Part shown: positions 1-64,000 of the stretch, in pieces | Layout: each line of letters begins with the position of its first letter | Position numbering within the stretch: position 1 is the stretch's first letter | DNA from: Bacteroidota bacterium | GTDB taxonomy: Bacteria > Bacteroidota > Ignavibacteria > UBA10030 > SZUA-254 | DNA length: 64,000 nt | Direction of reading: 5' to 3' | NCBI GenBank assembly: GCA_036522515.1 | Contig: DATDFQ010000015.1 | Location: 193,073-257,072 of the forward strand | Notes under the pieces: generated by a model | What the model saw: only the letters and a program-made list of their open reading frames with translations | Databases searched by the model: none | Told to the model about the DNA's origin: nothing | Made by a program: the position numbers and the translations under genes

Positions 1-11
1 CGTGATGATTC

Positions 12-884
12 TCAATGGCTCCTCAGCGCGCTCCCCACCGCGGAGGCGAAGCGATGCTCCTTGCCCCGATAGGAGTCGAACTCGCCGAAGGAGGAAGCGA
101 CTTTCATTTCCCTGAACGGGTTCAGGTTCGTCACCGCCGATGCAAATCTCTTCCCCGCCTCTTCCGTCAACCCGGGGCTCACCGCCGGCCCGTGAAGGAA
201 GATGTCCGAAACGGAAAACGAGCTCAGTCGGTCCGCCAGGACATCCAAAACGGCCGGCGCCGACTCGGCCCGGGCGGTCCGGTAGTGTATCAGCTTTCCC
301 CGGTTGATCAACCCGACATCGACACGATTCCGCATGACGTGCACCAGCGCCACCATTTTCGATTTGACTTCGGGGTTCGCGAGAAAGAGGGCGTGCTGGG
401 CCCCGAAATGATTCGTGCCCACGTCCTCCAGGCCGATGTTTTTCGATCGAAGCGACGCTTCCGCATGTTTAAGAAGCGATTTCCGGTAGGCGACGACCAG
501 CACGTCCGAAAACTGCCGGTGGGCGTGGGTTTGCAGGAGGTGCTTTTCGCGCGTGTATGCTTCCGGATCGAAGGCCGGAATGAGGTTGGACAATTCCCAG
601 ACGATCTGGTCCTGCTCGTCGGATCCGCTCAGCGAACTGTCCGACGGGAAGCAGTGCTGCACGGCCTCCGCGTGATCGAGCGCGACCGACACCCGCGAGA
701 CTTTCCTCAGGGCCTTTTCTTTTCCCGCAAGCAATTCCTCGAGAAACCAGAGTTCTCTCTCCCCGGCCCGCGCGAATTCCCCGAGATACTTCAGCCGGAC
801 GTCCCCCTTCTTCACCTGGAGCACCGCGAGGTGCGCCCGGTCGTCGGCGACGCTGATGCCCGCGACATAGGTTCCGAACATCAT
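12..884 (-). CDS. PilM-like type IV pilus/secretion assembly protein (actin-like fold)
   Basis: A 290-residue protein with no signal peptide or membrane segment. The N-terminus (A-G-I-S-V-A-D-D-R, residues 8-16) resembles the first phosphate-binding strand pair of actin-like ATPases. The C-terminus has L-N-P-F-R-E-M-K followed by F-A-S-A-V-G-S-A-L-R, very like the end of PilM proteins, which sit on the cytoplasmic face of type IV pilus and type II secretion machines. The start is one of two adjacent ATG codons; the first overlaps the stop of the upstream ComEA-like gene by four bases (ATGA), so the two are translationally coupled. No PilN, PilO or PilQ gene lies in the window; they may lie downstream, beyond position 1. 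The family call rests on these two ends only; the middle is not recognisable to me. Confidence 0.55.
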   Translation of the reverse strand: MMFGTYVAGISVADDRAHLAVLQVKKGDVRLKYLGEFARAGERELWFLEELLAGKEKALRKVSRVSVALDHAEAVQHCFPSDSSLSGSDEQDQIVWELSNLIPAFDPEAYTREKHLLQTHAHRQFSDVLVVAYRKSLLKHAEASLRSKNIGLEDVGTNHFGAQHALFLANPEVKSKMVALVHVMRNRVDVGLINRGKLIHYRTARAESAPAVLDVLADRLSSFSVSDIFLHGPAVSPGLTEEAGKRFASAVTNLNPFREMKVASSFGEFDSYRGKEHRFASAVGSALRSH

Positions 885-1363
885 GGCCCCACCGTGCAGT
901 AGGGGGAGATCCGGTCGAGCTTCTTCCGGCCGATCCCCCGGATATTCATCAGCTCCCCGACCGTCGAGAACGACCCGTTCTCCTCGCGATAGTCGAGGAT
1001 CCGTTCGGCCATCGCCTCGCCGATCCCCGGCAATCTCGTCAATTCGTCTTTGGATGCAGTGTTGATATTGATACTTCGCGGAAGTAGTTGAGAGGCGTAT
1101 TCGTTTTTCGCGCGGCTCTGCGGGCCGGATCCGCTCCCCGCGGACTCGTCCGCCCCGGAGGAGTCGATGCGGTCCAGAAGCCGGGAGCGGGCCTCGAATT
1201 CGGAGTCTGATGCCGCGTAGTCAAATGCCGGCCTTTCCGTCCTCGAAGATTTAACCACCTTGAGGCCGATTCCAAGAAGGAATGCCGCCACAAGGAACAG
1301 GACGACCCGGCCCTCCTGCGGGGTGAACCCGAGGTTCCTGTTCAGTTCGTTCAACAAGCGCAT
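881..1363 (-). CDS. ComEA-like helix-hairpin-helix protein, membrane anchored
   Basis: A 160-residue protein with one membrane segment (about residues 19-37), a charged linker, and a C-terminal double helix-hairpin-helix (about residues 97-158). The core is I-N-I-N-T-A-S-K-D-E-L followed by L-P-G-I-G-E-A-M-A and I-R-G-I-G-R-K-K-L. This is the ComEA-type DNA-binding module, which in competence systems binds incoming double-stranded DNA at the outer face of the inner membrane. The stop overlaps the next gene (PilM-like) by four bases. Pairing with a PilM-like protein is compatible with a pilus or DNA-uptake function, but many proteins of this architecture have no proven competence role. Confidence 0.75.
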   Translation of the reverse strand: MRLLNELNRNLGFTPQEGRVVLFLVAAFLLGIGLKVVKSSRTERPAFDYAASDSEFEARSRLLDRIDSSGADESAGSGSGPQSRAKNEYASQLLPRSININTASKDELTRLPGIGEAMAERILDYREENGSFSTVGELMNIRGIGRKKLDRISPYCTVGP

Positions 1364-1405
1364 GAGCCCTCCCTCCCCGGCGCAAAAAGAACCTCGTCCG
1401 GGCGC

Positions 1406-2581
1406 CTACGAGAAGATGTTCTTCATCTTCTCGAAAAAACTCCTGTCGGAATGCGCCGAGCGGTCGCCTTCCTTCGGTTTCAGGTACTCGACTTTCGAGA
1501 ATTCCTTCAGCTGTTCCTTCTCTTTCCCCGAGAGGTGGGTCGGGATCCAGACGTTGACGCGCACAAGCTCGTCGCCGCGCGCACCGCTGTTCAGGTCCGG
1601 GATCCCCTTGCCCCTCATGCGGAGAATTTTCCCCGATTGAGTCCCCGCCTCGATCTTCAACCTCGACCGGCCGGCAAGCGTGGGGACCTCGACCTCGGTC
1701 CCGAGCACCGCTTCCGGAAAACTGATCAGCAGATCGAGAAGGATATCCTGGCCGTTGCGCTGGAAGAGCGCGTGGGCCTCCTCCTCGATGATCACGAGCA
1801 AGTCGCCGGAGCCGCCGCCTCGCTGCCCCGCATTTCCCTGGCCGCGAAGAGGGATGTAATTCCCCTCGGACACGCCCGCCGGGACGTTCACCTTGATCGT
1901 GGTCTCGCCCTGGACGCGTCCTTCCCCCGAGCAGGTTTCACACGGATCCTTCACGATGTGTCCCTCGCCGTTGCAGTTCCGGCAGGTGGAGACGTTGACG
2001 AACTGCCCGAAGACGGACCGCGATACGTGCCGGATCTCTCCGGTCCCGTTGCAGTTCTTGCAGACCGTCTTCGAGCTCCCGGGCTTCGCGCCGCTCCCGG
2101 CGCACGTGTCGCAGACCTTCCATCGCTTGATTTTCAGCTTCTTCTCGACCCCGCTTGCAACCTCCTCCATCGTCAGCTTCAGCCGGATTTTCAGGTCGGA
2201 GCCCGGAGGGCCGCTCTGCGCGCGCGAGCGGGCGCGTCCCCGCCCCCCCGCAAAGACCTCTTCGAACATGGTGCCGCCGAACGCGGAGCCGAAAATGTCG
2301 TTGAAGCTTGAGAAAATATCGTTGACGTCCGAGAATCCCCGGTAGTCGGCTCCCTGCCGGAGCCCCTCATGCCCGTACTGATCGTAGCGCTGCCGCTTCG
2401 ACTGGTCTCCGAGGATCTCGTATGCCTCGGCCGCCTCTTTGAATTTCTCCTCGGCCTCCTTGTTGTCGGGGTTCCGGTCGGGATGAAACTGGAGAGCGGC
2501 TTTCCGGTACGCTTTCTTTATCTCCTCGTGGTTGGCGCTGCGGGAAACGCCGAGGATCTCATAATAGTCGCGCTTCGCCAC
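1406..2581 (-). CDS. dnaJ: Chaperone protein DnaJ
   Basis: A 391-residue class I Hsp40. The J domain carries the HPD motif at residues 33-35, which stimulates DnaK ATPase. It is followed by a Gly/Phe-rich region and four zinc-binding CxxCxGxG motifs ([32 protein letters not shown]) around residues 155-222. The C-terminal peptide-binding and dimerisation domains are complete. The start codon is GTG, preceded at good distance by GAGG. Only two bases separate it from the grpE stop, so the pair is one operon. The DnaK partner is not in the window. Confidence 0.97.
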
Positions 2582-2583
2582 GG

Positions 2584-3228
2584 TTACCTCGTTTCCTCCC
2601 GTTCCGGCCCGCCCGCGCCGCCGGGTGTTTCTTCGCCCGGGGAGCTGTCGGCGGCGACCACGACCTTCGAATGCCGGAGAACCTTGTCGTTCAGCATATA
2701 CCCCTTGTCGACCTCCTCGATCACGGTATGGGGCGGGACGTCGTTCCGCGGCATCTGAAGGAGCGCCTCGTGGAGATGCGGATCGAACGGCTTGCCGAGC
2801 GCCTCGATCGGCTTGATTCCCTGCGCTTCGAGGATTTTTCTGAACTTATTGTAGATGAGCTCCATTCCCCGCCGGAAGGAATCCTCCCCTCCGCCCGTCG
2901 CGGCGCCGGGCTGATCGCCTCCCCGTCCGGCCATCTTAAACGAACGCTCGAAGTCATCGAGGACCGGAAGGAGCTTCAGGATCAGGTCTTCGTTGGAGAA
3001 CCGGACGATCGAGGCGTAATCATTATCGACCCGCTTCTTGTAATTGTCGAACTCGGCGGCCTTCCGGAGGAGCTGATCCTTATACTGGCTCACGCTCCCT
3101 TCGAGTTCCGCGATCCTCGAGGCGAGCAGGTCGGCATCGCTCATTCCCGGCACCTGGGGGGCGCCGTTTTCCATCTCGTGCTCTCCTTCGGGAAGATCGT
3201 TCTTCCGCACCGGTTTCTTCTCGGTCAT
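2584..3228 (-). CDS. grpE: Nucleotide exchange factor GrpE
   Basis: A 214-residue co-chaperone that releases ADP from DnaK. A charged disordered N-terminus precedes a long coiled coil (about residues 30-75, including [14 protein letters not shown]). The C-terminal beta domain carries [14 protein letters not shown]-x-L-H-E-A, the GrpE signature. The C-terminal tail after about residue 190 is a low-complexity Pro/Gly/Glu extension. It is first gene of the grpE-dnaJ operon, and a strong promoter lies just upstream. No hrcA gene and no CIRCE inverted repeat were seen in the upstream 250 bases. Confidence 0.95.
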
Positions 3229-3284
3229 TCAGATCCTGGGGCCTTGTGGGGTGCTTACGGGAAAAATCGCTAAAAACACACTAA

Positions 3285-3313
3285 ATAATATGAATTTCCG
3301 GGCACTTTGTCAA
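3285..3313 (-). promoter_or_regulatory. Predicted promoter of grpE-dnaJ
   Basis: On the minus strand a perfect TTGACA (3308-3313) is separated by 17 bases from TATTAT (3285-3290). The predicted start is near 3278, giving a leader of about 50 nt before the grpE ATG. The element looks like a housekeeping sigma promoter; no heat-shock operator is visible. Confidence 0.75.
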
Positions 3314-3480
3314 GGTAACTCCCGGCCATGTTCTTACGTATACTCTTAGGAAAATAACCCGAAGAAGCGTACCTTCCACCACGGCAGGACCGAAAATCCA
3401 TTCCCATCCGCTCCCTCTTGTCGCCGCTTCATCAATCGCAAGCGTTCACTAATCGTCCAACAACCCGATCGGAGTATTCT

Positions 3481-6400
3481 ATGAGTGCATGTTTCCGGAT
3501 ATCCCTCCTCTTTCTCGTTTCATTCCTGAGCCTTGAGGCGCAGCAGGAAGCGCGGCTCCTGCGTTTTCCGGCGATTCACGACAACCGGATCGTGTTCACC
3601 TACGCGGGAGATCTCTATACGGTCGGATCGACCGGCGGTGTCGCGCGCAAGCTGACGAACTCGGAGGGATTCGAGACGTTTCCGCGATTTTCGCACGACG
3701 GCAAGTGGATCGCCTTCACCGGGCAGTATGACGGGAACACCGAAGTCTACGTGATGCCTTCGGAAGGCGGAATCCCGCGACGCCTCACCGTCACGCCGAC
3801 GCTCGGCCGCGACGACGTCTCCGACCGCATGGGTCCGAACAATATCGTGATGGGCTGGAAACACGACGACAAGCATGTCATTTTCCGCTCGCGCATGCGC
3901 GAGTTCAATGATTTTAAGGGCCGGCTCTACCTTGCGTCGCTCGACGGGGATCTGCCCGAGCCTCTCCCCCTGCCCCGCGGGGGCTTCTGCTCCTACTCGC
4001 CCGACGACAAGAAGCTCGCCTACAACAGGATCTTCCGGGAGTTCAGGACCTGGAAGCGCTATCGCGGAGGATTGACGGACGACATCTCGATCTACGACTT
4101 CGAAACGAAAAAAACCGAGGACATCACGAATAACCCCGCCGGGGACATCATCCCGATGTGGAGCGGAAACAAGATTTACTTCCTTTCCGACCGCGACACC
4201 CTCAAGCGGATGAACCTCTACGTCTACGATCTCGGCTCCAAAGAGACCAGGCAGCTCACGTCGTTTACCGAGTTCGACTGCAAGTTCGCGTCCCTGGGCG
4301 ACAACGCGATCGTCTTCGAGAACGGCGGCTACATCTACCGTCTCGATCTCGCGACCGAGAAGGCCGAGAAGGTGCCGGTCTCGATCGAGGACGATCTTCT
4401 GGGCGGCAGGGGCGGCATCGTCAAGGTCGGGGACGCGGTCACGAATTATGAAATCTCCCCCGACGGCAAGCGCGCGTTATTCGGCGCGAGGGGCGACGTC
4501 TTCACCGTCCCCGCGAAGTACGGCGCGACACGCAACCTGACGGCCACTCCGGGCGTGCACGAGCGGAACTCCAAATGGTCCCCGAACGGAAAGTGGATCG
4601 CGTACATCTCCGACGCAAGCGGGGAGGGCGAGATCACGATCGAGCCGCAGGACGGGAGCGGGGCCGCGGAACAGGTCACGAGCGGAGAGGACACGTACAA
4701 ATACCGGATCCTCTGGTCGCCCGACAGCAAAAAGATCATGTGGGCGGACCGCCGGCAGCGGATCCGCTACGTCGAAGTCGATTCCAAGGCGATCACGGAG
4801 GTCGCCAGGGCTGAGGCGTTCGAATTTAACGATTACCACTGGTCGCCCGACAGCAAGTGGATCGCGTATGTGAAACCCGAAGCCGAGGTGATGAACAAAA
4901 TCTACCTCTACTCTCTGGAGAGCAAGAAAACCGTCGAGGTCACCGACGGCTGGTACTCCTCCTCCGATCCGGTCTTCAGTCCGGACGGCAAATACCTCTT
5001 CTTTCAATCCAACCGGGATTTCAATCCCACCTTCAGCCAGACGGAGTTCGACCAGGCGTACCTTGACCTCGAGCGCATTTACCTGGTGACGCTCTCGAAG
5101 AGCGCCGACTCGCCCTTCAAGCCGAAGAGCGACGAGGTGTCGCGGAAGGAGGAGAAACCCAAACAGGACGAATCCAAGGAGAAGAAAGACGGCGACAAGG
5201 GCGACAAGAAAGAGGCGCCCGTCACGGTAAAGGTCGACGCCGACGGCCTGAAAGACCGGATCGCGGGCATCCCCGTGCAGGCCGCCTCCTATCGCGATCT
5301 CGTCGCGACATCCGGCGCCCTCTATTACATCCGGCAGGGCACCAAGGATGAAAAGGCGCAGTTCTCGATGTATGACCTCGGCGAGCTGAAAGAGACCAGC
5401 CTCGGGGAAATCGACGGATACGAGGTTTCGGCCGATCAGAAAAAGATCCTCGTCGGGAAAGACAACGCGTATTACATCCTCGACCTTCCGAAGGGCAAGA
5501 TCGACCTCAAGGACAAACTGGATCTCTCCGGGATGGAGGTCAAACTCGACAAGCGGGCGGAGTGGAATCAAATTTACAACGAGTGCTGGAGGCAGATGCG
5601 CGACTTCTTCTGGAGCCCGATCATGAACGGGGTCGATTGGCCGGGCGTCCGGAAGAAATACGAAGCCCTCCTCCCCTACGTCAACCACCGGGCGGACCTG
5701 ACGTATATCATCGGCGAAATGATCGGGGAGCTGAGCAGCGGCCACACCTACGTGGGCGGAGGGGAGATGCCCAAAGCCAGGCGGGTTCAGACCGGCCTCC
5801 TCGGCGCGCAAATTGAAAGAGACCCCGCCTCGAAGGAGTACCGGATCAAGAAAATCCTGAAAGGCCAGAATTGGGACAATTCCGCCAGGAGCCCCCTTAC
5901 AGAAATCGGCGTGAACGCGAACGAGGGGGATTATATTGTTGAAGTCAACGGAATGCCGACTGACAAGATGGCAAATCTGTACGAATCGCTGGTCAACACT
6001 GTCGGCAAGCAGGTCACGTTGACCCTGAACTCCGGGCCGGGCAGGGAGGGCTCGCGGAAGGTGGTCGTCAGGCCGATCGCGGACGAGTCGAACCTCTACT
6101 ACTATAACTGGGTCGAGGAGAACATGCGGAAGGTGGATGCCGCCACGAACGGAAAAGTGGGGTACCTCCATGTGCCCGACATGGGAGCCCACGGGCTGAA
6201 CGAGTTCGTCAAGCATTTTTACCCCCAGCTCCGGAAGAAGGCGATCATCATCGATGTCAGGGGCAACGGCGGCGGGTTCGTTTCGCAACTCATCATCGAA
6301 CGCCTCCGGAGGGAGATCGCGATGGTGGACATCGCTCGGAACACGATCCCCACCCCCGACCCGTCCGACATGATTCTCGGGCCGAAGGTCTGCCTGATCG

Positions 6401-6756
6401 ACGAGTTCTCGGCGTCCGACGGGGACATTTTCCCCTACCGCTTTAGAAAGCACGGCCTCGGGCAGTTGATCGGCAAACGGACGTGGGGCGGCGTGGTCGG
6501 CATCCGGGGCACGCTCCCGCTCCTCGACGGCGGGTTCCTGAACAAGCCGGAATTCTCACGCTACGGGGTGAACGGCGAGGGGTGGATCATGGAAGGTCAC
6601 GGCGTCGATCCGGACATCGTGGTCGACAACGATCCCGCGAAGGAATACGCTGGGATCGACGAGCAGCTCACCAAGGCCATCGACGTGATTCTCGAGGAGC
6701 TGAAGACGAAGGAGCAGTCGCTGCCCCCCGCGCCGGGCTACCCGATTAAGAAATAA
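3481..6756 (+). CDS. Tricorn-type protease (S41 family with PD40 propeller and PDZ domain), secreted
   Basis: A protein of 1091 residues from the ATG at 3481, chosen because it opens a signal peptide (M-S-A-C-F-R-I-S-L-L-F-L-V-S-F) and follows a GGAG; an in-frame extension to 3418 adds nothing plausible. WD40-like PD40 repeats (N-terminal ~530 residues, with P-R-F-S-H-D-G-K-W-I-A-F and similar blades) gate substrate entry. A Lys/Glu/Asp-rich linker follows near residues 550-580, then a tricorn core, a PDZ domain (~770-860) and an S41 catalytic domain. The serine-protease set is visible by comparison with archaeal tricorn: S753-G-H755, nucleophile S979 next to D980, and E1038. Related bacterial proteins are periplasmic peptide-processing enzymes. 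It is transcribed divergently from grpE and stands alone. Confidence 0.88.
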   Translation: MSACFRISLLFLVSFLSLEAQQEARLLRFPAIHDNRIVFTYAGDLYTVGSTGGVARKLTNSEGFETFPRFSHDGKWIAFTGQYDGNTEVYVMPSEGGIPRRLTVTPTLGRDDVSDRMGPNNIVMGWKHDDKHVIFRSRMREFNDFKGRLYLASLDGDLPEPLPLPRGGFCSYSPDDKKLAYNRIFREFRTWKRYRGGLTDDISIYDFETKKTEDITNNPAGDIIPMWSGNKIYFLSDRDTLKRMNLYVYDLGSKETRQLTSFTEFDCKFASLGDNAIVFENGGYIYRLDLATEKAEKVPVSIEDDLLGGRGGIVKVGDAVTNYEISPDGKRALFGARGDVFTVPAKYGATRNLTATPGVHERNSKWSPNGKWIAYISDASGEGEITIEPQDGSGAAEQVTSGEDTYKYRILWSPDSKKIMWADRRQRIRYVEVDSKAITEVARAEAFEFNDYHWSPDSKWIAYVKPEAEVMNKIYLYSLESKKTVEVTDGWYSSSDPVFSPDGKYLFFQSNRDFNPTFSQTEFDQAYLDLERIYLVTLSKSADSPFKPKSDEVSRKEEKPKQDESKEKKDGDKGDKKEAPVTVKVDADGLKDRIAGIPVQAASYRDLVATSGALYYIRQGTKDEKAQFSMYDLGELKETSLGEIDGYEVSADQKKILVGKDNAYYILDLPKGKIDLKDKLDLSGMEVKLDKRAEWNQIYNECWRQMRDFFWSPIMNGVDWPGVRKKYEALLPYVNHRADLTYIIGEMIGELSSGHTYVGGGEMPKARRVQTGLLGAQIERDPASKEYRIKKILKGQNWDNSARSPLTEIGVNANEGDYIVEVNGMPTDKMANLYESLVNTVGKQVTLTLNSGPGREGSRKVVVRPIADESNLYYYNWVEENMRKVDAATNGKVGYLHVPDMGAHGLNEFVKHFYPQLRKKAIIIDVRGNGGGFVSQLIIERLRREIAMVDIARNTIPTPDPSDMILGPKVCLIDEFSASDGDIFPYRFRKHGLGQLIGKRTWGGVVGIRGTLPLLDGGFLNKPEFSRYGVNGEGWIMEGHGVDPDIVVDNDPAKEYAGIDEQLTKAIDVILEELKTKEQSLPPAPGYPIKK

Positions 6757-6816
6757 ACGCACGGACGCATCCCCAAGGCTGCGGTTACAAGGAGATGGCT
6801 GCAGAGGTAACGACAT

Positions 6817-6904
6817 GCGCGACCTAAAGGTCGCGCGCCCGCAGCCTAAAGGCTGCGGCTACCAACCCGGAGGCATCGGTAGCCGCGACCTTCAGGTCGC
6901 GGGC
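6817..6904. repeat. Interspersed palindrome cluster, family A, copy 1
   Basis: Three hairpins in tandem: GCGACC-TAAA-GGTCGC (6819-6834), GCAGCC-TAAA-GGCTGC (6841-6856) and CGCGACC-TTCA-GGTCGCG (6884-6901). They are separated by the family tail (GGCTACCAACCCGGAGGCATCGG and similar, described in parts). The same parts recur near 12.25, 18.8, 40.7 and 47.5 kb, always between genes. It lies between the tricorn gene and the DUF885 promoter. Confidence 0.85.
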
Positions 6905-6933
6905 TTGCAAAGGTGCGCCAATCTCGCTATATT
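6905..6933 (+). promoter_or_regulatory. Predicted promoter of the DUF885 gene
   Basis: TTGCAA (6905-6910), 17 bases, TATATT (6928-6933). The predicted start near 6940 gives a leader of about 38 nt, with AGGA before the ATG at 6978. The -35 box abuts the last hairpin of the repeat cluster. Confidence 0.6.
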
Positions 6934-6977
6934 CAAGCCGCTTTCAAACCCCCAACTCACTTCAACAGGAACCCGTT

Positions 6978-8714
6978 ATGCGACTCTTATCGGCGATTTG
7001 CCTCGCCTTTTCCCTCGTTCTTCCGGCGGTTCATGCCTTCGCCCAGAGTGACGACCAGCTGTCCGACGAGATGACGGCCGACTTTCTCAAGGGCTATTTC
7101 GCCGCGAATCCGATCTCGGCGACGGGCATCGGCGTCCACGACTACGACAACGTCCTCGACGACGTCGGTCCCGCCGCGGTCGACAAGGAGGTCGCGCGGC
7201 TGAAGTCGTTCAAGTCGCACCTCGAACGGCTCGATCCGGCCGGGATGTCGAAGGACAAGGGCATCGACTGCAGAATTCTCACGGAAAGCATCGACGAGAA
7301 CCTTTTCGGATTCGAGGAGCTGCGGGAATATGAATGGAACCCGATGGTCTACACGGGAGCTCTCGGGAACGCGATCGCCTCCCTGATCTACCAGGAATTC
7401 GCGCCGCTCGACCAGCGCCTGAAGAACGCCGCGGCCCGGGCGACGCAGGTCTCGAGGTTTCTGGACCAGGCGAAGGCGAACCTCAAGAATGCCCCGCTGA
7501 TTCATGTGCAAACCGCCATCAGCCAGAACCAGGGAAACATCAGCCTGTACAAAGACGAACTGACCAAAGCCGCGAAGGACGCTTCGCCCGAGATCCAGTC
7601 GGAGGTGGCCGGCGCGTCGGCAAAGGCGGTCGCCGCCCTCGAGGAGTTCGGGAAATGGCTGGAGACCGATCTGAAGCCGCGAGCCACGAGGGATTTCCGG
7701 CTGGGAAAGGATCTCTACGAGAAGAAGCTCTCGCACGCGCTGAAATCCAAAATCACTCCCGCCGAGCTTCTGCAGCGGGCCGAATCCGAAAACGTCCGGG
7801 TCCACGGGGAGATGTATGCGCTTGCGGCCCCGCTCTACAAGGAGTACTACGGCGAGGCGGCAGCCGGAAAAGACACGATCGAGGTGATCAAGAAAGTGCT
7901 CGACAAGATCGTGCTCGATCATCCCAAAAAAGAAGAGCTGATGGACGTGATCAAGAAGATCATACCGGAGCTCGAGGAGTTCGTGACGAAGAAGGATCTC
8001 CTCACGCTCGACGCGAAACAGCCGCTCGTCATACGCGAAACCCCCGAGTACGAACGGGGGGTTGCAGTCGCCTCCATGGAGTCTCCCGGACCGCTGGAAA
8101 AGAATCTCAAATCGTTTTACAATGTCACCCCCATTCCGCCCGAGTGGACCCCCGAGCAGGTCGAATCGTACCTGCGGGAGTATAACAGCTGGTCGATCCG
8201 CGACCTGAGCATCCATGAGGGGGTGCCGGGACACTATGTCCAGGGTTACTTTGCGAACCGGTGCCCCTCCATCATCCGGAACGTCTTCGGAAGCGGATCG
8301 ATGGTCGAAGGCTGGGCCGTCTATGCGGAGCGCATGATGGTCGAGGCGGGGTACATGGACGGCGACCCCCGGATGAAGCTCATCAACCTGAAGTGGTACG
8401 TCAGGGTGGTCCTGAACTCCATCATCGATCAGAAGATCCACGCCTACGGGATGACGCAGGCGGAAATGATGGGGTTGCTGACGAAACAGGGTTTTCAGGA
8501 GGAACGCGAAGCCGCCGGGAAGTGGCGCCGCGCAAACCTGACCTCCGCGCAACTCTCGACCTACTTCGTGGGATTTCAGGAAATATGGGACCTGCGCGAG
8601 GCATATAAGAAGAAGATGGGAGAGGCGTTTTCCCTGAAAAAGTTCCACGAAGACTTCCTGAACCACGGATCTCCCAGTGTGAAGTACATCCAGGAGCTCA
8701 TGCTCGGAGAGTGA
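6978..8714 (+). CDS. DUF885 family metallopeptidase-like protein, exported
   Basis: A 578-residue protein with a signal peptide (M-R-L-L-S-A-I-C-L-A-F-S-L-V-L..., cleavage likely after A-F-A-Q near residue 23). It belongs to the DUF885 family, mostly helical proteins of about 560-600 residues. The family's zinc-peptidase-like motif HExxPGHxxQ is present as H413-E-G-V-P-G-H419-Y-V-Q, and the presumed third ligand lies in E444-G-W-A-V-Y-A-E. This arrangement resembles gluzincin peptidases, but substrates are not known. The gene is monocistronic, between a repeat cluster and tRNA-Ala. Placed after the tricorn protease it may share a role in periplasmic peptide breakdown, which is inference from position only. 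Confidence 0.85.
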   Translation: MRLLSAICLAFSLVLPAVHAFAQSDDQLSDEMTADFLKGYFAANPISATGIGVHDYDNVLDDVGPAAVDKEVARLKSFKSHLERLDPAGMSKDKGIDCRILTESIDENLFGFEELREYEWNPMVYTGALGNAIASLIYQEFAPLDQRLKNAAARATQVSRFLDQAKANLKNAPLIHVQTAISQNQGNISLYKDELTKAAKDASPEIQSEVAGASAKAVAALEEFGKWLETDLKPRATRDFRLGKDLYEKKLSHALKSKITPAELLQRAESENVRVHGEMYALAAPLYKEYYGEAAAGKDTIEVIKKVLDKIVLDHPKKEELMDVIKKIIPELEEFVTKKDLLTLDAKQPLVIRETPEYERGVAVASMESPGPLEKNLKSFYNVTPIPPEWTPEQVESYLREYNSWSIRDLSIHEGVPGHYVQGYFANRCPSIIRNVFGSGSMVEGWAVYAERMMVEAGYMDGDPRMKLINLKWYVRVVLNSIIDQKIHAYGMTQAEMMGLLTKQGFQEEREAAGKWRRANLTSAQLSTYFVGFQEIWDLREAYKKKMGEAFSLKKFHEDFLNHGSPSVKYIQELMLGE

Positions 8715-8723
8715 CGGCCTCTC

Positions 8724-8752
8724 TTGCTTCGGCGTGAATTCTTTCGTAACTT
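8724..8752 (+). promoter_or_regulatory. Predicted promoter of tRNA-Ala
   Basis: TTGCTT (8724-8729), 17 bases, TAACTT (8747-8752), about 30 bases before the mature 5' end of the tRNA. Spacing is ideal, boxes only moderate. Confidence 0.4.
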
Positions 8753-8781
8753 TTGGTGTACGCCACACGACAGATTCAGAT

Positions 8782-8857
8782 GGGGCTGTAGCTCAGCTGG
8801 GAGAGCGCCTCGTTCGCAACGAGGAGGCCGTCGGTTCGATCCCGATCAGCTCCACCA
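8782..8857 (+). tRNA. tRNA-Ala (anticodon CGC)
   Basis: A 76-nt cloverleaf with seven-pair acceptor GGGGCTG/CAGCTCC. It contains the G3-U70 wobble pair, the alanine identity element. The D-arm is GCTC...GAGC, the anticodon stem CCTCG/CGAGG with loop TTCGCAA (anticodon CGC), and the T-arm GTCGG-TTCGATC-CCGAT. The 3' CCA is encoded, unlike the two other tRNAs in this window. Confidence 0.96.
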
Positions 8858-8929
8858 TTCCGGCGGATCACCCTTAACCGCCTCACATGTTGTCACGCCA
8901 GGGGGCGCGGACCCCGGCCCGGGCCGCGC

Positions 8930-11224
8930 TTGAGCAAGCCGTGGAAACCCCGGATCATCGGCGCCACGGTCTTGATCGTCTCGGCGGCGGCGGGATTTTA
9001 CTCGGCGTTTCCGACCGCGGCGGGCCCCGGCGGGATCGCCCGGCAGACAACCGCAAGAGACAGCCTTTCACCATCCATCCGGCGGCACTTGAAAGAAGGA
9101 AAGAATCCGAATCGCCTGATCCACGAGAAGAGCCCCTACCTTCTTCAACATGCCTTTAACCCCGTCGATTGGTACCCCTGGGGAGACGAGGCCTTTGAGA
9201 AAGCCCGCCGGGAAGACAAACCTATTTTCCTCTCCGTGGGGTACTCGACCTGCTACTGGTGCCACGTCATGGAGCGTGAGGTCTTCGAGGACACGGCGAT
9301 CGCACGGCTCATGAACGAAAAGCTCGTTTGCATCAAAGTCGACCGCGAGGAGCGTCCGGACATCGACCGTGTCTATATGACCGCCGTGCAGGCCATGACC
9401 GGAGGGGGCGGCTGGCCGATGTCCGTCTTCATGGGAGCGGACCGGACCCCTTTTTTCGGCGCAACCTACATCCCCCCCACGCCGCAGCACGGCCGTCCGG
9501 GATTTCCGGAACTCGTGCAGCGCATCAGCCACCTCTGGGAGACCGACCGATCCCGGATTCTCGAATCGAGCAAGCAGATCGGAGAGTATCTCAGAAGCTC
9601 GGTGAGCGGCTCAAGCTCCCCCGTCGGCGAATCCGCGCTCCACGCCGGCTTCGAATCGATCGCTCAGGGCTACGACTCCGGGAACGGGGGGTTCGGCTCC
9701 GGCCCAAAATTTCCGAGGCCCGTCGTATTCGATTTTCTCCTTCGCTATTACCGCCTGACCGGGAAGGATTCCGCGCTCGGGATGGTGCTGACCACCCTCC
9801 GGAAAATGGCGGACGGAGGAGTCCACGACCATGTGGGAGGCGGATTTCACCGCTACTCCGTGGACGGTGAGTGGCGCGTGCCTCATTTCGAGAAAATGCT
9901 CTACGACCAGGCGGGGATCGCCATCTCCTGCCTCGAGGCTTTCCAGATAACGCACGACGAGACCTACTCCTCCGTCGCGCGAGACGTCCTCGACTATGTG
10001 GCGGGCAATCTGACGGGCGGCGAAGGCGGTTTTTATTCGGCCGAGGATGCGGAGAGCGCGCCCGACCCTTCCAAACCGGATTCGAAGGAGGAAGGCGCCT
10101 TCTATCTCTGGACGAGCGGAGAGATCGGGAATCTCCTCGGGAAAGAGAACGAGGCGATCTTCAAATATCATTACGGGGTCCTCGACTCCGGTAACGCCCC
10201 CGAAGACCCTCTCCATGCGTTCACCAACCGGAATATTCTCTACGCCGCCCACACGATCGCGGAAACGGGCTCAAAGTTCGGAAAAGAACCGCGGGAGGTC
10301 TCCCTTCTCCTCTCCCGGATGAGGGCGACTCTTTCCGCCGCTCGCTCAAAACGTCCGAGACCGCAGCTCGACGACAAGGTCATCACGGCCTGGAACGGAA
10401 TGATGATCTCCGCTTTTTCGAAAGCCTACCAGGTCCTGCATGACGAGAAGGACCTCGCCTTGGCCGGCCGCGCCGCGGATTTTGCGATGTCAAAGCTCTA
10501 CGACGGAAAGACGGGGACTCTCCGCCGCCGCTACCGCGACGGGGAGGCGCGGTTCGAGGGAACACTGCAGGACTACGCTTTTCTTGTCAGAGGACTGCTC
10601 GACCTGTATGAAGCATCCTTCGACATGCGATGGTTCAGGTCAGCGATCACGCTCACGGACAAGCAGAACGAGCTTTTCTGGGACTCCGACCGCGGGGGCT
10701 ATTTCGACGGCTCGGGTAAGGATCCGACGGTCCTGATCCGGACCAGGGAGGATTATGACGGCGCGGAGCCCTCCGGAAACTCGATCGCGGCGCTCAACCT
10801 CCTTCGTCTGGCGCAGATGACCGACAGCAAGGATTTGCGCTCGAGGGCCGAGAAGACGATCGCGGCGTTCGGAGCGAGGATCCGCGCCACGCCCGAAGCC
10901 CTGCCCGAGATGCTCGTTGCGCTCGATTGGAGCCTCGCGACCCCGAAGGAAATCGTGATCGCGGGAGACTGGGGCGGAGAGGAAACGAAGCGCCTGCTCG
11001 CCGAAGTTCATTCGCATTTTGTGCCGGTCCGGGTTCTCCTGCTCGCGGACGGGGGAACGGATCAACGGGAACTCGCCTCCTACCTTCCCTTCATCTCGGG
11101 GATCAAACCGGAGCCGGGGAAGGCGACGGCGTACATCTGCGAGAACTACGCCTGCCAGCTTCCCTCCTCGGACCCCGCGGTCGTCTCGCGGTTGCTCGAG
11201 CATCCCCTCGGGGTTCATAAATGA
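8930..11224 (+). CDS. Thioredoxin domain-containing protein of the YyaL/SSP411 (DUF255) family
   Basis: A 764-residue protein. The N-terminal thioredoxin-like DUF255 domain has the signature K-S-P-Y-L-L-Q-H-A-x-N-P-V-D-W-Y-P-W and a CxxC active site, C108-Y-W-C111, followed by H112. A long (alpha/alpha)6-barrel-like region similar to glycoside hydrolases and N-acylglucosamine epimerases makes up the rest. Family members are known as YyaL in Bacillus and spermatogenesis-associated protein 20 in animals; their substrates are not settled. Translation appears to begin at a TTG (8930): no ATG or GTG exists upstream in frame, and residues 10-27 look like an uncleaved signal anchor, which would place the enzyme in the periplasm. 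The stop overlaps the next gene by ATGA. Confidence 0.85.
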
Positions 11225-12228
11225 GCGCGAACCAGACAGAAAAGATCAGGGTATCCGGGGTTGGGATGGACGAGGCCCTCGAACGCCCGGCCCCGTACTC
11301 GTCCGGCGACATCAGGCAGATGAAGTCCGCGATGCGCCTCTCGCTCCTCATCGGATTCTTCATGCTGGTCATCAAGATGTACGCCTACGTGATCACGGGC
11401 TCGACCGCGATCCTCTCCGACGCCGCGGAGTCGGTGGTCCACGTCATCGCCGTCTCGTTCGCGGCTTACAGCCTGATGCTGAGCATGAAGCCCGCCGACG
11501 AGGCGCATCCCTACGGGCACGACCGCATCGGATTTTTCTCGGCGGGCTTCGAAGGCCTCATGATCGTCCTTGCTGCGCTTTACATCATCTATGAGGCGGT
11601 GCACGAATGGTTGACCGGCCTCTCGATCCGGAATCTCGACACCGGAACCCTCTTTATCGTCGTCGCGACAGCGGTCAACGGAGGTCTGGGCTGGTACCTG
11701 GTCCGGCAGGGGAAAAAGCACAACTCCATCGTTCTCGAGGCGAACGGCAAGCATGTCCTCACCGACAGCTGGACGAGCCTCGGCGTGATCGTCGGCCTCC
11801 TCCTGGTGCTCGCGACGGGCTGGCTCCCCTTCGACCCGATTCTCGCGATCATCGTGGGGGCGAACATCCTCTGGACCGGCGGGAACCTCCTCCGGCGCTC
11901 GATCAAGGGGCTGATGGACGAAATCGATCCGGAGACGGAGAAGGACCTGAAATCAATCCTCCAGATCGAGACTGCGCGGCTTCAGATCGAGTTCCACGGC
12001 TTGCGGTACCGGAACGCCGGAAACCGGCTTCTGGTCGAGTTCCACCTTCTCTTCCCCGACGACCTCACGATCGCCAAGGCCCACGAGCGCGCCACCCTGA
12101 TCGAGGAGGCGATGCACAAGGCGTTTCCGAACCGCCTGGAGATCATCAGCCATCTCGAGCCGATCGAAGGCCACGACGAAGTGCACAAGAAAATCCTCAG
12201 GAGCGACAAGCCCGGCGTTTCGGGGTGA
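11221..12228 (+). CDS. Cation diffusion facilitator family transporter
   Basis: A 335-residue six-helix CDF metal/proton antiporter. The first metal half-site lies in the second helix (S-D-A-A-E-S-V-V-H). The loop motif H96-P-Y-G-H100-D101-R follows, and the helix-5 half-site is H178-V-L-T-D182. A cytoplasmic ferredoxin-like domain (about residues 245-325) ends the protein. The H/D combination fits zinc, iron or other divalent export, but specificity cannot be read off. It starts inside the stop of the YyaL-like gene (ATGA), so both are made from one mRNA and translation is probably coupled. A long N-terminal tail of about 35 residues precedes the first helix. Confidence 0.92.
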
Positions 12229-12243
12229 GTTTCGCGTGACGTT

Positions 12244-12287
12244 TAACGCAGGCTAAAGCCTGCGGCTACCAAACCCGAGGCATCGGT
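12244..12287. repeat. Interspersed palindrome, family A, copy 2
   Basis: One hairpin GCAGGC-TAAA-GCCTGC (12248-12263) followed by the family tail GGCTACC-AAACCCGAGG-CATCGG. It lies just after the CDF gene. Confidence 0.85.
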
Positions 12288-12312
12288 GGACGCTCCCCCT
12301 TCCCGAATACAC

Positions 12313-12341
12313 TTGACTTTGATGAATCGGTTCATTAACTT
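12313..12341 (+). promoter_or_regulatory. Predicted promoter of the membrane protein-regulator-DUF4173 operon
   Basis: TTGACT (12313-12318), 17 bases, TAACTT (12336-12341). The predicted start near 12348 lies inside the palindrome below, and a leader of about 54 nt precedes the ATG at 12402. Confidence 0.6.
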
Positions 12342-12354
12342 TGTACTACAAAGT
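12338..12354. promoter_or_regulatory. Perfect 8-1-8 palindrome, candidate autoregulatory operator
   Basis: ACTTTGTA-C-TACAAAGT, a fully symmetric 17-base site overlapping the -10 box and the predicted start of transcription. A repressor bound here would block the promoter. The second gene of the operon encodes a winged-helix regulator, the obvious candidate ligand. The assignment of regulator to site is inference. Confidence 0.65.
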
Positions 12355-12401
12355 ACTCTCTAATTCCAAGTAATAACGCATAGACGGCGAGGTTGAATCG
12401 C

Positions 12402-13004
12402 ATGAACCAGATCGATGGCCCCCTGAAAGATCTTTCTGAAATCCGGACGATGATGGAGCGGTCCTCAAAGTTCCTCTCACTGAGCGGATTGGCGGGAGTG
12501 AGCGCGGGCGCGGCGGCCCTGGCGGGAGCGGCGGCGGCATATTGGAAACTCGGTCTTCCGGAGGGCCGGGGCGGGAGCGCCGAAACCGCTCTCTTCCTCG
12601 CATGCGACGCGGGGATCGTCCTGATCGCGGCGATCGGCCTCGCGATCTTCTTCACCACGCGAATGGCGAAGAAGATCGGCCACCCCGTCTGGTCGGGAAT
12701 GACGAAATACCTGCTCGCCGCCCTCCTAATCCCCCTGGCCGCGGGCGGGGTCGTGTGCCTCGCGGCATGGAGCCGGGGATGGGTCATGGGCATCGGGCCG
12801 TTTACCCTCGTTTTTTACGGGCTTGCGCTCCTGAACTGCTCGAAGTACACGGTGCGCGAGATTCAATATCTCGGCATCGCCGAAATCGTGCTCGGCCTGA
12901 CCGGCCTGTTTTTTGCCGATGCATGGCTCCTTCTGTGGGCGGCGGGTTTTGGCGCCCTGCACATCGTGTACGGCATTCTCATGTACGTGAAGTACGAGAA
13001 GTGA
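12402..13004 (+). CDS. Predicted integral membrane protein of unknown function
   Basis: A 200-residue protein from the ATG at 12402, chosen over an upstream in-frame TTG because GAGG lies at suitable distance. After a short soluble N-terminus (about residues 1-24) the protein has about six hydrophobic segments, some rich in Ala/Gly (A-G-A-A-A-L-A-G-A-A-A-A). I do not recognise a named family. Its stop overlaps the GTG start of the winged-helix regulator by four bases, so it is co-translated with it. It may be the sensor or target of that regulator, as in other membrane protein/regulator pairs, but nothing in the sequence shows a ligand. Confidence 0.8.
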   Translation: MNQIDGPLKDLSEIRTMMERSSKFLSLSGLAGVSAGAAALAGAAAAYWKLGLPEGRGGSAETALFLACDAGIVLIAAIGLAIFFTTRMAKKIGHPVWSGMTKYLLAALLIPLAAGGVVCLAAWSRGWVMGIGPFTLVFYGLALLNCSKYTVREIQYLGIAEIVLGLTGLFFADAWLLLWAAGFGALHIVYGILMYVKYEK

Positions 13005-13303
13005 AAGAGATTCTGGAACATTTCAACAGGATGTTCGAGAATCGCACCAGGCTTGCGATCATGTCGATTCTCGTGGTGAACGAATCCGTCGAGTTCAACG
13101 CGATGAAGCTGATGCTGAACCTGACGGACGGGAATCTCTCGACCCACATGACGGCGCTTGAAAAAAACCGCTACGTCGCCGTGCGGAAGGAGTTTAAGGG
13201 AAAGAAACCGCTCACCACGTATGTGGCGACGGCCATGGGGAGGCGGGCGTTCGGCGTACATCTCGACGCCCTCGAGCAGCTGATCAGGAACGCCCACGAA
13301 TAG
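13001..13303 (+). CDS. Small winged-helix transcriptional regulator (PF13601/MarR-ArsR-like)
   Basis: A 100-residue protein starting with GTG within the stop of the preceding gene (GTGA overlap). A single winged-helix domain fills it: N-R-T-R-L-A-I-M-S-I-L opens helix 1, the recognition helix region is L-T-D-G-N-L-S-T-H-M-T-A-L-E, and the wing is K-G-K-K-P-L-T-T-Y-V-A-T. The pattern D-G-N-L-S-x-H-x-x-x-L-E is typical of the one-domain 'winged helix DNA-binding' family that regulates its own operon. No ligand-binding domain or metal-binding cysteines are present. The perfect palindrome at 12338 is its likely operator. Confidence 0.88.
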   Translation: MKEILEHFNRMFENRTRLAIMSILVVNESVEFNAMKLMLNLTDGNLSTHMTALEKNRYVAVRKEFKGKKPLTTYVATAMGRRAFGVHLDALEQLIRNAHE

Positions 13304-13317
13304 AGAGAGGAACGGCC

Positions 13318-14796
13318 GTGACAGAGGAACAGGTCAAACCCGGAAAACTCATCGCCGCTGCGGCGCTTGTCCTCGGCCTGCTGGGAGACCAGCTCCTTCG
13401 CGCCGGGCCGTGGGGACTCAATGCAGCGATCTGGGCGGGATTGCTCGCGCTTATCCTCTGGCTCTCGCTCCCAGGGTCCGGGGGCGCCGCCCGGCGCCGG
13501 TGGCTCCCGGGAGTCGTCGCAGGGTTCGCCCTGCTTTTCGCCTGGCATGATTCCATCCCCCTGAAGCTTCTGAACGTCGCCGGAATCGCCGGGGCGCTGG
13601 CCCTCCTCAGCGCCGGCCGCCCAGGACCGACTCTGCGGGTGCTGAGCTTTATGGAGTACCTGTTCGAGCTTGTGGCGATCGGCCTCAGCTGTTTCGTGGG
13701 GCCCATTTTCCTTCTCGCCCGGGACATCGACTGGAGCGGCATCGGGCAAACCGCCCGCTCAGCGCGTCTCTTCTCCCTCGCCCGCGGCCTGGCGATCGCG
13801 CTCCCGATCCTTGTCGTGTTCGGAGCCCTCTTCGTCTCCGCCGATGCGGCATTCGAGAACTTTATCAACACGATCTTCGATATCGATCTGGCTTCCCTTT
13901 TCCTCCACCTCTTTTTTACGGGATTTTTCTCCTGGATCGCGGCAGGCTACCTGCGGAGGGTCTTCGTGCGGTCGGAGCTCCGGATCGAGTCCTTTGCCAT
14001 GCCCGCCCGCGCATCGCTCGGGATCACCGAAGTGGCGCTTGTCCTCGGCTCGCTCAATCTCCTCTTCCTGACGTTCGTGATCGTGCAGATGGGGTATCTC
14101 TTCGGCGGCGCGCATGTGGTGTCGTCCACGCCCGATCTGACGCTGGCGGAGTACGCGCGGCGGGGCTTCTTCGAACTCATTGCCGCCGGCGCGCTCACGC
14201 TCCCCCTCCTCCTGGGCGGCCACTGGCTCTTGCGGAAGGAGCGGCCGTCCCACGAATCGATCTTCCGGTGGATGGCGGCGCTGCTCATCCTCCTTGTGCT
14301 CGTGGTGATGGCTTCGGCGGCTCATCGCCTCGTCCTCTACGGGCGTGAGTTCGGCGTCACGGAGCAGCGGATCTACGCGGGCGTCTTCATGGCCTGGCTC
14401 GCAGCCGTCCTCGCATGGTTCTGCCTGACCGTCCTTCGCGGGCGGCGCGAGCGGTTCACGACGGGCGCCGTTCTCCTGGGATTCGCGGCGCTCCTTTGCC
14501 TCCACCTGGCAAACCCCGACAGTCTCATCGTTCGCATCAATTCGGCGCGGTCGTCGGAAGGAAAGCGGTTCGATCCGAAGTATCTCACCTCGCTCAGCCT
14601 CGACGCCGTGCCGGAGATGATTCAGGCCCTCCCTTCCTACAAGACTGAGGATCGCAAAGTCATCGCCCGGTACCTTCTCGAGGAATGCCTCCGCCGCGAG
14701 CAGGAAGACTGGCGCACGTGGAGCCTGGCGAAAAACTCCGCCCTCGCCCTGATCCGCGAGCGCCAGGACGACCTCCGGGGAATGATCGCAAAGTGA
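13318..14796 (+). CDS. DUF4173/DUF4153-like polytopic membrane protein
   Basis: A 492-residue protein starting with GTG after an AGAGAGG ribosome site, 14 bases behind the regulator gene. At least ten hydrophobic segments span residues 10-400. The stretch F-E-N-F-I-N-T-I-F-D-I-D followed by H-L-F-F-T-G-F-F-S-W and Y-L-R-R-V-F is characteristic of the DUF4173 membrane family. The final ~90 residues are soluble and charged. The function of this family is unknown. Position downstream of a one-domain winged-helix regulator and a small membrane protein makes it the main product of this regulated operon. Confidence 0.75.
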   Translation: MTEEQVKPGKLIAAAALVLGLLGDQLLRAGPWGLNAAIWAGLLALILWLSLPGSGGAARRRWLPGVVAGFALLFAWHDSIPLKLLNVAGIAGALALLSAGRPGPTLRVLSFMEYLFELVAIGLSCFVGPIFLLARDIDWSGIGQTARSARLFSLARGLAIALPILVVFGALFVSADAAFENFINTIFDIDLASLFLHLFFTGFFSWIAAGYLRRVFVRSELRIESFAMPARASLGITEVALVLGSLNLLFLTFVIVQMGYLFGGAHVVSSTPDLTLAEYARRGFFELIAAGALTLPLLLGGHWLLRKERPSHESIFRWMAALLILLVLVVMASAAHRLVLYGREFGVTEQRIYAGVFMAWLAAVLAWFCLTVLRGRRERFTTGAVLLGFAALLCLHLANPDSLIVRINSARSSEGKRFDPKYLTSLSLDAVPEMIQALPSYKTEDRKVIARYLLEECLRREQEDWRTWSLAKNSALALIRERQDDLRGMIAK

Positions 14797-14831
14797 GCTT
14801 TCCCGTGCGAAGGGCAGTGCCGCCGGGCAGA

Positions 14832-14862
14832 AAAAAAGAAGGGTGATCGTCAGATCACCCTT
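14832..14862 (-). terminator. Rho-independent terminator of ahcY operon
   Basis: Perfect 10-base stem AAGGGTGATC/GATCACCCTT (14839-14848 and 14853-14862) with loop GTCA. On the minus strand it is followed by CTTCTTTTTTT. It lies between the convergent DUF4173 and ahcY genes; on the plus strand there is no T-run. Confidence 0.85.
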
Positions 14863-14888
14863 CGGAAGAACCACGGCGATCATGCAGA

Positions 14889-16169
14889 TCAGGTGCCCGA
14901 GCTGTAATCCTCCGCGTACCGCTTCTGCTCCGCAGTGAGTTTGTCGATGCTGTGCCCCATGGTCCTCAGCTTCACCACCGCGATTTCCTGGTCCTGCTCG
15001 GCGGGAATATCGTAGACCTGGTTCTTCAGCTTTTTCCCCTGCTTGTGCAGGCTCACGAGCCGAAGCTGGGCCATGAACTGATTGGCGAACGACATGTCCA
15101 TCACTTCCGACGGATGCCCTTCGGCGGCCGCGAGGTTCACCAGCCGTCCCTTCGCGAGCACGTAGATCCGCCTGCCGTTTTTGAGGAGGTATTCTTCGTT
15201 GTTCGGCCGTATTTCCCTGACCGATTTCGAGAGCTTCTTCAGATGCGCCAGGTTCACCTCGCAGTCGTAGTGCCCCGTGTTGCAGACGATGGCTCCGTCC
15301 TTCATCGACTTGAAATGCCGGTCGACGACGATGTCCTTCACCCCGGTGGCGGTGATGAAAATGTCGCCGATGCGGGCCGCCTGATCCATCGGCATCACCC
15401 GGATGCCGTCGAGCGTCGCCTTCAGCGCCGCGGTCGGTTTCACCTCCGTGATGATGACGTTTGCGCCGAGCCCCTTCGCACGCGAGGCCACTCCCCTGCC
15501 GCAGTGCCCGTACCCCGCGACGACGACGTTCTTGCCGGCAAGAAGCACGCTCGTCGCCCGGAGAATCCCGTCGAGCGTCGACTGCCCCGTTCCGTAGACG
15601 TTGTCGAAATCCCATTTCGTCTCCGCGTCGTTCACCGCCATGACGGGATATTTGAGCGCGCCGTCGTTCGCCATCGCGCGGAGGCGGTGGACGCCGGTGG
15701 TCGTCTCTTCCGTGCCGCCGATGACATATTTGCCCGCGAATTCCGGATGCTTGTTGTGGATCGTGAAGATCAGGTCGGCGCCGTCGTCGAGAGTCAGGTT
15801 CGGCTTGATCTTCAGCGTCTCTTCGATGCACCAGTAAAAATCCTTTACGGACATGCCGTGCCAGGCGAAGATGGATACCCCGTCGGCGGCGAGCGCCGCG
15901 GCCACCGCGTCCTGCGTGGAGAGGGGGTTGCATCCGCTCCAGCTCACCTCCGCCCCGGCGTCCACGAATGTCCTGACGAGCACCGCCGTTTCCTTCGTCA
16001 CGTGAAGGCATCCGGCGATGCGGTAGCCCTTCAGCGGTTTTGTTTTCTTGTACTGTGCCCTGAGCGCCATCAGCACAGGCATCCTGGATTCCGCCCATGC
16101 GACCAGGCGCCTCCCTTCGGCTGCCAGCTTCAGATCTGCAACTTTGAATTGACCTTTCTTATAATCCAT
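14889..16169 (-). CDS. ahcY: Adenosylhomocysteinase (S-adenosyl-L-homocysteine hydrolase)
   Basis: A 426-residue NAD-dependent enzyme that splits S-adenosylhomocysteine into adenosine and homocysteine, recycling the product of SAM-dependent methylation. Visible signatures include C-L-H-V-T-K-E-T-A, W-S-G-C-N-P-L-S-T-Q-D, the catalytic K/D region V-N-D-A-E-T-K-W-D-F-D-N, Y-G-T-G-Q-S, and the Rossmann motif V-V-V-A-G-Y-G-H-C-G-R-G. The C-terminal K-x-x-x-Y-A-E-D-Y is also present. The length matches the short form lacking the ~40-residue insertion of many proteobacterial enzymes. It is the last gene of a run with metK just upstream, which places SAM synthesis and SAH removal together. Confidence 0.97.
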   Translation of the reverse strand: MDYKKGQFKVADLKLAAEGRRLVAWAESRMPVLMALRAQYKKTKPLKGYRIAGCLHVTKETAVLVRTFVDAGAEVSWSGCNPLSTQDAVAAALAADGVSIFAWHGMSVKDFYWCIEETLKIKPNLTLDDGADLIFTIHNKHPEFAGKYVIGGTEETTTGVHRLRAMANDGALKYPVMAVNDAETKWDFDNVYGTGQSTLDGILRATSVLLAGKNVVVAGYGHCGRGVASRAKGLGANVIITEVKPTAALKATLDGIRVMPMDQAARIGDIFITATGVKDIVVDRHFKSMKDGAIVCNTGHYDCEVNLAHLKKLSKSVREIRPNNEEYLLKNGRRIYVLAKGRLVNLAAAEGHPSEVMDMSFANQFMAQLRLVSLHKQGKKLKNQVYDIPAEQDQEIAVVKLRTMGHSIDKLTAEQKRYAEDYSSGT

Positions 16170-16209
16170 GCTATTCCCGGTTATGAGTGGAAGATGATGC
16201 GTGTAATTA

Positions 16210-17355
16210 TCAGCGGAGGGCTTTGCGCAGAGTTTTCACCAGGTCGAGCTGCTCCCAGGGAAACTCCCTGCCGGTGCGCCCGAAGTGCCCGTAGGCGGCG
16301 GTCTTGCGGTAGATCGGTCGGCGCAGGTTGAGCCGCTTGATGATGCTGGCGGGCGACAGGTCTATTTCTTTCATGATGATCTTGGCGATGCCGTTGTCAG
16401 GCAGCTTTCCGGTTCCGTAGGTGTTGACGTGGATGGAGACCGGCTCCGGAATTCCGATCGCATAGGCGATCTGGATCATGCATTCGTCGGCGAGACCCGC
16501 CGCGACAAGGTTCTTCGCGATGTGGCGGATGGCGTATGCCGCGCTCCGGTCGACCTTCGAGGGGTCTTTTCCGGAAAACGCTCCTCCCCCGTGGGGCGCC
16601 CGCCCCCCGTACGTGTCGACGATGATCTTGCGGCCCGTCAGGCCGCTGTCGCCGTGGGGGCCGCCGATTTCAAACCGCCCCGTCGGGTTCACGTGAAAAA
16701 TCGTATTCTTGTCGATCAGCTCCTCCGGGAGAACGTCCCGCACCGCATGCCTGATGATATCTTCCCTGATCCGCTTCTGGGAGACGTCGCCGTCGTGCTG
16801 GGTCGAGACGACCACCGTGTGGATCCGGCGGGGGGTCCTCCCCTCGTATTCGACGGTGACCTGGGATTTCGCGTCGGGCCGGAGGTAGGACATGAGGCCG
16901 TTCCGTTCGGATTTCCTGATCTCGGAGAGGCGCTTGACGATCTTATGCGCGAACATGATCGGCATCGGCATGTATTCCGGAGTTTCGTTGCACGCGTATC
17001 CGAACATCATCCCCTGATCGCCCGCGCCGCCCTTGTTCACGCCCATCGCGATGTCGGGCGACTGCTGGTGCACGGTCGAGATGACGGAACAGGAGTCGGC
17101 GTCGAACTTGTACTCCGCCTTCGTATACCCGATCTCCCGGATGACGCTGCGGGCGAGCGTCTGAAACTCCACGTACGCCTTGGTCGTGATCTCGCCGCCG
17201 ATCAGGACCAGGCCGGTGGTCACAAACGTCTCGCATGCCACGCGGGACATCGGATCCTCGGCCAGCAGCGCGTCCAGGACCGCGTCGGAGATCTGGTCGC
17301 AAATCTTGTCCGGATGCCCCTCGGAGACCGATTCGGAAGTGAAGAGATGAGACAT
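16210..17355 (-). CDS. metK: S-adenosylmethionine synthase
   Basis: A 381-residue enzyme forming SAM from methionine and ATP. The start at 17355 is preceded by AAGGG and begins the canonical N-terminus with G-H-P-D-K (H14, D16, K17). Further signatures are [12 protein letters not shown] and [18 protein letters not shown], which bind ATP and metal. The reading frame stays open for 156 codons upstream, but that part overlaps the nucleotidyltransferase gene and has no coding character. The gap to the upstream gene is 14 bases and to ahcY 40 bases, so the three are probably one operon. No SAM riboswitch was recognised. Confidence 0.97.
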
Positions 17356-17369
17356 GTGGTGCCCTTCGG

Positions 17370-18344
17370 TTAATGAAAGTCGATTTCGGAGGAGTCTCCG
17401 ATATTGATGCGATTGAAGGTTCCGCGCACGACCGCGTTGATCCCGACGATCGAGCCTTCGAGGAGCGATTTGTTCACTTCGGCCCCTTCGCCGATGATGG
17501 AGTTTCTTACGATCGATTCGGTCACCGCCGCGCCGTCGGCGACCGTGGCAAACGGCCCGACGACGGAGTGAACGATTTTGGCCTTCGGGGAAATGTAGAC
17601 CGGGGGAACGATCACGACGCCGTCCCTGGCGGCGGGCGGGGGCTGTTTCCCGAGCAGATGCCTGTTCGTGGCCAGCAGGGTTTCCGGCTTCCCGCAGTCG
17701 TACCACCCCTCGACGGGAAACGTCCGTATCTTCTCGCCGTGCTCGATCATCAATTGAAGCGCGTCGGTGAGCTGGAATTCCCCTTTCGTCTTCCGGTCCG
17801 CCGCCATCAGCTCCTCGATGCACTCCTGCAGGAGACGGGGCTTGTCGATCCAGTAGAGCCCGACGATCGCGTGATTGCTCACGGGGTGCTCCGGCTTCTC
17901 GGTCAGCTTCGTCACAAACCCGTCCTTCAGCTCCGCGATGCCGAACCGGCGGGGGTCTTCCACCTCCTTCACTCCGATCGAGGTGTATGTGCCGGACATG
18001 ATGGGCTTCAGGTCGACGTCAAAGATCGTGTCCCCGAGGATGATCAGGAACGGCCCCGATGAGAACCCGTCTTTTGCGAGGTAGACGGCGTGCGCCAGGC
18101 CCCTCCGCTCGTCCTGATCGACGAAGTCGACTTTGATCCGGTACTGGGACTTCACATAGTCGCGAACCATGTCTCCGAGGTAGCCCACGATGAAGGTGGC
18201 TTCGTCGAAGCCCGCCGCGATGATCTGATCGAGAATGTGCCCGATGATCGGTTTGCCGGCGACGTTCAGCAACACCTTCGGGAGCGTGAACGTGTGCGGC
18301 CGGAGCCGGCTGCCGAAGCCCGCGACGGGAATGATGGCTCTCAT
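17370..18344 (-). CDS. Sugar-phosphate nucleotidyltransferase with left-handed beta-helix tail
   Basis: A 324-residue protein. The N-terminal nucleotidyltransferase domain opens with [14 protein letters not shown]-x-x-x-P-K, the nucleotide-binding loop of RmlA/GlmU-type enzymes, and has G-D-T-I-F-D for metal binding. The C-terminal ~75 residues hold hexapeptide-like turns ([21 protein letters not shown]) of a left-handed beta-helix. It activates a sugar 1-phosphate with an NTP; glucose, mannose or N-acetylglucosamine and dTTP, UTP or GTP cannot be told apart. It could supply nucleotide sugars for surface glycans. It lies between tRNA-Glu and metK. Confidence 0.9.
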
Positions 18345-18398
18345 ACGATATGGAGTGGTCTCAGCTTCATTTCACATGCGCCAGGGACGGGATGATCG

Positions 18399-18471
18399 TG
18401 CCCCCAACCGGATTCGAACCGGTGTTACAAGCTTGAAAAGCTCGTGTCCTAGGCCTCTAGACGATGGGGGC
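18399..18471 (-). tRNA. tRNA-Glu (anticodon TTC)
   Basis: A 73-nt cloverleaf on the minus strand with acceptor GCCCCCA/TGGGGGC and discriminator A. The anticodon loop is CTTTTCA (anticodon TTC), and the T-loop is GGTTCGAATCC. The 3' CCA is not encoded and must be added. Confidence 0.95.
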
Positions 18472-18578
18472 GAGTCCGAGAACGGAAGGGAACACTCAAT
18501 CGCTCAGACCCGGACTTCGTGAGACGTGTTCGCTCTTTTCCAAATATTCCGGTCCGATATTCCGGAAAAACCGCCTTG

Positions 18579-18654
18579 GGTGTCCAGTGGGACTTGAACC
18601 CACGACCTCCAGGGCCACAACCTGGCGTTCTAACCAAACTGAACTATGGACACC
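18579..18654 (-). tRNA. tRNA-His (anticodon GTG)
   Basis: A minus-strand cloverleaf with loop TTGTGGC (anticodon GTG) on stem CCAGG/CCTGG. An extra 5' G (position -1, at 18654) pairs with C73 (18579), the hallmark of histidine tRNA. The CCA end is not encoded. It lies about 107 bases upstream of tRNA-Glu on the same strand. Confidence 0.95.
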
Positions 18655-18733
18655 ATCGAATCCTGCCGCTCATGCGCGCTCCCCCGCGGCGCCGGGGGTC
18701 GCATGAAAGGCCTTCGGGGGATTGAGCGCACAA

Positions 18734-18762
18734 AAGATAGTCAAAACTTGTGGAATAATCAA
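18734..18762 (-). promoter_or_regulatory. Predicted promoter of the tRNA-His/tRNA-Glu unit
   Basis: On the minus strand TTGATT (18757-18762), 17 bases, TATCTT (18734-18739), about 80 bases before tRNA-His. It may also drive the nucleotidyltransferase-metK-ahcY genes beyond the tRNAs, since no terminator is evident between. Confidence 0.6.
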
Positions 18763-18799
18763 GGAATGAGAGCGTGGGGTACGCTTTTTCGCCGCAGCG

Positions 18800-18940
18800 A
18801 AAGGCCCGCGACCTGAAGGTCGCGGCTACCGAATCCTCGGGCCTGGTCGTTGCGCGACCGATGATTCGGGCTTGGTAGCCGCGGGCTTTAGCCTGCGTTA
18901 AACGGCACGCGACCTAAAGGTCGCGCCTACCGAAACCCGG
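18800..18940. repeat. Interspersed palindrome cluster, family A, copy 3
   Basis: Hairpins CGCGACC-TGAA-GGTCGCG (18807-18824), a near-perfect CGCGGGC-TTTA-GCCTGCG in the opposite orientation (about 18872-18889) and CGCGACC-TAAA-GGTCGCG (18908-18925). The intervening CTACCGA...TCGGGC / GCCC...TCGG segments are themselves inverted, so the cluster can fold into a larger structure. The rest of the gap between tRNA-His and the next gene holds the tRNA promoter and a terminator. Confidence 0.85.
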
Positions 18941-18954
18941 CGGAGCCGACGCGC

Positions 18955-18988
18955 AAAAAAAGACCCCGGCCGCACAAAGCCGGGGTCT
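18955..18988 (-). terminator. Rho-independent terminator of the YD-like repeat gene
   Basis: Perfect 10-base stem AGACCCCGGC/GCCGGGGTCT (18961-18970, 18979-18988) with an eight-base loop. On the minus strand a run of seven T follows. Confidence 0.9.
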
Positions 18989-19015
18989 CAAATCCAGATC
19001 GGAGCGTTGGAGAAC

Positions 19016-20605
19016 TTACCTCATCAACACCATCTTCCTCGTCTGAACCTGCCCGCCTGCGGTGATCCGGTAGAAGTAGACGCCGGTCGGCTGGCCGTCG
19101 GCTTTCCATGTCACCGAATAATCGCCCCGCACCTTCCGCTCCCCGACGAGCGTTGCAACCTGGCGCCCGATAATATCATGAACGGTTAACGAGACGTATT
19201 CCTCGGTTGGAATCGAGAAGTAAATCCTGGTCTCCGGATTGAACGGATTGGGGTAATTCGCGGAGAGCCTGAAGGTTCCCGGCGCGTTATTTCCCTCGTG
19301 AACCGCGGAGACAACCTGCTGCCAGGTGGTGGTATAACGGTGGGTGTTCATCCACGCGGTGCCGTTCCATGTCTGGTCGACTTCCACGGTCCGGTTCCCG
19401 TTCCCGTCGTACGTGTAAAGCGCTTGATCCCCGTTCGACCATGCGGATCCATCCCAGGTTTGATCCATGGATTGCGTCAGGTGCCCGCTCCCGTCGTAGA
19501 CCCAGACGGAGCGGTAATCGTTCCCCCATGAAGTGCCGTTCCACGACTGGTCGACTTCTTCGGTCTCGTGGCTCGATCCGTCGAACGTGAAGGCGTATCT
19601 GTTCACGTTCACCCAGGCCGACCCGTTCCAGGTTTGGTACAAGTCTTCGGTGTTGTTGTGGCTCCCGTCGTACGTATACGAAAACCGGTTCACATTCGTC
19701 CAGGAAGCCCCGGCCCAGTTCTGGGAGGTCTCCGTGGCCAGGTTGCCGGCGACATCATACGTGCTCGCGAGCCTGTTGACATTCATCCACATGCCCGCGG
19801 ACCATACCTGCGTCACGGTTGCCGTATCGCGGCTGAGCCCGTCGTACGCGAACGTGTACAGGTTGAGGTCCGCCCACGCAGATCCGTTCCAAGTTTGATA
19901 GAGATAGTTCGCGAGAACAGTTCCGTTATAGGTGAAAACATACCTGAAGATACCCGCCCAGGCGGTCCCGTTCCAGCTGTCGTATTCATATTGGGTCGGG
20001 TTGCCGTTCCCGTCGTAGGTGTAAAGGAACCTGATGGCACTGACCCATGCCGTCCCGTTCCAGGTCTGGTACGCATACGATGTCACATGTCCGCTGCCGT
20101 CCCAGGTGTAGTCGTACCGGGAAACGTTGGTCCACGCCGAGCCATTCCAGGACTGGAAGAGATATTCCGTCTGGTTCCCGCTCCCGTCGTAGGTGTAGAG
20201 TGTTTGCGAATTGTTCACCCACGCGCTTCCGTTCCAGCTCTCCGCAAGGTCCACAGTCGTGTGGCCGCTTCCATCGAGGGTAAAAGTATGCCTGTTCTTG
20301 CTTTTCCACACGCTTCCGGTCGTGTCCCAGGTCTCATGGAGCTGCGACGTCCTGACGAAAGTTGAGGCGCCTGACGTACTCCTGATCCCCGGAGGTAAAC
20401 CGGGCAGCTGGCTCGGACTGAATGAAATTGTGCCATTCCTGACCTGAAATGGCTGAGCGCCGGTTCCGGAGCCGGCCGTCCTGGAAGAGAAGTTCCGCGG
20501 GGCGTCGAGCCGGTGTGTTCCCGGGGTATTCGAATAAGCGCGCGTCGCGCAGGCGGCTGTCAGGGCGACGAAGAGAATGCAGCAAAGTTGGCGAAGAACG
20601 TTCAT
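19016..20605 (-). CDS. T9SS-sorted surface protein with 12 WNGSAW/YD-like repeats
   Basis: A 529-residue protein from the ATG at 20605, chosen for its AGGAG and for the signal sequence it opens. The signal ends in L-T-A-A-C, a good lipobox, so the precursor may be lipidated on the cysteine at about residue 19. The body carries 12 units of about 29 residues, each with W-N-G-S-A-W and Y-T-Y-D-G-S-G-N-x-T; the latter resembles the YD repeats of RHS proteins. Three units are degenerate (W-S-A-G-M-W, W-A-G-A-S-W, W-D-T-T-G-S-V-W). The last ~80 residues are a T9SS type-A sorting domain (A-N-Y-P-N-P-F-N-P to R-K-M-V-L-M-R). Function unknown; probably a surface or released carbohydrate-binding or adhesive protein. 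Confidence 0.85.
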   Translation of the reverse strand: MNVLRQLCCILFVALTAACATRAYSNTPGTHRLDAPRNFSSRTAGSGTGAQPFQVRNGTISFSPSQLPGLPPGIRSTSGASTFVRTSQLHETWDTTGSVWKSKNRHTFTLDGSGHTTVDLAESWNGSAWVNNSQTLYTYDGSGNQTEYLFQSWNGSAWTNVSRYDYTWDGSGHVTSYAYQTWNGTAWVSAIRFLYTYDGNGNPTQYEYDSWNGTAWAGIFRYVFTYNGTVLANYLYQTWNGSAWADLNLYTFAYDGLSRDTATVTQVWSAGMWMNVNRLASTYDVAGNLATETSQNWAGASWTNVNRFSYTYDGSHNNTEDLYQTWNGSAWVNVNRYAFTFDGSSHETEEVDQSWNGTSWGNDYRSVWVYDGSGHLTQSMDQTWDGSAWSNGDQALYTYDGNGNRTVEVDQTWNGTAWMNTHRYTTTWQQVVSAVHEGNNAPGTFRLSANYPNPFNPETRIYFSIPTEEYVSLTVHDIIGRQVATLVGERKVRGDYSVTWKADGQPTGVYFYRITAGGQVQTRKMVLMR

Positions 20606-20800
20606 GAAATCTCCTCTGATGATGGATGCGTGATACGTAGGTCGGGGAATGTACCGAATATTTGCGCTACATCCAATCGCCCGGCGGTCGCGCTTCCACC
20701 GGAGGCCACGGAAAACCCCACGAGATCGGCGATTTATTCCTTCCGGCATGGAATTTTAGCGCGGGGGAGGGTAAACCGGAGAACTACGTGGATTACCCGA

Positions 20801-20829
20801 TTGACAAAGCCTGCATAAATGTTTATACT
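20801..20829 (+). promoter_or_regulatory. Predicted strong promoter of the receiver gene at 20950
   Basis: Perfect TTGACA (20801-20806), 17 bases, TATACT (20824-20829); predicted start near 20836 and a leader of about 115 nt. The rest of the 344-base divergent gap (20606-20949) shows only a weak minus-strand candidate for the repeat gene, TTGGAT-17-TACATT, and nothing else. Confidence 0.7.
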
Positions 20830-20949
20830 TTTATAGACAGGTGGCGTAGATCTCCCCGCTGACGTGGACGCGCCGTCGATGCGCTCCCCCCACGCCGCCC
20901 GAGACCGGGTGCGTACCCCCTCTCTCCCCCGGAATGGAAACACGAGCAG

Positions 20950-21411
20950 ATGTCCCGAAGAGCAGAGATGATCACCGACACCGATATGACCTCTTTGGAA
21001 AGCCAGCTTCAGCCTCCTCCGGGGGCGTTGCGGATCCTCATCGCGGACGATAACGACACGTTCCGGTCGGACCTGCGCTCTTTTCTGGAAAGCCAGAGGA
21101 ACATCGACGTGGTCGGAGAGGCGGGGAACGGAATACGCGCCATCAATCTGGCTCAATCCCTGAGGCCCGATCTCATTCTGATGGATATCTCGATGCCGGG
21201 GATCGCCGGGCCGGAGGCGGTCCAGGTCATCAAGAGGATCTCCCCGGATTCGAAAATCGTCTTTGTGACGATCCATGAGGAGGGGATCTTCAAGGAGATC
21301 GCGCATCAGATGAACCTGGACGGGCTTATCCCCAAGCGCACTCTCAAGGAGAATCTTCCGCCGGTGCTCGATCGATTCAAGAAAATGAAGGGGTGCGACG
21401 CAACGGAGTAA
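20950..21411 (+). CDS. Stand-alone response regulator receiver protein
   Basis: A 153-residue protein: a tail of about 25 residues, then a single CheY-like receiver domain and no output domain. All phosphorylation residues are present: D33/D34, phospho-acceptor D79 (L-I-L-M-D-I-S-M-P-G), T107 and K129. The start is not certain; ATG codons at 20950 and 20968 both lack a strong ribosome site. It could act as a phosphotransfer intermediate or signal by protein contact. It is convergent with the large secreted-protein gene that follows and is related to the second stand-alone receiver at 24934. Confidence 0.9.
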   Translation: MSRRAEMITDTDMTSLESQLQPPPGALRILIADDNDTFRSDLRSFLESQRNIDVVGEAGNGIRAINLAQSLRPDLILMDISMPGIAGPEAVQVIKRISPDSKIVFVTIHEEGIFKEIAHQMNLDGLIPKRTLKENLPPVLDRFKKMKGCDATE

Positions 21412-21434
21412 CGCGCCCCGCAAAGCGATTGCAC

Positions 21435-21469
21435 AAAAAAAGGGACGGGCCCGGAGGCCCATCCCTTTT
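21435..21469. terminator. Bidirectional Rho-independent terminator
   Basis: Stem AAAGGGAxGGGCC/GGCCCxTCCCTTT with one mismatch and loop CGGA. T-runs occur on both sides (A-run 21435-21441, TTTT at 21466-21469). It serves the convergent receiver gene (+) and the large secreted-protein gene (-). Confidence 0.85.
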
Positions 21470-21493
21470 CAATTCCTTGCTGACGGAGTCAGC

Positions 21494-24400
21494 TTACTTC
21501 ATCAGAATCATCCTCCTGGTTTCGCTGGTAAACTCCTTCCCCGTCGCGAGCGATGTCGCCCGGACCCGGTAGAAGTAGATGCCGGACGGCAACGCCGCCC
21601 CCGTCCTGTTTGACGAATTCCAGAGGACAGACTGGTTCCCGGCTCCGACCGCTCCGTCCACGAGAGTCGCGACTTCCTGCCCGAGAACGTTGTACACGCT
21701 CAGCCTCACGATGCTCGGCTCGGTCAGCGCGTAGGTGATCGTCGTGGTCGGGTTGAAGGGATTCGGGTAGTTCTGGGCGATGGAGGATTCACCCGGAAGA
21801 GGACCGGCAATGCTTGAAGGCGAGGAGATGATCACATATTTTCCTCCGCCGTTCTTGCCCGTGACGGTGACGACTCCGGGAGAATTCGGCGCGTTATGGG
21901 AAAAGCTGATGCTTGCGTTCACGGTCGTGTTCTTCGCCGTCGGCTTGAACGTGATGGGGATCGACTGGCTGGCCCCCGGCGCGATCGAGGCGCTGGAAGA
22001 GCCGACCGTGTAGACAGACGAGTTGGACTGGATGCTGCTGATCGTCAGCGTGGCTGTCCCGCCGTTGGTGACGACCACCGTGGTCGTGGCGCTCGCTCCA
22101 ATCGCGACCCCCCCGAAGTCGTAGCTGGCCGGAGTGACGGAGAACGAGGGGGCTCCCGCGAGGGTGGCAAAATTGGCCATGCTCGAGTACGCGCTCGTGC
22201 CGCCGGCGTTCGACGCGGAGACCCTCCAGTAGTAGGTCGTGTTCATCGAGAGGCCGCTCACGGCGGAGGAGGTTCCCGTCAAGCCGTTCTGGTCAACATC
22301 GAGAGTCGAAAAAGCGGAATTCTTCGAAGCCTGCAAATGATATGACGACGCGCCGGAAGAAGCGTTCCAGCTGAACGTTAACGACGTCGGTTGATTCGAC
22401 GAGCCGTTTCCGGGAGCCGCAAGGATGGGCGCGGGAGGAGCGGCTGCGATCGTCGTGCAGTTCCATGAACCCGACCAGGCGCTCGTGCCCCCCGAATTCG
22501 ACGCGTTCACCCGCCAGTAGTAGGTCGTGCTGTTCGCCAATCCGCTGACGGTGGAGGAGGTCGAGGTGAGCCCGCTTTGATCCACGGCCAGCGTGGAATA
22601 GGTCGAGCTGGTGGAAAGCTGCAAACGATAGGACGTCGCTCCCGACGAGGCGTTCCAGCTCAGCGCAAAGGAGGTCGGCTCGTTCGTCGACCCGTTCGCG
22701 GGGGCGGCAAGGCCCGGGGCCGCGGGCGGCTGCACTGCGGCGGCAGTCGTCGTGAAGTTCCAGACGCCGGAGTAGGCGCTCGTCCCGCCTGAATTTGAAG
22801 CGCTTACCTGCCAGTAGTAGACAGTGCTGTTCGAGAGCCCGCTCACCGAGTAGGATGTCGCTGTCAGGCCGTTCTGATCCACGGTAAGGGGCGAGAAGCT
22901 GGAGCTGGTTGAAACCTGCAAGTGATAGGATGTCGCGCCGGAGGAGGCATACCAGGAGAGCGATAGAGCCGTCGGCTGGCCGGTGGAACCGTACGCCGGA
23001 GCGGAGAGAGTCGGCGCCGCCGGGGGTTGAACCGCCGGGGGGGCCGTCGTAAAGGTCCAGGCCGAGGAATAGGCGCTGGCGCCGCCTGAATTCGCGGCGC
23101 TGGCACGCCAGTAATAGGTCGTGCTATTTGCCAATCCGCTCACCGAATAGGAAGTCCCGGTCAAAGCGGTTTGATCCACTGTGAGGGGAGAGAAGCTGGA
23201 GCTCGTCGAAACCTGCAGGTGATACGAAGTCGCGCCGGAAGATGCGTTCCAGCTGAGCGTTAACGCAGTCGGCTGGCTTGCCGAGCCGCTTGCCGGCGAA
23301 GCGAGCACCGGCGCCGCAGGAGGCGGGGGCAGGCTTGCCGTGGTCGTGTAATTCCAGGCCGTGGAATACGCGCTCGTTCCGCCTGAATTCGAAGCGCTGG
23401 CCCGCCAGTAATAGGTCGTGCTGTTGGCAAGTCCGCTCACCGAATAGGATGTCCCGGTCAGACCGTTCTGATCCACGGTGAGGGGCGAAAAGCTGGAGCT
23501 CGTCGAAACCTGCAGGTGATACGATGTCGCGCCGGAAGATGCGTTCCAGCTGAGCGTCAAGGCTGTCGGCTGGCCCGTGGAACCGCTCGCGGGCGAGGCG
23601 AGTACCGGCGCTGCCGGCGGGGGCGGCAGGCTTGCCGCTGTCGCGAAATTCCAGGCCGAGGAATAGGCGCTGGTACCGTTCGCATTCGACGCATTGACCT
23701 GCCAGTAGTATGTCGTCCCGTTCTGTAGTCCGCTGATCGAGTAGGAAGTTGAAGTCACACCGCTTTGATCCGCGACGAGAGGGGAAAACGTGGAGCTGGT
23801 CGAAACCTGCACATGATACGAAGTGGCGCCCGAAGATGCGTTCCAGGAGAGGGTCAACGCCGTCGGCTGACCGCTGGATCCGCTCGCAGGCGAGGCAAGA
23901 AGCGGGGCCGGGGGAGGCGGGGGAGGCGGACTTCCGACAGTTTGCTGCGTCCAGCTTGCTCCGCCGTTTACCGTACGGATGATCGTGGTGCCGTGGTCGC
24001 CCACCACCAGTCCCGTGTTCGCATCGATGAAGGAGACGTCCGACCAGTTTGCGATGGCGAGGCTCTGGCTGCTCCAGCTGCTTCCTCCGTTATTCGTGTG
24101 AAGGATCACGCCGGCGTTTCCGACAGCCCAGCCGTTATTCGCGTCGACGAAAGAGACTGCGTTCAGAAAATTGGTCGTACCGCTCGTCTGTCTCGTCCAG
24201 GTCGACCCGCCATCCACGGTCCTGATGATCGTGCCGTTCACGCCCACCGCGGTCCCGGTCGAAGCGCTTGTAAAGCAAACCCCATACAAATCGTTTCCAC
24301 CGGCGCCGGTTTGCTGTGTCCAGGTCGCGCCGCCGTTGACGGTCCGCATGATGACCCCGTAATCTCCGACGACCGTTGCGGTGTTGGCGTCGATGCAGGC

Positions 24401-24865
24401 GACGTTATCGAGCGTCGAGAGGACGCCCGTGACGATGCTCGTCCAGGTTGCCCCGCCGTTGGTCGTGTGGACGAGATGTCCGCCGTATCCTACCGCGAAT
24501 CCGTTATTCGCGTCCGAAAACGAAACTCCGAGCATCGGGAGGGTAAGCCCCGTGAGCTGGGATGCCCAGCTCGAACCCGAATTTGCCGTGTGAAATACGG
24601 CCTGAAGGCCGCTGACGGGATCGCCGCCTACCACGGTTCCGGTCGTCGCCGTCGGGTACGCGAGAGCGAAGAGGTACGTCGAGGTCCCGCTCGGTTGCGT
24701 GAACCAGGATACTCCGCCGTCATTCGAGCGGAGAATCGTCCCCGCTGATCCGACCGCGGCTGCGGTCGTTGAATTGATAAACTTTACACCGGACAATGTG
24801 GGCTGTCCAAACGACGGGTTGACCATGAACACTCCCAACGCTGCCAACAGGAAAAGAAACTTCAT
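21494..24865 (-). CDS. T9SS cargo: YCF48 propeller, six Fn3-like domains, ASPM/SPD-2/Hydin-like domain
   Basis: A protein of 1123 residues from the ATG at 24865 (AAGGGG upstream; signal peptide ending N-P-S-F-G-Q). Residues ~23-310 are YCF48/BNR-like propeller blades (repeated G-G-A-T-W-T and A-V-G-x-x-G-x-I). Six fibronectin-III-like domains of about 95-100 residues follow, each with S-W-N-A-S-S-G-A-T-S-Y-H and N-S-T-T-Y-Y-W-R, separated by Pro-rich linkers. One ASPM-SPD-2-Hydin-like immunoglobulin domain (Y-D-F-G-G-V-A-I-G-A-S-A-T) comes next, then a type-A sorting domain ending R-R-M-I-L-M-K. It should be exported and then attached to or released from the surface. It lies 68 bases downstream of a receiver gene and is probably co-transcribed with it. 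Closest relative in the window is the gene at 37521. Confidence 0.9.
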   Translation of the reverse strand: MKFLFLLAALGVFMVNPSFGQPTLSGVKFINSTTAAAVGSAGTILRSNDGGVSWFTQPSGTSTYLFALAYPTATTGTVVGGDPVSGLQAVFHTANSGSSWASQLTGLTLPMLGVSFSDANNGFAVGYGGHLVHTTNGGATWTSIVTGVLSTLDNVACIDANTATVVGDYGVIMRTVNGGATWTQQTGAGGNDLYGVCFTSASTGTAVGVNGTIIRTVDGGSTWTRQTSGTTNFLNAVSFVDANNGWAVGNAGVILHTNNGGSSWSSQSLAIANWSDVSFIDANTGLVVGDHGTTIIRTVNGGASWTQQTVGSPPPPPPPAPLLASPASGSSGQPTALTLSWNASSGATSYHVQVSTSSTFSPLVADQSGVTSTSYSISGLQNGTTYYWQVNASNANGTSAYSSAWNFATAASLPPPPAAPVLASPASGSTGQPTALTLSWNASSGATSYHLQVSTSSSFSPLTVDQNGLTGTSYSVSGLANSTTYYWRASASNSGGTSAYSTAWNYTTTASLPPPPAAPVLASPASGSASQPTALTLSWNASSGATSYHLQVSTSSSFSPLTVDQTALTGTSYSVSGLANSTTYYWRASAANSGGASAYSSAWTFTTAPPAVQPPAAPTLSAPAYGSTGQPTALSLSWYASSGATSYHLQVSTSSSFSPLTVDQNGLTATSYSVSGLSNSTVYYWQVSASNSGGTSAYSGVWNFTTTAAAVQPPAAPGLAAPANGSTNEPTSFALSWNASSGATSYRLQLSTSSTYSTLAVDQSGLTSTSSTVSGLANSTTYYWRVNASNSGGTSAWSGSWNCTTIAAAPPAPILAAPGNGSSNQPTSLTFSWNASSGASSYHLQASKNSAFSTLDVDQNGLTGTSSAVSGLSMNTTYYWRVSASNAGGTSAYSSMANFATLAGAPSFSVTPASYDFGGVAIGASATTTVVVTNGGTATLTISSIQSNSSVYTVGSSSASIAPGASQSIPITFKPTAKNTTVNASISFSHNAPNSPGVVTVTGKNGGGKYVIISSPSSIAGPLPGESSIAQNYPNPFNPTTTITYALTEPSIVRLSVYNVLGQEVATLVDGAVGAGNQSVLWNSSNRTGAALPSGIYFYRVRATSLATGKEFTSETRRMILMK

Positions 24866-24933
24866 TATATGCCCCTTCCAATGAATTGATGTTACAAGAC
24901 TCCCGTTATCTTGTTTCGCGGTCATTTCCTCCT

Positions 24934-25407
24934 TCACGCCGCCTTTGGCGAGTGAAAGAGGCTGTCGATGAACATGTTGACATGTTCTCCGAACCCCGAT
25001 TTCGAGAGGAATGCGTCAGCGCCGACAGCTTCCGCGCTGAGCTGATACTCCCGCCCCTCCTGGAAACTCGTGAGGATTACACGAATGGAGGCAGACTGTG
25101 ACTTGATAATCCTGGCCGCCTCGATTCCGTTCATTCCCGGCATGACCATATCCATGATGACCAGGTCGGGATTGAGCTGAGGTATTTGGTCAAGCGCGAA
25201 CCTCCCCGAGGTCGCCGTCCCCACAACCTGAAAGTGCGGTGTTAGCGAAAGAAATCTCGTGGCGCCCAGCAGGAAATCGGCGTTGTCATCCACCAGGAAG
25301 ATCCGCACGCTTTTGCCGGTGCGAAGGTCGGGTGTTTGAGACACCTGCCGGAGATTGCCACTTTCGGCTTTCTTTTGTGTTGCACTGATTGTAACTTGCT
25401 CGGTCAT
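24934..25407 (-). CDS. Stand-alone response regulator receiver protein
   Basis: A 157-residue protein with a 33-residue tail and one receiver domain: D40/D41, phospho-acceptor D86 (V-I-M-D-M-V-M-P-G-M-N-G), T113 and K136. No output domain. The start at 25407 is preferred over an in-frame ATG at 25443 because the predicted -10 box abuts the latter, putting the mRNA start at about 25437. It is followed after 68 bases by the secreted Fn3 protein gene, an unusual pairing. It may be a partner of the PAS kinase at 26585 or of a kinase elsewhere. Confidence 0.9.
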   Translation of the reverse strand: MTEQVTISATQKKAESGNLRQVSQTPDLRTGKSVRIFLVDDNADFLLGATRFLSLTPHFQVVGTATSGRFALDQIPQLNPDLVIMDMVMPGMNGIEAARIIKSQSASIRVILTSFQEGREYQLSAEAVGADAFLSKSGFGEHVNMFIDSLFHSPKAA

Positions 25408-25443
25408 GTCTGGCTCTCTTATGGAACTTAAATTGACTTCCAT

Positions 25444-25472
25444 AAGATAGCCTCACATCGAGGCTTAAACAA
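25444..25472 (-). promoter_or_regulatory. Predicted promoter with internal palindrome
   Basis: On the minus strand TTGTTT (25467-25472), 17 bases, TATCTT (25444-25449). The spacer holds a perfect inverted repeat AGCCTC-N5-GAGGCT (25449-25465), which would place a bound dimer between the boxes. A similar arrangement lies at 39464. Confidence 0.6.
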
Positions 25473-25763
25473 TAAGGAAAACACCTAGAGAGATGGGGAT
25501 AATGCCCTATTTCCGTCTGGCTCTTCACTTATTGGTTAAGAGAGCATCGAGAGAACCGAACCTCCCTCCTGGCGCCGCTTCCTCTCCCACGCGCGACTTA
25601 CTCGCGGGAAACTACTTGTTCGCTAATTAATACAGATTAGGATAAAGCCGAAGTGACCCGAAACACAATGAAAGATTTCAAATGAGTAAATCGGGTCAGG
25701 TGGAGAAGGAGTGAAATCTCGTACCACAGATGAAAACGAGTCGAGGCTGAATTACTTCTACGG

Positions 25764-25870
25764 TGTCATCCTGAGGGAGCGGCGCGACTGGTGTCATTCT
25801 GAGCGAAACGAAGTGAAGCGAAGAATCTCCCCCTAATGGATCGAGATCCTTCGCTGCGCTCAGGATGACA
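25764..25870. repeat. Interspersed inverted-repeat element, family B, copy 1
   Basis: Bounded by TGTCATCCTGAG (25764-25775) and its exact complement CTCAGGATGACA (25859-25870). Inside is a second related half, GTGTCATTCTGAGCG...GAAGAATCT, and ATCCTTCGCTGCGCTCAGG. It lies between two divergently regulated minus-strand signalling genes; the rest of the 25408-25899 gap is AT-richer DNA in which I see only the promoter at 25444. Confidence 0.85.
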
Positions 25871-25899
25871 AATTCGGCTGGGGAAACGCTGCGGGAATG

Positions 25900-26607
25900 C
25901 TACGAATGCGGATCGAGGATACCCTTGCGGATGGCGTAGAGAACCAGGTTCGGTATGTCCCGGATTTTTAAGCGCTCGAGGATCTGAGCGCGGTGCGCCT
26001 CGACGGTTTTCGGGCTGAGGCCCAACTGAGCCGCGATCTCCTTGGTGGTGGCGCCCTCCATGATCAACTGGAGGATCTCGCGCTGGCGGGAGGTCAGTTC
26101 CTCGGGAGCGCTCCGTTCCCCCCTGGCGTAGCTGTCGAGCACATCCTTCGAGACCCGGGGGCTCAGGTACTTTTGACCCTGCGCGACAGAGCGGACGGCA
26201 AGCTCGAGCTCGGATGTGAGAGAGTCCTTGAGAAGATATCCCTTCGCCCCTAATTCCAGAGCCCTCATCACGTAATCGTTGTCCGCGTGCATGGTGAGAA
26301 TGATGATCTTCACGTGCGGGAATTCCTTCGACGCGCGGGTAAGGGCCTCCAACCCGTTCAATTCCTTCATGGAGATATCCATGATCACGATGTCGGGCTG
26401 CAGGGAGCGGATCAGGTCCAGCGCTTCCCTCCCGTTGCTCGCCTCGCCGACAACCTCCACGCCCGTCAGCTCGCCGAGGAGCGAGCGAAGCCCGGAGCGC
26501 ACCAACGAATGATCGTCGGCCAGCAAGATACGCAGCGTTGCCGTCGCCGGGCGGCTTGAAGCCGCCGGGCTTTCCTGGCTCGCCCTATTTGAGTGGGAAA
26601 TCAGCAA
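25900..26607 (-). CDS. NarL/FixJ-type response regulator (REC-LuxR)
   Basis: A 235-residue DNA-binding response regulator. The receiver domain has D31/D32 and phospho-acceptor D77 (I-V-I-M-D-I-S-M), with K in G-Y-L-L-K-D. The LuxR-type helix-turn-helix (about residues 165-225) reads L-T-S-R-Q-R-E-I-L-Q-L...T-T-K-E-I-A-A-Q-L-G-L-S-P-K-T-V-E-A-H. The longest frame starts with TTG inside the end of the upstream kinase gene (23-base overlap), so translation is likely coupled. It is the cognate regulator of the PAS kinase; targets are unknown but the neighbouring secreted-protein genes are plausible. Confidence 0.95.
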   Translation of the reverse strand: MLISHSNRASQESPAASSRPATATLRILLADDHSLVRSGLRSLLGELTGVEVVGEASNGREALDLIRSLQPDIVIMDISMKELNGLEALTRASKEFPHVKIIILTMHADNDYVMRALELGAKGYLLKDSLTSELELAVRSVAQGQKYLSPRVSKDVLDSYARGERSAPEELTSRQREILQLIMEGATTKEIAAQLGLSPKTVEAHRAQILERLKIRDIPNLVLYAIRKGILDPHS

Positions 26608-28240
26608 TGAGGTCGGTGCCTTTTCCGGCTGTCGATATGAAATTTAATGTGCCCCCGAGAAGAGTGACCCGTTCCTGCATTCCCAGGATCCCGAGACTCG
26701 CCCCGTGCATCGCCTTTTCCATTGATTCCTGCACGTTGAATCCCTTGCCGTCATCCGAGATTGTCAGGCGGAGGGATCCGTCGGTGAGGACAAGCTTGAC
26801 ATACACGGCATGTGCGCCGGCATGGCGAATGATGTTCGTGAGCGCCTCCTGCGCGACCCGGAAGCAGGCGGTTTCAAGATCGCTCGGAAGGCGGGACTGC
26901 ACTCCCTCTGCGCTGTAATGTTGCTCAAAACTCGAGCGTTTGGCCACACGGTCCAGGTACCAGCGAAGCGCGGCGACGAGCCCAAGATCGTCCAGGATCG
27001 AAGGGCGCAGCTCGACCGAGAGATTCCGCACCTGCAGAACGGTCTGGTCGATGAGCCCGACGCAATCGAGCGTCCGGGAAACGCGCGCCTCGGGATCGGG
27101 ATTCCTGAGGATCTCCTGCAGATTGATTTTCAGAGCCGTGAGGGCCTGGCCTATTTCGTCGTGCAGTTCGCGGGCGATGAAACGGCGCTCGGTCTCCTGC
27201 ACCTCGAGCAGCCGGCGGGAGAGGTGCTCCAACCTCTCGTTCGTCGACTCCAATTCTCCCTGCGCGGCCTTCCGCAGGTTGATGTCGCGGAAATTTATGA
27301 CGATCGCGCGCACGCTCGGCTCGTCGAGCAGGTTGGTCGAAATGCTCTCCGTCCAGACCCACGATCCGTCCTTGTGGCGGAGCCTGCTTTCCCCCATCAC
27401 CGGCTTGCCGGGGCTGGCGATCAGTCCCGTGAATCGCTCCACCGCCGTCTCACGGTCATCGGGATGCACCATCCCGAGCGAATCGCTGCCCATGAACTCC
27501 TCGGGAGCGTATCCCAGGATCCGCTCGGTGGACGGGCTTGTATAGAGAACCCTTGCGTCGGCGGAAACGAGTATGATGGCGTCGATGCTGTTCTCGATGA
27601 GCGAACGGAATCTCCGGTCGCTGAAGTGCAGCTTTTCTTCCGCAAGCTTCAACTGGGTGGCTTCCATCACCACCCCCGCCATGCGGACCGGCTTCTGCCG
27701 CCTGTCGTGAAAAACACGTCCGCTCGCGATGATCCAGTGAAGGCTCTTGTCCGGCCAGAGAATCCGGCACTCGACGTTCAATTGTTCTCCCGTTTCGATC
27801 GCGCGGCGAAACTCCTGCTCAACCGCCTTCCGGTCCTCGGGAACGACATGCTCGAGAAAGCTCTTCCTTCCCCATTGAGCAAGCGGGGAAGTGTATCCGA
27901 AAATCTGGTCGTGGCGGAAGGAGCGCCGGGACGTGTCGTGAACGAGATCCAGGTCCCATTCCCCCATACGGGCCGCGCTAAGCGCAAACGTCAGGCTCTC
28001 TTCGACCCGTTGGCGCTGTTCGATTTCGGACTTTAAGGCCTGGTTTACCTTGATCAATTCGGCGGTTCTAGCGCGAACCTGCGATTCCAGTTCGGTTTGA
28101 GCGGCGCGCAGATTGGCCATCGCCTCATCGCGCTCGTTGATGGCCTGCGTCCGTTCCTCGAGGACCTGCTCCAACTCCATGTGAGTGAGAGCCCGGTCCT
28201 GAGAGTATGGGCGTGCAATATGGTCTTTTCTTGGTTTCAT
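26585..28240 (-). CDS. PAS-domain sensor histidine kinase (HisKA_3, NarX/DegS-like)
   Basis: About 551 residues if the ATG at 28240 is used; starts at 28180 or further upstream are possible since no good ribosome site is seen. No membrane segment. A coiled coil (about residues 20-75) leads into two PAS/PAC domains (the first near 80-190, the second near 200-325). The dimerisation domain has the phospho-acceptor H360 in R-E-L-H-D-E-I-G-Q-A-L. The ATPase domain shows the N box (Q-E-A-L-T-N-I-I-R-H-A), D-D-G-K-G-F and a closing G-x-G-T. This is a soluble kinase that senses an internal signal, perhaps through a PAS-bound cofactor. It overlaps its LuxR-type regulator gene. Confidence 0.95.
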   Translation of the reverse strand: MKPRKDHIARPYSQDRALTHMELEQVLEERTQAINERDEAMANLRAAQTELESQVRARTAELIKVNQALKSEIEQRQRVEESLTFALSAARMGEWDLDLVHDTSRRSFRHDQIFGYTSPLAQWGRKSFLEHVVPEDRKAVEQEFRRAIETGEQLNVECRILWPDKSLHWIIASGRVFHDRRQKPVRMAGVVMEATQLKLAEEKLHFSDRRFRSLIENSIDAIILVSADARVLYTSPSTERILGYAPEEFMGSDSLGMVHPDDRETAVERFTGLIASPGKPVMGESRLRHKDGSWVWTESISTNLLDEPSVRAIVINFRDINLRKAAQGELESTNERLEHLSRRLLEVQETERRFIARELHDEIGQALTALKINLQEILRNPDPEARVSRTLDCVGLIDQTVLQVRNLSVELRPSILDDLGLVAALRWYLDRVAKRSSFEQHYSAEGVQSRLPSDLETACFRVAQEALTNIIRHAGAHAVYVKLVLTDGSLRLTISDDGKGFNVQESMEKAMHGASLGILGMQERVTLLGGTLNFISTAGKGTDLIADFPLK

Positions 28241-28384
28241 CAATAAGGGTGTTCCGCTTGCTACTTCCGGTTCCACAACAACCGCTCCGCGCACTTCCGG
28301 GCAAACTCCGGTACAGACTCGTTATCCGTGTAGTGGCTTCCCATGCACGGCCTACGAATAAAATACTCCCCTCCCACCTTAGGA

Positions 28385-28413
28385 AAAATAAACAATGGAA
28401 TGCTTGGGTTCAA
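28385..28413 (-). promoter_or_regulatory. Predicted promoter of the kinase-regulator operon
   Basis: Minus-strand TTGAAC (28408-28413), 17 bases, TATTTT (28385-28390), giving a leader of about 138 nt if translation starts at 28240. Apart from this and the terminator at 28632, I see nothing recognisable in the 28241-28691 gap. Confidence 0.4.
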
Positions 28414-28631
28414 GGGCTTTTTCGTTAATAAATTTTAACGTGCCGCCAAATCGGGTATTTCGTGAAGCAGCGGCCCCGATCCATGAGCGAATTGCGACGG
28501 AGAATATTCGCCTTGCGAAATGGCATCCGGGTGAGTGTCCTTTAGAGAATTCGCATTCCTATAAGCAGGAAAATCAAGCCCTTGGCGCGATAAAGTTTTT
28601 TGCGAACGCGAACCCGATTTACTCCTTTCCC

Positions 28632-28667
28632 AAAAAAAAGGGTGGCCCCGGATTTCCGGAACCACCC
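28632..28667 (-). terminator. Rho-independent terminator of the 300-bp-repeat gene
   Basis: Stem GGGTGG..CCGGA / TCCGG..CCACCC with a small internal loop. It is followed on the minus strand by eight T. Confidence 0.85.
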
Positions 28668-28691
28668 GATTCTCCCGACGCCGGGAAAGGC

Positions 28692-31600
28692 TTACTTTAT
28701 CAGCGTCATCTTCATGACCTGGCCGAATTCCACTCCCGAATGCAACCCCTTCGCGGAAAGCCGGTAGAAGTAGACGCCGGACGGCACCTGTCCGATGTTC
28801 TGGTCCGACGTATTCCACACGACGGTCTTGACACCCGCTTCCATCTCGCCGTCCGCCAATTTCGTGAGCTCCTGGCCGAGGATATTGTAGACGGTCAGGG
28901 TCACGATGCTCGCTTCGGGGAGCTCGAACCGGATCGTGGTCGCCGGGTTGAACGGATTCGGATAGTTCTGTCTCAATGCGAACTCAGCCGGCCGGCCGAC
29001 GATGATCTTGACGCCGGAGATCTGGTCCGTCTGCACAAAGATCGAATCCGGCGTCGAGCCGTCGGCGTAATTGACAATGATGTATCCGCTCGACTGCTGC
29101 TCGGAGAGCGGCGTGGCGCTGACGTCGAACCACTGGCTGTCCGCCGGAGGGATCGTCGCGGATGTGGGAGTCACGCTGAACACGGTGTCGGTCGAGACGA
29201 CGCTCGAAATCACGACGTTCGAGCTGGTGACGTTATAGAGCGAGAAGCTGTCCATCTTCATCGACCCCGGCGCCACCGGTCCGAAATTGATGACCGTCGT
29301 ATTTTTCCTCACGCGGGGAGCGGATCCGCCCTTGCCCGTTACCGGGAGGCTGTCCGGCGAGCCCGCGCCGTTATACTTGAAGACGATCGCCGAAGTCACC
29401 GCGTTCTTGTTCGTCGGTGTGAACGTGACGTACACGAGCTGGCTTCCGCCGGCGGGCACGCTCGCGTTGCTCGGACTTACCTTATACTTGGTCGAGAGCG
29501 AGTAGATCGTGTCGATCGTCAGCGTGCCGCTGCCGCTGTTGCTGACGGTGACCGAATCCTTCAGGGGCGTGCCGATCACCACTGTCCCGAAATTCAGGCT
29601 TGTCGGGTTGACCGAGAACGAGGGCGCTCCGCCCGCCGTCGTGAACGAACAGGTGAGCGACCACGAGCTCGTTCCGGCTCCGTTCGTCGCATTGACGCGC
29701 CAGTAGTAGGTTGTGTTGAAAGCCAGGGGTCCGACGACGTCCGACGTCGCGGTCAGGTTCGAATCGTCCTCCGTCATCGTCCCGAAAGCGGGATCGGTCG
29801 AGAGCTGGCAGCGGTAAGAGCTTGCTCCGGCGGATGCGGCCCATGACAAGGTCGGCGAAGTCGCCAGGCCCGTCGCGCCGTTTGCGGGCGATGAAGGCGA
29901 AGGCGCCGCCGGAGGAGCATCCAGCGTGGTAAAGCTCAGGATGGCATCCTTCTGCGTTCCGCCGCTGTTCTGTCCGGCGACGCGGAAGTAGTAGGTCGTG
30001 TTGACGCTCAAGCCCGTCAGATTCGCGCTCACGGGCGAGTCGCTCGTGCCCGAGCCGACCGACTGCGCGCTCGTGGACGCGAACGTCGAAAGCGTGCTCG
30101 ATGTGCCCCACTCGAACCATGCCGTCGCCAAGGCTCCGTTCGGGTTGACCGTTCCGTTCAAAGTCGCCGAATTCGTAGTCACCGAACCCGCGGCCGTGGT
30201 CGCAACTGTGGGGGGATTCGCGCCCGTGGTAAAGCTGAGGATCGCGTCTTTCTGCGTGCCGCCGCCGTTCTGCGCCGCGACGCGGTAATAGTAGGTCGTA
30301 TTCGCGCTCAGAGAGTTCAGATTCGCGCTCGCGAGCGACGCGCTGGTCCCCGAACCCATCGATTGCGCGCTCGTGGAGCTGTAGGTCGAGAGCGTGCTCG
30401 AAGTCCCCCACTCAAACCACGCGACAGTCGACACTCCGTTCGGGTTCACGGTCCCGTTGACCGTCGCCGAGCCTGAGGTGACCGAAGTGGCCGCCGTCGT
30501 GACCACGGCCGGCGGATTCGCGCCCGTCGTGAAGCTCAGAATTCCGTCTCTCTGCGTCCCGCCGCTATTCTGTCCCGCGACCCGGTAATAGTAGGTCGTG
30601 TTCGCGTTCAGTGAAGTGAGATTCGCGCTCACGGACGCGTCGGTCGTCCCCGAGCCGACGGACTGGGCCGTCGTCGAGGTGAACGTCGAGAGGGTGCTCG
30701 AGGTGCCCCATTCGAACCATGCCGTCGCGGCAGCGCCGTTCGGATTCACCGTGCCGTTCATCGTCGCCGAGCTTGTTGTCACCGAACTCGCCGCGCTCGT
30801 CGCCACCGTGGGCGGATTGACGCCGGTGGTGAAGCTCATGATCGTGTTCTTCTGCGTGCCACCGCTGTTCTGTCCGGCGGCGCGGTAGTAATAGGTGGTG
30901 CCGAGGCTCAGGCCCGTCAGATTCGCGCTCACGGGTGTGGCCGTCGTGCCCGAACCCACCGACTGCTGCGAAGTGGAGGTGAAGCTGGAGAGCGTGCTTG
31001 AAGTCCCCCACTCGAACCAGGCCATCGTCGGGGATCCGTTCGGATTCACCGATCCGTTCGTGACCGCCGAACTCGTCGTCACCGAACTCGCTCCCATCGT
31101 CGTCACCGACGGGGGATTTGTGCCCGTCGTGAAGCTGAGGATCGCGTCCTTTTGCGTTCCGCCGCTGTTCTGTCCGGCGACGCGGAAGTAGTAGGTCGTG
31201 TTCAGGCTCAAACCCGTCAGGTTCGCGCTCACAGGGGAGGCGCTCGTGCCGGAGCCGACCGACTGTCCGCTCGTGGAGCTGAAGCTCGAGAGCGTGCTCG
31301 ACGTACCCCACTCGAACCATGCCGTTGTCAGGGCGCCGTTGGGGTTGACCGTGCCGTTGAGCGTCGCCGAGCTCGAGGTAACGGAGCCCGCCGCGGCGGT
31401 CGCCACGGTGGGCGGATTCGCGCTCGTGGTGAAACTCAAAATTCCGTCCTTCTGCGTCCCGCCGCTATTCTGCGCCGCGATGCGGTAGTAATACGTCGTG
31501 TTCGCGCTCAACGCCGTCAGGTTCGCGCTGACAAGCGAGGCGATCGTCCCCGAGCCCGCGGACTGGGCCGTCGTGGCCGTGAACGTCGTAAGCGTGCTCG

Positions 31601-34600
31601 AAGTCCCCCACTCGAACCATGCCGTCGTGGCGGCACCGTTCGGATTTACCGTGCCGTTCATCGTCGCCGAACTTGCCGTGACGGAGCCCGCCGACGTCGT
31701 CGCCACTGTCGGCAGATTGGCCGAAGTGGTGAAGCTCAGGATCGCGTCCTTCTGCGTTCCCGCAACGTTCTGCCCGGCGACCCGGTAGTAATACGTCGTG
31801 TTCGCGCTCAAAGCTGAAAGGCTGGCGCTGACGGGCGAGGCGCTCGTCCCGGAGCCGGCCGACTGCGCGGTCGTAGAGGTGAAGGTCGAAAGCGTGCTCG
31901 ACGTGCCCCACTCAAACCAGGCAGTGGTCGAAACTCCGTTCGGATTCACGGTGCCGTTCATCGTGGCCGAACTCGTCGTGACCGAGCTTGCCGCCGTCGT
32001 GGTGACCGTGGGCAAATTCGCCCCCGTCGTGAAGCTCAGAATCCCGTCTTTTTGTGTCCCGCCGCTATTCTGTCCCGCAACGCGGTAGTAATAGGTCGTG
32101 TTCAAGCTCAGGCCCGTCAGGTTCGCGCTTACGGGCGAGGCGCTCGTGCCGGATCCGACCGACTGTGCCGTCGTGGAGGTGAAGGTCGAAAGCGTGCTCG
32201 ATGTGCCCCACTCAAACCAGGCAGTCGTTGAAACGCCGTTCGGGTTCACGCTCCCGTTCATCGTCGCGGAGCTCGTCGTGACGGAGCTCGCCGCTGTCGT
32301 GGTCACCGACGGAGCGTTTGCCCCTGTCGTGAAACTGAGGATCGCGTCCTTCTGCGTCCCTGCGACATTCTGTCCCGCGGCTCGATAGTAGTAGGTCGTG
32401 TTTGCGGTCAACGCCGTCAGATTCGCGCTCACAGGAGAGGCGCTCGTCCCTGACCCGAGCGACTGTGCCGTCGTGGCCGTGAAGGCCGAAAGAGTGCTCG
32501 AGGTGCCCCACTCAAACCAGGCAGTCGTCGAAACGCCGTTCGGGTTCACCGTGCCGTTCATCGTGGCCGAACTCGTCGTGACCGAGCTTGCCGCCGTCGT
32601 GGTGACCGTGGGCAAATTCGCACCCGTCGTGAAGCTCAGGATCGCGTCTTTCTGTGTGCCGCCGCTATTCTGTCCCGCGGCGCGGTAGTAATAGGTCGTG
32701 TTCAAGTTCAGGCCCGTCAGGTTCGCGCTTACGGGCGAGGCGCTCGTGCCGGATCCGACCGACTGCGCCGTCGTGGCTGTTAACGTCGAAAGCGTGCTCG
32801 ATGTACCCCACTCAAACCATGCCGTCGTCGATGCGCCGTTCGGATTCACGCTCCCGTTCATCGTCGCGGAACTCGTCGTGACCGAGCTCGCGGCCGTCGT
32901 GGTCACCGACGGGGAATTCGCGCCCGTCGTAAAGCTCAATATCGTTCCCTTCTGCGTCCCGCCGCTATTCTGTCCTGCGGCGCGGAAGTAGTAGGTGGTG
33001 TTCGCGCTCAGTCCCGTCAGGTTTGCGCTTGCCGGGGCGGCGGTCGTGCCTGATCCGACCGACTGGGCGGACGTGGACGTGAACGTCGACAGCGTGCTGG
33101 AGGTCCCCCATTCAAACCACCCGGTCGTTGAAACGCCGTTCGGGTTGACCGTGCCGTTCATGGTCGCCGAGCTCGTCGTGACAGAGCTCGCTGCCGTGGT
33201 CGTAACGGTCGGCGGATTGGCTCCTGTCGTGAAACTCAGGATCGCGTCTTTCTGCGTGCCTGCGACATTCTGTCCCGCGGCGCGGTAGTAGTACGTCGTG
33301 TTCGCGCTCAATCCCGTCAGATTCGCGCTCACAGGAGAGGCGCTCGTGCCGGAGCCGACCGACTGCGCCGTCGTGGCCGTGAAGGTCGAAAGCGTGTTCG
33401 ACGTGCCCCACTCGAACCAGCCTGTTGTCGAGACGCCGTTCGGGTTGACGGTGCCGTTCATCGTCGCCGAGCTGGTCGTAACGGAGCTCGCGGAAGTTGT
33501 CGTCACTGTCGGCAGGTTGGCTCCCGTCGTGAAACTCAGGATCACATCCTTCTGCGTGCCGCCGCTATTCTGTCCCGCGGCGCGATAGTAATAGGTTGTG
33601 TTCAAGCTCAATCCCGTCAAATTCGCGCTCACGGCCGAGGCGCTCGTGCCGGATCCGACCGACTGCGCCGTCGTGGCGGTGAAGGTCGAAAGCGTGCTCG
33701 ATGTCCCCCACTCGAACCATGCCGTTGTCGAGGCGCCGTTCGGGTTGACCGTGCCGTTCACCGTCGCCGAGCTGGTCGTGACGGAGCCGGCGGCCGCGGT
33801 GACCACGGCCGGAAGCAACGGGACCGTCGTGAAGTTGCAGACGGCGGACCAACCGCTCGTTCCGCCCGTGTTCTTCGCGTTGACGCGCCAGTAGTAGGTC
33901 GAATTGTTCGAAAGAGAGCTGACGGCCCGGGAAGTTCCCGTGACCGTTGAATCGTCCAGCACGAACGTGCTGAACGCGGAACTGGTTGAAACCTGCACGC
34001 GGTACGAGGCGGCTCCCGCCGACGCGGCCCACGACATCGACAACGAGGTCGGCTGGTTCGTCGCTCCGTTGGCCGGCAACGACGGAACGGGAACTGCCGG
34101 AGCCGCGACCGCAGTCGCAAAACTCCAGGGCCCGCCTGTCGCGCTCGTATTGCCGCCGCCGTTCTTCGCGACGACGTTCCAATAGTACGTTGTTCCGTTC
34201 GACAGCAGGCTATACGAATAAGAGGTTCCCGCCTGGTTTGTGCTCACCACCGTCGTGGGGGGATTCGTCGTGCCGAGATAGACATCATACCCGGTCGCGT
34301 TCGCAGAGGACCCCCATGACAGCGTTCCGCTCACCGGCTGCACCGTTGCGCCGTTGGACGGGGATGAGAGGCTGAAGGCTCCCGGAGCGAGGGGCAGAGT
34401 CGTGAAACTGAAGACGCTCGACCATCCGCTGGTGCCGTTGGTGCTCTTCGCGTTGACCCGCCAGTAATAGGTGGTGTTGTTCGCCATGGAACCGATTGCG
34501 CGCGACGTCGTCGTGACCGTGGAGTCGTCCAGAAAGAGTGTGCTGAAGGACGAGCTCGTCGAGGCCTGGACGCGGTAGCTTGACGCGCCGCTTGAGGCGT

Positions 34601-35621
34601 TCCACGAGAGTGTCAGGGAAGTCGCCTGATTCGATGCGCCGTTCGAGGGGGATGAGAGGACCGGCGCAGCCGGGGGCGGATTTCCGCCGCCGACGGTCTG
34701 CGTTGTCCAGCTTGACCCGCCGTTAACCGTGCGAATGATGGTGGTGCCGTGGTCACCCACCACAAGGCCGGTGCTGGAGCTGATAAAAGAGACGTCCGCC
34801 CAATTGGCGATCGCCAGGCTCTGACTTGACCAGCTGCTGCCTCCGTTTGAGCTATGGAGGATCACACCTCCGTTACCGACTGCCCATCCGTTGCTGGCAT
34901 CCGCAAACGAGACCGCATTCAATATATTCGTTGTGCCGCTCGACTGCGCGCTCCAGGAGGAGCCGCCGTTTGTCGTTTTGACGATCGTCCCGAGAAGGCC
35001 CACGGCCCATCCGGTGGTGGAATTAAGGAATCTGACGCCATACAGGTCGTTTGCAGTTCCGCTCGAGGACTGTGACCAGCTCCCCCCTCCGTTCGTCGTT
35101 CGCATGATGACCCCGAAATCTCCGACGATAACGGCCGTGTTCGCATCGATGCAGGCGACGCCGTTGAGGGTTGAAAGCACGCCCGTAGTCTGGGAAACCC
35201 AGGTGGCTCCTCCGTTCACCGTGTGGAGGATCGTGCCCCCATATCCGACCGCAAACCCATTACTTGCGTCGCAAAACGAGACCGCCACGAGGGGCTGGCT
35301 GACCGGGGCCGACTGGGAGGACCAGGATGAGCCGGAATTCGCAGTATGGATGATGGTCAGGATTCCGCTCACCGGGTCTCCGCCGACCGCCGTTCCTTCG
35401 CTCGAATTTGCGAAGGATACGCTGAAAAGGTAGCGGATTGTGCCGCTCTGCTGCGTAAACCAGGTCACTCCTCCGTCATTCGACCGGACAACGGTCCCGG
35501 AGGTGCCTACCGCCACGGCAGACGAGGCGTCGATGAATTGTACCCCAGATAGCGTTGGTTGGGCAATTCCAAAGCCCGTGAAGAGAACCAACATCACAAT
35601 TGTCAGGATCAAATGCTTCAT
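28692..35621 (-). CDS. Giant T9SS cargo: YCF48 propeller, Fn3 domains and 13 tandem 100-residue repeats
   Basis: A protein of 2309 residues from the ATG at 35621 (AAGGAAG upstream; signal peptide ending G-F-G-I-A-Q). Order: YCF48-like propeller (to ~residue 310); three Fn3-like domains (~315-600); 13 tandem units of exactly 100 residues, each with S-A-T-M-N-G-T-V-N-P-N-G, W-F-E-W-G-T-S-S-T-L-S, N-T-T-Y-Y-Y-R and G-T-Q-K-D-x-I-L-S-F-T-T. Another Fn3 domain, two ASPM/Hydin-like domains and a type-A sorting domain (R-Q-N-Y-P-N-P-F-N-P to M-K-M-T-L-I-K) complete it. About 40% of each repeat is Ser or Thr. Probably a long stalk-like surface protein or adhesin. Single gene with its own promoter and terminator. 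Confidence 0.9.
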   Translation of the reverse strand: MKHLILTIVMLVLFTGFGIAQPTLSGVQFIDASSAVAVGTSGTVVRSNDGGVTWFTQQSGTIRYLFSVSFANSSEGTAVGGDPVSGILTIIHTANSGSSWSSQSAPVSQPLVAVSFCDASNGFAVGYGGTILHTVNGGATWVSQTTGVLSTLNGVACIDANTAVIVGDFGVIMRTTNGGGSWSQSSSGTANDLYGVRFLNSTTGWAVGLLGTIVKTTNGGSSWSAQSSGTTNILNAVSFADASNGWAVGNGGVILHSSNGGSSWSSQSLAIANWADVSFISSSTGLVVGDHGTTIIRTVNGGSSWTTQTVGGGNPPPAAPVLSSPSNGASNQATSLTLSWNASSGASSYRVQASTSSSFSTLFLDDSTVTTTSRAIGSMANNTTYYWRVNAKSTNGTSGWSSVFSFTTLPLAPGAFSLSSPSNGATVQPVSGTLSWGSSANATGYDVYLGTTNPPTTVVSTNQAGTSYSYSLLSNGTTYYWNVVAKNGGGNTSATGGPWSFATAVAAPAVPVPSLPANGATNQPTSLSMSWAASAGAASYRVQVSTSSAFSTFVLDDSTVTGTSRAVSSLSNNSTYYWRVNAKNTGGTSGWSAVCNFTTVPLLPAVVTAAAGSVTTSSATVNGTVNPNGASTTAWFEWGTSSTLSTFTATTAQSVGSGTSASAVSANLTGLSLNTTYYYRAAGQNSGGTQKDVILSFTTGANLPTVTTTSASSVTTSSATMNGTVNPNGVSTTGWFEWGTSNTLSTFTATTAQSVGSGTSASPVSANLTGLSANTTYYYRAAGQNVAGTQKDAILSFTTGANPPTVTTTAASSVTTSSATMNGTVNPNGVSTTGWFEWGTSSTLSTFTSTSAQSVGSGTTAAPASANLTGLSANTTYYFRAAGQNSGGTQKGTILSFTTGANSPSVTTTAASSVTTSSATMNGSVNPNGASTTAWFEWGTSSTLSTLTATTAQSVGSGTSASPVSANLTGLNLNTTYYYRAAGQNSGGTQKDAILSFTTGANLPTVTTTAASSVTTSSATMNGTVNPNGVSTTAWFEWGTSSTLSAFTATTAQSLGSGTSASPVSANLTALTANTTYYYRAAGQNVAGTQKDAILSFTTGANAPSVTTTAASSVTTSSATMNGSVNPNGVSTTAWFEWGTSSTLSTFTSTTAQSVGSGTSASPVSANLTGLSLNTTYYYRVAGQNSGGTQKDGILSFTTGANLPTVTTTAASSVTTSSATMNGTVNPNGVSTTAWFEWGTSSTLSTFTSTTAQSAGSGTSASPVSASLSALSANTTYYYRVAGQNVAGTQKDAILSFTTSANLPTVATTSAGSVTASSATMNGTVNPNGAATTAWFEWGTSSTLTTFTATTAQSAGSGTIASLVSANLTALSANTTYYYRIAAQNSGGTQKDGILSFTTSANPPTVATAAAGSVTSSSATLNGTVNPNGALTTAWFEWGTSSTLSSFSSTSGQSVGSGTSASPVSANLTGLSLNTTYYFRVAGQNSGGTQKDAILSFTTGTNPPSVTTMGASSVTTSSAVTNGSVNPNGSPTMAWFEWGTSSTLSSFTSTSQQSVGSGTTATPVSANLTGLSLGTTYYYRAAGQNSGGTQKNTIMSFTTGVNPPTVATSAASSVTTSSATMNGTVNPNGAAATAWFEWGTSSTLSTFTSTTAQSVGSGTTDASVSANLTSLNANTTYYYRVAGQNSGGTQRDGILSFTTGANPPAVVTTAATSVTSGSATVNGTVNPNGVSTVAWFEWGTSSTLSTYSSTSAQSMGSGTSASLASANLNSLSANTTYYYRVAAQNGGGTQKDAILSFTTGANPPTVATTAAGSVTTNSATLNGTVNPNGALATAWFEWGTSSTLSTFASTSAQSVGSGTSDSPVSANLTGLSVNTTYYFRVAGQNSGGTQKDAILSFTTLDAPPAAPSPSSPANGATGLATSPTLSWAASAGASSYRCQLSTDPAFGTMTEDDSNLTATSDVVGPLAFNTTYYWRVNATNGAGTSSWSLTCSFTTAGGAPSFSVNPTSLNFGTVVIGTPLKDSVTVSNSGSGTLTIDTIYSLSTKYKVSPSNASVPAGGSQLVYVTFTPTNKNAVTSAIVFKYNGAGSPDSLPVTGKGGSAPRVRKNTTVINFGPVAPGSMKMDSFSLYNVTSSNVVISSVVSTDTVFSVTPTSATIPPADSQWFDVSATPLSEQQSSGYIIVNYADGSTPDSIFVQTDQISGVKIIVGRPAEFALRQNYPNPFNPATTIRFELPEASIVTLTVYNILGQELTKLADGEMEAGVKTVVWNTSDQNIGQVPSGVYFYRLSAKGLHSGVEFGQVMKMTLIK
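29925..33824 (-). repeat. 13 tandem coding repeats of exactly 300 bp
   Basis: The F-T-T codons that close each unit fall at 33825-33833 and 29925-29933, a distance of exactly 3900 bases. The conserved W-F-E-W-G-T segment ends at 30120, 30420, 30720 and so on to 33720 without a single length change. Sequence between units differs at many synonymous and some non-synonymous sites. Confidence 0.95.
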
Positions 35622-35783
35622 TTTGGCTTCCTTTTGAATGTCCGCGTTAACTTCTGTTTCAATCATGCGTCAATTTAATCCAGAACGCCACCTCCTTCAA
35701 TGCGTCAGTGATAACTGTCACCCGGTCAGAAATGGGGTACACGGGGCGATATGGAAAGGCACGAATTGAATTATTAAAATAAT

Positions 35784-35812
35784 TTAATATTCCTCCCTTC
35801 GAATGCTTTCAA
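35784..35812 (-). promoter_or_regulatory. Predicted promoter of the 300-bp-repeat gene
   Basis: Minus-strand TTGAAA (35807-35812), 17 bases, TATTAA (35784-35789), in an AT-rich stretch; leader of about 155 nt. The remainder of the 35622-36005 gap shows only the weak hairpin at 35983. Confidence 0.55.
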
Positions 35813-35982
35813 AATCGAGGAATTTTGCGAGACGCCAGAAGGGGTTCTGTTACTTGAATGAGGGGGTGGAGAATGCTGGGGGGTGATTCTTACCTGACGG
35901 CCGATGCTGCGCCACAGGGCGTGACGCAGTTAACGTTTTATTTCAACTAAGTGCTGTAACCACAAACCGGGAAAGAACCTCC

Positions 35983-35997
35983 CCCTCCCTGGGAGGG
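35983..35997 (-). terminator. Possible weak terminator of the 36006 gene
   Basis: Short stem CCCTCC/GGAGGG with a three-base loop directly after the stop codon. The T-run is poor (TTCTTT), so termination efficiency is doubtful. Confidence 0.3.
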
Positions 35998-36005
35998 CAA
36001 CTACT

Positions 36006-37274
36006 CTACTTCGACAGAATCATCTTCATGCCGACCGGGGCAACGTTCGATTGCGAAGGAGATCCCGCCCGTAGCTCGTAGAAATAGACTCCGGAGGGAA
36101 GGGCTCTCCCGGCAGCATCCTGAGCGGTCCAGTTGACAGACTCAAAACCGGGTCCGGATTCACCATTCAATAGAGTGGCGACCTCCTGACCGACCGTATT
36201 ATAGACGACGAGGCGAACCATTGTCCGTTCCTGCAGCGAAAAACCTATCGTGGTGGTAGGATTGAAGGGATTGGGGTAATTCTGGTAGAGAGACATCGTC
36301 CGGGGAAGCTCATCGGATCCGCCTACGGCGCTGATACTCGATTGAACCGTCCAATTGCCGCCCCCATTGGTGGTACGGAGAATCGTCCTGCCGTGATCTC
36401 CCACGACAAGCCCCGTATTCGCGTCCTTGAAGGAGACGTCTGAAAAGTTCGCGATGAAAACGCTTTGATCCGTCCAGCTGCTCCCCCCGTTCGTCGTATG
36501 GAGGATCACCCCGTTATTCCCCACCGCCCAGCCGTTGTTCGCATCCCGAAAATAGACCGCATTCAGGTAATTGGTCGTTCCGCTTGTCTGTTTGGTCCAG
36601 GTCGCTCCGCCGTTGACCGTCCTGAGGATCGTTCCGTTGATCCCGACCGCAGTCCCGGTGGAGGAGCTCGTAAAATGGACTCCGTAAAGGTCGCTTGCCG
36701 TCCCGCTCGACTGCTGAGACCAGCTTGCGCCCCCGTTCGTGGTTCTCATGATCACACCGAGATCACCCACGATCGTGGCTGTGTTGGCGTCGATGCAGGC
36801 GATGTTGTCAAGAGGAGTGAGAACTCCCGTGACCTGGTTTTCCCACGTTGAGCCGCCATTCGTCGTATGGAGTATCGTACCTCTGTAACCGACTGCGAAC
36901 CCGTTATTCGCGTCCGCAAATCCAACCCCGAGGAGCGGCTGCGTGCTCCCGGTGGACTGGGAACTCCAGCTTGAACCCGAATTTGCCGTGTGAAGAACGG
37001 TTTGTGTGCCGTTGATCGGGTCCCCGCCCACCGCCGTGCCGACGCTGGAACTGGGGAACGAGAGAGCCAGAAGGTAGGAACTAACTCCGCTATTGACGGA
37101 AGACCAGTTCACCCCTCCGTCGTTCGAGCGAAGGAGCGTTCCGCCGGAACCTACGGCTACCGCCATTGATGTTCCGCAGAATTGGACTCCGGACAAGCTC
37201 CCCTGTGCGTGCACCCCATGTGCTCCCGTCAGGAGCATGGCAGCCACCATCGCAGGCAGTATCGTTCTTTTCAT
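36006..37274 (-). CDS. T9SS cargo: YCF48-like propeller protein
   Basis: A protein of 422 residues from the ATG at 37274 (GGAGGG upstream), the compact form of the propeller family in this window. Signal peptide ending G-V-H-A-Q. The propeller fills residues ~26-340 with blades carrying G-G-x-x-W and A-V-G-x-x-G-x-I-L, starting with the shared S-L-S-G-V-Q-F. The type-A sorting domain follows directly (Y-Q-N-Y-P-N-P-F-N-P to M-K-M-I-L-S-K). YCF48 propellers were first described in photosystem II assembly; here, with a sorting signal, a surface or extracellular role is likely and photosynthesis is not implied. Confidence 0.9.
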   Translation of the reverse strand: MKRTILPAMVAAMLLTGAHGVHAQGSLSGVQFCGTSMAVAVGSGGTLLRSNDGGVNWSSVNSGVSSYLLALSFPSSSVGTAVGGDPINGTQTVLHTANSGSSWSSQSTGSTQPLLGVGFADANNGFAVGYRGTILHTTNGGSTWENQVTGVLTPLDNIACIDANTATIVGDLGVIMRTTNGGASWSQQSSGTASDLYGVHFTSSSTGTAVGINGTILRTVNGGATWTKQTSGTTNYLNAVYFRDANNGWAVGNNGVILHTTNGGSSWTDQSVFIANFSDVSFKDANTGLVVGDHGRTILRTTNGGGNWTVQSSISAVGGSDELPRTMSLYQNYPNPFNPTTTIGFSLQERTMVRLVVYNTVGQEVATLLNGESGPGFESVNWTAQDAAGRALPSGVYFYELRAGSPSQSNVAPVGMKMILSK

Positions 37275-37407
37275 CTCGTGCCCTCCTTCGTTCTCATCGT
37301 GATCCTCAGCATAGACAGACCCAATGTAATCATGTTGCCCGGGGTTGTCCAGTTCATTGTGACCGGATTCACTGGTCGTGGGACGACTCAATTTTGAAAC
37401 ACTTTCC

Positions 37408-37436
37408 ATAATAGCGATCCAGGCCGATTTACTCAA
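37408..37436 (-). promoter_or_regulatory. Predicted promoter of the 36006 propeller gene
   Basis: Minus-strand TTGAGT (37431-37436), 17 bases, TATTAT (37408-37413); leader about 127 nt. Confidence 0.6.
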
Positions 37437-37463
37437 GTGATTCTTGATTAGTATTTTTTAATG

Positions 37464-37498
37464 AAAGAGGGATAGACCTTTCGGCCTATCCCTCTTTT
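37464..37498 (-). terminator. Hairpin terminator of the 37521 gene
   Basis: Twelve-base arms AAAGAGGGATAG/CTATCCCTCTTT, extended by a mismatch-containing GAC/GGC region. The minus-strand T-run is short, but stem and position just after the stop support termination. Confidence 0.7.
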
Positions 37499-37520
37499 GG
37501 TACAGCGGCTCTCCATGAGC

Positions 37521-39425
37521 TTATTTCATTAACATCATTCTCTTCGTCTCGCTGAACTCTTTTCCGCTCGAAACCGCCGTTGCGTGCACCCTGTAGAAGT
37601 AGATTCCGGAGGGAAGCGCCGAACCGGTCCGGTTTGAGGCATTCCACGCGACCGACTGGGAGCCCGCCCCAACCTGTCCATCCACAAGCGTGGCGACTTC
37701 CTGGCCAAGGGCGTTGTAAACGCTCAGGCGCACGACGCTCGGCTCGGGCAGGGCGTAGGAGATCGTCGTGGTCGGATTGAAGGGGTTCGGATAGTTCTGG
37801 GAAACCGAGTACTCTACCGGAATCGACCCTACCTCGGCGCCGGCGGCTTCGGTGATGGCTTTGGCCGCGCGCCCGGTCTTGCCCGTTACTGCGACAGAAG
37901 GGGAGCTGGGAGCATTGCTCACAAAGTTGATGCTCGCGCTTACCGTGGCGTTCTTTGTCGTGGGTGTGAACGTAATCGAAACCGTCTGGCTCGCTCCCGG
38001 CGCCAGGGTGGCGCTGGAAACTCCGACGGTGAAATTCGAACCCGTCGATTGGATGCTGCTGATGGTGAGCGTCGCGGTACCGCTATTCGTAACGGTCACG
38101 GTCGTCGTGGCGCTCGATCCAAGCGCCACGGTTCCGAAGTTGTAGCTCGCCGGGTTGACGGAGCACGCCGGTTGTCCAGTGGTCGCGCCTGTGGCAAAAC
38201 TGTATGCGCCTGAGTATGCGGATGTTCCGCCTGAGTTGGAGGCGCTCACATGCCAGTAGTACGTTGTGCCGTTCGAAAGGCCGCTTACGGAAGAAGACGT
38301 TGCGGTCAGGCCATTCTGGTCCACGACGACCGGCGAGAAGGTGGAGCTCGTCGAAACCTGCAGATGGTACGAAGTGGCGCCCGAGGAAGCGTTCCAGCTG
38401 AGTGTCGGGGCCACGGACTGATTCGTGGCGCCGTTTGCAGGGGAAGCGAGCACGGGAGCGGCAGGCGGCGGGGGCGGTGTGCCGCCGACGGTTTGCTGTG
38501 TCCAGCTTGCTCCGCCATTGACCGTCCGGATGATCGTGGTGCCGTGATCGCCGACCACCAATCCGTTGTTCGCATCGATGAACGAGACGTCAGACCAGTT
38601 TGCGATGGCGAGGCTCTGGCTCGTCCAGCTTGCGCCGCCGTTATTCGTGTGAAGGATCGTCCCGCCGTTTCCGACTGCCCATCCGTTGTTTGCGTCGACG
38701 AAGCAGACCGCGTTCAGGTAGCCCGTGATGCCGCTCGTCTGTCTGACCCAGGTAGATCCGCCGTCTGTCGTTCTGAGTATCGTTCCGTTGACTCCGACGC
38801 AGGTTCCCGTCGAAAGGCTGGTGAAGGAGACGCCATAGATGTCGTTTCCGCCCGCGCCCGACTGCTGAGTCCAGGTCGCGCCGGCGTTCGTCGTCCTCAT
38901 GATAACTCCCAGATCGCCGACGACTGTGGCGGTATTTGCATCGATATAGGCGACATTATCGAGAGTCGAAAGGACTCCCGTGACAATATTCTGCCAGGTT
39001 GCGCCGCCGTCGTTGGTATGAACGAGATGCCCGCCGTACCCTACCGCGAACCCGTTATTTGCGTCCGCAAATCCCACACCGATCATGGGGAGGGCTGTGC
39101 CCGTCAATTGTGAGCCCCAGCTGGAGCCGGAGTTTCCGGTATGCACGACTGTTTGCGTGCCGCTGACCGGATCGCCGCCCACCACTGTTCCAGTGCTTGA
39201 GCTTGGGAAAGCAAGGGCGAACAAATAGGTCGAGGTGCCGCTTGGCTGCGTGGCCCAGGTGATTCCACCGTCGTTCGAGCGGAGGATCGTTCCGGCTGAT
39301 CCGACTGCCACGGCAGTCGTCGAATTGATGTATTTGACCCCGGAGAGGGTCGCCTGCCCGTTCGCATGGTATCCCGCAAGGGTCAGAATGAAGCTTATCG
39401 TCATCAGTCTCAGCGTATTGGTCAT
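37521..39425 (-). CDS. T9SS cargo: YCF48 propeller, Fn3-like and ASPM/Hydin-like domains
   Basis: A protein of 634 residues from the ATG at 39425 (AAGGGCT upstream; signal peptide ending Y-H-A-N-G-Q). The propeller (~25-310) is nearly the same as in the 21494 protein. One Fn3-like domain (L-S-W-N-A-S-S-G-A-T-S-Y-H) and one ASPM/Hydin-like domain (Y-N-F-G-T-V-A-L-G-S-S-A-T) follow, then a sorting domain ending R-M-M-L-M-K. It is thus a shorter paralogue of the 21494 protein with one instead of six Fn3 domains. Its promoter region also resembles that of the receiver-21494 operon, so duplication of the locus followed by domain expansion or loss is likely. Confidence 0.9.
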   Translation of the reverse strand: MTNTLRLMTISFILTLAGYHANGQATLSGVKYINSTTAVAVGSAGTILRSNDGGITWATQPSGTSTYLFALAFPSSSTGTVVGGDPVSGTQTVVHTGNSGSSWGSQLTGTALPMIGVGFADANNGFAVGYGGHLVHTNDGGATWQNIVTGVLSTLDNVAYIDANTATVVGDLGVIMRTTNAGATWTQQSGAGGNDIYGVSFTSLSTGTCVGVNGTILRTTDGGSTWVRQTSGITGYLNAVCFVDANNGWAVGNGGTILHTNNGGASWTSQSLAIANWSDVSFIDANNGLVVGDHGTTIIRTVNGGASWTQQTVGGTPPPPPAAPVLASPANGATNQSVAPTLSWNASSGATSYHLQVSTSSTFSPVVVDQNGLTATSSSVSGLSNGTTYYWHVSASNSGGTSAYSGAYSFATGATTGQPACSVNPASYNFGTVALGSSATTTVTVTNSGTATLTISSIQSTGSNFTVGVSSATLAPGASQTVSITFTPTTKNATVSASINFVSNAPSSPSVAVTGKTGRAAKAITEAAGAEVGSIPVEYSVSQNYPNPFNPTTTISYALPEPSVVRLSVYNALGQEVATLVDGQVGAGSQSVAWNASNRTGSALPSGIYFYRVHATAVSSGKEFSETKRMMLMK

Positions 39426-39463
39426 TTTGGTAGCCCTTTTTGTTTGATTAAAATTACTACCCA

Positions 39464-39492
39464 AATATGCCCTCAAAACGAGGCTGATACAA
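39464..39492 (-). promoter_or_regulatory. Predicted promoter with CCTC-N5-GAGG element
   Basis: Minus-strand TTGTAT (39487-39492), 17 bases, CATATT (39464-39469). The spacer contains CCTC-N5-GAGG (39471-39483), matching the palindrome in the promoter at 25444. Leader about 32 nt. Confidence 0.45.
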
Positions 39493-39724
39493 TCGGGAAA
39501 TCCCCCGGGTCGACTCAGTAATTTCCCTACACCCGACCCTCCATACCCCTAGAAAGAGGCACTTCCAACCCGGAGACCTCTAAAGTTGCGTCCTGGGCTT
39601 GGTTAGAGGGGTTTTAGTGGATGGGAAAAGGGGTGGAGAGGGGAAGATTAACGAGTATTAATGAAGCCGGTGCGGGACCTTCATTCCGGCATGAAAGAGG
39701 GATTTAGCCGGGCTATTCTTGAAT

Positions 39725-39811
39725 TGTCATCCTGAGGGAGCGGAGCGACCGAAGGATCTAGCATCGTACGCCAGAATACCGGAGAGATCCTTCGCTGCGC
39801 TCAGGATGACA
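39725..39811. repeat. Interspersed inverted-repeat element, family B, copy 2
   Basis: TGTCATCCTGAG (39725-39736) and exact complement CTCAGGATGACA (39800-39811), with inner arms GAAGGATCT/AGATCCTTC, so it folds into a long interrupted hairpin. It lies between the 39872 and 37521 genes. The rest of the 39426-39871 gap contains only the promoter at 39464 and the terminator at 39843. Confidence 0.88.
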
Positions 39812-39842
39812 TGGTTTGGGGGAAATTTTGGGAAGAATGAGG

Positions 39843-39866
39843 CTAAAACAAGGGGAGAAACCCCTT
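39843..39866 (-). terminator. Rho-independent terminator of the DUF1573 gene
   Basis: Stem AAGGGG/CCCCTT with loop AGAAA, followed on the minus strand by GTTTTAG, six bases after the stop codon. Confidence 0.65.
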
Positions 39867-39871
39867 AGGAA

Positions 39872-40552
39872 TTACTTCCCTACGGCGTTGAAACCGAGGG
39901 TGACGATGGGAGAGGGTTTGAAGCTTGTGGCCAATTCGAGCTCCCCTTGCAGATACCCGGTTTGGTGCGGTTTCAGGGAGACGACCAGATGGGTTTCCTC
40001 GCCCGGTTTCAGCACCTTCTTGGGCTGGCGGACGATCGAAAGCTGTGAATCCTTCGATTTCACTTTCAGAATCGTAACAGTCTCGGAGGTCACGTTCTTG
40101 AGCCGGAAGGTCTTCGTGGAGGCGGAATCGACCTTTACGTTGTAAAAATACATGTATTCCGGATCAGGTTTGAGGACCTCGAGAATATTCACCGAAAAAT
40201 TGATATTTGCCGGAGATTCAGGATCGTTCGAGACGACCCTGACGGTCTTGCCGATATTTCCCCGATAGGAGCCGATCTTAAAGGTGATGGCCACCTGGGC
40301 GGAATCATGAGGAGCGATCCTCTTGGAAGAGCTGAGTGCGGCGGTGCAACCGCACGTCGCAATCACTGTGTCGATACGTAGCGTCTCGTTTCCGAGATTT
40401 CTGATCGTGACGGCGTGTTTGACGCTCGTCAGGCCGGAATAGAAGTCGCCGAACTGGATCGCCGAGCCGCCCACAATTTCAAGCTTGGGCTGAGCGAGAA
40501 GCGTGGTGAAACCCGCCAACCAGAAGAGGATACCGTATATCAGATGTCGCAT
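39872..40552 (-). CDS. DUF1573 domain protein, exported
   Basis: A 226-residue protein with a signal peptide (M-R-H-L-I-Y-G-I-L-F-W-L-A-G-F, cleavage after L-L-A-Q). It holds two immunoglobulin-like halves. The first is DUF1573, recognised by F-G-x-F-Y-S-G followed by V-I-A-T-C-G-C-T-A-A, the family's C-G-C-T motif, and I-A-P-H-D-S-A-Q-V. The second half (~115-220) is a related beta domain (F-R-L-K-N-V-T-S-E). The family is common in Bacteroidetes and relatives and its function is unknown. The promoter lies so close to the ATG that the mRNA may be leaderless. Confidence 0.88.
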   Translation of the reverse strand: MRHLIYGILFWLAGFTTLLAQPKLEIVGGSAIQFGDFYSGLTSVKHAVTIRNLGNETLRIDTVIATCGCTAALSSSKRIAPHDSAQVAITFKIGSYRGNIGKTVRVVSNDPESPANINFSVNILEVLKPDPEYMYFYNVKVDSASTKTFRLKNVTSETVTILKVKSKDSQLSIVRQPKKVLKPGEETHLVVSLKPHQTGYLQGELELATSFKPSPIVTLGFNAVGK

Positions 40553-40557
40553 AATCT

Positions 40558-40586
40558 AAAATAAACAATTCACGTGAGTTTATCAA
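40558..40586 (-). promoter_or_regulatory. Predicted promoter of the DUF1573 gene (leaderless)
   Basis: Minus-strand TTGATA (40581-40586), 17 bases, TATTTT (40558-40563). Only five bases separate the -10 box from the ATG, so transcription would begin at or next to the start codon; no ribosome site fits. Confidence 0.6.
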
Positions 40587-40652
40587 CGAATTAGTTAGGC
40601 TGCGAGCCCAGGTTTGCTTCAAATCACAGATCTTTTGCTCGATTTTCCCGTT

Positions 40653-40765
40653 GCGGCGCGGAGCGCCGCGGTATGCGTTCCCACGCAGAGCGTGGGAACG
40701 AGGAGTCGGCTTGGTAGGCGCAGGCTTTAGCCTGCGTTTGTTCGGTCTGGCAGGTCGCGCCTACC
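40653..40765. repeat. Mixed palindrome cluster (GTTCCCACGC hairpin plus family A copy 4)
   Basis: Three hairpins: GCGGCGC/GCGCCGC (40653-40669); an 11-base perfect stem CGTTCCCACGC/GCGTGGGAACG with loop AGA (40676-40700); and family A hairpin CGCAGGC-TTTA-GCCTGCG (40719-40736) with a half element GGTCGCGCCTACC at the end. The TAG stop of the adjacent TPR gene lies in the GGTAGG tail of the repeat. Confidence 0.85.
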
Positions 40766-42560
40766 TCTTCTTGGTCTGTAGAGCCCGCGCCTCGGAGAGG
40801 GCGTTTCGGGCGTTTTCCTGGGAGGGATTGATTTCCAATGCTCTCTCATAGTGCGTAATGGCCTCATCGAGCCTCCCCTGCCGCGCGAGGAGAACGCCGA
40901 GATTAAAATGCGCATCGGCCTGGTCAGGGTCGATCCGCACGGCCTCCGAGAACTCCCTCGCCGCGTCCGAGTCCTTTCCCTGTATGGCATAGACGATCCC
41001 CAGGTTGTTGTGGGCATCCGCATGGTCGGGCTTGAGGCGGATCGCCTCCTGCAAATGGGAAATCGCTTCGTCGAATTTTCCCTGGCGGCCGAGCGCCGCA
41101 CCGAGGTTGCTCTGCGCGAGAACGAAGTCGGGTTTCAGCCGGATCGCCTCCCTGTAATGGGCGATCGCGGCATCGATTTCTCCCTTTTTTTCGAGCGCGC
41201 TCCCAAGGTCGTTGTGGGCCAGGAAATTATTCTCAACGACCTCGACGGCATGCCCAAAGACCGAGCTGTTGTCTTTCCAGTAGGCCGTCTGAGTGGCCGT
41301 GAGGTAGATGCACGAAGCGAGGGCGACCAATACCCCTCCCGCGAGCAGTTCCTTCCTGTTGCGCCAGCCGCTGAGGAGGTCGGGAAGCCCCCATGCGATC
41401 ATGATGAAGAGGCCAATAATAGGCAGATAGGTGTACCGGTCGGCCCTCGCCTGTATCCCCACCTGCACGAGTCCGATGACCGGGACGAGCGTCCCGAGAT
41501 ACCAGAACCAACCCACGGGGAGGTAGGGATAGCGCCGCCCCTTGAGCAGGACAAAACCCGTCACAAGGAGGAGGATGAGCGCCGAAACCCCGGTTGTCCA
41601 GAGGGTCAGTGTGCTTCCGGGGTGGGGATAAAAGATCGCGAGACCCGAGGGCCAAAGCGTCTTTTCGATATACACCACATACGACACGATGGCATTTGAA
41701 ACGCGCGCTCCGAGCGGCAGAAGATCCCGCGTCGACATCGCTCCCCCGCCCTGTTGAACGAGGTAGATCGCGACGCTCGAGATGACGGTGAGCGCAATGA
41801 GAGGGATTTTTTCACGAATGACTCTCCCGGTGGAGGATCCGCCGCCCGTACCCTCGCGCGCCTGGGGCTCTTTCGCCGCCCCCGCGGGGTCGCCCGGAAG
41901 CCTCAGCCGGTTCAGCGGCCAATAATCGAGAAGGAGCAAGACGAACGGGAGCGTAACGAGCATCTGCTTCGCCATCAGCCCGACCGCGAACGACAGGAGG
42001 AGTGCGAGGTAGGTTCCGGTGCTCCGCTTCTCGGCGTAAGCTGCGTAACACCACATTGTGAGGATCCAGAAGAAGCCCGAGAGCACATCCTTCCTCTCGG
42101 CGATCCAGGAAACCGATTCCGCATGGAGCGGGTGAAGCGCGAACAGGGCCGCCACAAACGCGCTGGGCCACAACCGGCGCGTCATCCGCCTGAGCGTCAG
42201 GAACAGGAGGAGCGCGCTCGCCGCATGAATCCACACGCTTGTGAGATGATGCCCGCCGGGGTCCATCCCGTAGAGCTGGACGTCGATCATGTGCGAAATC
42301 CACGTCAGGGGATGCCAGTTCGCGGCATATCCGCTTGTCAGCGCCCAGAGGACAGCCTGGGGGCTGATCCCGTCCCGGATATGGGGATTCCTCGTCACAT
42401 AATCCGGGTCGTCGTAGGTGAGGAACTCGTGGCCCCTGACCTGCCAGAAGACCGCGAGAGATGACACGACGAGAAAGAGGCATACCGCGAGATTCAATCG
42501 CCCCGGGGAGATCGCCCCTGCCGCCTGCTCATGTTTCTGCTTCTGTTTCTGTTTCTTCAT
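40761..42560 (-). CDS. TMTC-like membrane protein with C-terminal TPRs (1)
   Basis: A 599-residue protein. After a Lys/Gln-rich cytoplasmic tail the N-terminal ~400 residues are a polytopic GT-C-like domain. Visible motifs are F-L-T-Y-D-D-P-D-Y (loop acid pair expected for sugar-phosphate lipid donors), Y-A-A-N-W-H-P-L-T-W, F-A-L-H-P-L-H-A-E-S-V-S-W-I-A-E-R-K-D and Y-T-Y-L-P. About five tetratricopeptide repeats follow (~430-590; e.g. A-I-x-H-Y-x-E-A-I-R-L-K-P). The layout is that of TMTC proteins, which in animals are O-mannosyltransferases; bacterial members are uncharacterised. It is last in a four-gene operon, 17 bases after its paralogue. Glycosyl transfer to protein is inference. Confidence 0.8.
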   Translation of the reverse strand: MKKQKQKQKHEQAAGAISPGRLNLAVCLFLVVSSLAVFWQVRGHEFLTYDDPDYVTRNPHIRDGISPQAVLWALTSGYAANWHPLTWISHMIDVQLYGMDPGGHHLTSVWIHAASALLLFLTLRRMTRRLWPSAFVAALFALHPLHAESVSWIAERKDVLSGFFWILTMWCYAAYAEKRSTGTYLALLLSFAVGLMAKQMLVTLPFVLLLLDYWPLNRLRLPGDPAGAAKEPQAREGTGGGSSTGRVIREKIPLIALTVISSVAIYLVQQGGGAMSTRDLLPLGARVSNAIVSYVVYIEKTLWPSGLAIFYPHPGSTLTLWTTGVSALILLLVTGFVLLKGRRYPYLPVGWFWYLGTLVPVIGLVQVGIQARADRYTYLPIIGLFIMIAWGLPDLLSGWRNRKELLAGGVLVALASCIYLTATQTAYWKDNSSVFGHAVEVVENNFLAHNDLGSALEKKGEIDAAIAHYREAIRLKPDFVLAQSNLGAALGRQGKFDEAISHLQEAIRLKPDHADAHNNLGIVYAIQGKDSDAAREFSEAVRIDPDQADAHFNLGVLLARQGRLDEAITHYERALEINPSQENARNALSEARALQTKKR

Positions 42561-42577
42561 CCTACCGGTTCCGGGCG

Positions 42578-44512
42578 TTATTTCTGGGCATGTCCGGCCT
42601 TGAGTTCCGCGAGGTATGCTTCGTCCACTTTGAAACCGAGCGATCCCGCGGTGGCGGCGTCGCGGAGCGCGCTTTGATAATCCCCGCGGGAGTGATAGGC
42701 CCGCGACCGCTCATAGTAAGCTGCCGGAAACTTTGGATTCAGCGCGAGGCACGCGTCGAAATCGCTCAGGGCTCCCTCCGCATCGCCGGTATTCGCCCTG
42801 GCGAGGCCCCTCCAGTAATAGGGGTTCGGCTGGCGGGTTTCGAAACGGAGATACTCGTCATAATCGCGGATGGCGGAGGCATACTCCTTCTTCACGCTGA
42901 GTGCGTTCCCGCGATTCAAATAGGCTTCGGGATAATCGGGCTGGAGTTCGATCGCCCTGTTAAAGTCTGCGAGCGCCTCATCGTACTTCGCCAGGTTAAA
43001 ATAGACGGCGCCCCTGCTGTTGAGCGTGACCGGCAGGTCGCGCTTTACGGCGAGCGCCTTGTTCAGGTCGGCGAGGGCGAGATCGTACCGCCCCGTCATC
43101 AGATAGATGTTTCCCCTGTTACTGAACGCTTCGGTGTCGTCCGGCTTTATTTCGAGGGCTTTATTGTAATCGGCCATCGCAAGGTCGAAGCTCCCCGCGC
43201 TCTTATAGGTCAGCGCCCTGTTGTTATACGCCACCGGGACCATGGGATAATTTTTGAGGACATCGGTCCAGAGGGTCAGATTGTCTTTCCACACTTCGCA
43301 CCTCTCCCGCGTCAGGAAAAAGAGCCAGCCGGCATATCCGAGAAGGAGCATCATCAGGACCGGTTTCAAACGCCGAAACCTCTCCGCCTGGCCCCGCGCG
43401 ACGGCGTAGTACCCCTGCCCGATGAGGAAAAAGATGCCGATGTAGGGGAGATAGGTGTAGCGGTCCGCGATGATCGCGCTGCCGACCGGGAGAAGCTGGA
43501 GAACGAGGACCAGCGTGGCAAAATAGAACAGCACTCCGAACGCGACGTCCCGGGTATGCCGTATCGATTTCCAGACGATCGCCCCTCCGAGAAGCAACAC
43601 GACGGGCGAGGCGTAATAGATCAGCGGCAGTTGCCCCCCCGCCCTGAGAGGATAGGGATAGAACGCGGAAAGCGGCGGAGGCAGGACCAGTTTCACCAGG
43701 TACTCGACCGCCCCGTAACAGGCGAACAGCACGCGCTCATAGAGCGGGAAGAGCGTGATATCCTGGATTGCACCCTTCGCCTGCTGGGCGAAAACGGCGA
43801 CGACGCCGAACGCAATCGACAGGACGAGGAAAGGCCACTTCTCCGCGATCGTCTTGACGGTGATTCCCTTCCCGAGATAGTAATCGACGAGAAGGAAGAC
43901 GGCGGGAAGCGTGACGGCCATCCCTTTCGAGAAGAGGGAGAGGACGAAGAGGATCAGCGCGACGGCCAGATACCGCCTGCGATCCCCCTGCGGGCGCAGC
44001 GAGAGAACATAGGCGACAAGAGCCCCCAGGTAGAAGAATGAAAAGAGGACGTCCTTCCGCTCGGAAATCCAGGCCACCGACTCCACGTGGAGCGGGTGGA
44101 TCCCGAAGAGCAGGGCCGTAATGGTGGCGGTCTCCAGCCGCCCGGTGAGGAGCATGATGAACCAGAAGACGAGCGCCGTATTCAGCAGGTGAAGGAGTAC
44201 GTTCGTCACGTGGTAGACGGCCGGGTTGAGCTGGAAGAAGTGGTATTCGACCGCGAGCGAAAGCATCGTCAGGGGATGGTAATTTCCCTCCACGTAGGAA
44301 GAGAAGATGGTCTTAACCCCGCTTCCGGAGAGATCCCTGATGCTGAGGTTCTCGAGGACATAGCCTGGATCGTCCCAGTTCGTGAAACCGTCGGTCAACG
44401 CGGGCGCGAACGAGAGGATGGTTAACCCGAGCACAATGCCGAGCAGGAGAAGCCGCCGCTTGAGCGGCTCCGCCGGAGATGTCCCCCTCTTGTTTTTATC
44501 TTTTCGTGGCAT
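42578..44512 (-). CDS. TMTC-like membrane protein with C-terminal TPRs (2)
   Basis: A 644-residue paralogue of the preceding protein. A basic N-terminus leads to the GT-C-like membrane part (~20-400) with F-T-N-W-D-D-P-G-Y, Y-V-E-G-N-Y-H-P-L-T, F-G-I-H-P-L-H-V-E-S-V-A-W-I-S-E-R-K-D and Y-T-Y-L-P-Y. Six TPRs (~415-625) follow, of the kind Y-N-N-R-A-L-T-Y...A-L-A-D-L-N-K-A-L. The acid pair and the H-P-L-H-x-E-S-V-x-W-I motif are shared by all copies apart from variations in copy 3, so they are probably functional. The gap to the upstream copy is 80 bases. Expected location: inner membrane, TPRs facing the side where acceptor protein is bound. Confidence 0.8.
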   Translation of the reverse strand: MPRKDKNKRGTSPAEPLKRRLLLLGIVLGLTILSFAPALTDGFTNWDDPGYVLENLSIRDLSGSGVKTIFSSYVEGNYHPLTMLSLAVEYHFFQLNPAVYHVTNVLLHLLNTALVFWFIMLLTGRLETATITALLFGIHPLHVESVAWISERKDVLFSFFYLGALVAYVLSLRPQGDRRRYLAVALILFVLSLFSKGMAVTLPAVFLLVDYYLGKGITVKTIAEKWPFLVLSIAFGVVAVFAQQAKGAIQDITLFPLYERVLFACYGAVEYLVKLVLPPPLSAFYPYPLRAGGQLPLIYYASPVVLLLGGAIVWKSIRHTRDVAFGVLFYFATLVLVLQLLPVGSAIIADRYTYLPYIGIFFLIGQGYYAVARGQAERFRRLKPVLMMLLLGYAGWLFFLTRERCEVWKDNLTLWTDVLKNYPMVPVAYNNRALTYKSAGSFDLAMADYNKALEIKPDDTEAFSNRGNIYLMTGRYDLALADLNKALAVKRDLPVTLNSRGAVYFNLAKYDEALADFNRAIELQPDYPEAYLNRGNALSVKKEYASAIRDYDEYLRFETRQPNPYYWRGLARANTGDAEGALSDFDACLALNPKFPAAYYERSRAYHSRGDYQSALRDAATAGSLGFKVDEAYLAELKAGHAQK

Positions 44513-44592
44513 GTGCCTCAGTGACCGCTCGCGCCATCTTTTTTTCTCGTCATCCCGGCGCGTTTTGGGACGGGATCTTGATTGGGTTTCAT

Positions 44593-46692
44593 TTAACCCC
44601 CGCCACGGGCGGAGAGTTCCCGGACTTTGTCGAAGCAGCGCTGGGCTTCGGCCTTCTCCCCCTTCGACTGGTACGCAAGACCGAGGTTCTGGTAGACTCG
44701 TGTGCTTCTCGGATCGACGTCGAGGGCCTTCCGGAACACGCCGATGGCGGCGTCGAAATCTCCCTTCAGGGCGTACGCTGTTCCGAGATTGTTGTACCCG
44801 TCGAGGTTGCCCGGGTCGACTGCCACCGCCTTTTGCAGGTAGACGATCGCGGTGTCGAACTCTTGCTTCTCTTTTCCGTAGATCATCCCCAGCTGCGTGT
44901 ACGCCTGAGCGCCGGAGGGATTCGCCGCAATCGCGCTCTTCAGATCGGCGATGGCGGAGTCGATCCTGCCGGTATTCTGGTGGATCAACCCCATCTGGTA
45001 ATACGCGTCGTCGTTTCCGGGATCCACCGTCGCGAGTCTCCGGAGCGTCTCGAGCGCTTTTTCATACTGCTTTGAATGGAGATAGACCACCGCGAGGTTC
45101 TTATACGCGTCGCTGTAACCCTGCCGGGCGGCGATCGCCTTTTCGTAACACCCGATCGCCTCCCGGTCGTTCGTGTCGCGCTGGTAGTAGATATTCCCCA
45201 TGCTGAACCACGGTTCCGAGTAGGTGGGATGGATCTCGACCGCCCGTTTCAGATGCAGAAGCGACTCATCGACCATCTTGCGTTTTTTGGCGGGGTCCGT
45301 TTCATCGGCCGAGAGCCGCAGCAACTCCCCCCCGAGCGCGTTATGGACCTTCGCGCTGTTGGGAGAGGCGGAGACGTCGGTCGCAAAAAGCGTAAAATTG
45401 TCCTTCCACGCGGGGTTGCGGTCCACGGTCTTGAACCCGTACGCCCCGAGTATCGCCACGGCGGCCGCCGCCAGAACGGTCCTGGCGTTGGCGGCCGGAA
45501 TCCGGCGGGAGAGCTGCACGAGCAGCCAGCCGAGGAACAGGCAGAAACCGACCGAAGGGAGATAGAGGAAGCGTTCCGACATGGTCGTGCCGACCGGAAG
45601 AAAGATGTTGGAGACGACCGAAAGCGTCGCCAGGTAATAGAGGATCACGAACGCGGGGAGCCGCTTCTTTGAAAGAGCGGCGAGCGCGTAGATCCCGAGC
45701 GCCAGATAGACAAGAAGCGGGATGATCGCGGCGGGGCTGTCCCACCCGATGATCGGGATCTGGTTGTAATAATAATCGTGGCTCAACGGATGCGGAAACA
45801 GGAGGAGCAGGAGATACCTTCCCAGGATGGAGGAAATCGTCGCAAATTTCTGTGACGTGCCGGCATAGACGAACGCGTTGTTGAGAACCTCCGTGATGTC
45901 GCCCGACTCGGCGCCCCCCGCAAAATGCGACCTGAGGGCGAGAAAGACGACCGCGATGACCGCCAGCGGAGCCATCCAGAGCGCCAGCTTCTTCGGAGAG
46001 GAGTTCGTGAAACAGAACAGTGCGAGCGGGATCACGGCGAGATAGGTGATCGCGTTCTCCTTCGAGATCAGCGCGAGAAAGAACGCCAGTGGCGTGAGCG
46101 CGGCGTAGAGAGTTCTCCTTGTCGCGACGAACTCGAGTAGCAGGTAGAGCGCCAGCAGGCAGAACAGGAGACAGAGGATCTCGTCCCTTCCCTTGATGTT
46201 GGAGACCACTTCGGTGTGGACGGGATGCGCGATGAAGAACGCCGATGCGAGAAAGGGGACGGTCATCCACCAGGCGTCCGCCCGGGAGGTCTTCAACAGC
46301 CTGCTCAGGACCACGAACATCAGGACGCCCGTAAGCGCGTAGAGAAGAATATTGAGGAAATGGCTGATGTGGGGGTTGCCTCCGAAGAACTCCTGCTCGA
46401 TCGCGAACGTGACGATCGAGAGCGGACGGTATCTCCCCCCCGAAACCAGGTCCTTGTTTTTTCCGAAGAAACCGGTGAACGCGTCGGTGGTGAGGATGTC
46501 GGGGATCCCCTTGATCCCCTGCTGCGTGAAGGTGTCCTTCGTGATGACGATGCCGTCATCCAGGACATACCCGTTTTGAATGCTGTTTGCGTAGAGAAGA
46601 AACGCGAGCGCCGCGAGGGCGGCCGCCGGAAGCAGGAAGAGGGTTCGCCCCGCCCCGGGAACGACCTTTTGGGGGCCGGGCTTCTTACTCAC
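44593..46692 (-). CDS. TMTC-like membrane protein with C-terminal TPRs (3)
   Basis: A 699-residue paralogue, the most divergent of the three. It starts with GTG overlapping the stop of the GT2 gene by eight bases. Membrane part ~15-430 has G-Y-V-L-D-D-G-I-V, G-G-R-Y-R-P-L-S-I, F-I-A-H-P-V-H-T-E-V-V-S-N-I-K-G-R-D-E, which is closest to the animal TMTC consensus (R-P-L and H-P-V-H-x-E-x-V). About six TPRs fill ~445-690, one with an insertion (Y-Y-Q-R-D-T-N-D-R-E-A-I). Coupling to the GT2 gene suggests it uses the lipid-linked sugar that enzyme makes. Confidence 0.8.
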   Translation of the reverse strand: MSKKPGPQKVVPGAGRTLFLLPAAALAALAFLLYANSIQNGYVLDDGIVITKDTFTQQGIKGIPDILTTDAFTGFFGKNKDLVSGGRYRPLSIVTFAIEQEFFGGNPHISHFLNILLYALTGVLMFVVLSRLLKTSRADAWWMTVPFLASAFFIAHPVHTEVVSNIKGRDEILCLLFCLLALYLLLEFVATRRTLYAALTPLAFFLALISKENAITYLAVIPLALFCFTNSSPKKLALWMAPLAVIAVVFLALRSHFAGGAESGDITEVLNNAFVYAGTSQKFATISSILGRYLLLLLFPHPLSHDYYYNQIPIIGWDSPAAIIPLLVYLALGIYALAALSKKRLPAFVILYYLATLSVVSNIFLPVGTTMSERFLYLPSVGFCLFLGWLLVQLSRRIPAANARTVLAAAAVAILGAYGFKTVDRNPAWKDNFTLFATDVSASPNSAKVHNALGGELLRLSADETDPAKKRKMVDESLLHLKRAVEIHPTYSEPWFSMGNIYYQRDTNDREAIGCYEKAIAARQGYSDAYKNLAVVYLHSKQYEKALETLRRLATVDPGNDDAYYQMGLIHQNTGRIDSAIADLKSAIAANPSGAQAYTQLGMIYGKEKQEFDTAIVYLQKAVAVDPGNLDGYNNLGTAYALKGDFDAAIGVFRKALDVDPRSTRVYQNLGLAYQSKGEKAEAQRCFDKVRELSARGGG

Positions 46693-47440
46693 TTCTGGCG
46701 GGGAAGAGCCGCGACCGGACGAGGTTCATTTTCGCGAGGCGGAATGCCATCGCGGTCGAGAGGCATCCGAAACCGTACTTGATGCTCCTCGAAAGGTTGA
46801 TCGAAGAAGCCTCGGTGAAATATTTTGTCGGACAGGTCACCTCGGCGATCGTGTGCCCCAGCCAGAGAATCTGCACGAGCATCTCGTTGTCGAAGACGAA
46901 ATCGTTCGAATTATTCTCCAGCGGAAGCTGCTCCAGAAGGTCTCGGGAGAAGGCCCTGAACCCGGTGTGGTATTCGGAGAGCTTCGCCCCGGTGAGCATG
47001 TTCTCCGCGAGCGTGAGGAAGCGGTTTGCGACATATTTCCAGACGGGCATCTTCCCTTTGAGGGCGTACCCCCCGAGGATCCTTGAGCCCAGGACGCAGG
47101 GATAGAGGTCGTTCCCGATGATAGACACCATGGCGGGGATGAGCTTCGGGGTGTACTGGTAGTCGGGATGAACCATGATCACGATCTCCCCCCCTTCCTC
47201 CAGGGCGAGCCGGTAGCACGTTTTCTGGTTCCCCCCGTAACCGAGGTTGACGGCGTGCGCGTGCACCCGGACCCGGTCGAGCGTCTTTGCGATCGCCGCG
47301 GTCTCGTCCCTGCTCCCGTCGTCCACGACGATCACCAGATCGACGACCCCCTGCTCCATCACCTCGTCGTACGTTTTGCGCAGCGTTTTCGCGGCATTGT
47401 ACGCGGGCATGACAACCACGACCTTTTTTCCTTTATACAT
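46685..47440 (-). CDS. Glycosyltransferase family 2, polyprenyl-phosphate mannose/glucose synthase-like
   Basis: A 251-residue soluble GT-A enzyme of the DPM1/DPG-synthase type. Start at ATG 47440. Motifs: V-M-P-A-Y-N-A-A-K-T-L, the nucleotide-binding V-V-D-D-G-S (D40, D41), N-L-G-Y-G-G-N-Q, the metal-binding H91-P-D93, and G-S-R-I-L-G-G. No C-terminal membrane helices, so it works at the membrane surface. It would load a sugar from a nucleotide donor onto polyprenyl phosphate. It heads the operon with three TMTC-like proteins, the class that uses such lipid donors. The sugar cannot be told. The promoter suggests a leaderless mRNA. Confidence 0.88.
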   Translation of the reverse strand: MYKGKKVVVVMPAYNAAKTLRKTYDEVMEQGVVDLVIVVDDGSRDETAAIAKTLDRVRVHAHAVNLGYGGNQKTCYRLALEEGGEIVIMVHPDYQYTPKLIPAMVSIIGNDLYPCVLGSRILGGYALKGKMPVWKYVANRFLTLAENMLTGAKLSEYHTGFRAFSRDLLEQLPLENNSNDFVFDNEMLVQILWLGHTIAEVTCPTKYFTEASSINLSRSIKYGFGCLSTAMAFRLAKMNLVRSRLFPARSE

Positions 47441-47447
47441 GGGAGCC

Positions 47448-47476
47448 AAGATACGAAAGTGGATGGCCGCAGTCAA
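47448..47476 (-). promoter_or_regulatory. Predicted promoter of the GT2-TMTC operon (near leaderless)
   Basis: Minus-strand TTGACT (47471-47476), 17 bases, TATCTT (47448-47453). The -10 box ends seven bases before the ATG, so the transcript would start within one or two bases of the start codon. No ribosome site is present. Confidence 0.65.
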
Positions 47477-47489
47477 CACGGCGGGTCCT

Positions 47490-47617
47490 TCCGCAGGCTA
47501 CCGAGCCCGAGGAATCGGTAGGCGCGACCTTCAGGTCGCGTACGGTCTAACGCAGGCTAAAGCCTGCGCCTACCGAGCCCGAATCATCGGTCGCGAAACG
47601 ACCAGGCCCGAGGCAGC
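47490..47617. repeat. Interspersed palindrome cluster, family A, copy 5
   Basis: GCGACC-TTCA-GGTCGC (47524-47539) and CGCAGGC-TAAA-GCCTGCG (47551-47568), with tails CTACCGAGCCCGAGGAATCGG and CTACCGAGCCCGAATCATCGG in parts, and a degenerate TCGCGAAACGACC at the end. It lies between the GT2 operon promoter and the next gene. Confidence 0.85.
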
Positions 47618-47627
47618 TCATGAACGG

Positions 47628-47653
47628 CGAGGGGAGCCGGAAGGCTCCCCTCG
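47628..47653 (-). terminator. GC-rich hairpin after the 47676 gene
   Basis: Perfect 11-base stem CGAGGGGAGCC/GGCTCCCCTCG with loop GGAA. No T-run follows on the minus strand, so it may terminate poorly or stabilise the 3' end. Confidence 0.5.
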
Positions 47654-47675
47654 TGAAGAAAGCGGGATCTGGATG

Positions 47676-49493
47676 CTACTTCATGAGGATCAGTTTTTTC
47701 ACCTGCGAAAATTCCCTCGCCGTCGATCGAGACGCGGCGCGAATCCTGTAGAGGTAGACCCCGGAGGGGAGCGGCGTTCCGAAGCCGTCCGAGCCCTTCC
47801 ACTCCACCGATTGATATCCGGCGGCAACCGTCCCGTGCAGAAGGACCGCGACCGTCTGCCCGAGCGTGTTGGTGATCGTCAGATCGACCATGCTCTCCTC
47901 CGGCAGGTCGAACGAGATCTTCGTCGCAGGGTTGAACGGGTTGGGATAGTTCTGGCCCAGGGCATATTCGGTGGGGAGATTCCGGACGGAACCCGGCGCA
48001 CGAACCTCGCCCGGCGCCGGAGGCGGGAGCTCGTCGGTTCTCAGGCGCGAGACGTCGGTGAGCATCGCCCTCGGAGTGTTCGGATCGGCCGTCGACCGGA
48101 GGGTGACGGTGCAATTCTGTCCGACCCGCATCCAGTAGCCCTGTCCGGGTTTGAGTGTGGTCGCCGCAAAATACGATCCGTTGTAGCCGAAGACAGACTG
48201 GATGGATCCCGGCGGATTCTGGACGAGGCTGCCCACGGCGATTTCCCTGCTGATCGCCCCGATGAGATTCCAGGGCGGAGTCAGGTTGATGGTCAGGCTG
48301 TCGACGGAAGTACCGGCGACATTGACGGTCTGCGCCCCCGAGAACTTCTCCCAGTATCCCCGCCCGAGAGACAGGCTGTCCGCGAGAAGGTAACCCGAGC
48401 CGGCGACATAATAAAAGGCCGGGGTTACCGCCGTCGGGAAGAGGAGGCTCTTGGTGCCGTTGACGCCCGCGAGCGGCACCGAGACCAGGTTCCACAAATC
48501 GTTGACCGCGAGCCCGCGCCTGAGAAGGAGCGGCCCGAAATTATTCCTGATGACATTCCCTCCTCCGCCCGATATCCATGCCCCCTCTCCGGGACGGACA
48601 GTGATGTCGTCGAGCTCCAGGAACGCGCCGGACGATTCCGGCGCCCAGACGCTGCCGCCGTTCGTGGTCTTCAGGAGCGTGCCCGCCGAGCCGACCACCC
48701 AGCCGGTCGTCGGGCTGAGGAATCCCAGACCGAGGAGCGCCACGCTCGCGTTGCTCGATTGGGGGATCCAGGAGACCCCGCCGTCGGTCGATTTCTTGAT
48801 GACTCCCACCGCCGCCGTATCGAACCCGTACCCCACGTACCAGCCGGTTTGATGGTCTACAAAGCGGACGGCATCGATATCCTCGTTCCCGTCAACACCG
48901 TTGGTTTGAGGCGTCCAGGTGGCGCCGCCGTCGGTCGTCTTCACGATTGCACCGGGAAGAAGTCCGCTCGCCCAGCCGGTCGACGCATCGACGAAGGAAA
49001 CGGATTCCAGGCACGAGATCACGCCGGATTCCTGGGTGTTCCAGCTCTCCCCCGCGTCGGTCGTATTCAAAATCAGGCCGTTGAACCCGACCGCCCAGCC
49101 CAGGGTCGGGGAGACGAACTGAACGGAGGAAAGGATCCTGCCGGTGTCTTTGATCGCCCAGTTCGCGCCGCCGTCGGTCGTTTTCAATATGATGCCTCCG
49201 CCGCATCCGTCGCATCCCCCCGTGATCCACCCGCGAAGCGAATCGATGAAGAAGACGCTTTCGAGCGGCTCGCTCGTTCCGCTGATCTGAGGAGCCCAGT
49301 TAATCCCGGCGGACGTCGATTTCAGGATCGTCCCCTCGTCGCCGACCGCCCAGCCGGTGGTCGCGTTCACGAATGTAATGCCGTGGAGCGTTTCCGTCGA
49401 GCCGGGAAACTGGGTTTCCCAGGTGTTCACCTGGCCGACCATCGTAGAGAGGGTCATCAAAGAACTCATCCAGAGTATGATAGCTGTCCGCAT
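47676..49493 (-). CDS. T9SS cargo: YCF48-like propeller with paired WNL/GYW domain
   Basis: A 605-residue protein with signal peptide (cleavage near S-T-M-V-G-Q). Residues ~22-320 are YCF48-type blades (G-W-A-V-G-x-x-G-x-I-L-K-T-T). A module with two W-N-L-(V/I)...G-x-G-Y-W motifs (W-N-L-V-S-V-P-L...G-R-G-Y-W and W-N-L-I-G-A-I...G-Q-G-Y-W) spans ~340-490; this pair is common in secreted proteins of the superphylum and has no known function. A Pro-rich linker and a type-A sorting domain (G-Q-N-Y-P-N-P-F-N-P to K-K-L-I-L-M-K) end it. It is the most divergent of the five propeller proteins. The region just upstream is AT-rich, but no clear promoter was found. Confidence 0.88.
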   Translation of the reverse strand: MRTAIILWMSSLMTLSTMVGQVNTWETQFPGSTETLHGITFVNATTGWAVGDEGTILKSTSAGINWAPQISGTSEPLESVFFIDSLRGWITGGCDGCGGGIILKTTDGGANWAIKDTGRILSSVQFVSPTLGWAVGFNGLILNTTDAGESWNTQESGVISCLESVSFVDASTGWASGLLPGAIVKTTDGGATWTPQTNGVDGNEDIDAVRFVDHQTGWYVGYGFDTAAVGVIKKSTDGGVSWIPQSSNASVALLGLGFLSPTTGWVVGSAGTLLKTTNGGSVWAPESSGAFLELDDITVRPGEGAWISGGGGNVIRNNFGPLLLRRGLAVNDLWNLVSVPLAGVNGTKSLLFPTAVTPAFYYVAGSGYLLADSLSLGRGYWEKFSGAQTVNVAGTSVDSLTINLTPPWNLIGAISREIAVGSLVQNPPGSIQSVFGYNGSYFAATTLKPGQGYWMRVGQNCTVTLRSTADPNTPRAMLTDVSRLRTDELPPPAPGEVRAPGSVRNLPTEYALGQNYPNPFNPATKISFDLPEESMVDLTITNTLGQTVAVLLHGTVAAGYQSVEWKGSDGFGTPLPSGVYLYRIRAASRSTAREFSQVKKLILMK

Positions 49494-49567
49494 GGGTGTC
49501 GTCCTCTGTTGTGGGGCTATAATATAATCAGAATTTTCGAAAAAATGGAAATTCTCAACCTGTCACA

Positions 49568-49601
49568 TAAAAATGGGGTGAGCCGGACAGACTCACCCCA
49601 T
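49568..49601 (-). terminator. Rho-independent terminator of adhesin paralogue 1
   Basis: Ten-base stem ATGGGGTGAG/CTCACCCCAT (49573-49582, 49592-49601), followed on the minus strand by a T-run. Confidence 0.85.
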
Positions 49602-49624
49602 GTATTCCTCATGCCTGACAAAGA

Positions 49625-52600
49625 TTACTTCATCAGGACCATCTTCATCACGTCGTGGAACTCTTTCCCGCTCGTCGTGGAGGTCGCCTGCAGCCGGTAC
49701 ATGTAGATTCCCGACGGCAGCGCATCGCCCGCATGATTCGCCGTGTTCCACTCGACCGACTGGTAACCCGCTTCCATCATTCCATCCACCAGGGTGGCGA
49801 CTTCCTGCCCGAGGATATTGAACACGCTCAACCTGACGGTGCTGGCTTCCGGCAGATCGAACTTGATCTGCGTGGTCGGGTTGAACGGATTCGGATAGTT
49901 CGAATGGAGAGCGTACTCAACCGGTGTTCCGGCGCTCATCTCCGAAGCGTCACGGAGGCCCGAAGTTCCAACCACCGGACCCGCGGCACAACCCGGAACC
50001 GCCGAGATGCTGTCGGCGGATAGACCGTCGAACGAGCCGCCGACCTTCGAGATGAAGTTGTACTGGCACGTCGGAGGAGCACCGCTGTAGGTGCCGCCCT
50101 GGATCGATTTGACGTCGTACTTCACCGAGATGATGTAGCTCGCACCCGGCGTCGCGCCCGTGATGCAGACGCGTCCCTGACCCGGCGTGATTTCGCTTCC
50201 CTGACGCAGCTTCGCGCAGCCGTCGGTATAGAGGTAGATCTGGTTGCCCTGCTGAATCCGGGCGTACTTGAAGCTGCTGCATGCCTTCGTCTGTACGATA
50301 TCGACGCAGAAGCTGGCGCTCGGAGCCGTCACCCTCGTCCAGTAGAAGAAGACGCCCGGTGTCGCCGTGCCGACAACCCCGCTCGCCGGTTTGTAGCAGA
50401 GGGCGTTGAGCCGCTGCGCTGTGCCGCTGGTGAAGTCGGAGCAGGTCGTCTGTGTCGGGAAGATATGCCCGCCGCAGGTCGTCTTCAACGTCAGCGTGCC
50501 CGAGCCGGAGCCCGTGCAACCCTTCGTATCCGTCACCGTGACGCTGTAGCTTCCGGCAGAGCTGACCCTGATCGTCGAGGTCGTCGCGCCGGTGCTCCAG
50601 GAGAAGGTCGAAGCGCCGGTGCCGCCCGAGGGCGTCGCCGTCATCGTCGCAGAATCGCCCGGACAGATCAGCGCGTCGTTAACAGATACCGTCGGATTCG
50701 GATTGACCGTCAGAGTGCCCGAGCCGGAGCCCGTGCAGCCCTTGCTGTCCGTTACGGTCACGCTGTAGGTTCCAGCAGTGCTGCCGCAAAGCGAGGACGT
50801 TGTCGCGCCTGTACTCCACACAAATGTCACAGCCCCAGTTCCACCAGATGGTGTGGCTGTAAGGCAGACAGGGAGAATGCTTGCGCAGGCTTCAACGCTA
50901 TTGACCGAAACGGTCGGATTCGGATCGACCGTGAGCGTGCCCGAGCCTGAGCCTGTGCAGCCCTTGGTGTCGGTCACCGTCACGCTGTACGTGCCCGCAG
51001 TGCTCGTGCTGATCGTCGAAGTCGTCGCGCCGGTGCTCCACGCGAAGGTCTTGGCGCCGGTCCCGCCCGCCGGAGTGGCGGTCAGGGTGGCAGGCAGAGC
51101 GCTTGCGCAGGCTTCGACATTCGCAACAGTCACAGTCGGATTCGGATCGACGGAGAGCGTACCCGAGCCGGAGCCCGTGCAGCCCTTCGTGTCCGTCACC
51201 GTTACGCTATACGTTCCGGCAGTGCTCGTGCTGATGGTCGAGGTCGTCGCACCCGTGCTCCAAGCAAAGGTGACTGCGCCTGTCCCACCGGAAGGCGTCG
51301 CGGTTAACGTCGCGGGAAGCGTGCTTGCGCAGACTTCCACGTTACCGACCGAAACTGTCGGATTCGGATCGACCGTGAGAGTGCCCTCGCCCGAGCCCGT
51401 GCAGCCCTTCGTATCGGTTACCGTCACGCTATAGGTGCCGGCAGTGCTCGTGCTGATCGTGGAAGTCGTCGCGCCCGTGCTCCACGCGAACGTCTTTGCG
51501 CCCGTGCCGCCGGCCGGCGTGGCCGTCAGCGTGGCAGGAAGCGTGCTTGCGCAGACTTCAACGGCTGCGATGGAGACGGTCGGATTCGGATCGACCGTGA
51601 GCGTGCCCGAGCCGGAGCCCGTGCAGCCCTTCGTATCCGTCACCGTTACGCTGTAGGTGCCCGCAGTGCTCGTGCTGATGGTCGAGGTCGTCGCGCCTGT
51701 GCTCCATGCAAAGGTCGCGGCGCCTGTTCCGCCGGCCGGTGTTGCGGTCAGTGTCGCTGGCAGCGTGCTGGCGCAAACTTCCACGTTGGCAATCGAGACA
51801 GTCGGATTCGGATCGACCGTCAGAGTGCCTTCGCCGGAGCCCGTGCAGCCCTTCGTGTCCGTCACCGTCACGCTATACGTGCCGGCAGTGCTCGTGCTGA
51901 TGGTCGAAGTCGTCGCGCCCGTGCTCCATGCGAAGCTCTTCGCGCCGGTGCCGCCGGCCGGTGTGGCCGTCAGCGTTGCAGGAAGCGTGCTTGCGCAGAC
52001 TTCAACGGCTGCGATGGAGACGGTCGGATTGGGATTGACCGTCAGGGTGCCCTCGCCGGAACCCGTGCAACCCTTTGTATCCGTTACGGTTACGCTATAG
52101 GTGCCCGCGGTGCTCGTGCTGATCGTCGAGGTCGTCGCTCCCGTGCTCCAGGCGAACGACTTCGCGCCCGTGCCGCCGGCCGGTGTGGCCGTAAGCGTGG
52201 CCGGAAGCGTGCTTGCGCAAACTTCGACGTTTGCAATCGAAACCGTCGGATTCGGATCGACGGTCAACGTGCCCTCGCCGGAGCCCGTGCAGCCCTTCGT
52301 ATCGGTTACAGTCACGCTGTAGGTGCCGGCTGTGCTCGTGCTGATCGTCGAGGTCGTCGCGCCGGTGCTCCAGGCGAACGACTCCGCGCCTGTGCCGCCG
52401 GCCGGTGTGGCCGTCAGCGTCGCAGGCAGCGTGCTTGCGCAGACTTCGACGTTTGCAATCGAGACCGTCGGGTTCGGATTCACCGTGAGCGTGCCCGTGC
52501 CGGAGCCCGTGCAGCCCTTGGTGTCGGTGGCCGTCACGCTATACGTCCCCGCCGTGTTGACGCTGATCGTCGAGGTCGTGGCGCCCGTGCTCCACGAATA

Positions 52601-55600
52601 GGAATATGCAGGAGTTCCGCCGCTGACGGTTGCCGTCAGTGTGGCGGAGACGCCGCTGCAGACTTCTGTGCTGTTCACTGAAACATTGAGATTCGGATTG
52701 ACTGTCAGCGTGCCTGTGCCGGAGCCGGTGCAGCCCTTCGTGTCGGTCACCGTGACGCTGTAGGTGCCGGCGGTGCTCGTGCTGATCGTCGATGTGGTCG
52801 CGCCTGTGCTCCATGCGAAGCTCTTTGCGCCGGTTCCGCCGGACGGCGTCGCCGTCAGCGTGGTCGGCAGCGCACTCGCGCAGACTTCGACGTTTGCGAT
52901 CGAGACGGTCGGATTCGGATCGACCGTGAGTGTGCCTGAGCCTGAGCCCGTGCAGCCCTTCGTATCAGTCACGGTCACGCTGTACGTTCCGGCAGTGCTC
53001 GTGCTGATGGTCGAGGTGGTCGCGCCTGTGCTCCATGCGAACGTCTTTGCGCCGGTTCCGCCCGAGGGCGTCGCCGTCAGCGTCGCAGGAAGCGTGCTTG
53101 CGCAGACTTCCACGTTTGCGATCGAGACCGTCGGGTTCGGATCAACCGTGAGAGTTCCCTCGCCGGAGCCCGTGCAGCCCTTCGTATCCGTGACCGTCAC
53201 GCTATAGGTGCCGGCAGTGCTCGTGCTGATCGTCGAGGTCGTCGCGCCTGTGCTCCATGCAAAGGTCGCGGCGCCCGTCCCGCCGGCCGGCGTCGCCGTC
53301 AGTGTCGCGGGCAACGTGCTTGCGCAGACTTCGACGTTTGCGATTGAGACGGTCGGATTCGGGTTGACCGTCAGCGTGCCTTCGCCGGAGCCCGTGCAAC
53401 CCTTTGTGTCCGTTACGGTTACGCTATAGGTCCCCGCAGTGCTCGTGCTGATTGTCGAGGTCGTCGCGCCTGTGCTCCATGCGAACGTCTTCGCGCCCGT
53501 GCCACCCGAAGGTGTCGCGGTCAGCGTCGCCGGAAGCCCGCTGAAGCAGATTTCCACGTTGGCGACCGAGACCGTCGGATTCGGATCGACAGTCAGAGTG
53601 CCGGAGCCGGAGCCCGTGCAGCCTTTCGTATCTGTCACGGTCACGCTGTACGTACCAGCCGTGCTCGTGCTGATGGTGGAAGTCGTCGCGCCTGTGCTCC
53701 AGGAGAACGTCTTCGCGCCGGTGCCGCCTGCCGGTGTCGCGGTCAGTGTCGCAGGCAATGTGCTTGCGCAGACTTCGACGTTGGCGATCGAGACGGTCGG
53801 ATTGGGATCGACCGTGAGTGTGCCTGAGCCTGAGCCCGTGCAGCCCTTGGTATCCGTGACCGTTACGCTATAGGTTCCGGCGGTGCTCGTGCTGATCGTC
53901 GAGGTCGTCGCACCCGTGCTCCATGCAAAGGTCGCGGCGCCTGTCCCTCCGGCCGGTGTGGCCGTGAGTGTCGCAGGTAATGTGCTCGCGCAGACTTCGA
54001 CGTTTGCGATCGAGACCGTCGGGTTCGGATCGACCGTTAAGGTCCCAGAGCCTGAGCCCGTGCAGCCCTTCGTGTCCGTTACCGTCACGCTATAGGTGCC
54101 CGCAATGCTCGTGCTGATGGTGGAGGTCGTCGCGCCAGTGCTCCAGGCAAATGTCTTGGCGCCCGTTCCGCCGGCCGGCGTCGCAGTCAAGGTCGCCGGA
54201 AGCGCGCTCGCGCACTGTTCGACGTCTCCAACCGAGACCGTCGGATTCGGATCGACCGTCAGGGCCCCCGAGCCTGAGCCGGTGCAACCCTTCGTGTCCG
54301 TTACCGTGACGCTATACGTTCCCGCCGTGCTCGTGCTGATCGTCGAGGTCGTCGCACCCGTGCTCCATGCAAAGGTCGCGGCGCCCGTTCCGCCCGCCGG
54401 TGTCGCCGTGAGTGTCGCAGGCAATGTGCTTGCGCAAACTTCGACGTTCGCGATCGAGACAGTCGGATTGGGATTGACCGTCAGAGTGCCTGAGCCTGTG
54501 CCCGAGCATCCCTTCGAATCGGTCACCGTCACGCTGTAGGTGCCGGCCGTGCTCGTGCTGATGGTCGAGGTCGTCGCGCCGGTGCTCCAGGAGTACGTGA
54601 AATTCGGAGTGCCGCCGTTCGGCGTCGCGGTCAGAGTCGCAGGCAACGTGCTCGCGCAGACTTCCGGATTCGTGACATCGACAGTGAGTCCCGGATTTAC
54701 CGTTACGGTCCCGGAACCCGATCCCGTGCAGCCCTTCGTATCGGTCACGGTCACGCTATAGGTGCCCGCGGTGCTCGTGCTGATGGTGGAGGTCGTGGCG
54801 CCTGTGCTCCATGAAAATGTCTTCGCGCCTGTGCCACCCGAGGGTGTCGCCGTCAGTAAAGCGGCCCCGCCCTGGCAGGTGGCTGAATTATTCACCGAAA
54901 CCGTCGGGTTCGGATCGACCGTAAGCGTGCCCGAGCCCGAGCCCGTGCAGCCCTTGGTATCCGTTACCGTTACCGAGTAGGTTCCCGCGGTGCTCGTGCT
55001 GATGGTCGAGGTCGTCGCGCCGGTGCTCCATGCGAACGTCTTCGCGCCGGTTCCGCCCGCAGGCGTCGCGGTCAATGTTGCAGGAAGCGTGCTCGCGCAA
55101 ACTTCGACGGCTGCGATCGAGACGGTCGGGTTCGGATTGACGGTCAAAGTGCCGGAGCCTGAGCCCGTGCAGCCCTTGGTGTCCGTCACGGTCACGCTGT
55201 AGGTCCCGGCCGTGCCGGTGCTGATCGTGGAGGTCGTCGCGCCGGTGCTCCATGAGAATGTCTTGGAGCCGGTTCCGCCTGAGGGCGTCGCAGTGAGTGT
55301 TGCGGAAGTCCCTGCGCACGCTTCGGGGCTATTCACCGAAACTGTGGGATTGGGATTTACGTTGAACACCACCGTGTCGAGCGCCTGGCCGCAGCCCTGG
55401 TCGCTCGTCACCGTCAAAAGAAGAACCGCTGTTCCCGTTCCCGTATCGGTGATCGTCGTCGTGAGCGAAGTCGGGTCGGCAATTGCAACCCGTCCACTCA
55501 ATACAGACCACAACGGCGTGCCGTTCTGCGCGCTCCCCGCGAGCGTGAATGTCGTGGGATCGGTCGTCTGGCAAACAGACTGATCGGGTCCCGCGTTCGC

Positions 55601-56683
55601 TCTCGGCGGAGGAATGACTGCAAACCCGCCCAATGCAAAATCCATCAAAGAGCTTGTGAATGAAGCTGAAGAGCGCGTCTGGAAGAGCGCCGTCGCCAGC
55701 GGGTTGCAGGGATCGATCGGCAACAGGTTTAATCCCGTGAGATCGAGGCCAAATTCGACGAACTGAAGAGCGATCGTCGTGTCGGTGAGATTGCCCTGCG
55801 GCGAGACGCCCTGTCCCGGCGCAACCGCGGGAATGTTGGCGACGTTCGTCGTCACAAATCCCTTGCCCGCGGTGAGTGAATCGGCGATCAGTACCCACGA
55901 TCCGCCGCTGGTGGTGCTCCACTCGCGGACGCTGACCACAGGCCGCGTTCCGCCGTTGGTGTAATCGACGATCAACAGAATATCGCCGCCAACGAGGTGG
56001 CCGAGCGTGTCGACGACGCCTGCGATGCGGCCGCCGATCGCTCCCGTGCCCGATGCGCGTCCGGTGATCTTATTGCTTCCCGGAACGCGCCGGTCGACGA
56101 ACATGCCCTTCTGGTCCAGCTCAAGTCCTGCAAAGCTCACACCGTTGGTGGCGCGTGTCTCAAAGCCCGCGACCACCCAACGGTGGCCCGTCGCGCCGTC
56201 CACCTGCGTGCTGATGTAGCAGTTGGTGATGTCGTTCTTCTGAGGGCTTCCGCCGCCGAAGGTCGAGTCGACCACGCCCCAGTGGGTGCTCGCCGAATCG
56301 ATCGCCTGATCGTTCTTTTCGCCGCCGGTGTACTGCGTCCCGTCGTTCCCCGTGCCCCAGTTCGGATCGCGGAACCAGAGGCTGTTCGTGGCGTTGTTTA
56401 ATCCGAGAACAGACACTCCTCCGGACTGAAGCAGCAGTGCGCTTCCGGTCGGTCCCTGCGACCAGTCGTTGCCGGAGAGGAACGTTGCGCCCGTGAAGGT
56501 GACGCCCGAAAAGAAGTTCGCGTCGATCTCGACGTTCGCCGCGCTTCCGGGAGTACCGGCAGGAGGCGTCTGCGCGAATGCTCCGCCTGTGAAGACGAGC
56601 GTGCAGACGGCCATCGCGCAACAAAGCATGCGCAAGGAAACGAGTCCCTTGAGCCGCGCGAAAAAAGTAGAAGGTGAGTTCAT
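49625..56683 (-). CDS. Giant SprB-like repeat adhesin 1, T9SS-sorted
   Basis: A protein of 2352 residues from the ATG at 56683 (AAGGGGC upstream). Signal peptide of about 37 residues ending G-G-A-F-A-Q. A unique N-terminal domain (~45-400) begins N-V-E-I-D-A-N-F-F-S-G and continues with D-Q-A-I-D-S-A-S-T-H-W-G-V-V-D; I do not recognise it. A short PKD-like segment (G-P-D-Q-S-V-C ... D-T-G-T-G-T-A-V-L-L) leads into 22 tandem units of 73-74 residues with F-A-W-S-T-G-A-T-T-S and G-T-Y-S-V-T-V-T-D-T-K-G-C, the pattern of SprB repeats. A Cys-rich cap (G-H-I-F-P-T-Q-T-T-C...C-Q-Y-N-F-I) and a type-A sorting domain follow. SprB is the mobile gliding adhesin of Flavobacterium; an adhesive role is likely, gliding is not shown. 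Confidence 0.9.
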   Translation of the reverse strand: MNSPSTFFARLKGLVSLRMLCCAMAVCTLVFTGGAFAQTPPAGTPGSAANVEIDANFFSGVTFTGATFLSGNDWSQGPTGSALLLQSGGVSVLGLNNATNSLWFRDPNWGTGNDGTQYTGGEKNDQAIDSASTHWGVVDSTFGGGSPQKNDITNCYISTQVDGATGHRWVVAGFETRATNGVSFAGLELDQKGMFVDRRVPGSNKITGRASGTGAIGGRIAGVVDTLGHLVGGDILLIVDYTNGGTRPVVSVREWSTTSGGSWVLIADSLTAGKGFVTTNVANIPAVAPGQGVSPQGNLTDTTIALQFVEFGLDLTGLNLLPIDPCNPLATALFQTRSSASFTSSLMDFALGGFAVIPPPRANAGPDQSVCQTTDPTTFTLAGSAQNGTPLWSVLSGRVAIADPTSLTTTITDTGTGTAVLLLTVTSDQGCGQALDTVVFNVNPNPTVSVNSPEACAGTSATLTATPSGGTGSKTFSWSTGATTSTISTGTAGTYSVTVTDTKGCTGSGSGTLTVNPNPTVSIAAVEVCASTLPATLTATPAGGTGAKTFAWSTGATTSTISTSTAGTYSVTVTDTKGCTGSGSGTLTVDPNPTVSVNNSATCQGGAALLTATPSGGTGAKTFSWSTGATTSTISTSTAGTYSVTVTDTKGCTGSGSGTVTVNPGLTVDVTNPEVCASTLPATLTATPNGGTPNFTYSWSTGATTSTISTSTAGTYSVTVTDSKGCSGTGSGTLTVNPNPTVSIANVEVCASTLPATLTATPAGGTGAATFAWSTGATTSTISTSTAGTYSVTVTDTKGCTGSGSGALTVDPNPTVSVGDVEQCASALPATLTATPAGGTGAKTFAWSTGATTSTISTSIAGTYSVTVTDTKGCTGSGSGTLTVDPNPTVSIANVEVCASTLPATLTATPAGGTGAATFAWSTGATTSTISTSTAGTYSVTVTDTKGCTGSGSGTLTVDPNPTVSIANVEVCASTLPATLTATPAGGTGAKTFSWSTGATTSTISTSTAGTYSVTVTDTKGCTGSGSGTLTVDPNPTVSVANVEICFSGLPATLTATPSGGTGAKTFAWSTGATTSTISTSTAGTYSVTVTDTKGCTGSGEGTLTVNPNPTVSIANVEVCASTLPATLTATPAGGTGAATFAWSTGATTSTISTSTAGTYSVTVTDTKGCTGSGEGTLTVDPNPTVSIANVEVCASTLPATLTATPSGGTGAKTFAWSTGATTSTISTSTAGTYSVTVTDTKGCTGSGSGTLTVDPNPTVSIANVEVCASALPTTLTATPSGGTGAKSFAWSTGATTSTISTSTAGTYSVTVTDTKGCTGSGTGTLTVNPNLNVSVNSTEVCSGVSATLTATVSGGTPAYSYSWSTGATTSTISVNTAGTYSVTATDTKGCTGSGTGTLTVNPNPTVSIANVEVCASTLPATLTATPAGGTGAESFAWSTGATTSTISTSTAGTYSVTVTDTKGCTGSGEGTLTVDPNPTVSIANVEVCASTLPATLTATPAGGTGAKSFAWSTGATTSTISTSTAGTYSVTVTDTKGCTGSGEGTLTVNPNPTVSIAAVEVCASTLPATLTATPAGGTGAKSFAWSTGATTSTISTSTAGTYSVTVTDTKGCTGSGEGTLTVDPNPTVSIANVEVCASTLPATLTATPAGGTGAATFAWSTGATTSTISTSTAGTYSVTVTDTKGCTGSGSGTLTVDPNPTVSIAAVEVCASTLPATLTATPAGGTGAKTFAWSTGATTSTISTSTAGTYSVTVTDTKGCTGSGEGTLTVDPNPTVSVGNVEVCASTLPATLTATPSGGTGAVTFAWSTGATTSTISTSTAGTYSVTVTDTKGCTGSGSGTLSVDPNPTVTVANVEACASALPATLTATPAGGTGAKTFAWSTGATTSTISTSTAGTYSVTVTDTKGCTGSGSGTLTVDPNPTVSVNSVEACASILPVCLTATPSGGTGAVTFVWSTGATTSSLCGSTAGTYSVTVTDSKGCTGSGSGTLTVNPNPTVSVNDALICPGDSATMTATPSGGTGASTFSWSTGATTSTIRVSSAGSYSVTVTDTKGCTGSGSGTLTLKTTCGGHIFPTQTTCSDFTSGTAQRLNALCYKPASGVVGTATPGVFFYWTRVTAPSASFCVDIVQTKACSSFKYARIQQGNQIYLYTDGCAKLRQGSEITPGQGRVCITGATPGASYIISVKYDVKSIQGGTYSGAPPTCQYNFISKVGGSFDGLSADSISAVPGCAAGPVVGTSGLRDASEMSAGTPVEYALHSNYPNPFNPTTQIKFDLPEASTVRLSVFNILGQEVATLVDGMMEAGYQSVEWNTANHAGDALPSGIYMYRLQATSTTSGKEFHDVMKMVLMK
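50486..55357 (-). repeat. 22 tandem SprB-like coding repeats (about 222 bp)
   Basis: From the first N-P-N-P after the PKD-like segment to T-L-T-L-K is 4872 bases for 22 W-S-T-G-A-T-T-S units, i.e. 73-74 residues each with only four single-residue losses in all. Most units carry two cysteines (V-C-A-S and K-G-C). Unit 21 has two extra cysteines. Confidence 0.93.
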
Positions 56684-57093
56684 GTGACTATGCCCCTTTA
56701 GTGTTGTGATGATAAGAGAAAAGTGGAAACGAATTCGACCTGACTGAGCCCGGAAAAGAAACAAATCAAGATACAACTGTGCAGTGATTCAAATCAATAC
56801 TCCAAAAGGATGAAAGACGGATTAGAGGGTCGAGATCTCCCAATTGGGTAGAACAAGAACTCGAACTGAGATAGCGCGAAATCTTGCGGCGACTATCATG
56901 TCGCAAGGATTCTCCGGTGAACCGGAGGGTACGATGGCGAGATAGAGATCGAAAAATAATTGTCGCCGTCCCGCGATGGAAAAGAAATTTGGTGGTGAAA
57001 CTGCTTCCCGGTGGAAGACGCACCGGGTGAAACGCTCCCGGGCGTCACTAGAGGTGAAGTTTTTTTTGGTTGAGAAACGGACTTCCCTTTGGG
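56684..57093 (-). other. Long conserved 5' leader of adhesin 1
   Basis: About 410 bases between predicted transcript start and ATG. Minus-strand hairpins include CCCGGTG/CACCGGG with a 7-base loop and ACGC/GCGT around CCGGGA (near 57008-57047), and CTCCGGT/ACCGGAG with a two-base loop (56912-56927). Parts align with the leader of adhesin 2. No known riboswitch consensus was recognised. Confidence 0.5.
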
Positions 57094-57099
57094 TGAGTA

Positions 57100-57128
57100 A
57101 AGATAGAAAACGGGTGCCCAAAAGTCAA
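57100..57128 (-). promoter_or_regulatory. Predicted promoter of adhesin 1
   Basis: Minus-strand TTGACT (57123-57128), 17 bases, TATCTT (57100-57105). Boxes and spacing are identical to the promoter of adhesin 2 at 62823. Between here and the terminator at 57256 nothing else is seen. Confidence 0.75.
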
Positions 57129-57255
57129 GGGAGATGAGCCCGCATTACCCGATTTTTAATGTTCTCCGATACGCTTTACCTGTTTCTCCGCCGGCCGGGT
57201 TGACGGGGCCGGGAAACGGCGCCATCTTTCCATGCACTGACTGATCTTGGTTCAA

Positions 57256-57294
57256 TAAAAACAATGGGGTGGCCCCGGGAAGGGACCACCCCAT
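57256..57294 (-). terminator. Rho-independent terminator of adhesin 2
   Basis: Nine-base stem ATGGGGTGG/CCACCCCAT with inner CCC/GGG pairs, then TTGTTTTTAT on the minus strand. Nearly identical to the terminator at 62976. Confidence 0.88.
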
Positions 57295-57317
57295 CGCTCA
57301 GACTGATGACTTCCAGC

Positions 57318-60300
57318 TTACTTCATCAACACCATCTTCATTACCTCATGGAACTCCTTCCCGCTCGTCATGGAGGTCGCCTGCAGCCGGTACATGTAGA
57401 TTCCGGAAGGCAAGGCAACTCCTTCATGATTCGCAGTGTTCCATTCGACCGCCTGGTATCCCGCATCCATCGCCCCGTCCAGAAGCGTCGCGACTTCCTG
57501 GCCGAGTATGTTGAACACGCTCAGTCGGACAGTGCTCGCCTCGGGCAGATCGAACTTGATCTGCGTCGTGGGGTTGAACGGATTCGGATAGTTCGCATGG
57601 AGAGCGTACTGAGCCGGTACTGCAGCGCTCATCTCAGACGCGTCCCCAAATCCCGCTTTCGCCGGTGCGATCCCCGCCGAACATCCGGGCGTCGCCGAGA
57701 TGCTGTCGGCGGAGGGCGTGATCGGCGAACCGCCGATCGAGCTGATGAAGTTGTACTGGCAGGTCGGAGGCGCACCGCTGTAGGTGCTGCCCTGGATCGA
57801 CTTGACGTTGTACTTCACCGACACAATGTAATCCGCTCCCGGCGTCGCACCCGTGATGCAGACCCGCCCCTGACCGGGGCTCGGTTCCGTTCCCTGCCGC
57901 AGACTCTGGCAATCGGCGCTGTAGATGTAGATCTGGTTGCCCTGGTGAATCCGAAGGAACTTGAAGCTGCTGCACGCCTTCGTCTGTATGATGTCGACGC
58001 AGAAGCTCGCGCTCGGCGCCGTCACCTTTGTGAAGTAGAAGAAGACGCCCGGCGTCGCGGTGCCGACCGTGCCGCTCGAGGGTTGATAGCAGAGCGCGTT
58101 CAGGCGCTGGGCCGTGCCGCTCGTGAAGTCGCTGCAGGTCGTTTGCGTCGGGAAGATATGTCCGCCGCAACCGGTCTTCAGCGAGAGCGTGCCGGAGCCT
58201 GAGCCCGTGCAACCCTTGGTATCCGTCACCGTCACGCTATACGTGCCGGCGGTGCTGGTCCGGATCGTCGAGGTCGTCGCGCCCGTGCTCCATGCAAAGG
58301 TTGAAGCGCCCGTTCCGCCCGAAGGCGTCGCCGTCAACGTGGCGGAATCGCCGGGACAGACTGAGGCGTCATTCACGGAAACGGTCGGATTCGGATCGAC
58401 CGTCAGAGTGCCCGAGCCCGAGCCCGTGCAACCCTTTGTATCCGTCACGGTCACGCTGTAAGTCCCGGCTGTGCTCGTGCTGATCGTCGAGGTCGTCGCT
58501 CCCGTGCTCCATGCGAAGGTCGATGCCCCGGTTCCGCCCGACGGGGTCGCGGTCAATGTCGCGGGAAGCGTGCTTGCGCAGACTTCAGGGCTATTGACAG
58601 AGACCGTCGGATTCGGATCGACCGTCAGAGCGCCCGAGCCCGAGCCCGTGCAGCCCTTCGTATCGGTCACGGTCACACTGTAGCTTCCGGCCGTGCTCGT
58701 GCTGATCGTCGAGGTCGTCGCGCCGGTGCTCCATGAGAATGTCTTTGAGCCGGTCCCGCCCGCGGGCGTCGCCGTCAGGGTCGCCGGGAGAGCGCTTGCG
58801 CATGCTTCGACTGCTGCGACGGAAACAGTCGGATTCGGATCGACCGTCAGAGTGCCCGAGCCGGTGCCCGTGCATCCCTTCGAGTCGGTCACGGTCACGC
58901 TGTAGGTGCCCGCCGTGCTCGTGCTGATCGTCGAGGTCGTCGCGCCCGTGCTCCATGCAAAGGTCGCAGCGCCTGTCCCGCCCGAGGGCGTCGCAGTCAA
59001 TGTCGCGGGCAATGTGCTCGCGCACACTTCCGGGCTATTGACGGAGACCGTCGGGTTCGGATTGGAAGTCAGCGTGCCCGTGCCGGAGCCCGTGCAACCC
59101 TTCGTATCGGTCGCCGTTACGCTGTAGGTTCCAGCGGTGCTCGTGCTGATCGTCGAGGTCGTCGCGCCCGTGCTCCATGAGTAGGTGTATCCGGGCACAC
59201 CCCCGCTCACCGTTGCGGTGAGTGTCGCAGAGAATCCCGAGCAGGCCTCGGGACTATTGACCGAGACATTCAGATTCTCATCGATGGTCAATGTGCCCGT
59301 GCTTGAGCCCGTGCAACCCTTCGTATCGGTCACGGTCACACTGTAGGTGCCCGCGGTGCTCGTGCTGATCGTCGAGGTCGTCGCGCCGGTGCTCCACGCA
59401 AAGGTCTTGGCGCCGGTTCCGCCCGAGGGCGTGGCAGTCAAGGTAGCCGGGAGCGAGCTTGCGCACACCTCGGGGCTATTGACCGAGACCGTCGGGTTCG
59501 GATCGATCGTCAGCGTGCCCGTGCTTGAGCCCGTGCAACCCTTCGTATCGGTCACGGTCACACTGTAGGTGCCCGCGGTACTCGTGCTGATCGTTGAGGT
59601 CGTCGCGCCGGTACTCCACGCGAACGTCGCAGCGCCCGTTCCGCCCGAGGGCGTCGCAGTCAAGGTAGCCGGGAGCGTGCTTGCGCAGACCTCGGGGCTA
59701 TTGACAGAAACGGTCGGGTTCGGATTCACCGTCAACGTGCCTGTGCCTGAGCCGGTACAACCCTTCGTGTCAGTCGCCGTCACGCTGTACGTTCCCGCCG
59801 TGCTCGTGCTGATCGTCGAGGTCGTCGCGCCCGTGCTCCAGGAATAGGTGTAGGCCGGAGTTCCGCCGCTTACACTTGCGGTCAGGGTGGCCGAAGTCCC
59901 TGAACAGACTTCGGGGCTATTCACCAAAACGGTAAGGTTCGCGTTGATCGTGAGCGTACCCGAGCCTGAGCCCGTGCAACCCTTCGTATCGGTCACGGTC
60001 ACGCTGTAGGTTCCGGCCGTGCTCGTGCTGATCGTCGAGGTCGTCGCGCCCGTGCTCCATGCAAAGGTCTTTGCGCCCGTTCCGCCCGAGGGCGTCGCAG
60101 TCAGGGTCGCCGGGAGCGCGCTTGCGCAGACTTCCGGGCTGTTGACCGAAACCGTCGGGTTCGGATCGACAGTCAGGGTGCCGGAACCCGAGCCGGTGCA
60201 ACCCTTCGTATCGGTCACGGTCACGCTGTAGGTGCCCGCCGTGCTCGTGCTGATCGTTGAGGTCGTCGCGCCTGTGCTCCATGCGAACGTCGAAGCGCCT

Positions 60301-62603
60301 GTCCCGCCCGAGGGCGTAGCGGTCAGAGTCGCAGGCAGCGTGCTCGCGCAAACCTCCACGTTCGCAATCGAGACCGTCGGATTCGGATCCACGGTGAGCG
60401 TGCCCGAGCCTGAGCCCGTGCAACCCTTCGTGTCGGTCACGGTCACGCTGTAGGTGCCCGCCGTGCTCGTGCTGATCGTCGAGGTCGTCGCGCCTGTGCT
60501 CCATGCGAACGTCGAAGCGCCTGTCCCGCCCGAGGGTGTGGCAGTCAAGGTAGCCGGAAGAGTGCTCGCGCAGACTTCGGGGCTATTGACTGAGACTGTC
60601 GGGTTCGGATTCACCGTGAGCGTGCCCGTGCTCGAGCCTGTGCAGCCCTTCGTATCGGTTACCGTCACTGAGTAGGTTCCTGCCGTGCTCGTGCTGATCG
60701 TCGAGGTCGTCGCGCCCGTGCTCCATGCAAAGGTCTTTGCGCCCGTTCCGCCCGAGGGCGTCGCAGTGAGGGTCGCCGGCAGGGTGCTTGCGCAGACTTC
60801 CGGGCTATTGACCGAGACGGTCGGATTCGGATCGACTGTGAGGGCGCCTGAGCCCGAGCCCGTGCAACCCTTCGTGTCCGTTACCGTCACCGAGTAGGTT
60901 CCTGCCGTGCTCGTGCTGATCGTCGAGGTCGTCGCGCCTGTGCTCCACGCAAAGGTCGCGGCCCCCGTTCCGCCCGCTGGCGTCGCAGTCAGAGTCGCGG
61001 GCAACGTGCTCGCGCAAACTTCGACAGCAGCGATCGAGACTGTCGGGTTCGGATTGACCGTCAGGGTGCCTGTGCTTGAGCCCGTGCAACCCTTCGTGTC
61101 GGTCACGGTCACGCTATACGTGCCGGCCGTGCTCGTCGAGATCGAAGAGGTCGTCGCGCCTGTGCTCCATGAAAATGTCACGGCGCCCGTCCCGCCCGAA
61201 GGTGTGGCGGTCAGGGTCGCAGGCAGCGTGCTCGCGCAGACCTCGGGGCTATTGACCGAGACCGTCGGGTTCGGATTCACGTTAAACACGACCGTATCGA
61301 GCGCCGCGCCGCAGCCCTGGCCGCTCGTCACCGTCAGAAGAAGAACCGCTGTTCCGGTTCCCGTGTCCGTGATCGTCGTCGTGAGCGAAGTGGGATCCGT
61401 GATCGCAACCCGTCCGCTCAGAACCGACCATAACGGCGTGCCGTTTGTTGCGCTCCCTGCAAGCGTAAACGTCGTCACATCTCCCGCCGCGCAGACAGAC
61501 TGATCCGGTCCCGCATGCGCCTCCGGCGGGGGAATGACCGCAAACTTGCCAAGTGCAAAATCCATTAATGAACTTGTGAACGACGAAGAGGAACGCGTCT
61601 GGAACAGTGCCGTCGCCAACGGGTTGCAGGGATCGATCGGCAACAGGTTCAATCCCGTCAAATCGAGGCCGAACTCTATGAACTGGAGCGCAATCGTCGT
61701 ATCGGTCAGCGTTCCGTTCGGTGAGACGCCCTGGCCCGGCGCCACCGCCGGAATGTTTGCGAGGTTCGTCACGACAAATCCCTTGCCTGCGGTGAGAGAA
61801 TCCGCTATCAGTACCCATGATCCGCCGCTATTGGTGCTCCACTCGCGCACGCTGACTATTGGTCTGTTTCCGCCGCCGGTATAATCGACTATTAATAGAA
61901 TATCTCCACCAACCAGGTGGTTGTTGATATCCACAACGCCTGCGATGCGTCCGCCGACGGCTCCTGTGCCCGATGCCCGGCCTGTGATCTTGTTGCTCCC
62001 CGGCACCCGCCGGTCCACGAACATACCCTTCTGGTCGAGTTCAAGGCCTGCGAAACTGTTTCCGTTCACAGCCCGTGTCTCCATCCCGGCGATCACCCAC
62101 CGATGGCCGGTTGCTCCGTCGACCTGCGTGCTGATATAGCAGTTCGTGATGTCGTTCTTCTGCGGGCTTCCGCCTCCGAAGGTGGTATCGACCACGCCCC
62201 AGTGCGTGCTGGCGGAGTCGATCGCCTGATCATTCTTTTGTCCGCCCGTGTACTGTGTCGGATCGTTCTGTGTCGCCCAATCCTGGTCCCGGAACCACAG
62301 GCTGTTCGTCGCGTTGTTCAAGCCCAGGACGGAGTGTCCTCCGGATTGAAGCAACAGCGCGCTGCCGGTCGGTCCCTGCGACCAGTCGTTACCGGAAAGA
62401 AACGTCGCGCCGGTGAAGGTGATGCCGGAGAAGAAGTTCGCGTCGATCTCGACGTTGGCCGCGCTTCCCGGCGACCCGTTCGGCGGCGTCTGTGCCATTG
62501 CGCCGCCTGTCAATCCAAGCGCGCATACAAGCAGAGCGCTACAAAGCAGACGCAAGGAAACAAGTCCCTTGTGCTGCGGCGAAGTTGTAAGAAGTGCGTT
62601 CAT
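57318..62603 (-). CDS. Giant SprB-like repeat adhesin 2, T9SS-sorted
   Basis: A protein of 1761 residues from the ATG at 62603 (AAGGGGC upstream). It is collinear with adhesin 1: signal peptide ending G-G-A-M-A-Q, the same unrecognised N-terminal domain (N-V-E-I-D-A-N-F-F-S-G; differences are mostly conservative), PKD-like segment, 14 SprB-like units, Cys-rich cap and type-A sorting domain (H-A-N-Y-P-N-P-F-N-P to K-M-V-L-M-K). Its units more often have V-N-S-P-E-V-C where adhesin 1 has I-A-N-V-E-V-C, so arrays have been homogenised within genes. The repeat part is 39% Ser/Thr, a good substrate for O-glycosylation. Own promoter and terminator. Confidence 0.9.
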   Translation of the reverse strand: MNALLTTSPQHKGLVSLRLLCSALLVCALGLTGGAMAQTPPNGSPGSAANVEIDANFFSGITFTGATFLSGNDWSQGPTGSALLLQSGGHSVLGLNNATNSLWFRDQDWATQNDPTQYTGGQKNDQAIDSASTHWGVVDTTFGGGSPQKNDITNCYISTQVDGATGHRWVIAGMETRAVNGNSFAGLELDQKGMFVDRRVPGSNKITGRASGTGAVGGRIAGVVDINNHLVGGDILLIVDYTGGGNRPIVSVREWSTNSGGSWVLIADSLTAGKGFVVTNLANIPAVAPGQGVSPNGTLTDTTIALQFIEFGLDLTGLNLLPIDPCNPLATALFQTRSSSSFTSSLMDFALGKFAVIPPPEAHAGPDQSVCAAGDVTTFTLAGSATNGTPLWSVLSGRVAITDPTSLTTTITDTGTGTAVLLLTVTSGQGCGAALDTVVFNVNPNPTVSVNSPEVCASTLPATLTATPSGGTGAVTFSWSTGATTSSISTSTAGTYSVTVTDTKGCTGSSTGTLTVNPNPTVSIAAVEVCASTLPATLTATPAGGTGAATFAWSTGATTSTISTSTAGTYSVTVTDTKGCTGSGSGALTVDPNPTVSVNSPEVCASTLPATLTATPSGGTGAKTFAWSTGATTSTISTSTAGTYSVTVTDTKGCTGSSTGTLTVNPNPTVSVNSPEVCASTLPATLTATPSGGTGASTFAWSTGATTSTISTSTAGTYSVTVTDTKGCTGSGSGTLTVDPNPTVSIANVEVCASTLPATLTATPSGGTGASTFAWSTGATTSTISTSTAGTYSVTVTDTKGCTGSGSGTLTVDPNPTVSVNSPEVCASALPATLTATPSGGTGAKTFAWSTGATTSTISTSTAGTYSVTVTDTKGCTGSGSGTLTINANLTVLVNSPEVCSGTSATLTASVSGGTPAYTYSWSTGATTSTISTSTAGTYSVTATDTKGCTGSGTGTLTVNPNPTVSVNSPEVCASTLPATLTATPSGGTGAATFAWSTGATTSTISTSTAGTYSVTVTDTKGCTGSSTGTLTIDPNPTVSVNSPEVCASSLPATLTATPSGGTGAKTFAWSTGATTSTISTSTAGTYSVTVTDTKGCTGSSTGTLTIDENLNVSVNSPEACSGFSATLTATVSGGVPGYTYSWSTGATTSTISTSTAGTYSVTATDTKGCTGSGTGTLTSNPNPTVSVNSPEVCASTLPATLTATPSGGTGAATFAWSTGATTSTISTSTAGTYSVTVTDSKGCTGTGSGTLTVDPNPTVSVAAVEACASALPATLTATPAGGTGSKTFSWSTGATTSTISTSTAGSYSVTVTDTKGCTGSGSGALTVDPNPTVSVNSPEVCASTLPATLTATPSGGTGASTFAWSTGATTSTISTSTAGTYSVTVTDTKGCTGSGSGTLTVDPNPTVSVNDASVCPGDSATLTATPSGGTGASTFAWSTGATTSTIRTSTAGTYSVTVTDTKGCTGSGSGTLSLKTGCGGHIFPTQTTCSDFTSGTAQRLNALCYQPSSGTVGTATPGVFFYFTKVTAPSASFCVDIIQTKACSSFKFLRIHQGNQIYIYSADCQSLRQGTEPSPGQGRVCITGATPGADYIVSVKYNVKSIQGSTYSGAPPTCQYNFISSIGGSPITPSADSISATPGCSAGIAPAKAGFGDASEMSAAVPAQYALHANYPNPFNPTTQIKFDLPEASTVRLSVFNILGQEVATLLDGAMDAGYQAVEWNTANHEGVALPSGIYMYRLQATSMTSGKEFHEVMKMVLMK
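58179..61277 (-). repeat. 14 tandem SprB-like coding repeats (about 222 bp)
   Basis: 3099 bases for 14 units, three residues short of 14 x 74. Two units are of a variant type with S-G-G-T-P-A-Y-T-Y-S-W or S-G-G-V-P-G-Y-T-Y-S-W, the form closest to the classical SprB consensus; similar variants occur in adhesin 1. Confidence 0.93.
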
Positions 62604-62816
62604 GAATTGTGCCCCTTTATGAAATGGGATGAATGAAAGGATACCGGTGGCCCGCTTTGTCCCATGCCGGCTTGTGGATAGAGAGTGAAATGATTGTTGC
62701 CTCGCCATGAAAAGAAATTTTCTATGGAGACTGTTCCCGACGGAAAACGCCCCGGAGGAATTCTCTTGAGCGTTACGGGAGGAAAATTTTTGAGAGTGAA
62801 ACGGACCTTCGTTGGA
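62604..62816 (-). other. 5' leader of adhesin 2
   Basis: About 213 bases, half the length of the leader of adhesin 1. Shared blocks on the minus strand include AAATTTCTTTTC and a G/C-rich segment ending GGGAA-CAGT (GGGAAGCAGT in adhesin 1), so the leaders are homologous but one has lost or gained about 200 bases. Confidence 0.5.
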
Positions 62817-62822
62817 TGTTTC

Positions 62823-62851
62823 AAGATAAAAAAGTGGGCTCCAAAAGTCAA
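62823..62851 (-). promoter_or_regulatory. Predicted promoter of adhesin 2
   Basis: Minus-strand TTGACT (62846-62851), 17 bases, TATCTT (62823-62828). Spacer shares TTTGG and CCC with that of adhesin 1. The region 62852-62975 shows nothing further. Confidence 0.75.
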
Positions 62852-62975
62852 GAAAATAGAGTCCGGATCAACACTTTTAACAATTTCCATCGGCACGTTT
62901 TACCCGATTTCCCGAGCGTCTTGCACCGAAGACGAGACGGTCGTTTCTTCGAGACTGACTCCACCGCAAAGTTCA

Positions 62976-63017
62976 ATAAAAACAATGGGGTGGCCCCGGG
63001 AAGGGTCCACCCCATTG
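62976..63017 (-). terminator. Rho-independent terminator of adhesin 3
   Basis: Eleven-base stem CAATGGGGTGG/CCACCCCATTG, T-run on the minus strand. Flanks match those at 57256 over more than 60 bases, continuing into the sorting-signal coding region. Confidence 0.88.
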
Positions 63018-63038
63018 CTGAGACTTATTACTTCCAGC

Positions 63039-64000
63039 TTACTTCATCAACACCATCTTCATCACGTCGTGGAACTCCTTCCCGCTCGTCATGGAGGTGG
63101 CCTGCAGCCGGTACATGTAGATCCCGGAAGGCAGGGCCGCACCCTCAGGATTCGCAGTGCTCCAATCGACCGACTGGTATCCCGCATCCATCACGCCATC
63201 CACGAGCGTTGCGACTTCCTGGCCGAGGATGTTGAACACGCTCAGACGGACGCTGCTCGCTTCGGGCAGATCGAATTTGATCTGCGTCGTGGGATTGAAC
63301 GGATTCGGATAGTTCGTGTGGAGCGCGTACTGAGCCGGAGTTGCGAGGCTCAATTCGGACGCTCCCTTGAACTCCGTCTTGCCGAGGGCGGAAAGCCCGA
63401 CGCAATTCGGCGCCGCATTGATGCTGTCGGCGGTGGTCTGAATCGGCGTGCCGGCGACCGAAGTGATGAAGTTGTACTGGCAGGTCGGAGGCGCACCGCT
63501 GTAGGTTCCGCCCTGGATCGACTTGACACTATACTTCACCGAGATGATGTAGTGGTTGCCCGGTGTCGCGTTGGTGATGCAGACACGTCCCTGGCCGGGT
63601 GAAGGTTCGGTGCCCTGCGTCAGACTCTGGCAGGCGTCGGAGTAGATGTAGATCTGGTTGCCGTTCTGAATCCGGTTCAGCTTGAACGTGCTGCAAGCCT
63701 TGGTCTGTGTCACGTCGACGCAGAAGCTCGCGCTCGGCGCGGTGATCTGCGCGAAGTAGAAGAACACTCCGGGGGTTGCGGTGCCGACCGTTCCGTTTGC
63801 CGGCTTGTAGCAAAGCGACGGGAGACGTGTGGCCGTTCCGCTCGCGAACTCGCTGCAGGTGGTCTGAGTCGGGAATATGTGCCCGCCGCAATCGGTCTTC
63901 AGCGTTATCGTTCCGGATCCGGAGCCTGTGCATCCCTTGGTATCGGTCACGGTCACGCTGTAGGTACCGGCAGTGCTCGTCCTGATCGTGGAGGCCGTCG
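63039..64000 (-). CDS. SprB-like repeat adhesin 3, C-terminal part (runs off the window)
   Basis: The frame is open to the end of the window, so the gene is partial with its start beyond 64000. Visible, in order from the right: the end of one SprB-like unit (S-T-I-R-T-S-T-A-G-T-Y-S-V-T, as in the last unit of adhesin 2), the Cys-rich cap (G-H-I-F-P-T-Q-T-T-C-S-E-F) and a type-A sorting domain (H-T-N-Y-P-N-P-F-N-P to K-M-V-L-M-K). It is clearly a third paralogue of the same series. The cap has diverged most between cap and sorting signal (N-C-V-G-L-S-A-L-G-K). Number of repeats and presence of the N-terminal domain cannot be seen. Confidence 0.92.
   Translation of the reverse strand, partial: TASTIRTSTAGTYSVTVTDTKGCTGSGSGTITLKTDCGGHIFPTQTTCSEFASGTATRLPSLCYKPANGTVGTATPGVFFYFAQITAPSASFCVDVTQTKACSTFKLNRIQNGNQIYIYSDACQSLTQGTEPSPGQGRVCITNATPGNHYIISVKYSVKSIQGGTYSGAPPTCQYNFITSVAGTPIQTTADSINAAPNCVGLSALGKTEFKGASELSLATPAQYALHTNYPNPFNPTTQIKFDLPEASSVRLSVFNILGQEVATLVDGVMDAGYQSVDWSTANPEGAALPSGIYMYRLQATSMTSGKEFHDVMKMVLMK

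Follow-up and report, generated by a model that had tools for sequence, protein, structure and literature searches.

A row of eight paralogous genes in the genome of an uncultured Ignavibacteria bacterium probably forms a lineage-specific tandem family encoding T9SS-exported surface rods. By computation, we established the domain order and repeat numbers of these proteins, a repeat fold shared with GhpA, the presence of SprA in the genome, a mosaic ancestry of the genes and a DNA element specific to the cluster. From these features we infer that the proteins are anchored on the surface and behave as rods in the cell, and that the head mediates adhesion or cell-cell contact. Each protein would begin with a Sec signal peptide and a head, continue as a stiff stalk made of 2-22 Ig domains of the SprB type, and finish with a cap and a tail of type A. 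The type A sorting domain would lead to C-terminal anchoring on the outer membrane, and the length of the stalk would set the distance of the head from the cell. The array would have doubled as a joint at which paralogues exchanged heads and tails, and every gene would be its own transcription unit.

T9SS surface proteins with Ig stalks are already known; this eight-gene variant is new. The cluster illustrates how the Ignavibacteria, a T9SS lineage that has received little study, may make a ladder of rods from one repeat, in which the array would be both a spacer and a joint for the swapping of ends. The arrays also allow protein repeats kept by selection to be distinguished from unstable DNA repeats, which are often confused, and the cluster-specific DNA element makes regulation of the family testable.

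Genes of the window

The window, the whole stretch of 64,000 nucleotides that was analysed, corresponds to C15:193073-257072 in a genome of 3.5 Mb (64 contigs, completeness 99.9%). It holds two complete genes, p1 and p2, and the 3' end of a third, p3, all on the minus strand with ends at 49625, 57318 and 63039, in agreement with a preliminary description of the region as three tandem SprB-repeat units. Gene p1 (49625..56683, ATG at 56683) was delimited as an ORF and annotated with Pfam and NCBIfam. It encodes, in order, a signal peptide, MNSPSTFFARLKGLVSLRMLCCAMAVCTLVFTGGAFA (signal peptides were judged by eye), a head (55358..56539) made up of an N-terminal domain of ~320 aa and a PKD/Ig-like domain, an array of 22 SprB-type units of 73-74 aa (50483..55357), a type I cap (49931..50482) and a T9SS type A sorting domain (49628..49930; TIGR04183, E 8e-21). 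Gene p2 (57318..62603) encodes a head with 90% aa identity to that of p1 (61275..62459), an array of 14 SprB-type units (58176..61274), a type I cap (57624..58175) and a type A sorting domain (57321..57623). The last unit, type I cap and sorting domain of p3 lie within the window (63039..64000), and the gene runs on to C15:260376. Pfam matches of the proteins to POM152, Imm61 and K319L-PKD were discounted as cross-hits between Ig-type folds.

The repeat counts of 22 and 14 in the preliminary description held when the units were cut out, and Tandem Repeats Finder (TRF) scores the p1 and p2 arrays at 4751 and 3370, far above chance. For the third gene, "at least 1" repeat was correct as far as it went; read beyond position 64000, the complete p3 (C15:256111-260376) has 9 repeats and the same head as p1 and p2. 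The cap and sorting domain are indeed common to all three genes, and the N-terminal domain, previously assigned to two of them, is present in p3 as well (95% aa identity to p1). An intrinsic-terminator-like hairpin follows each gene, at 49569..49601 with a T run (p1), 57257..57294 (p2) and 62978..63015 (p3), all on the minus strand, and those of p2 and p3 are the nearly identical pair noticed before.

Paralogues beyond the window

Extension past position 64000, proposed earlier as a way to count paralogues, added five genes to the three of the window, eight in all. The fourth, p4 (5 repeats), reaches the end of C15, and a genome search located r1 on C21 (2 repeats) and q1, q2 and q3 on C30 (17, 14 and 8 repeats). 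Complete paralogues have about 1,400-2,350 residues.

C15, C21 and C30 each end within the family. C15 and C21 end in the same 141 bp, and the final 141 bp of C30 recur, reverse-complemented, as the first 141 bp of C21. Where they meet a repeat, de Bruijn assemblers leave contig ends that overlap by exactly the largest k-mer, and a usual MEGAHIT list of k values goes up to 141 (PMC10914622). Only one linear walk uses each end once: it leads from C30 through the node to C21 reversed, and through the node again to C15 reversed, and gives the order q1 q2 q3 r1 p4 p3 p2 p1 in one orientation over roughly 43 kb. The only other graph solution, in which C21 and the node form a circle of their own, is implausible. 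On the basis of the contig-end overlaps, a row of eight tandem genes is thus probable. The missing node must represent a part of the head that two paralogues have in identical form; comparison with p1 suggests ~450 bp between the overlaps and ~730 bp in total. Beyond the node, the head DNA of p4 and r1 differs by 16%. An identical segment beside so diverged a flank is what recent gene conversion would leave, so that the ~0.7-kb identical head segment of r1 and p4 is a probable product of that process. Along the inferred row, the repeat numbers (17, 14, 8, 2, 5, 9, 14, 22) drop and then climb, a pattern that was noticed post hoc and that ~0.5% of random orders show.

The fact that C15, C21 and C30 break off inside the family could also point to an assembly artefact, in which arrays and paralogues are misjoined copies of a single gene. 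We regard this as extremely improbable, given that the heads of the paralogues are 13-29% diverged in DNA, that the reading frames are open throughout, and that exact repeats in the window genes are all shorter than 141 bp. Since such repeats are shorter than the k-mer, a short-read graph can resolve the arrays, and long reads are not needed to make the counts of 22 and 14 credible.

Export, predicted anchoring and the question of gliding

The type A sorting domain (TIGR04183) scores 74, 58 and 51 bits in p1-p3 (cut-off 23), which bears out the T9SS sorting domain proposed earlier for the window genes, and the tails of p4, q1-q3 and r1 are within a genome-wide list of 142 type A tails. For a genome of 3.5 Mb, this amounts to a large set of cargo proteins. 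The genome has the T9SS translocon gene SprA (SprA_N, 176.7 bits; cut-off 27), and the signal peptide together with the TIGR04183 tail places the proteins among T9SS type A cargo. Type A cargo of Porphyromonas is linked through its C-terminus to anionic LPS (PMC9143113). By analogy, the cluster proteins would be cleaved by PorU and anchored to the surface at the C-terminus, and such anchoring would put the head outermost.

The genes had previously been called SprB-like adhesins. The repeats justify this name, as the SprB repeat family PF13573 scores above its cut-off of 28 bits in p1-p3 (29.1, 53.6 and 35.1 bits), and together with SprA they could suggest SprB-type gliding adhesins moved on the surface by a gliding motor. 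Several other features do not fit the name. The tail is of type A, and TIGR04131, the type B sorting domain, has no match in p1-p3 at E 0.1. A genome search for TIGR04131, made without a positive control for that family, also gave no match, and the protein-level result alone was used as evidence. No PorP/SprF gene lies beside the cluster, the only match in the genome being sub-threshold and on C24, and a genome search for GldJ (TIGR03524) found nothing. Tail type, gene neighbourhood and the GldJ search thus speak against counting the cluster proteins as SprB gliding adhesins proper, and a role in gliding is very unlikely.

Repeats alike in protein and diverged in DNA

To compare the repeats, 91 units, mostly of 73-74 residues, were cut out. 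Mean protein identity is 85% in p1 and p2, 83% in q1, and 74-78% in p3, p4, q2 and q3. The preliminary description had taken the arrays to be long, near-identical DNA that allows recombination within and between genes. This is not so for the present arrays: the median nucleotide identity within a gene is 0.79 (p1) and 0.81 (p2), that is, ~20% divergence, the top pair reaches 0.92, about half of the synonymous sites have changed, and the longest exact repeat within a gene is 59 bp in p1 and 86 bp in p2. Between repeats, the median pS is 0.52 and the median pN 0.12; units 7 and 17 of p1 (p1_07 and p1_17) encode an identical protein and differ at 45% of synonymous sites. From this pattern, the protein sequence of the repeats is held alike by purifying selection. 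No sign was seen of selection for synonymous divergence that would block recombination: between q1 and q2, the first and fourth units have pS 0.38 and 0.24, against 0.40 for the heads.

A contingency locus, in which arrays vary in length at a high rate within populations and the eight copies are a by-product, would account for repeat numbers that differ in nearly all genes (2 to 22 across the paralogues, a gradation already noticed in the preliminary description), and for the tendency of units to have their closest relative within their own gene (36 of 91 units, where 13.8 would be expected). On the other hand, a best pair at 92% identity and exact repeats of at most 86 bp are too little for frequent slippage, adjacent units are no closer in sequence than far-apart ones, and units of identical protein differ at nearly half of their synonymous sites. 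Such a locus is therefore unlikely. For the family of rods that we favour, the DNA divergence and the excess of closest units within the same gene suggest that the arrays are old and partly homogenised within genes; such divergence also speaks against both assembly artefacts and recent expansion.

For scale, the paralogue heads have pS 0.40-0.63, and SprA has pS 0.67 against the same-genus relative (G001), whose SprA sequence is that of the Ignavibacteria MAG VBOC01 (isolate IN_1; 72-73% identity to the SprA studied here); this match places the organism in the class Ignavibacteria. The head is missing from this same-genus genome (79% complete). As the pS of the heads lies below that of SprA and the relative lacks the head, most of the amplification may have taken place after the split from this relative, with the caveat that synonymous sites are near saturation.

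Heads, caps and the exchange of ends

The head has no Pfam family and no sequence match in the PDB, and a scan of the genome collection returned no relative. An AlphaFold2 model built from the two window heads only has pLDDT 28.8. The same head occurs in two proteins of other Bacteroidota, L047 of G128 (E 4e-58) and L048 of G430 (E 3e-25). Like the cluster proteins, these combine the head with Ig-like domains and a C-terminal sorting-like tail of T9SS type; unlike them, they carry other Ig-like repeats, and no SprB array was seen. Binding appears the likeliest role of the head. The type I cap found nothing among PDB sequences and has no evident sequence relation to the type II cap; the latter is distantly related to the head (E 6e-11 to 4e-8).

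The head tree pairs q1 with q2 (100/99) and p4 with r1 (100/100) as sisters. q2 carries the type II cap, as does q3. The head tree rejects a single clade of cap II genes (p-AU 4e-5) and a single clade of cap I genes (p-AU 9e-6). Since the two caps have no evident relation, this conflict requires at least one exchange between head and tail. The arrays retain traces of both partners: units 1-5 of q1 and q2 match in register (0.87, 0.78, 0.87, 0.90 and 0.86) before identity falls to 0.70 at unit 6, and units 10, 12 and 14 of q2 pair in register with units 4, 6 and 8 of q3. Simple unequal crossing-over is not favoured as the origin of q2, because a crossing-over duplication would leave a gene with a q3 head and a q1 tail between its parents, whereas a q1 head with a q3 tail is seen. 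The earlier proposal that whole transcription units were duplicated and then changed in repeat number thus captures the tandem duplication and misses the exchange of heads and caps (p-AU 4e-5); past recombination between genes, which it also envisaged, is supported by the head phylogeny set against cap type.

Control regions

The 14-bp sequence AATCGGGTAAARCG, or a variant with 1-2 changes, is found in seven of the eight upstream regions and is missing from the remaining one. On the minus strand of the window it takes the forms AATCGGGTAATGCG 5' of p1 (57141..57154) and AATCGGGTAAAACG 5' of p2 (62896..62909). With at most one mismatch, AATCGGGTAAARCG has 8 sites in 3.5 Mb, of which 7 lie in the cluster and 6 of these upstream of its genes; the others are one in the 3' region of q3, which is probably there by chance, and one elsewhere, at C43. 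The reversed pattern, used as a control, has 0 sites in the genome.

The promoter boxes described before as shared by two genes, the sigma-70-like TTGACT-N17-TATCTT of p1 (57100..57128, minus strand) and p2 (62823..62851, minus strand), belong to a wider pattern: five of the seven element-bearing regions have TTGAC-N17-TANNNT downstream of the element. The element starts exactly 26 bp before TTGAC in four of these five (p1, p3, q3 and the one before p4), and 58 bp before it in p2. Leaders extend over roughly 200-420 nt from the predicted start sites and are otherwise alignable only in part, with q1 and q2 as the strongest pair (83%). An Rfam search of the window and the cluster found three tRNAs only, none of them in the cluster, and no match in the leaders, which indicates that these long leaders hold no known riboswitch.

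An element common to seven of eight genes suggests that the cluster is probably under one regulator. One further hypothesis is that the genes encode co-regulated modular rods with reshuffled ends and lengths, so that a single cell could hold out heads of one or several kinds at a graded series of heights, under a regulator dedicated to the 14-bp element. We put this forward tentatively and consider it rather unlikely.

Other surface-protein genes

Further surface proteins are encoded in the window and elsewhere in the genome. Two T9SS cargo proteins of the window (28692-35666 and 21494-24937) have FN3 arrays with periods of 300 and 297 bp after YCF48-like repeats, and further YCF48-like proteins are encoded at 47676-49493 and 37521-39476; the FN3 arrays and YCF48-like proteins mark the region as rich in surface proteins. 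The minus strand also encodes three successive TPR proteins at 40761-46692, of which one has a mannosyltransferase-like domain (PMT_2). Before q1, three related genes for membrane-anchored, pilin-like proteins, which start MTGRAIIFIVVG, are found at G000:C30:222-8472 (L069), two of them on the plus strand and the third on the minus strand.

A second pair of SprB-array genes, in the same orientation and with ~22 and at least 5 units, lies at G000:C38:27944-43707 (L013). Its head differs from that of the cluster, its tail is different and longer, and the second of the two genes runs off the end of the contig. A third type of SprB-array gene with yet another head, at G000:C57:65944-73001 (L070), is cut inside the array by the contig end. 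A single giant gene joining C57 and C38 was considered and rejected, as the two contigs have no shared end.

Comparison with known systems

A model of three consecutive repeats (pLDDT 95.6) was compared with the PDB by Foldseek, and its seven best matches are all fragments of GhpA (E 3e-15 to 1e-11). VIA-align Z scores are comparable for GhpA (9.3-10.1) and animal Ig proteins (up to 11.1). Most GhpA pieces superpose with a lower rmsd (2.9-5.5 A over about 207 residues), so that the domain-to-domain geometry is also close. An Ig domain of the titin type is ~4 nm long, and at ~4 nm per domain the stalks would form a series from about 8 to about 90 nm.

GhpA, the grappling hook protein A of Aureispira sp. 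CCB-QB1 (PDB 9flp, 9flw and others), is, like the proteins described here, secreted by the T9SS and has an Ig-domain stalk of the same fold. It is a single protein of 5898 residues, whereas the cluster encodes a series of shorter proteins with differing heads and caps. GhpA forms a heptamer (PMC11205867). As both are T9SS cargo and GhpA is the best Foldseek match with the lowest rmsd, one could envisage a device for predation or cell capture of the grappling-hook kind known from Aureispira. However, the likeness is limited to a common Ig-type repeat with a sequence E value of 0.0016 to GhpA, and the head has no counterpart among PDB sequences; we give this idea very little credence.

SprB of Flavobacterium johnsoniae shares with the cluster proteins the PF13573 repeat and is likewise a very long, repetitive T9SS cargo. 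It has a type B sorting domain, in contrast to the type A domain of the cluster proteins, and it is one protein of 669 kDa (PMC9143113) rather than eight tandem paralogues. Furthermore, the cluster has no SprF partner nearby and GldJ was not found in the genome.

Periscope proteins (SasG, Rib, Sgo_0707 and CdrA; PMC8201768) resemble the rods proposed here in having an N-terminal domain on a stalk built from similar folded domains, with C-terminal anchoring. They are defined by tandem domains of >50 residues with >=80% identity, an N-terminal functional domain and a surface anchor. In repeat identity p1, p2 and q1 are above this threshold, and p3, p4, q2 and q3 are below it; the high repeat-DNA identity that drives length change in Periscope proteins is not seen in p1 and p2. 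The length of Periscope proteins differs between strains and their DNA repeats are near-identical (PMC8201768), whereas in the cluster length differs between paralogues that share a genome, and the repeats have diverged in DNA.
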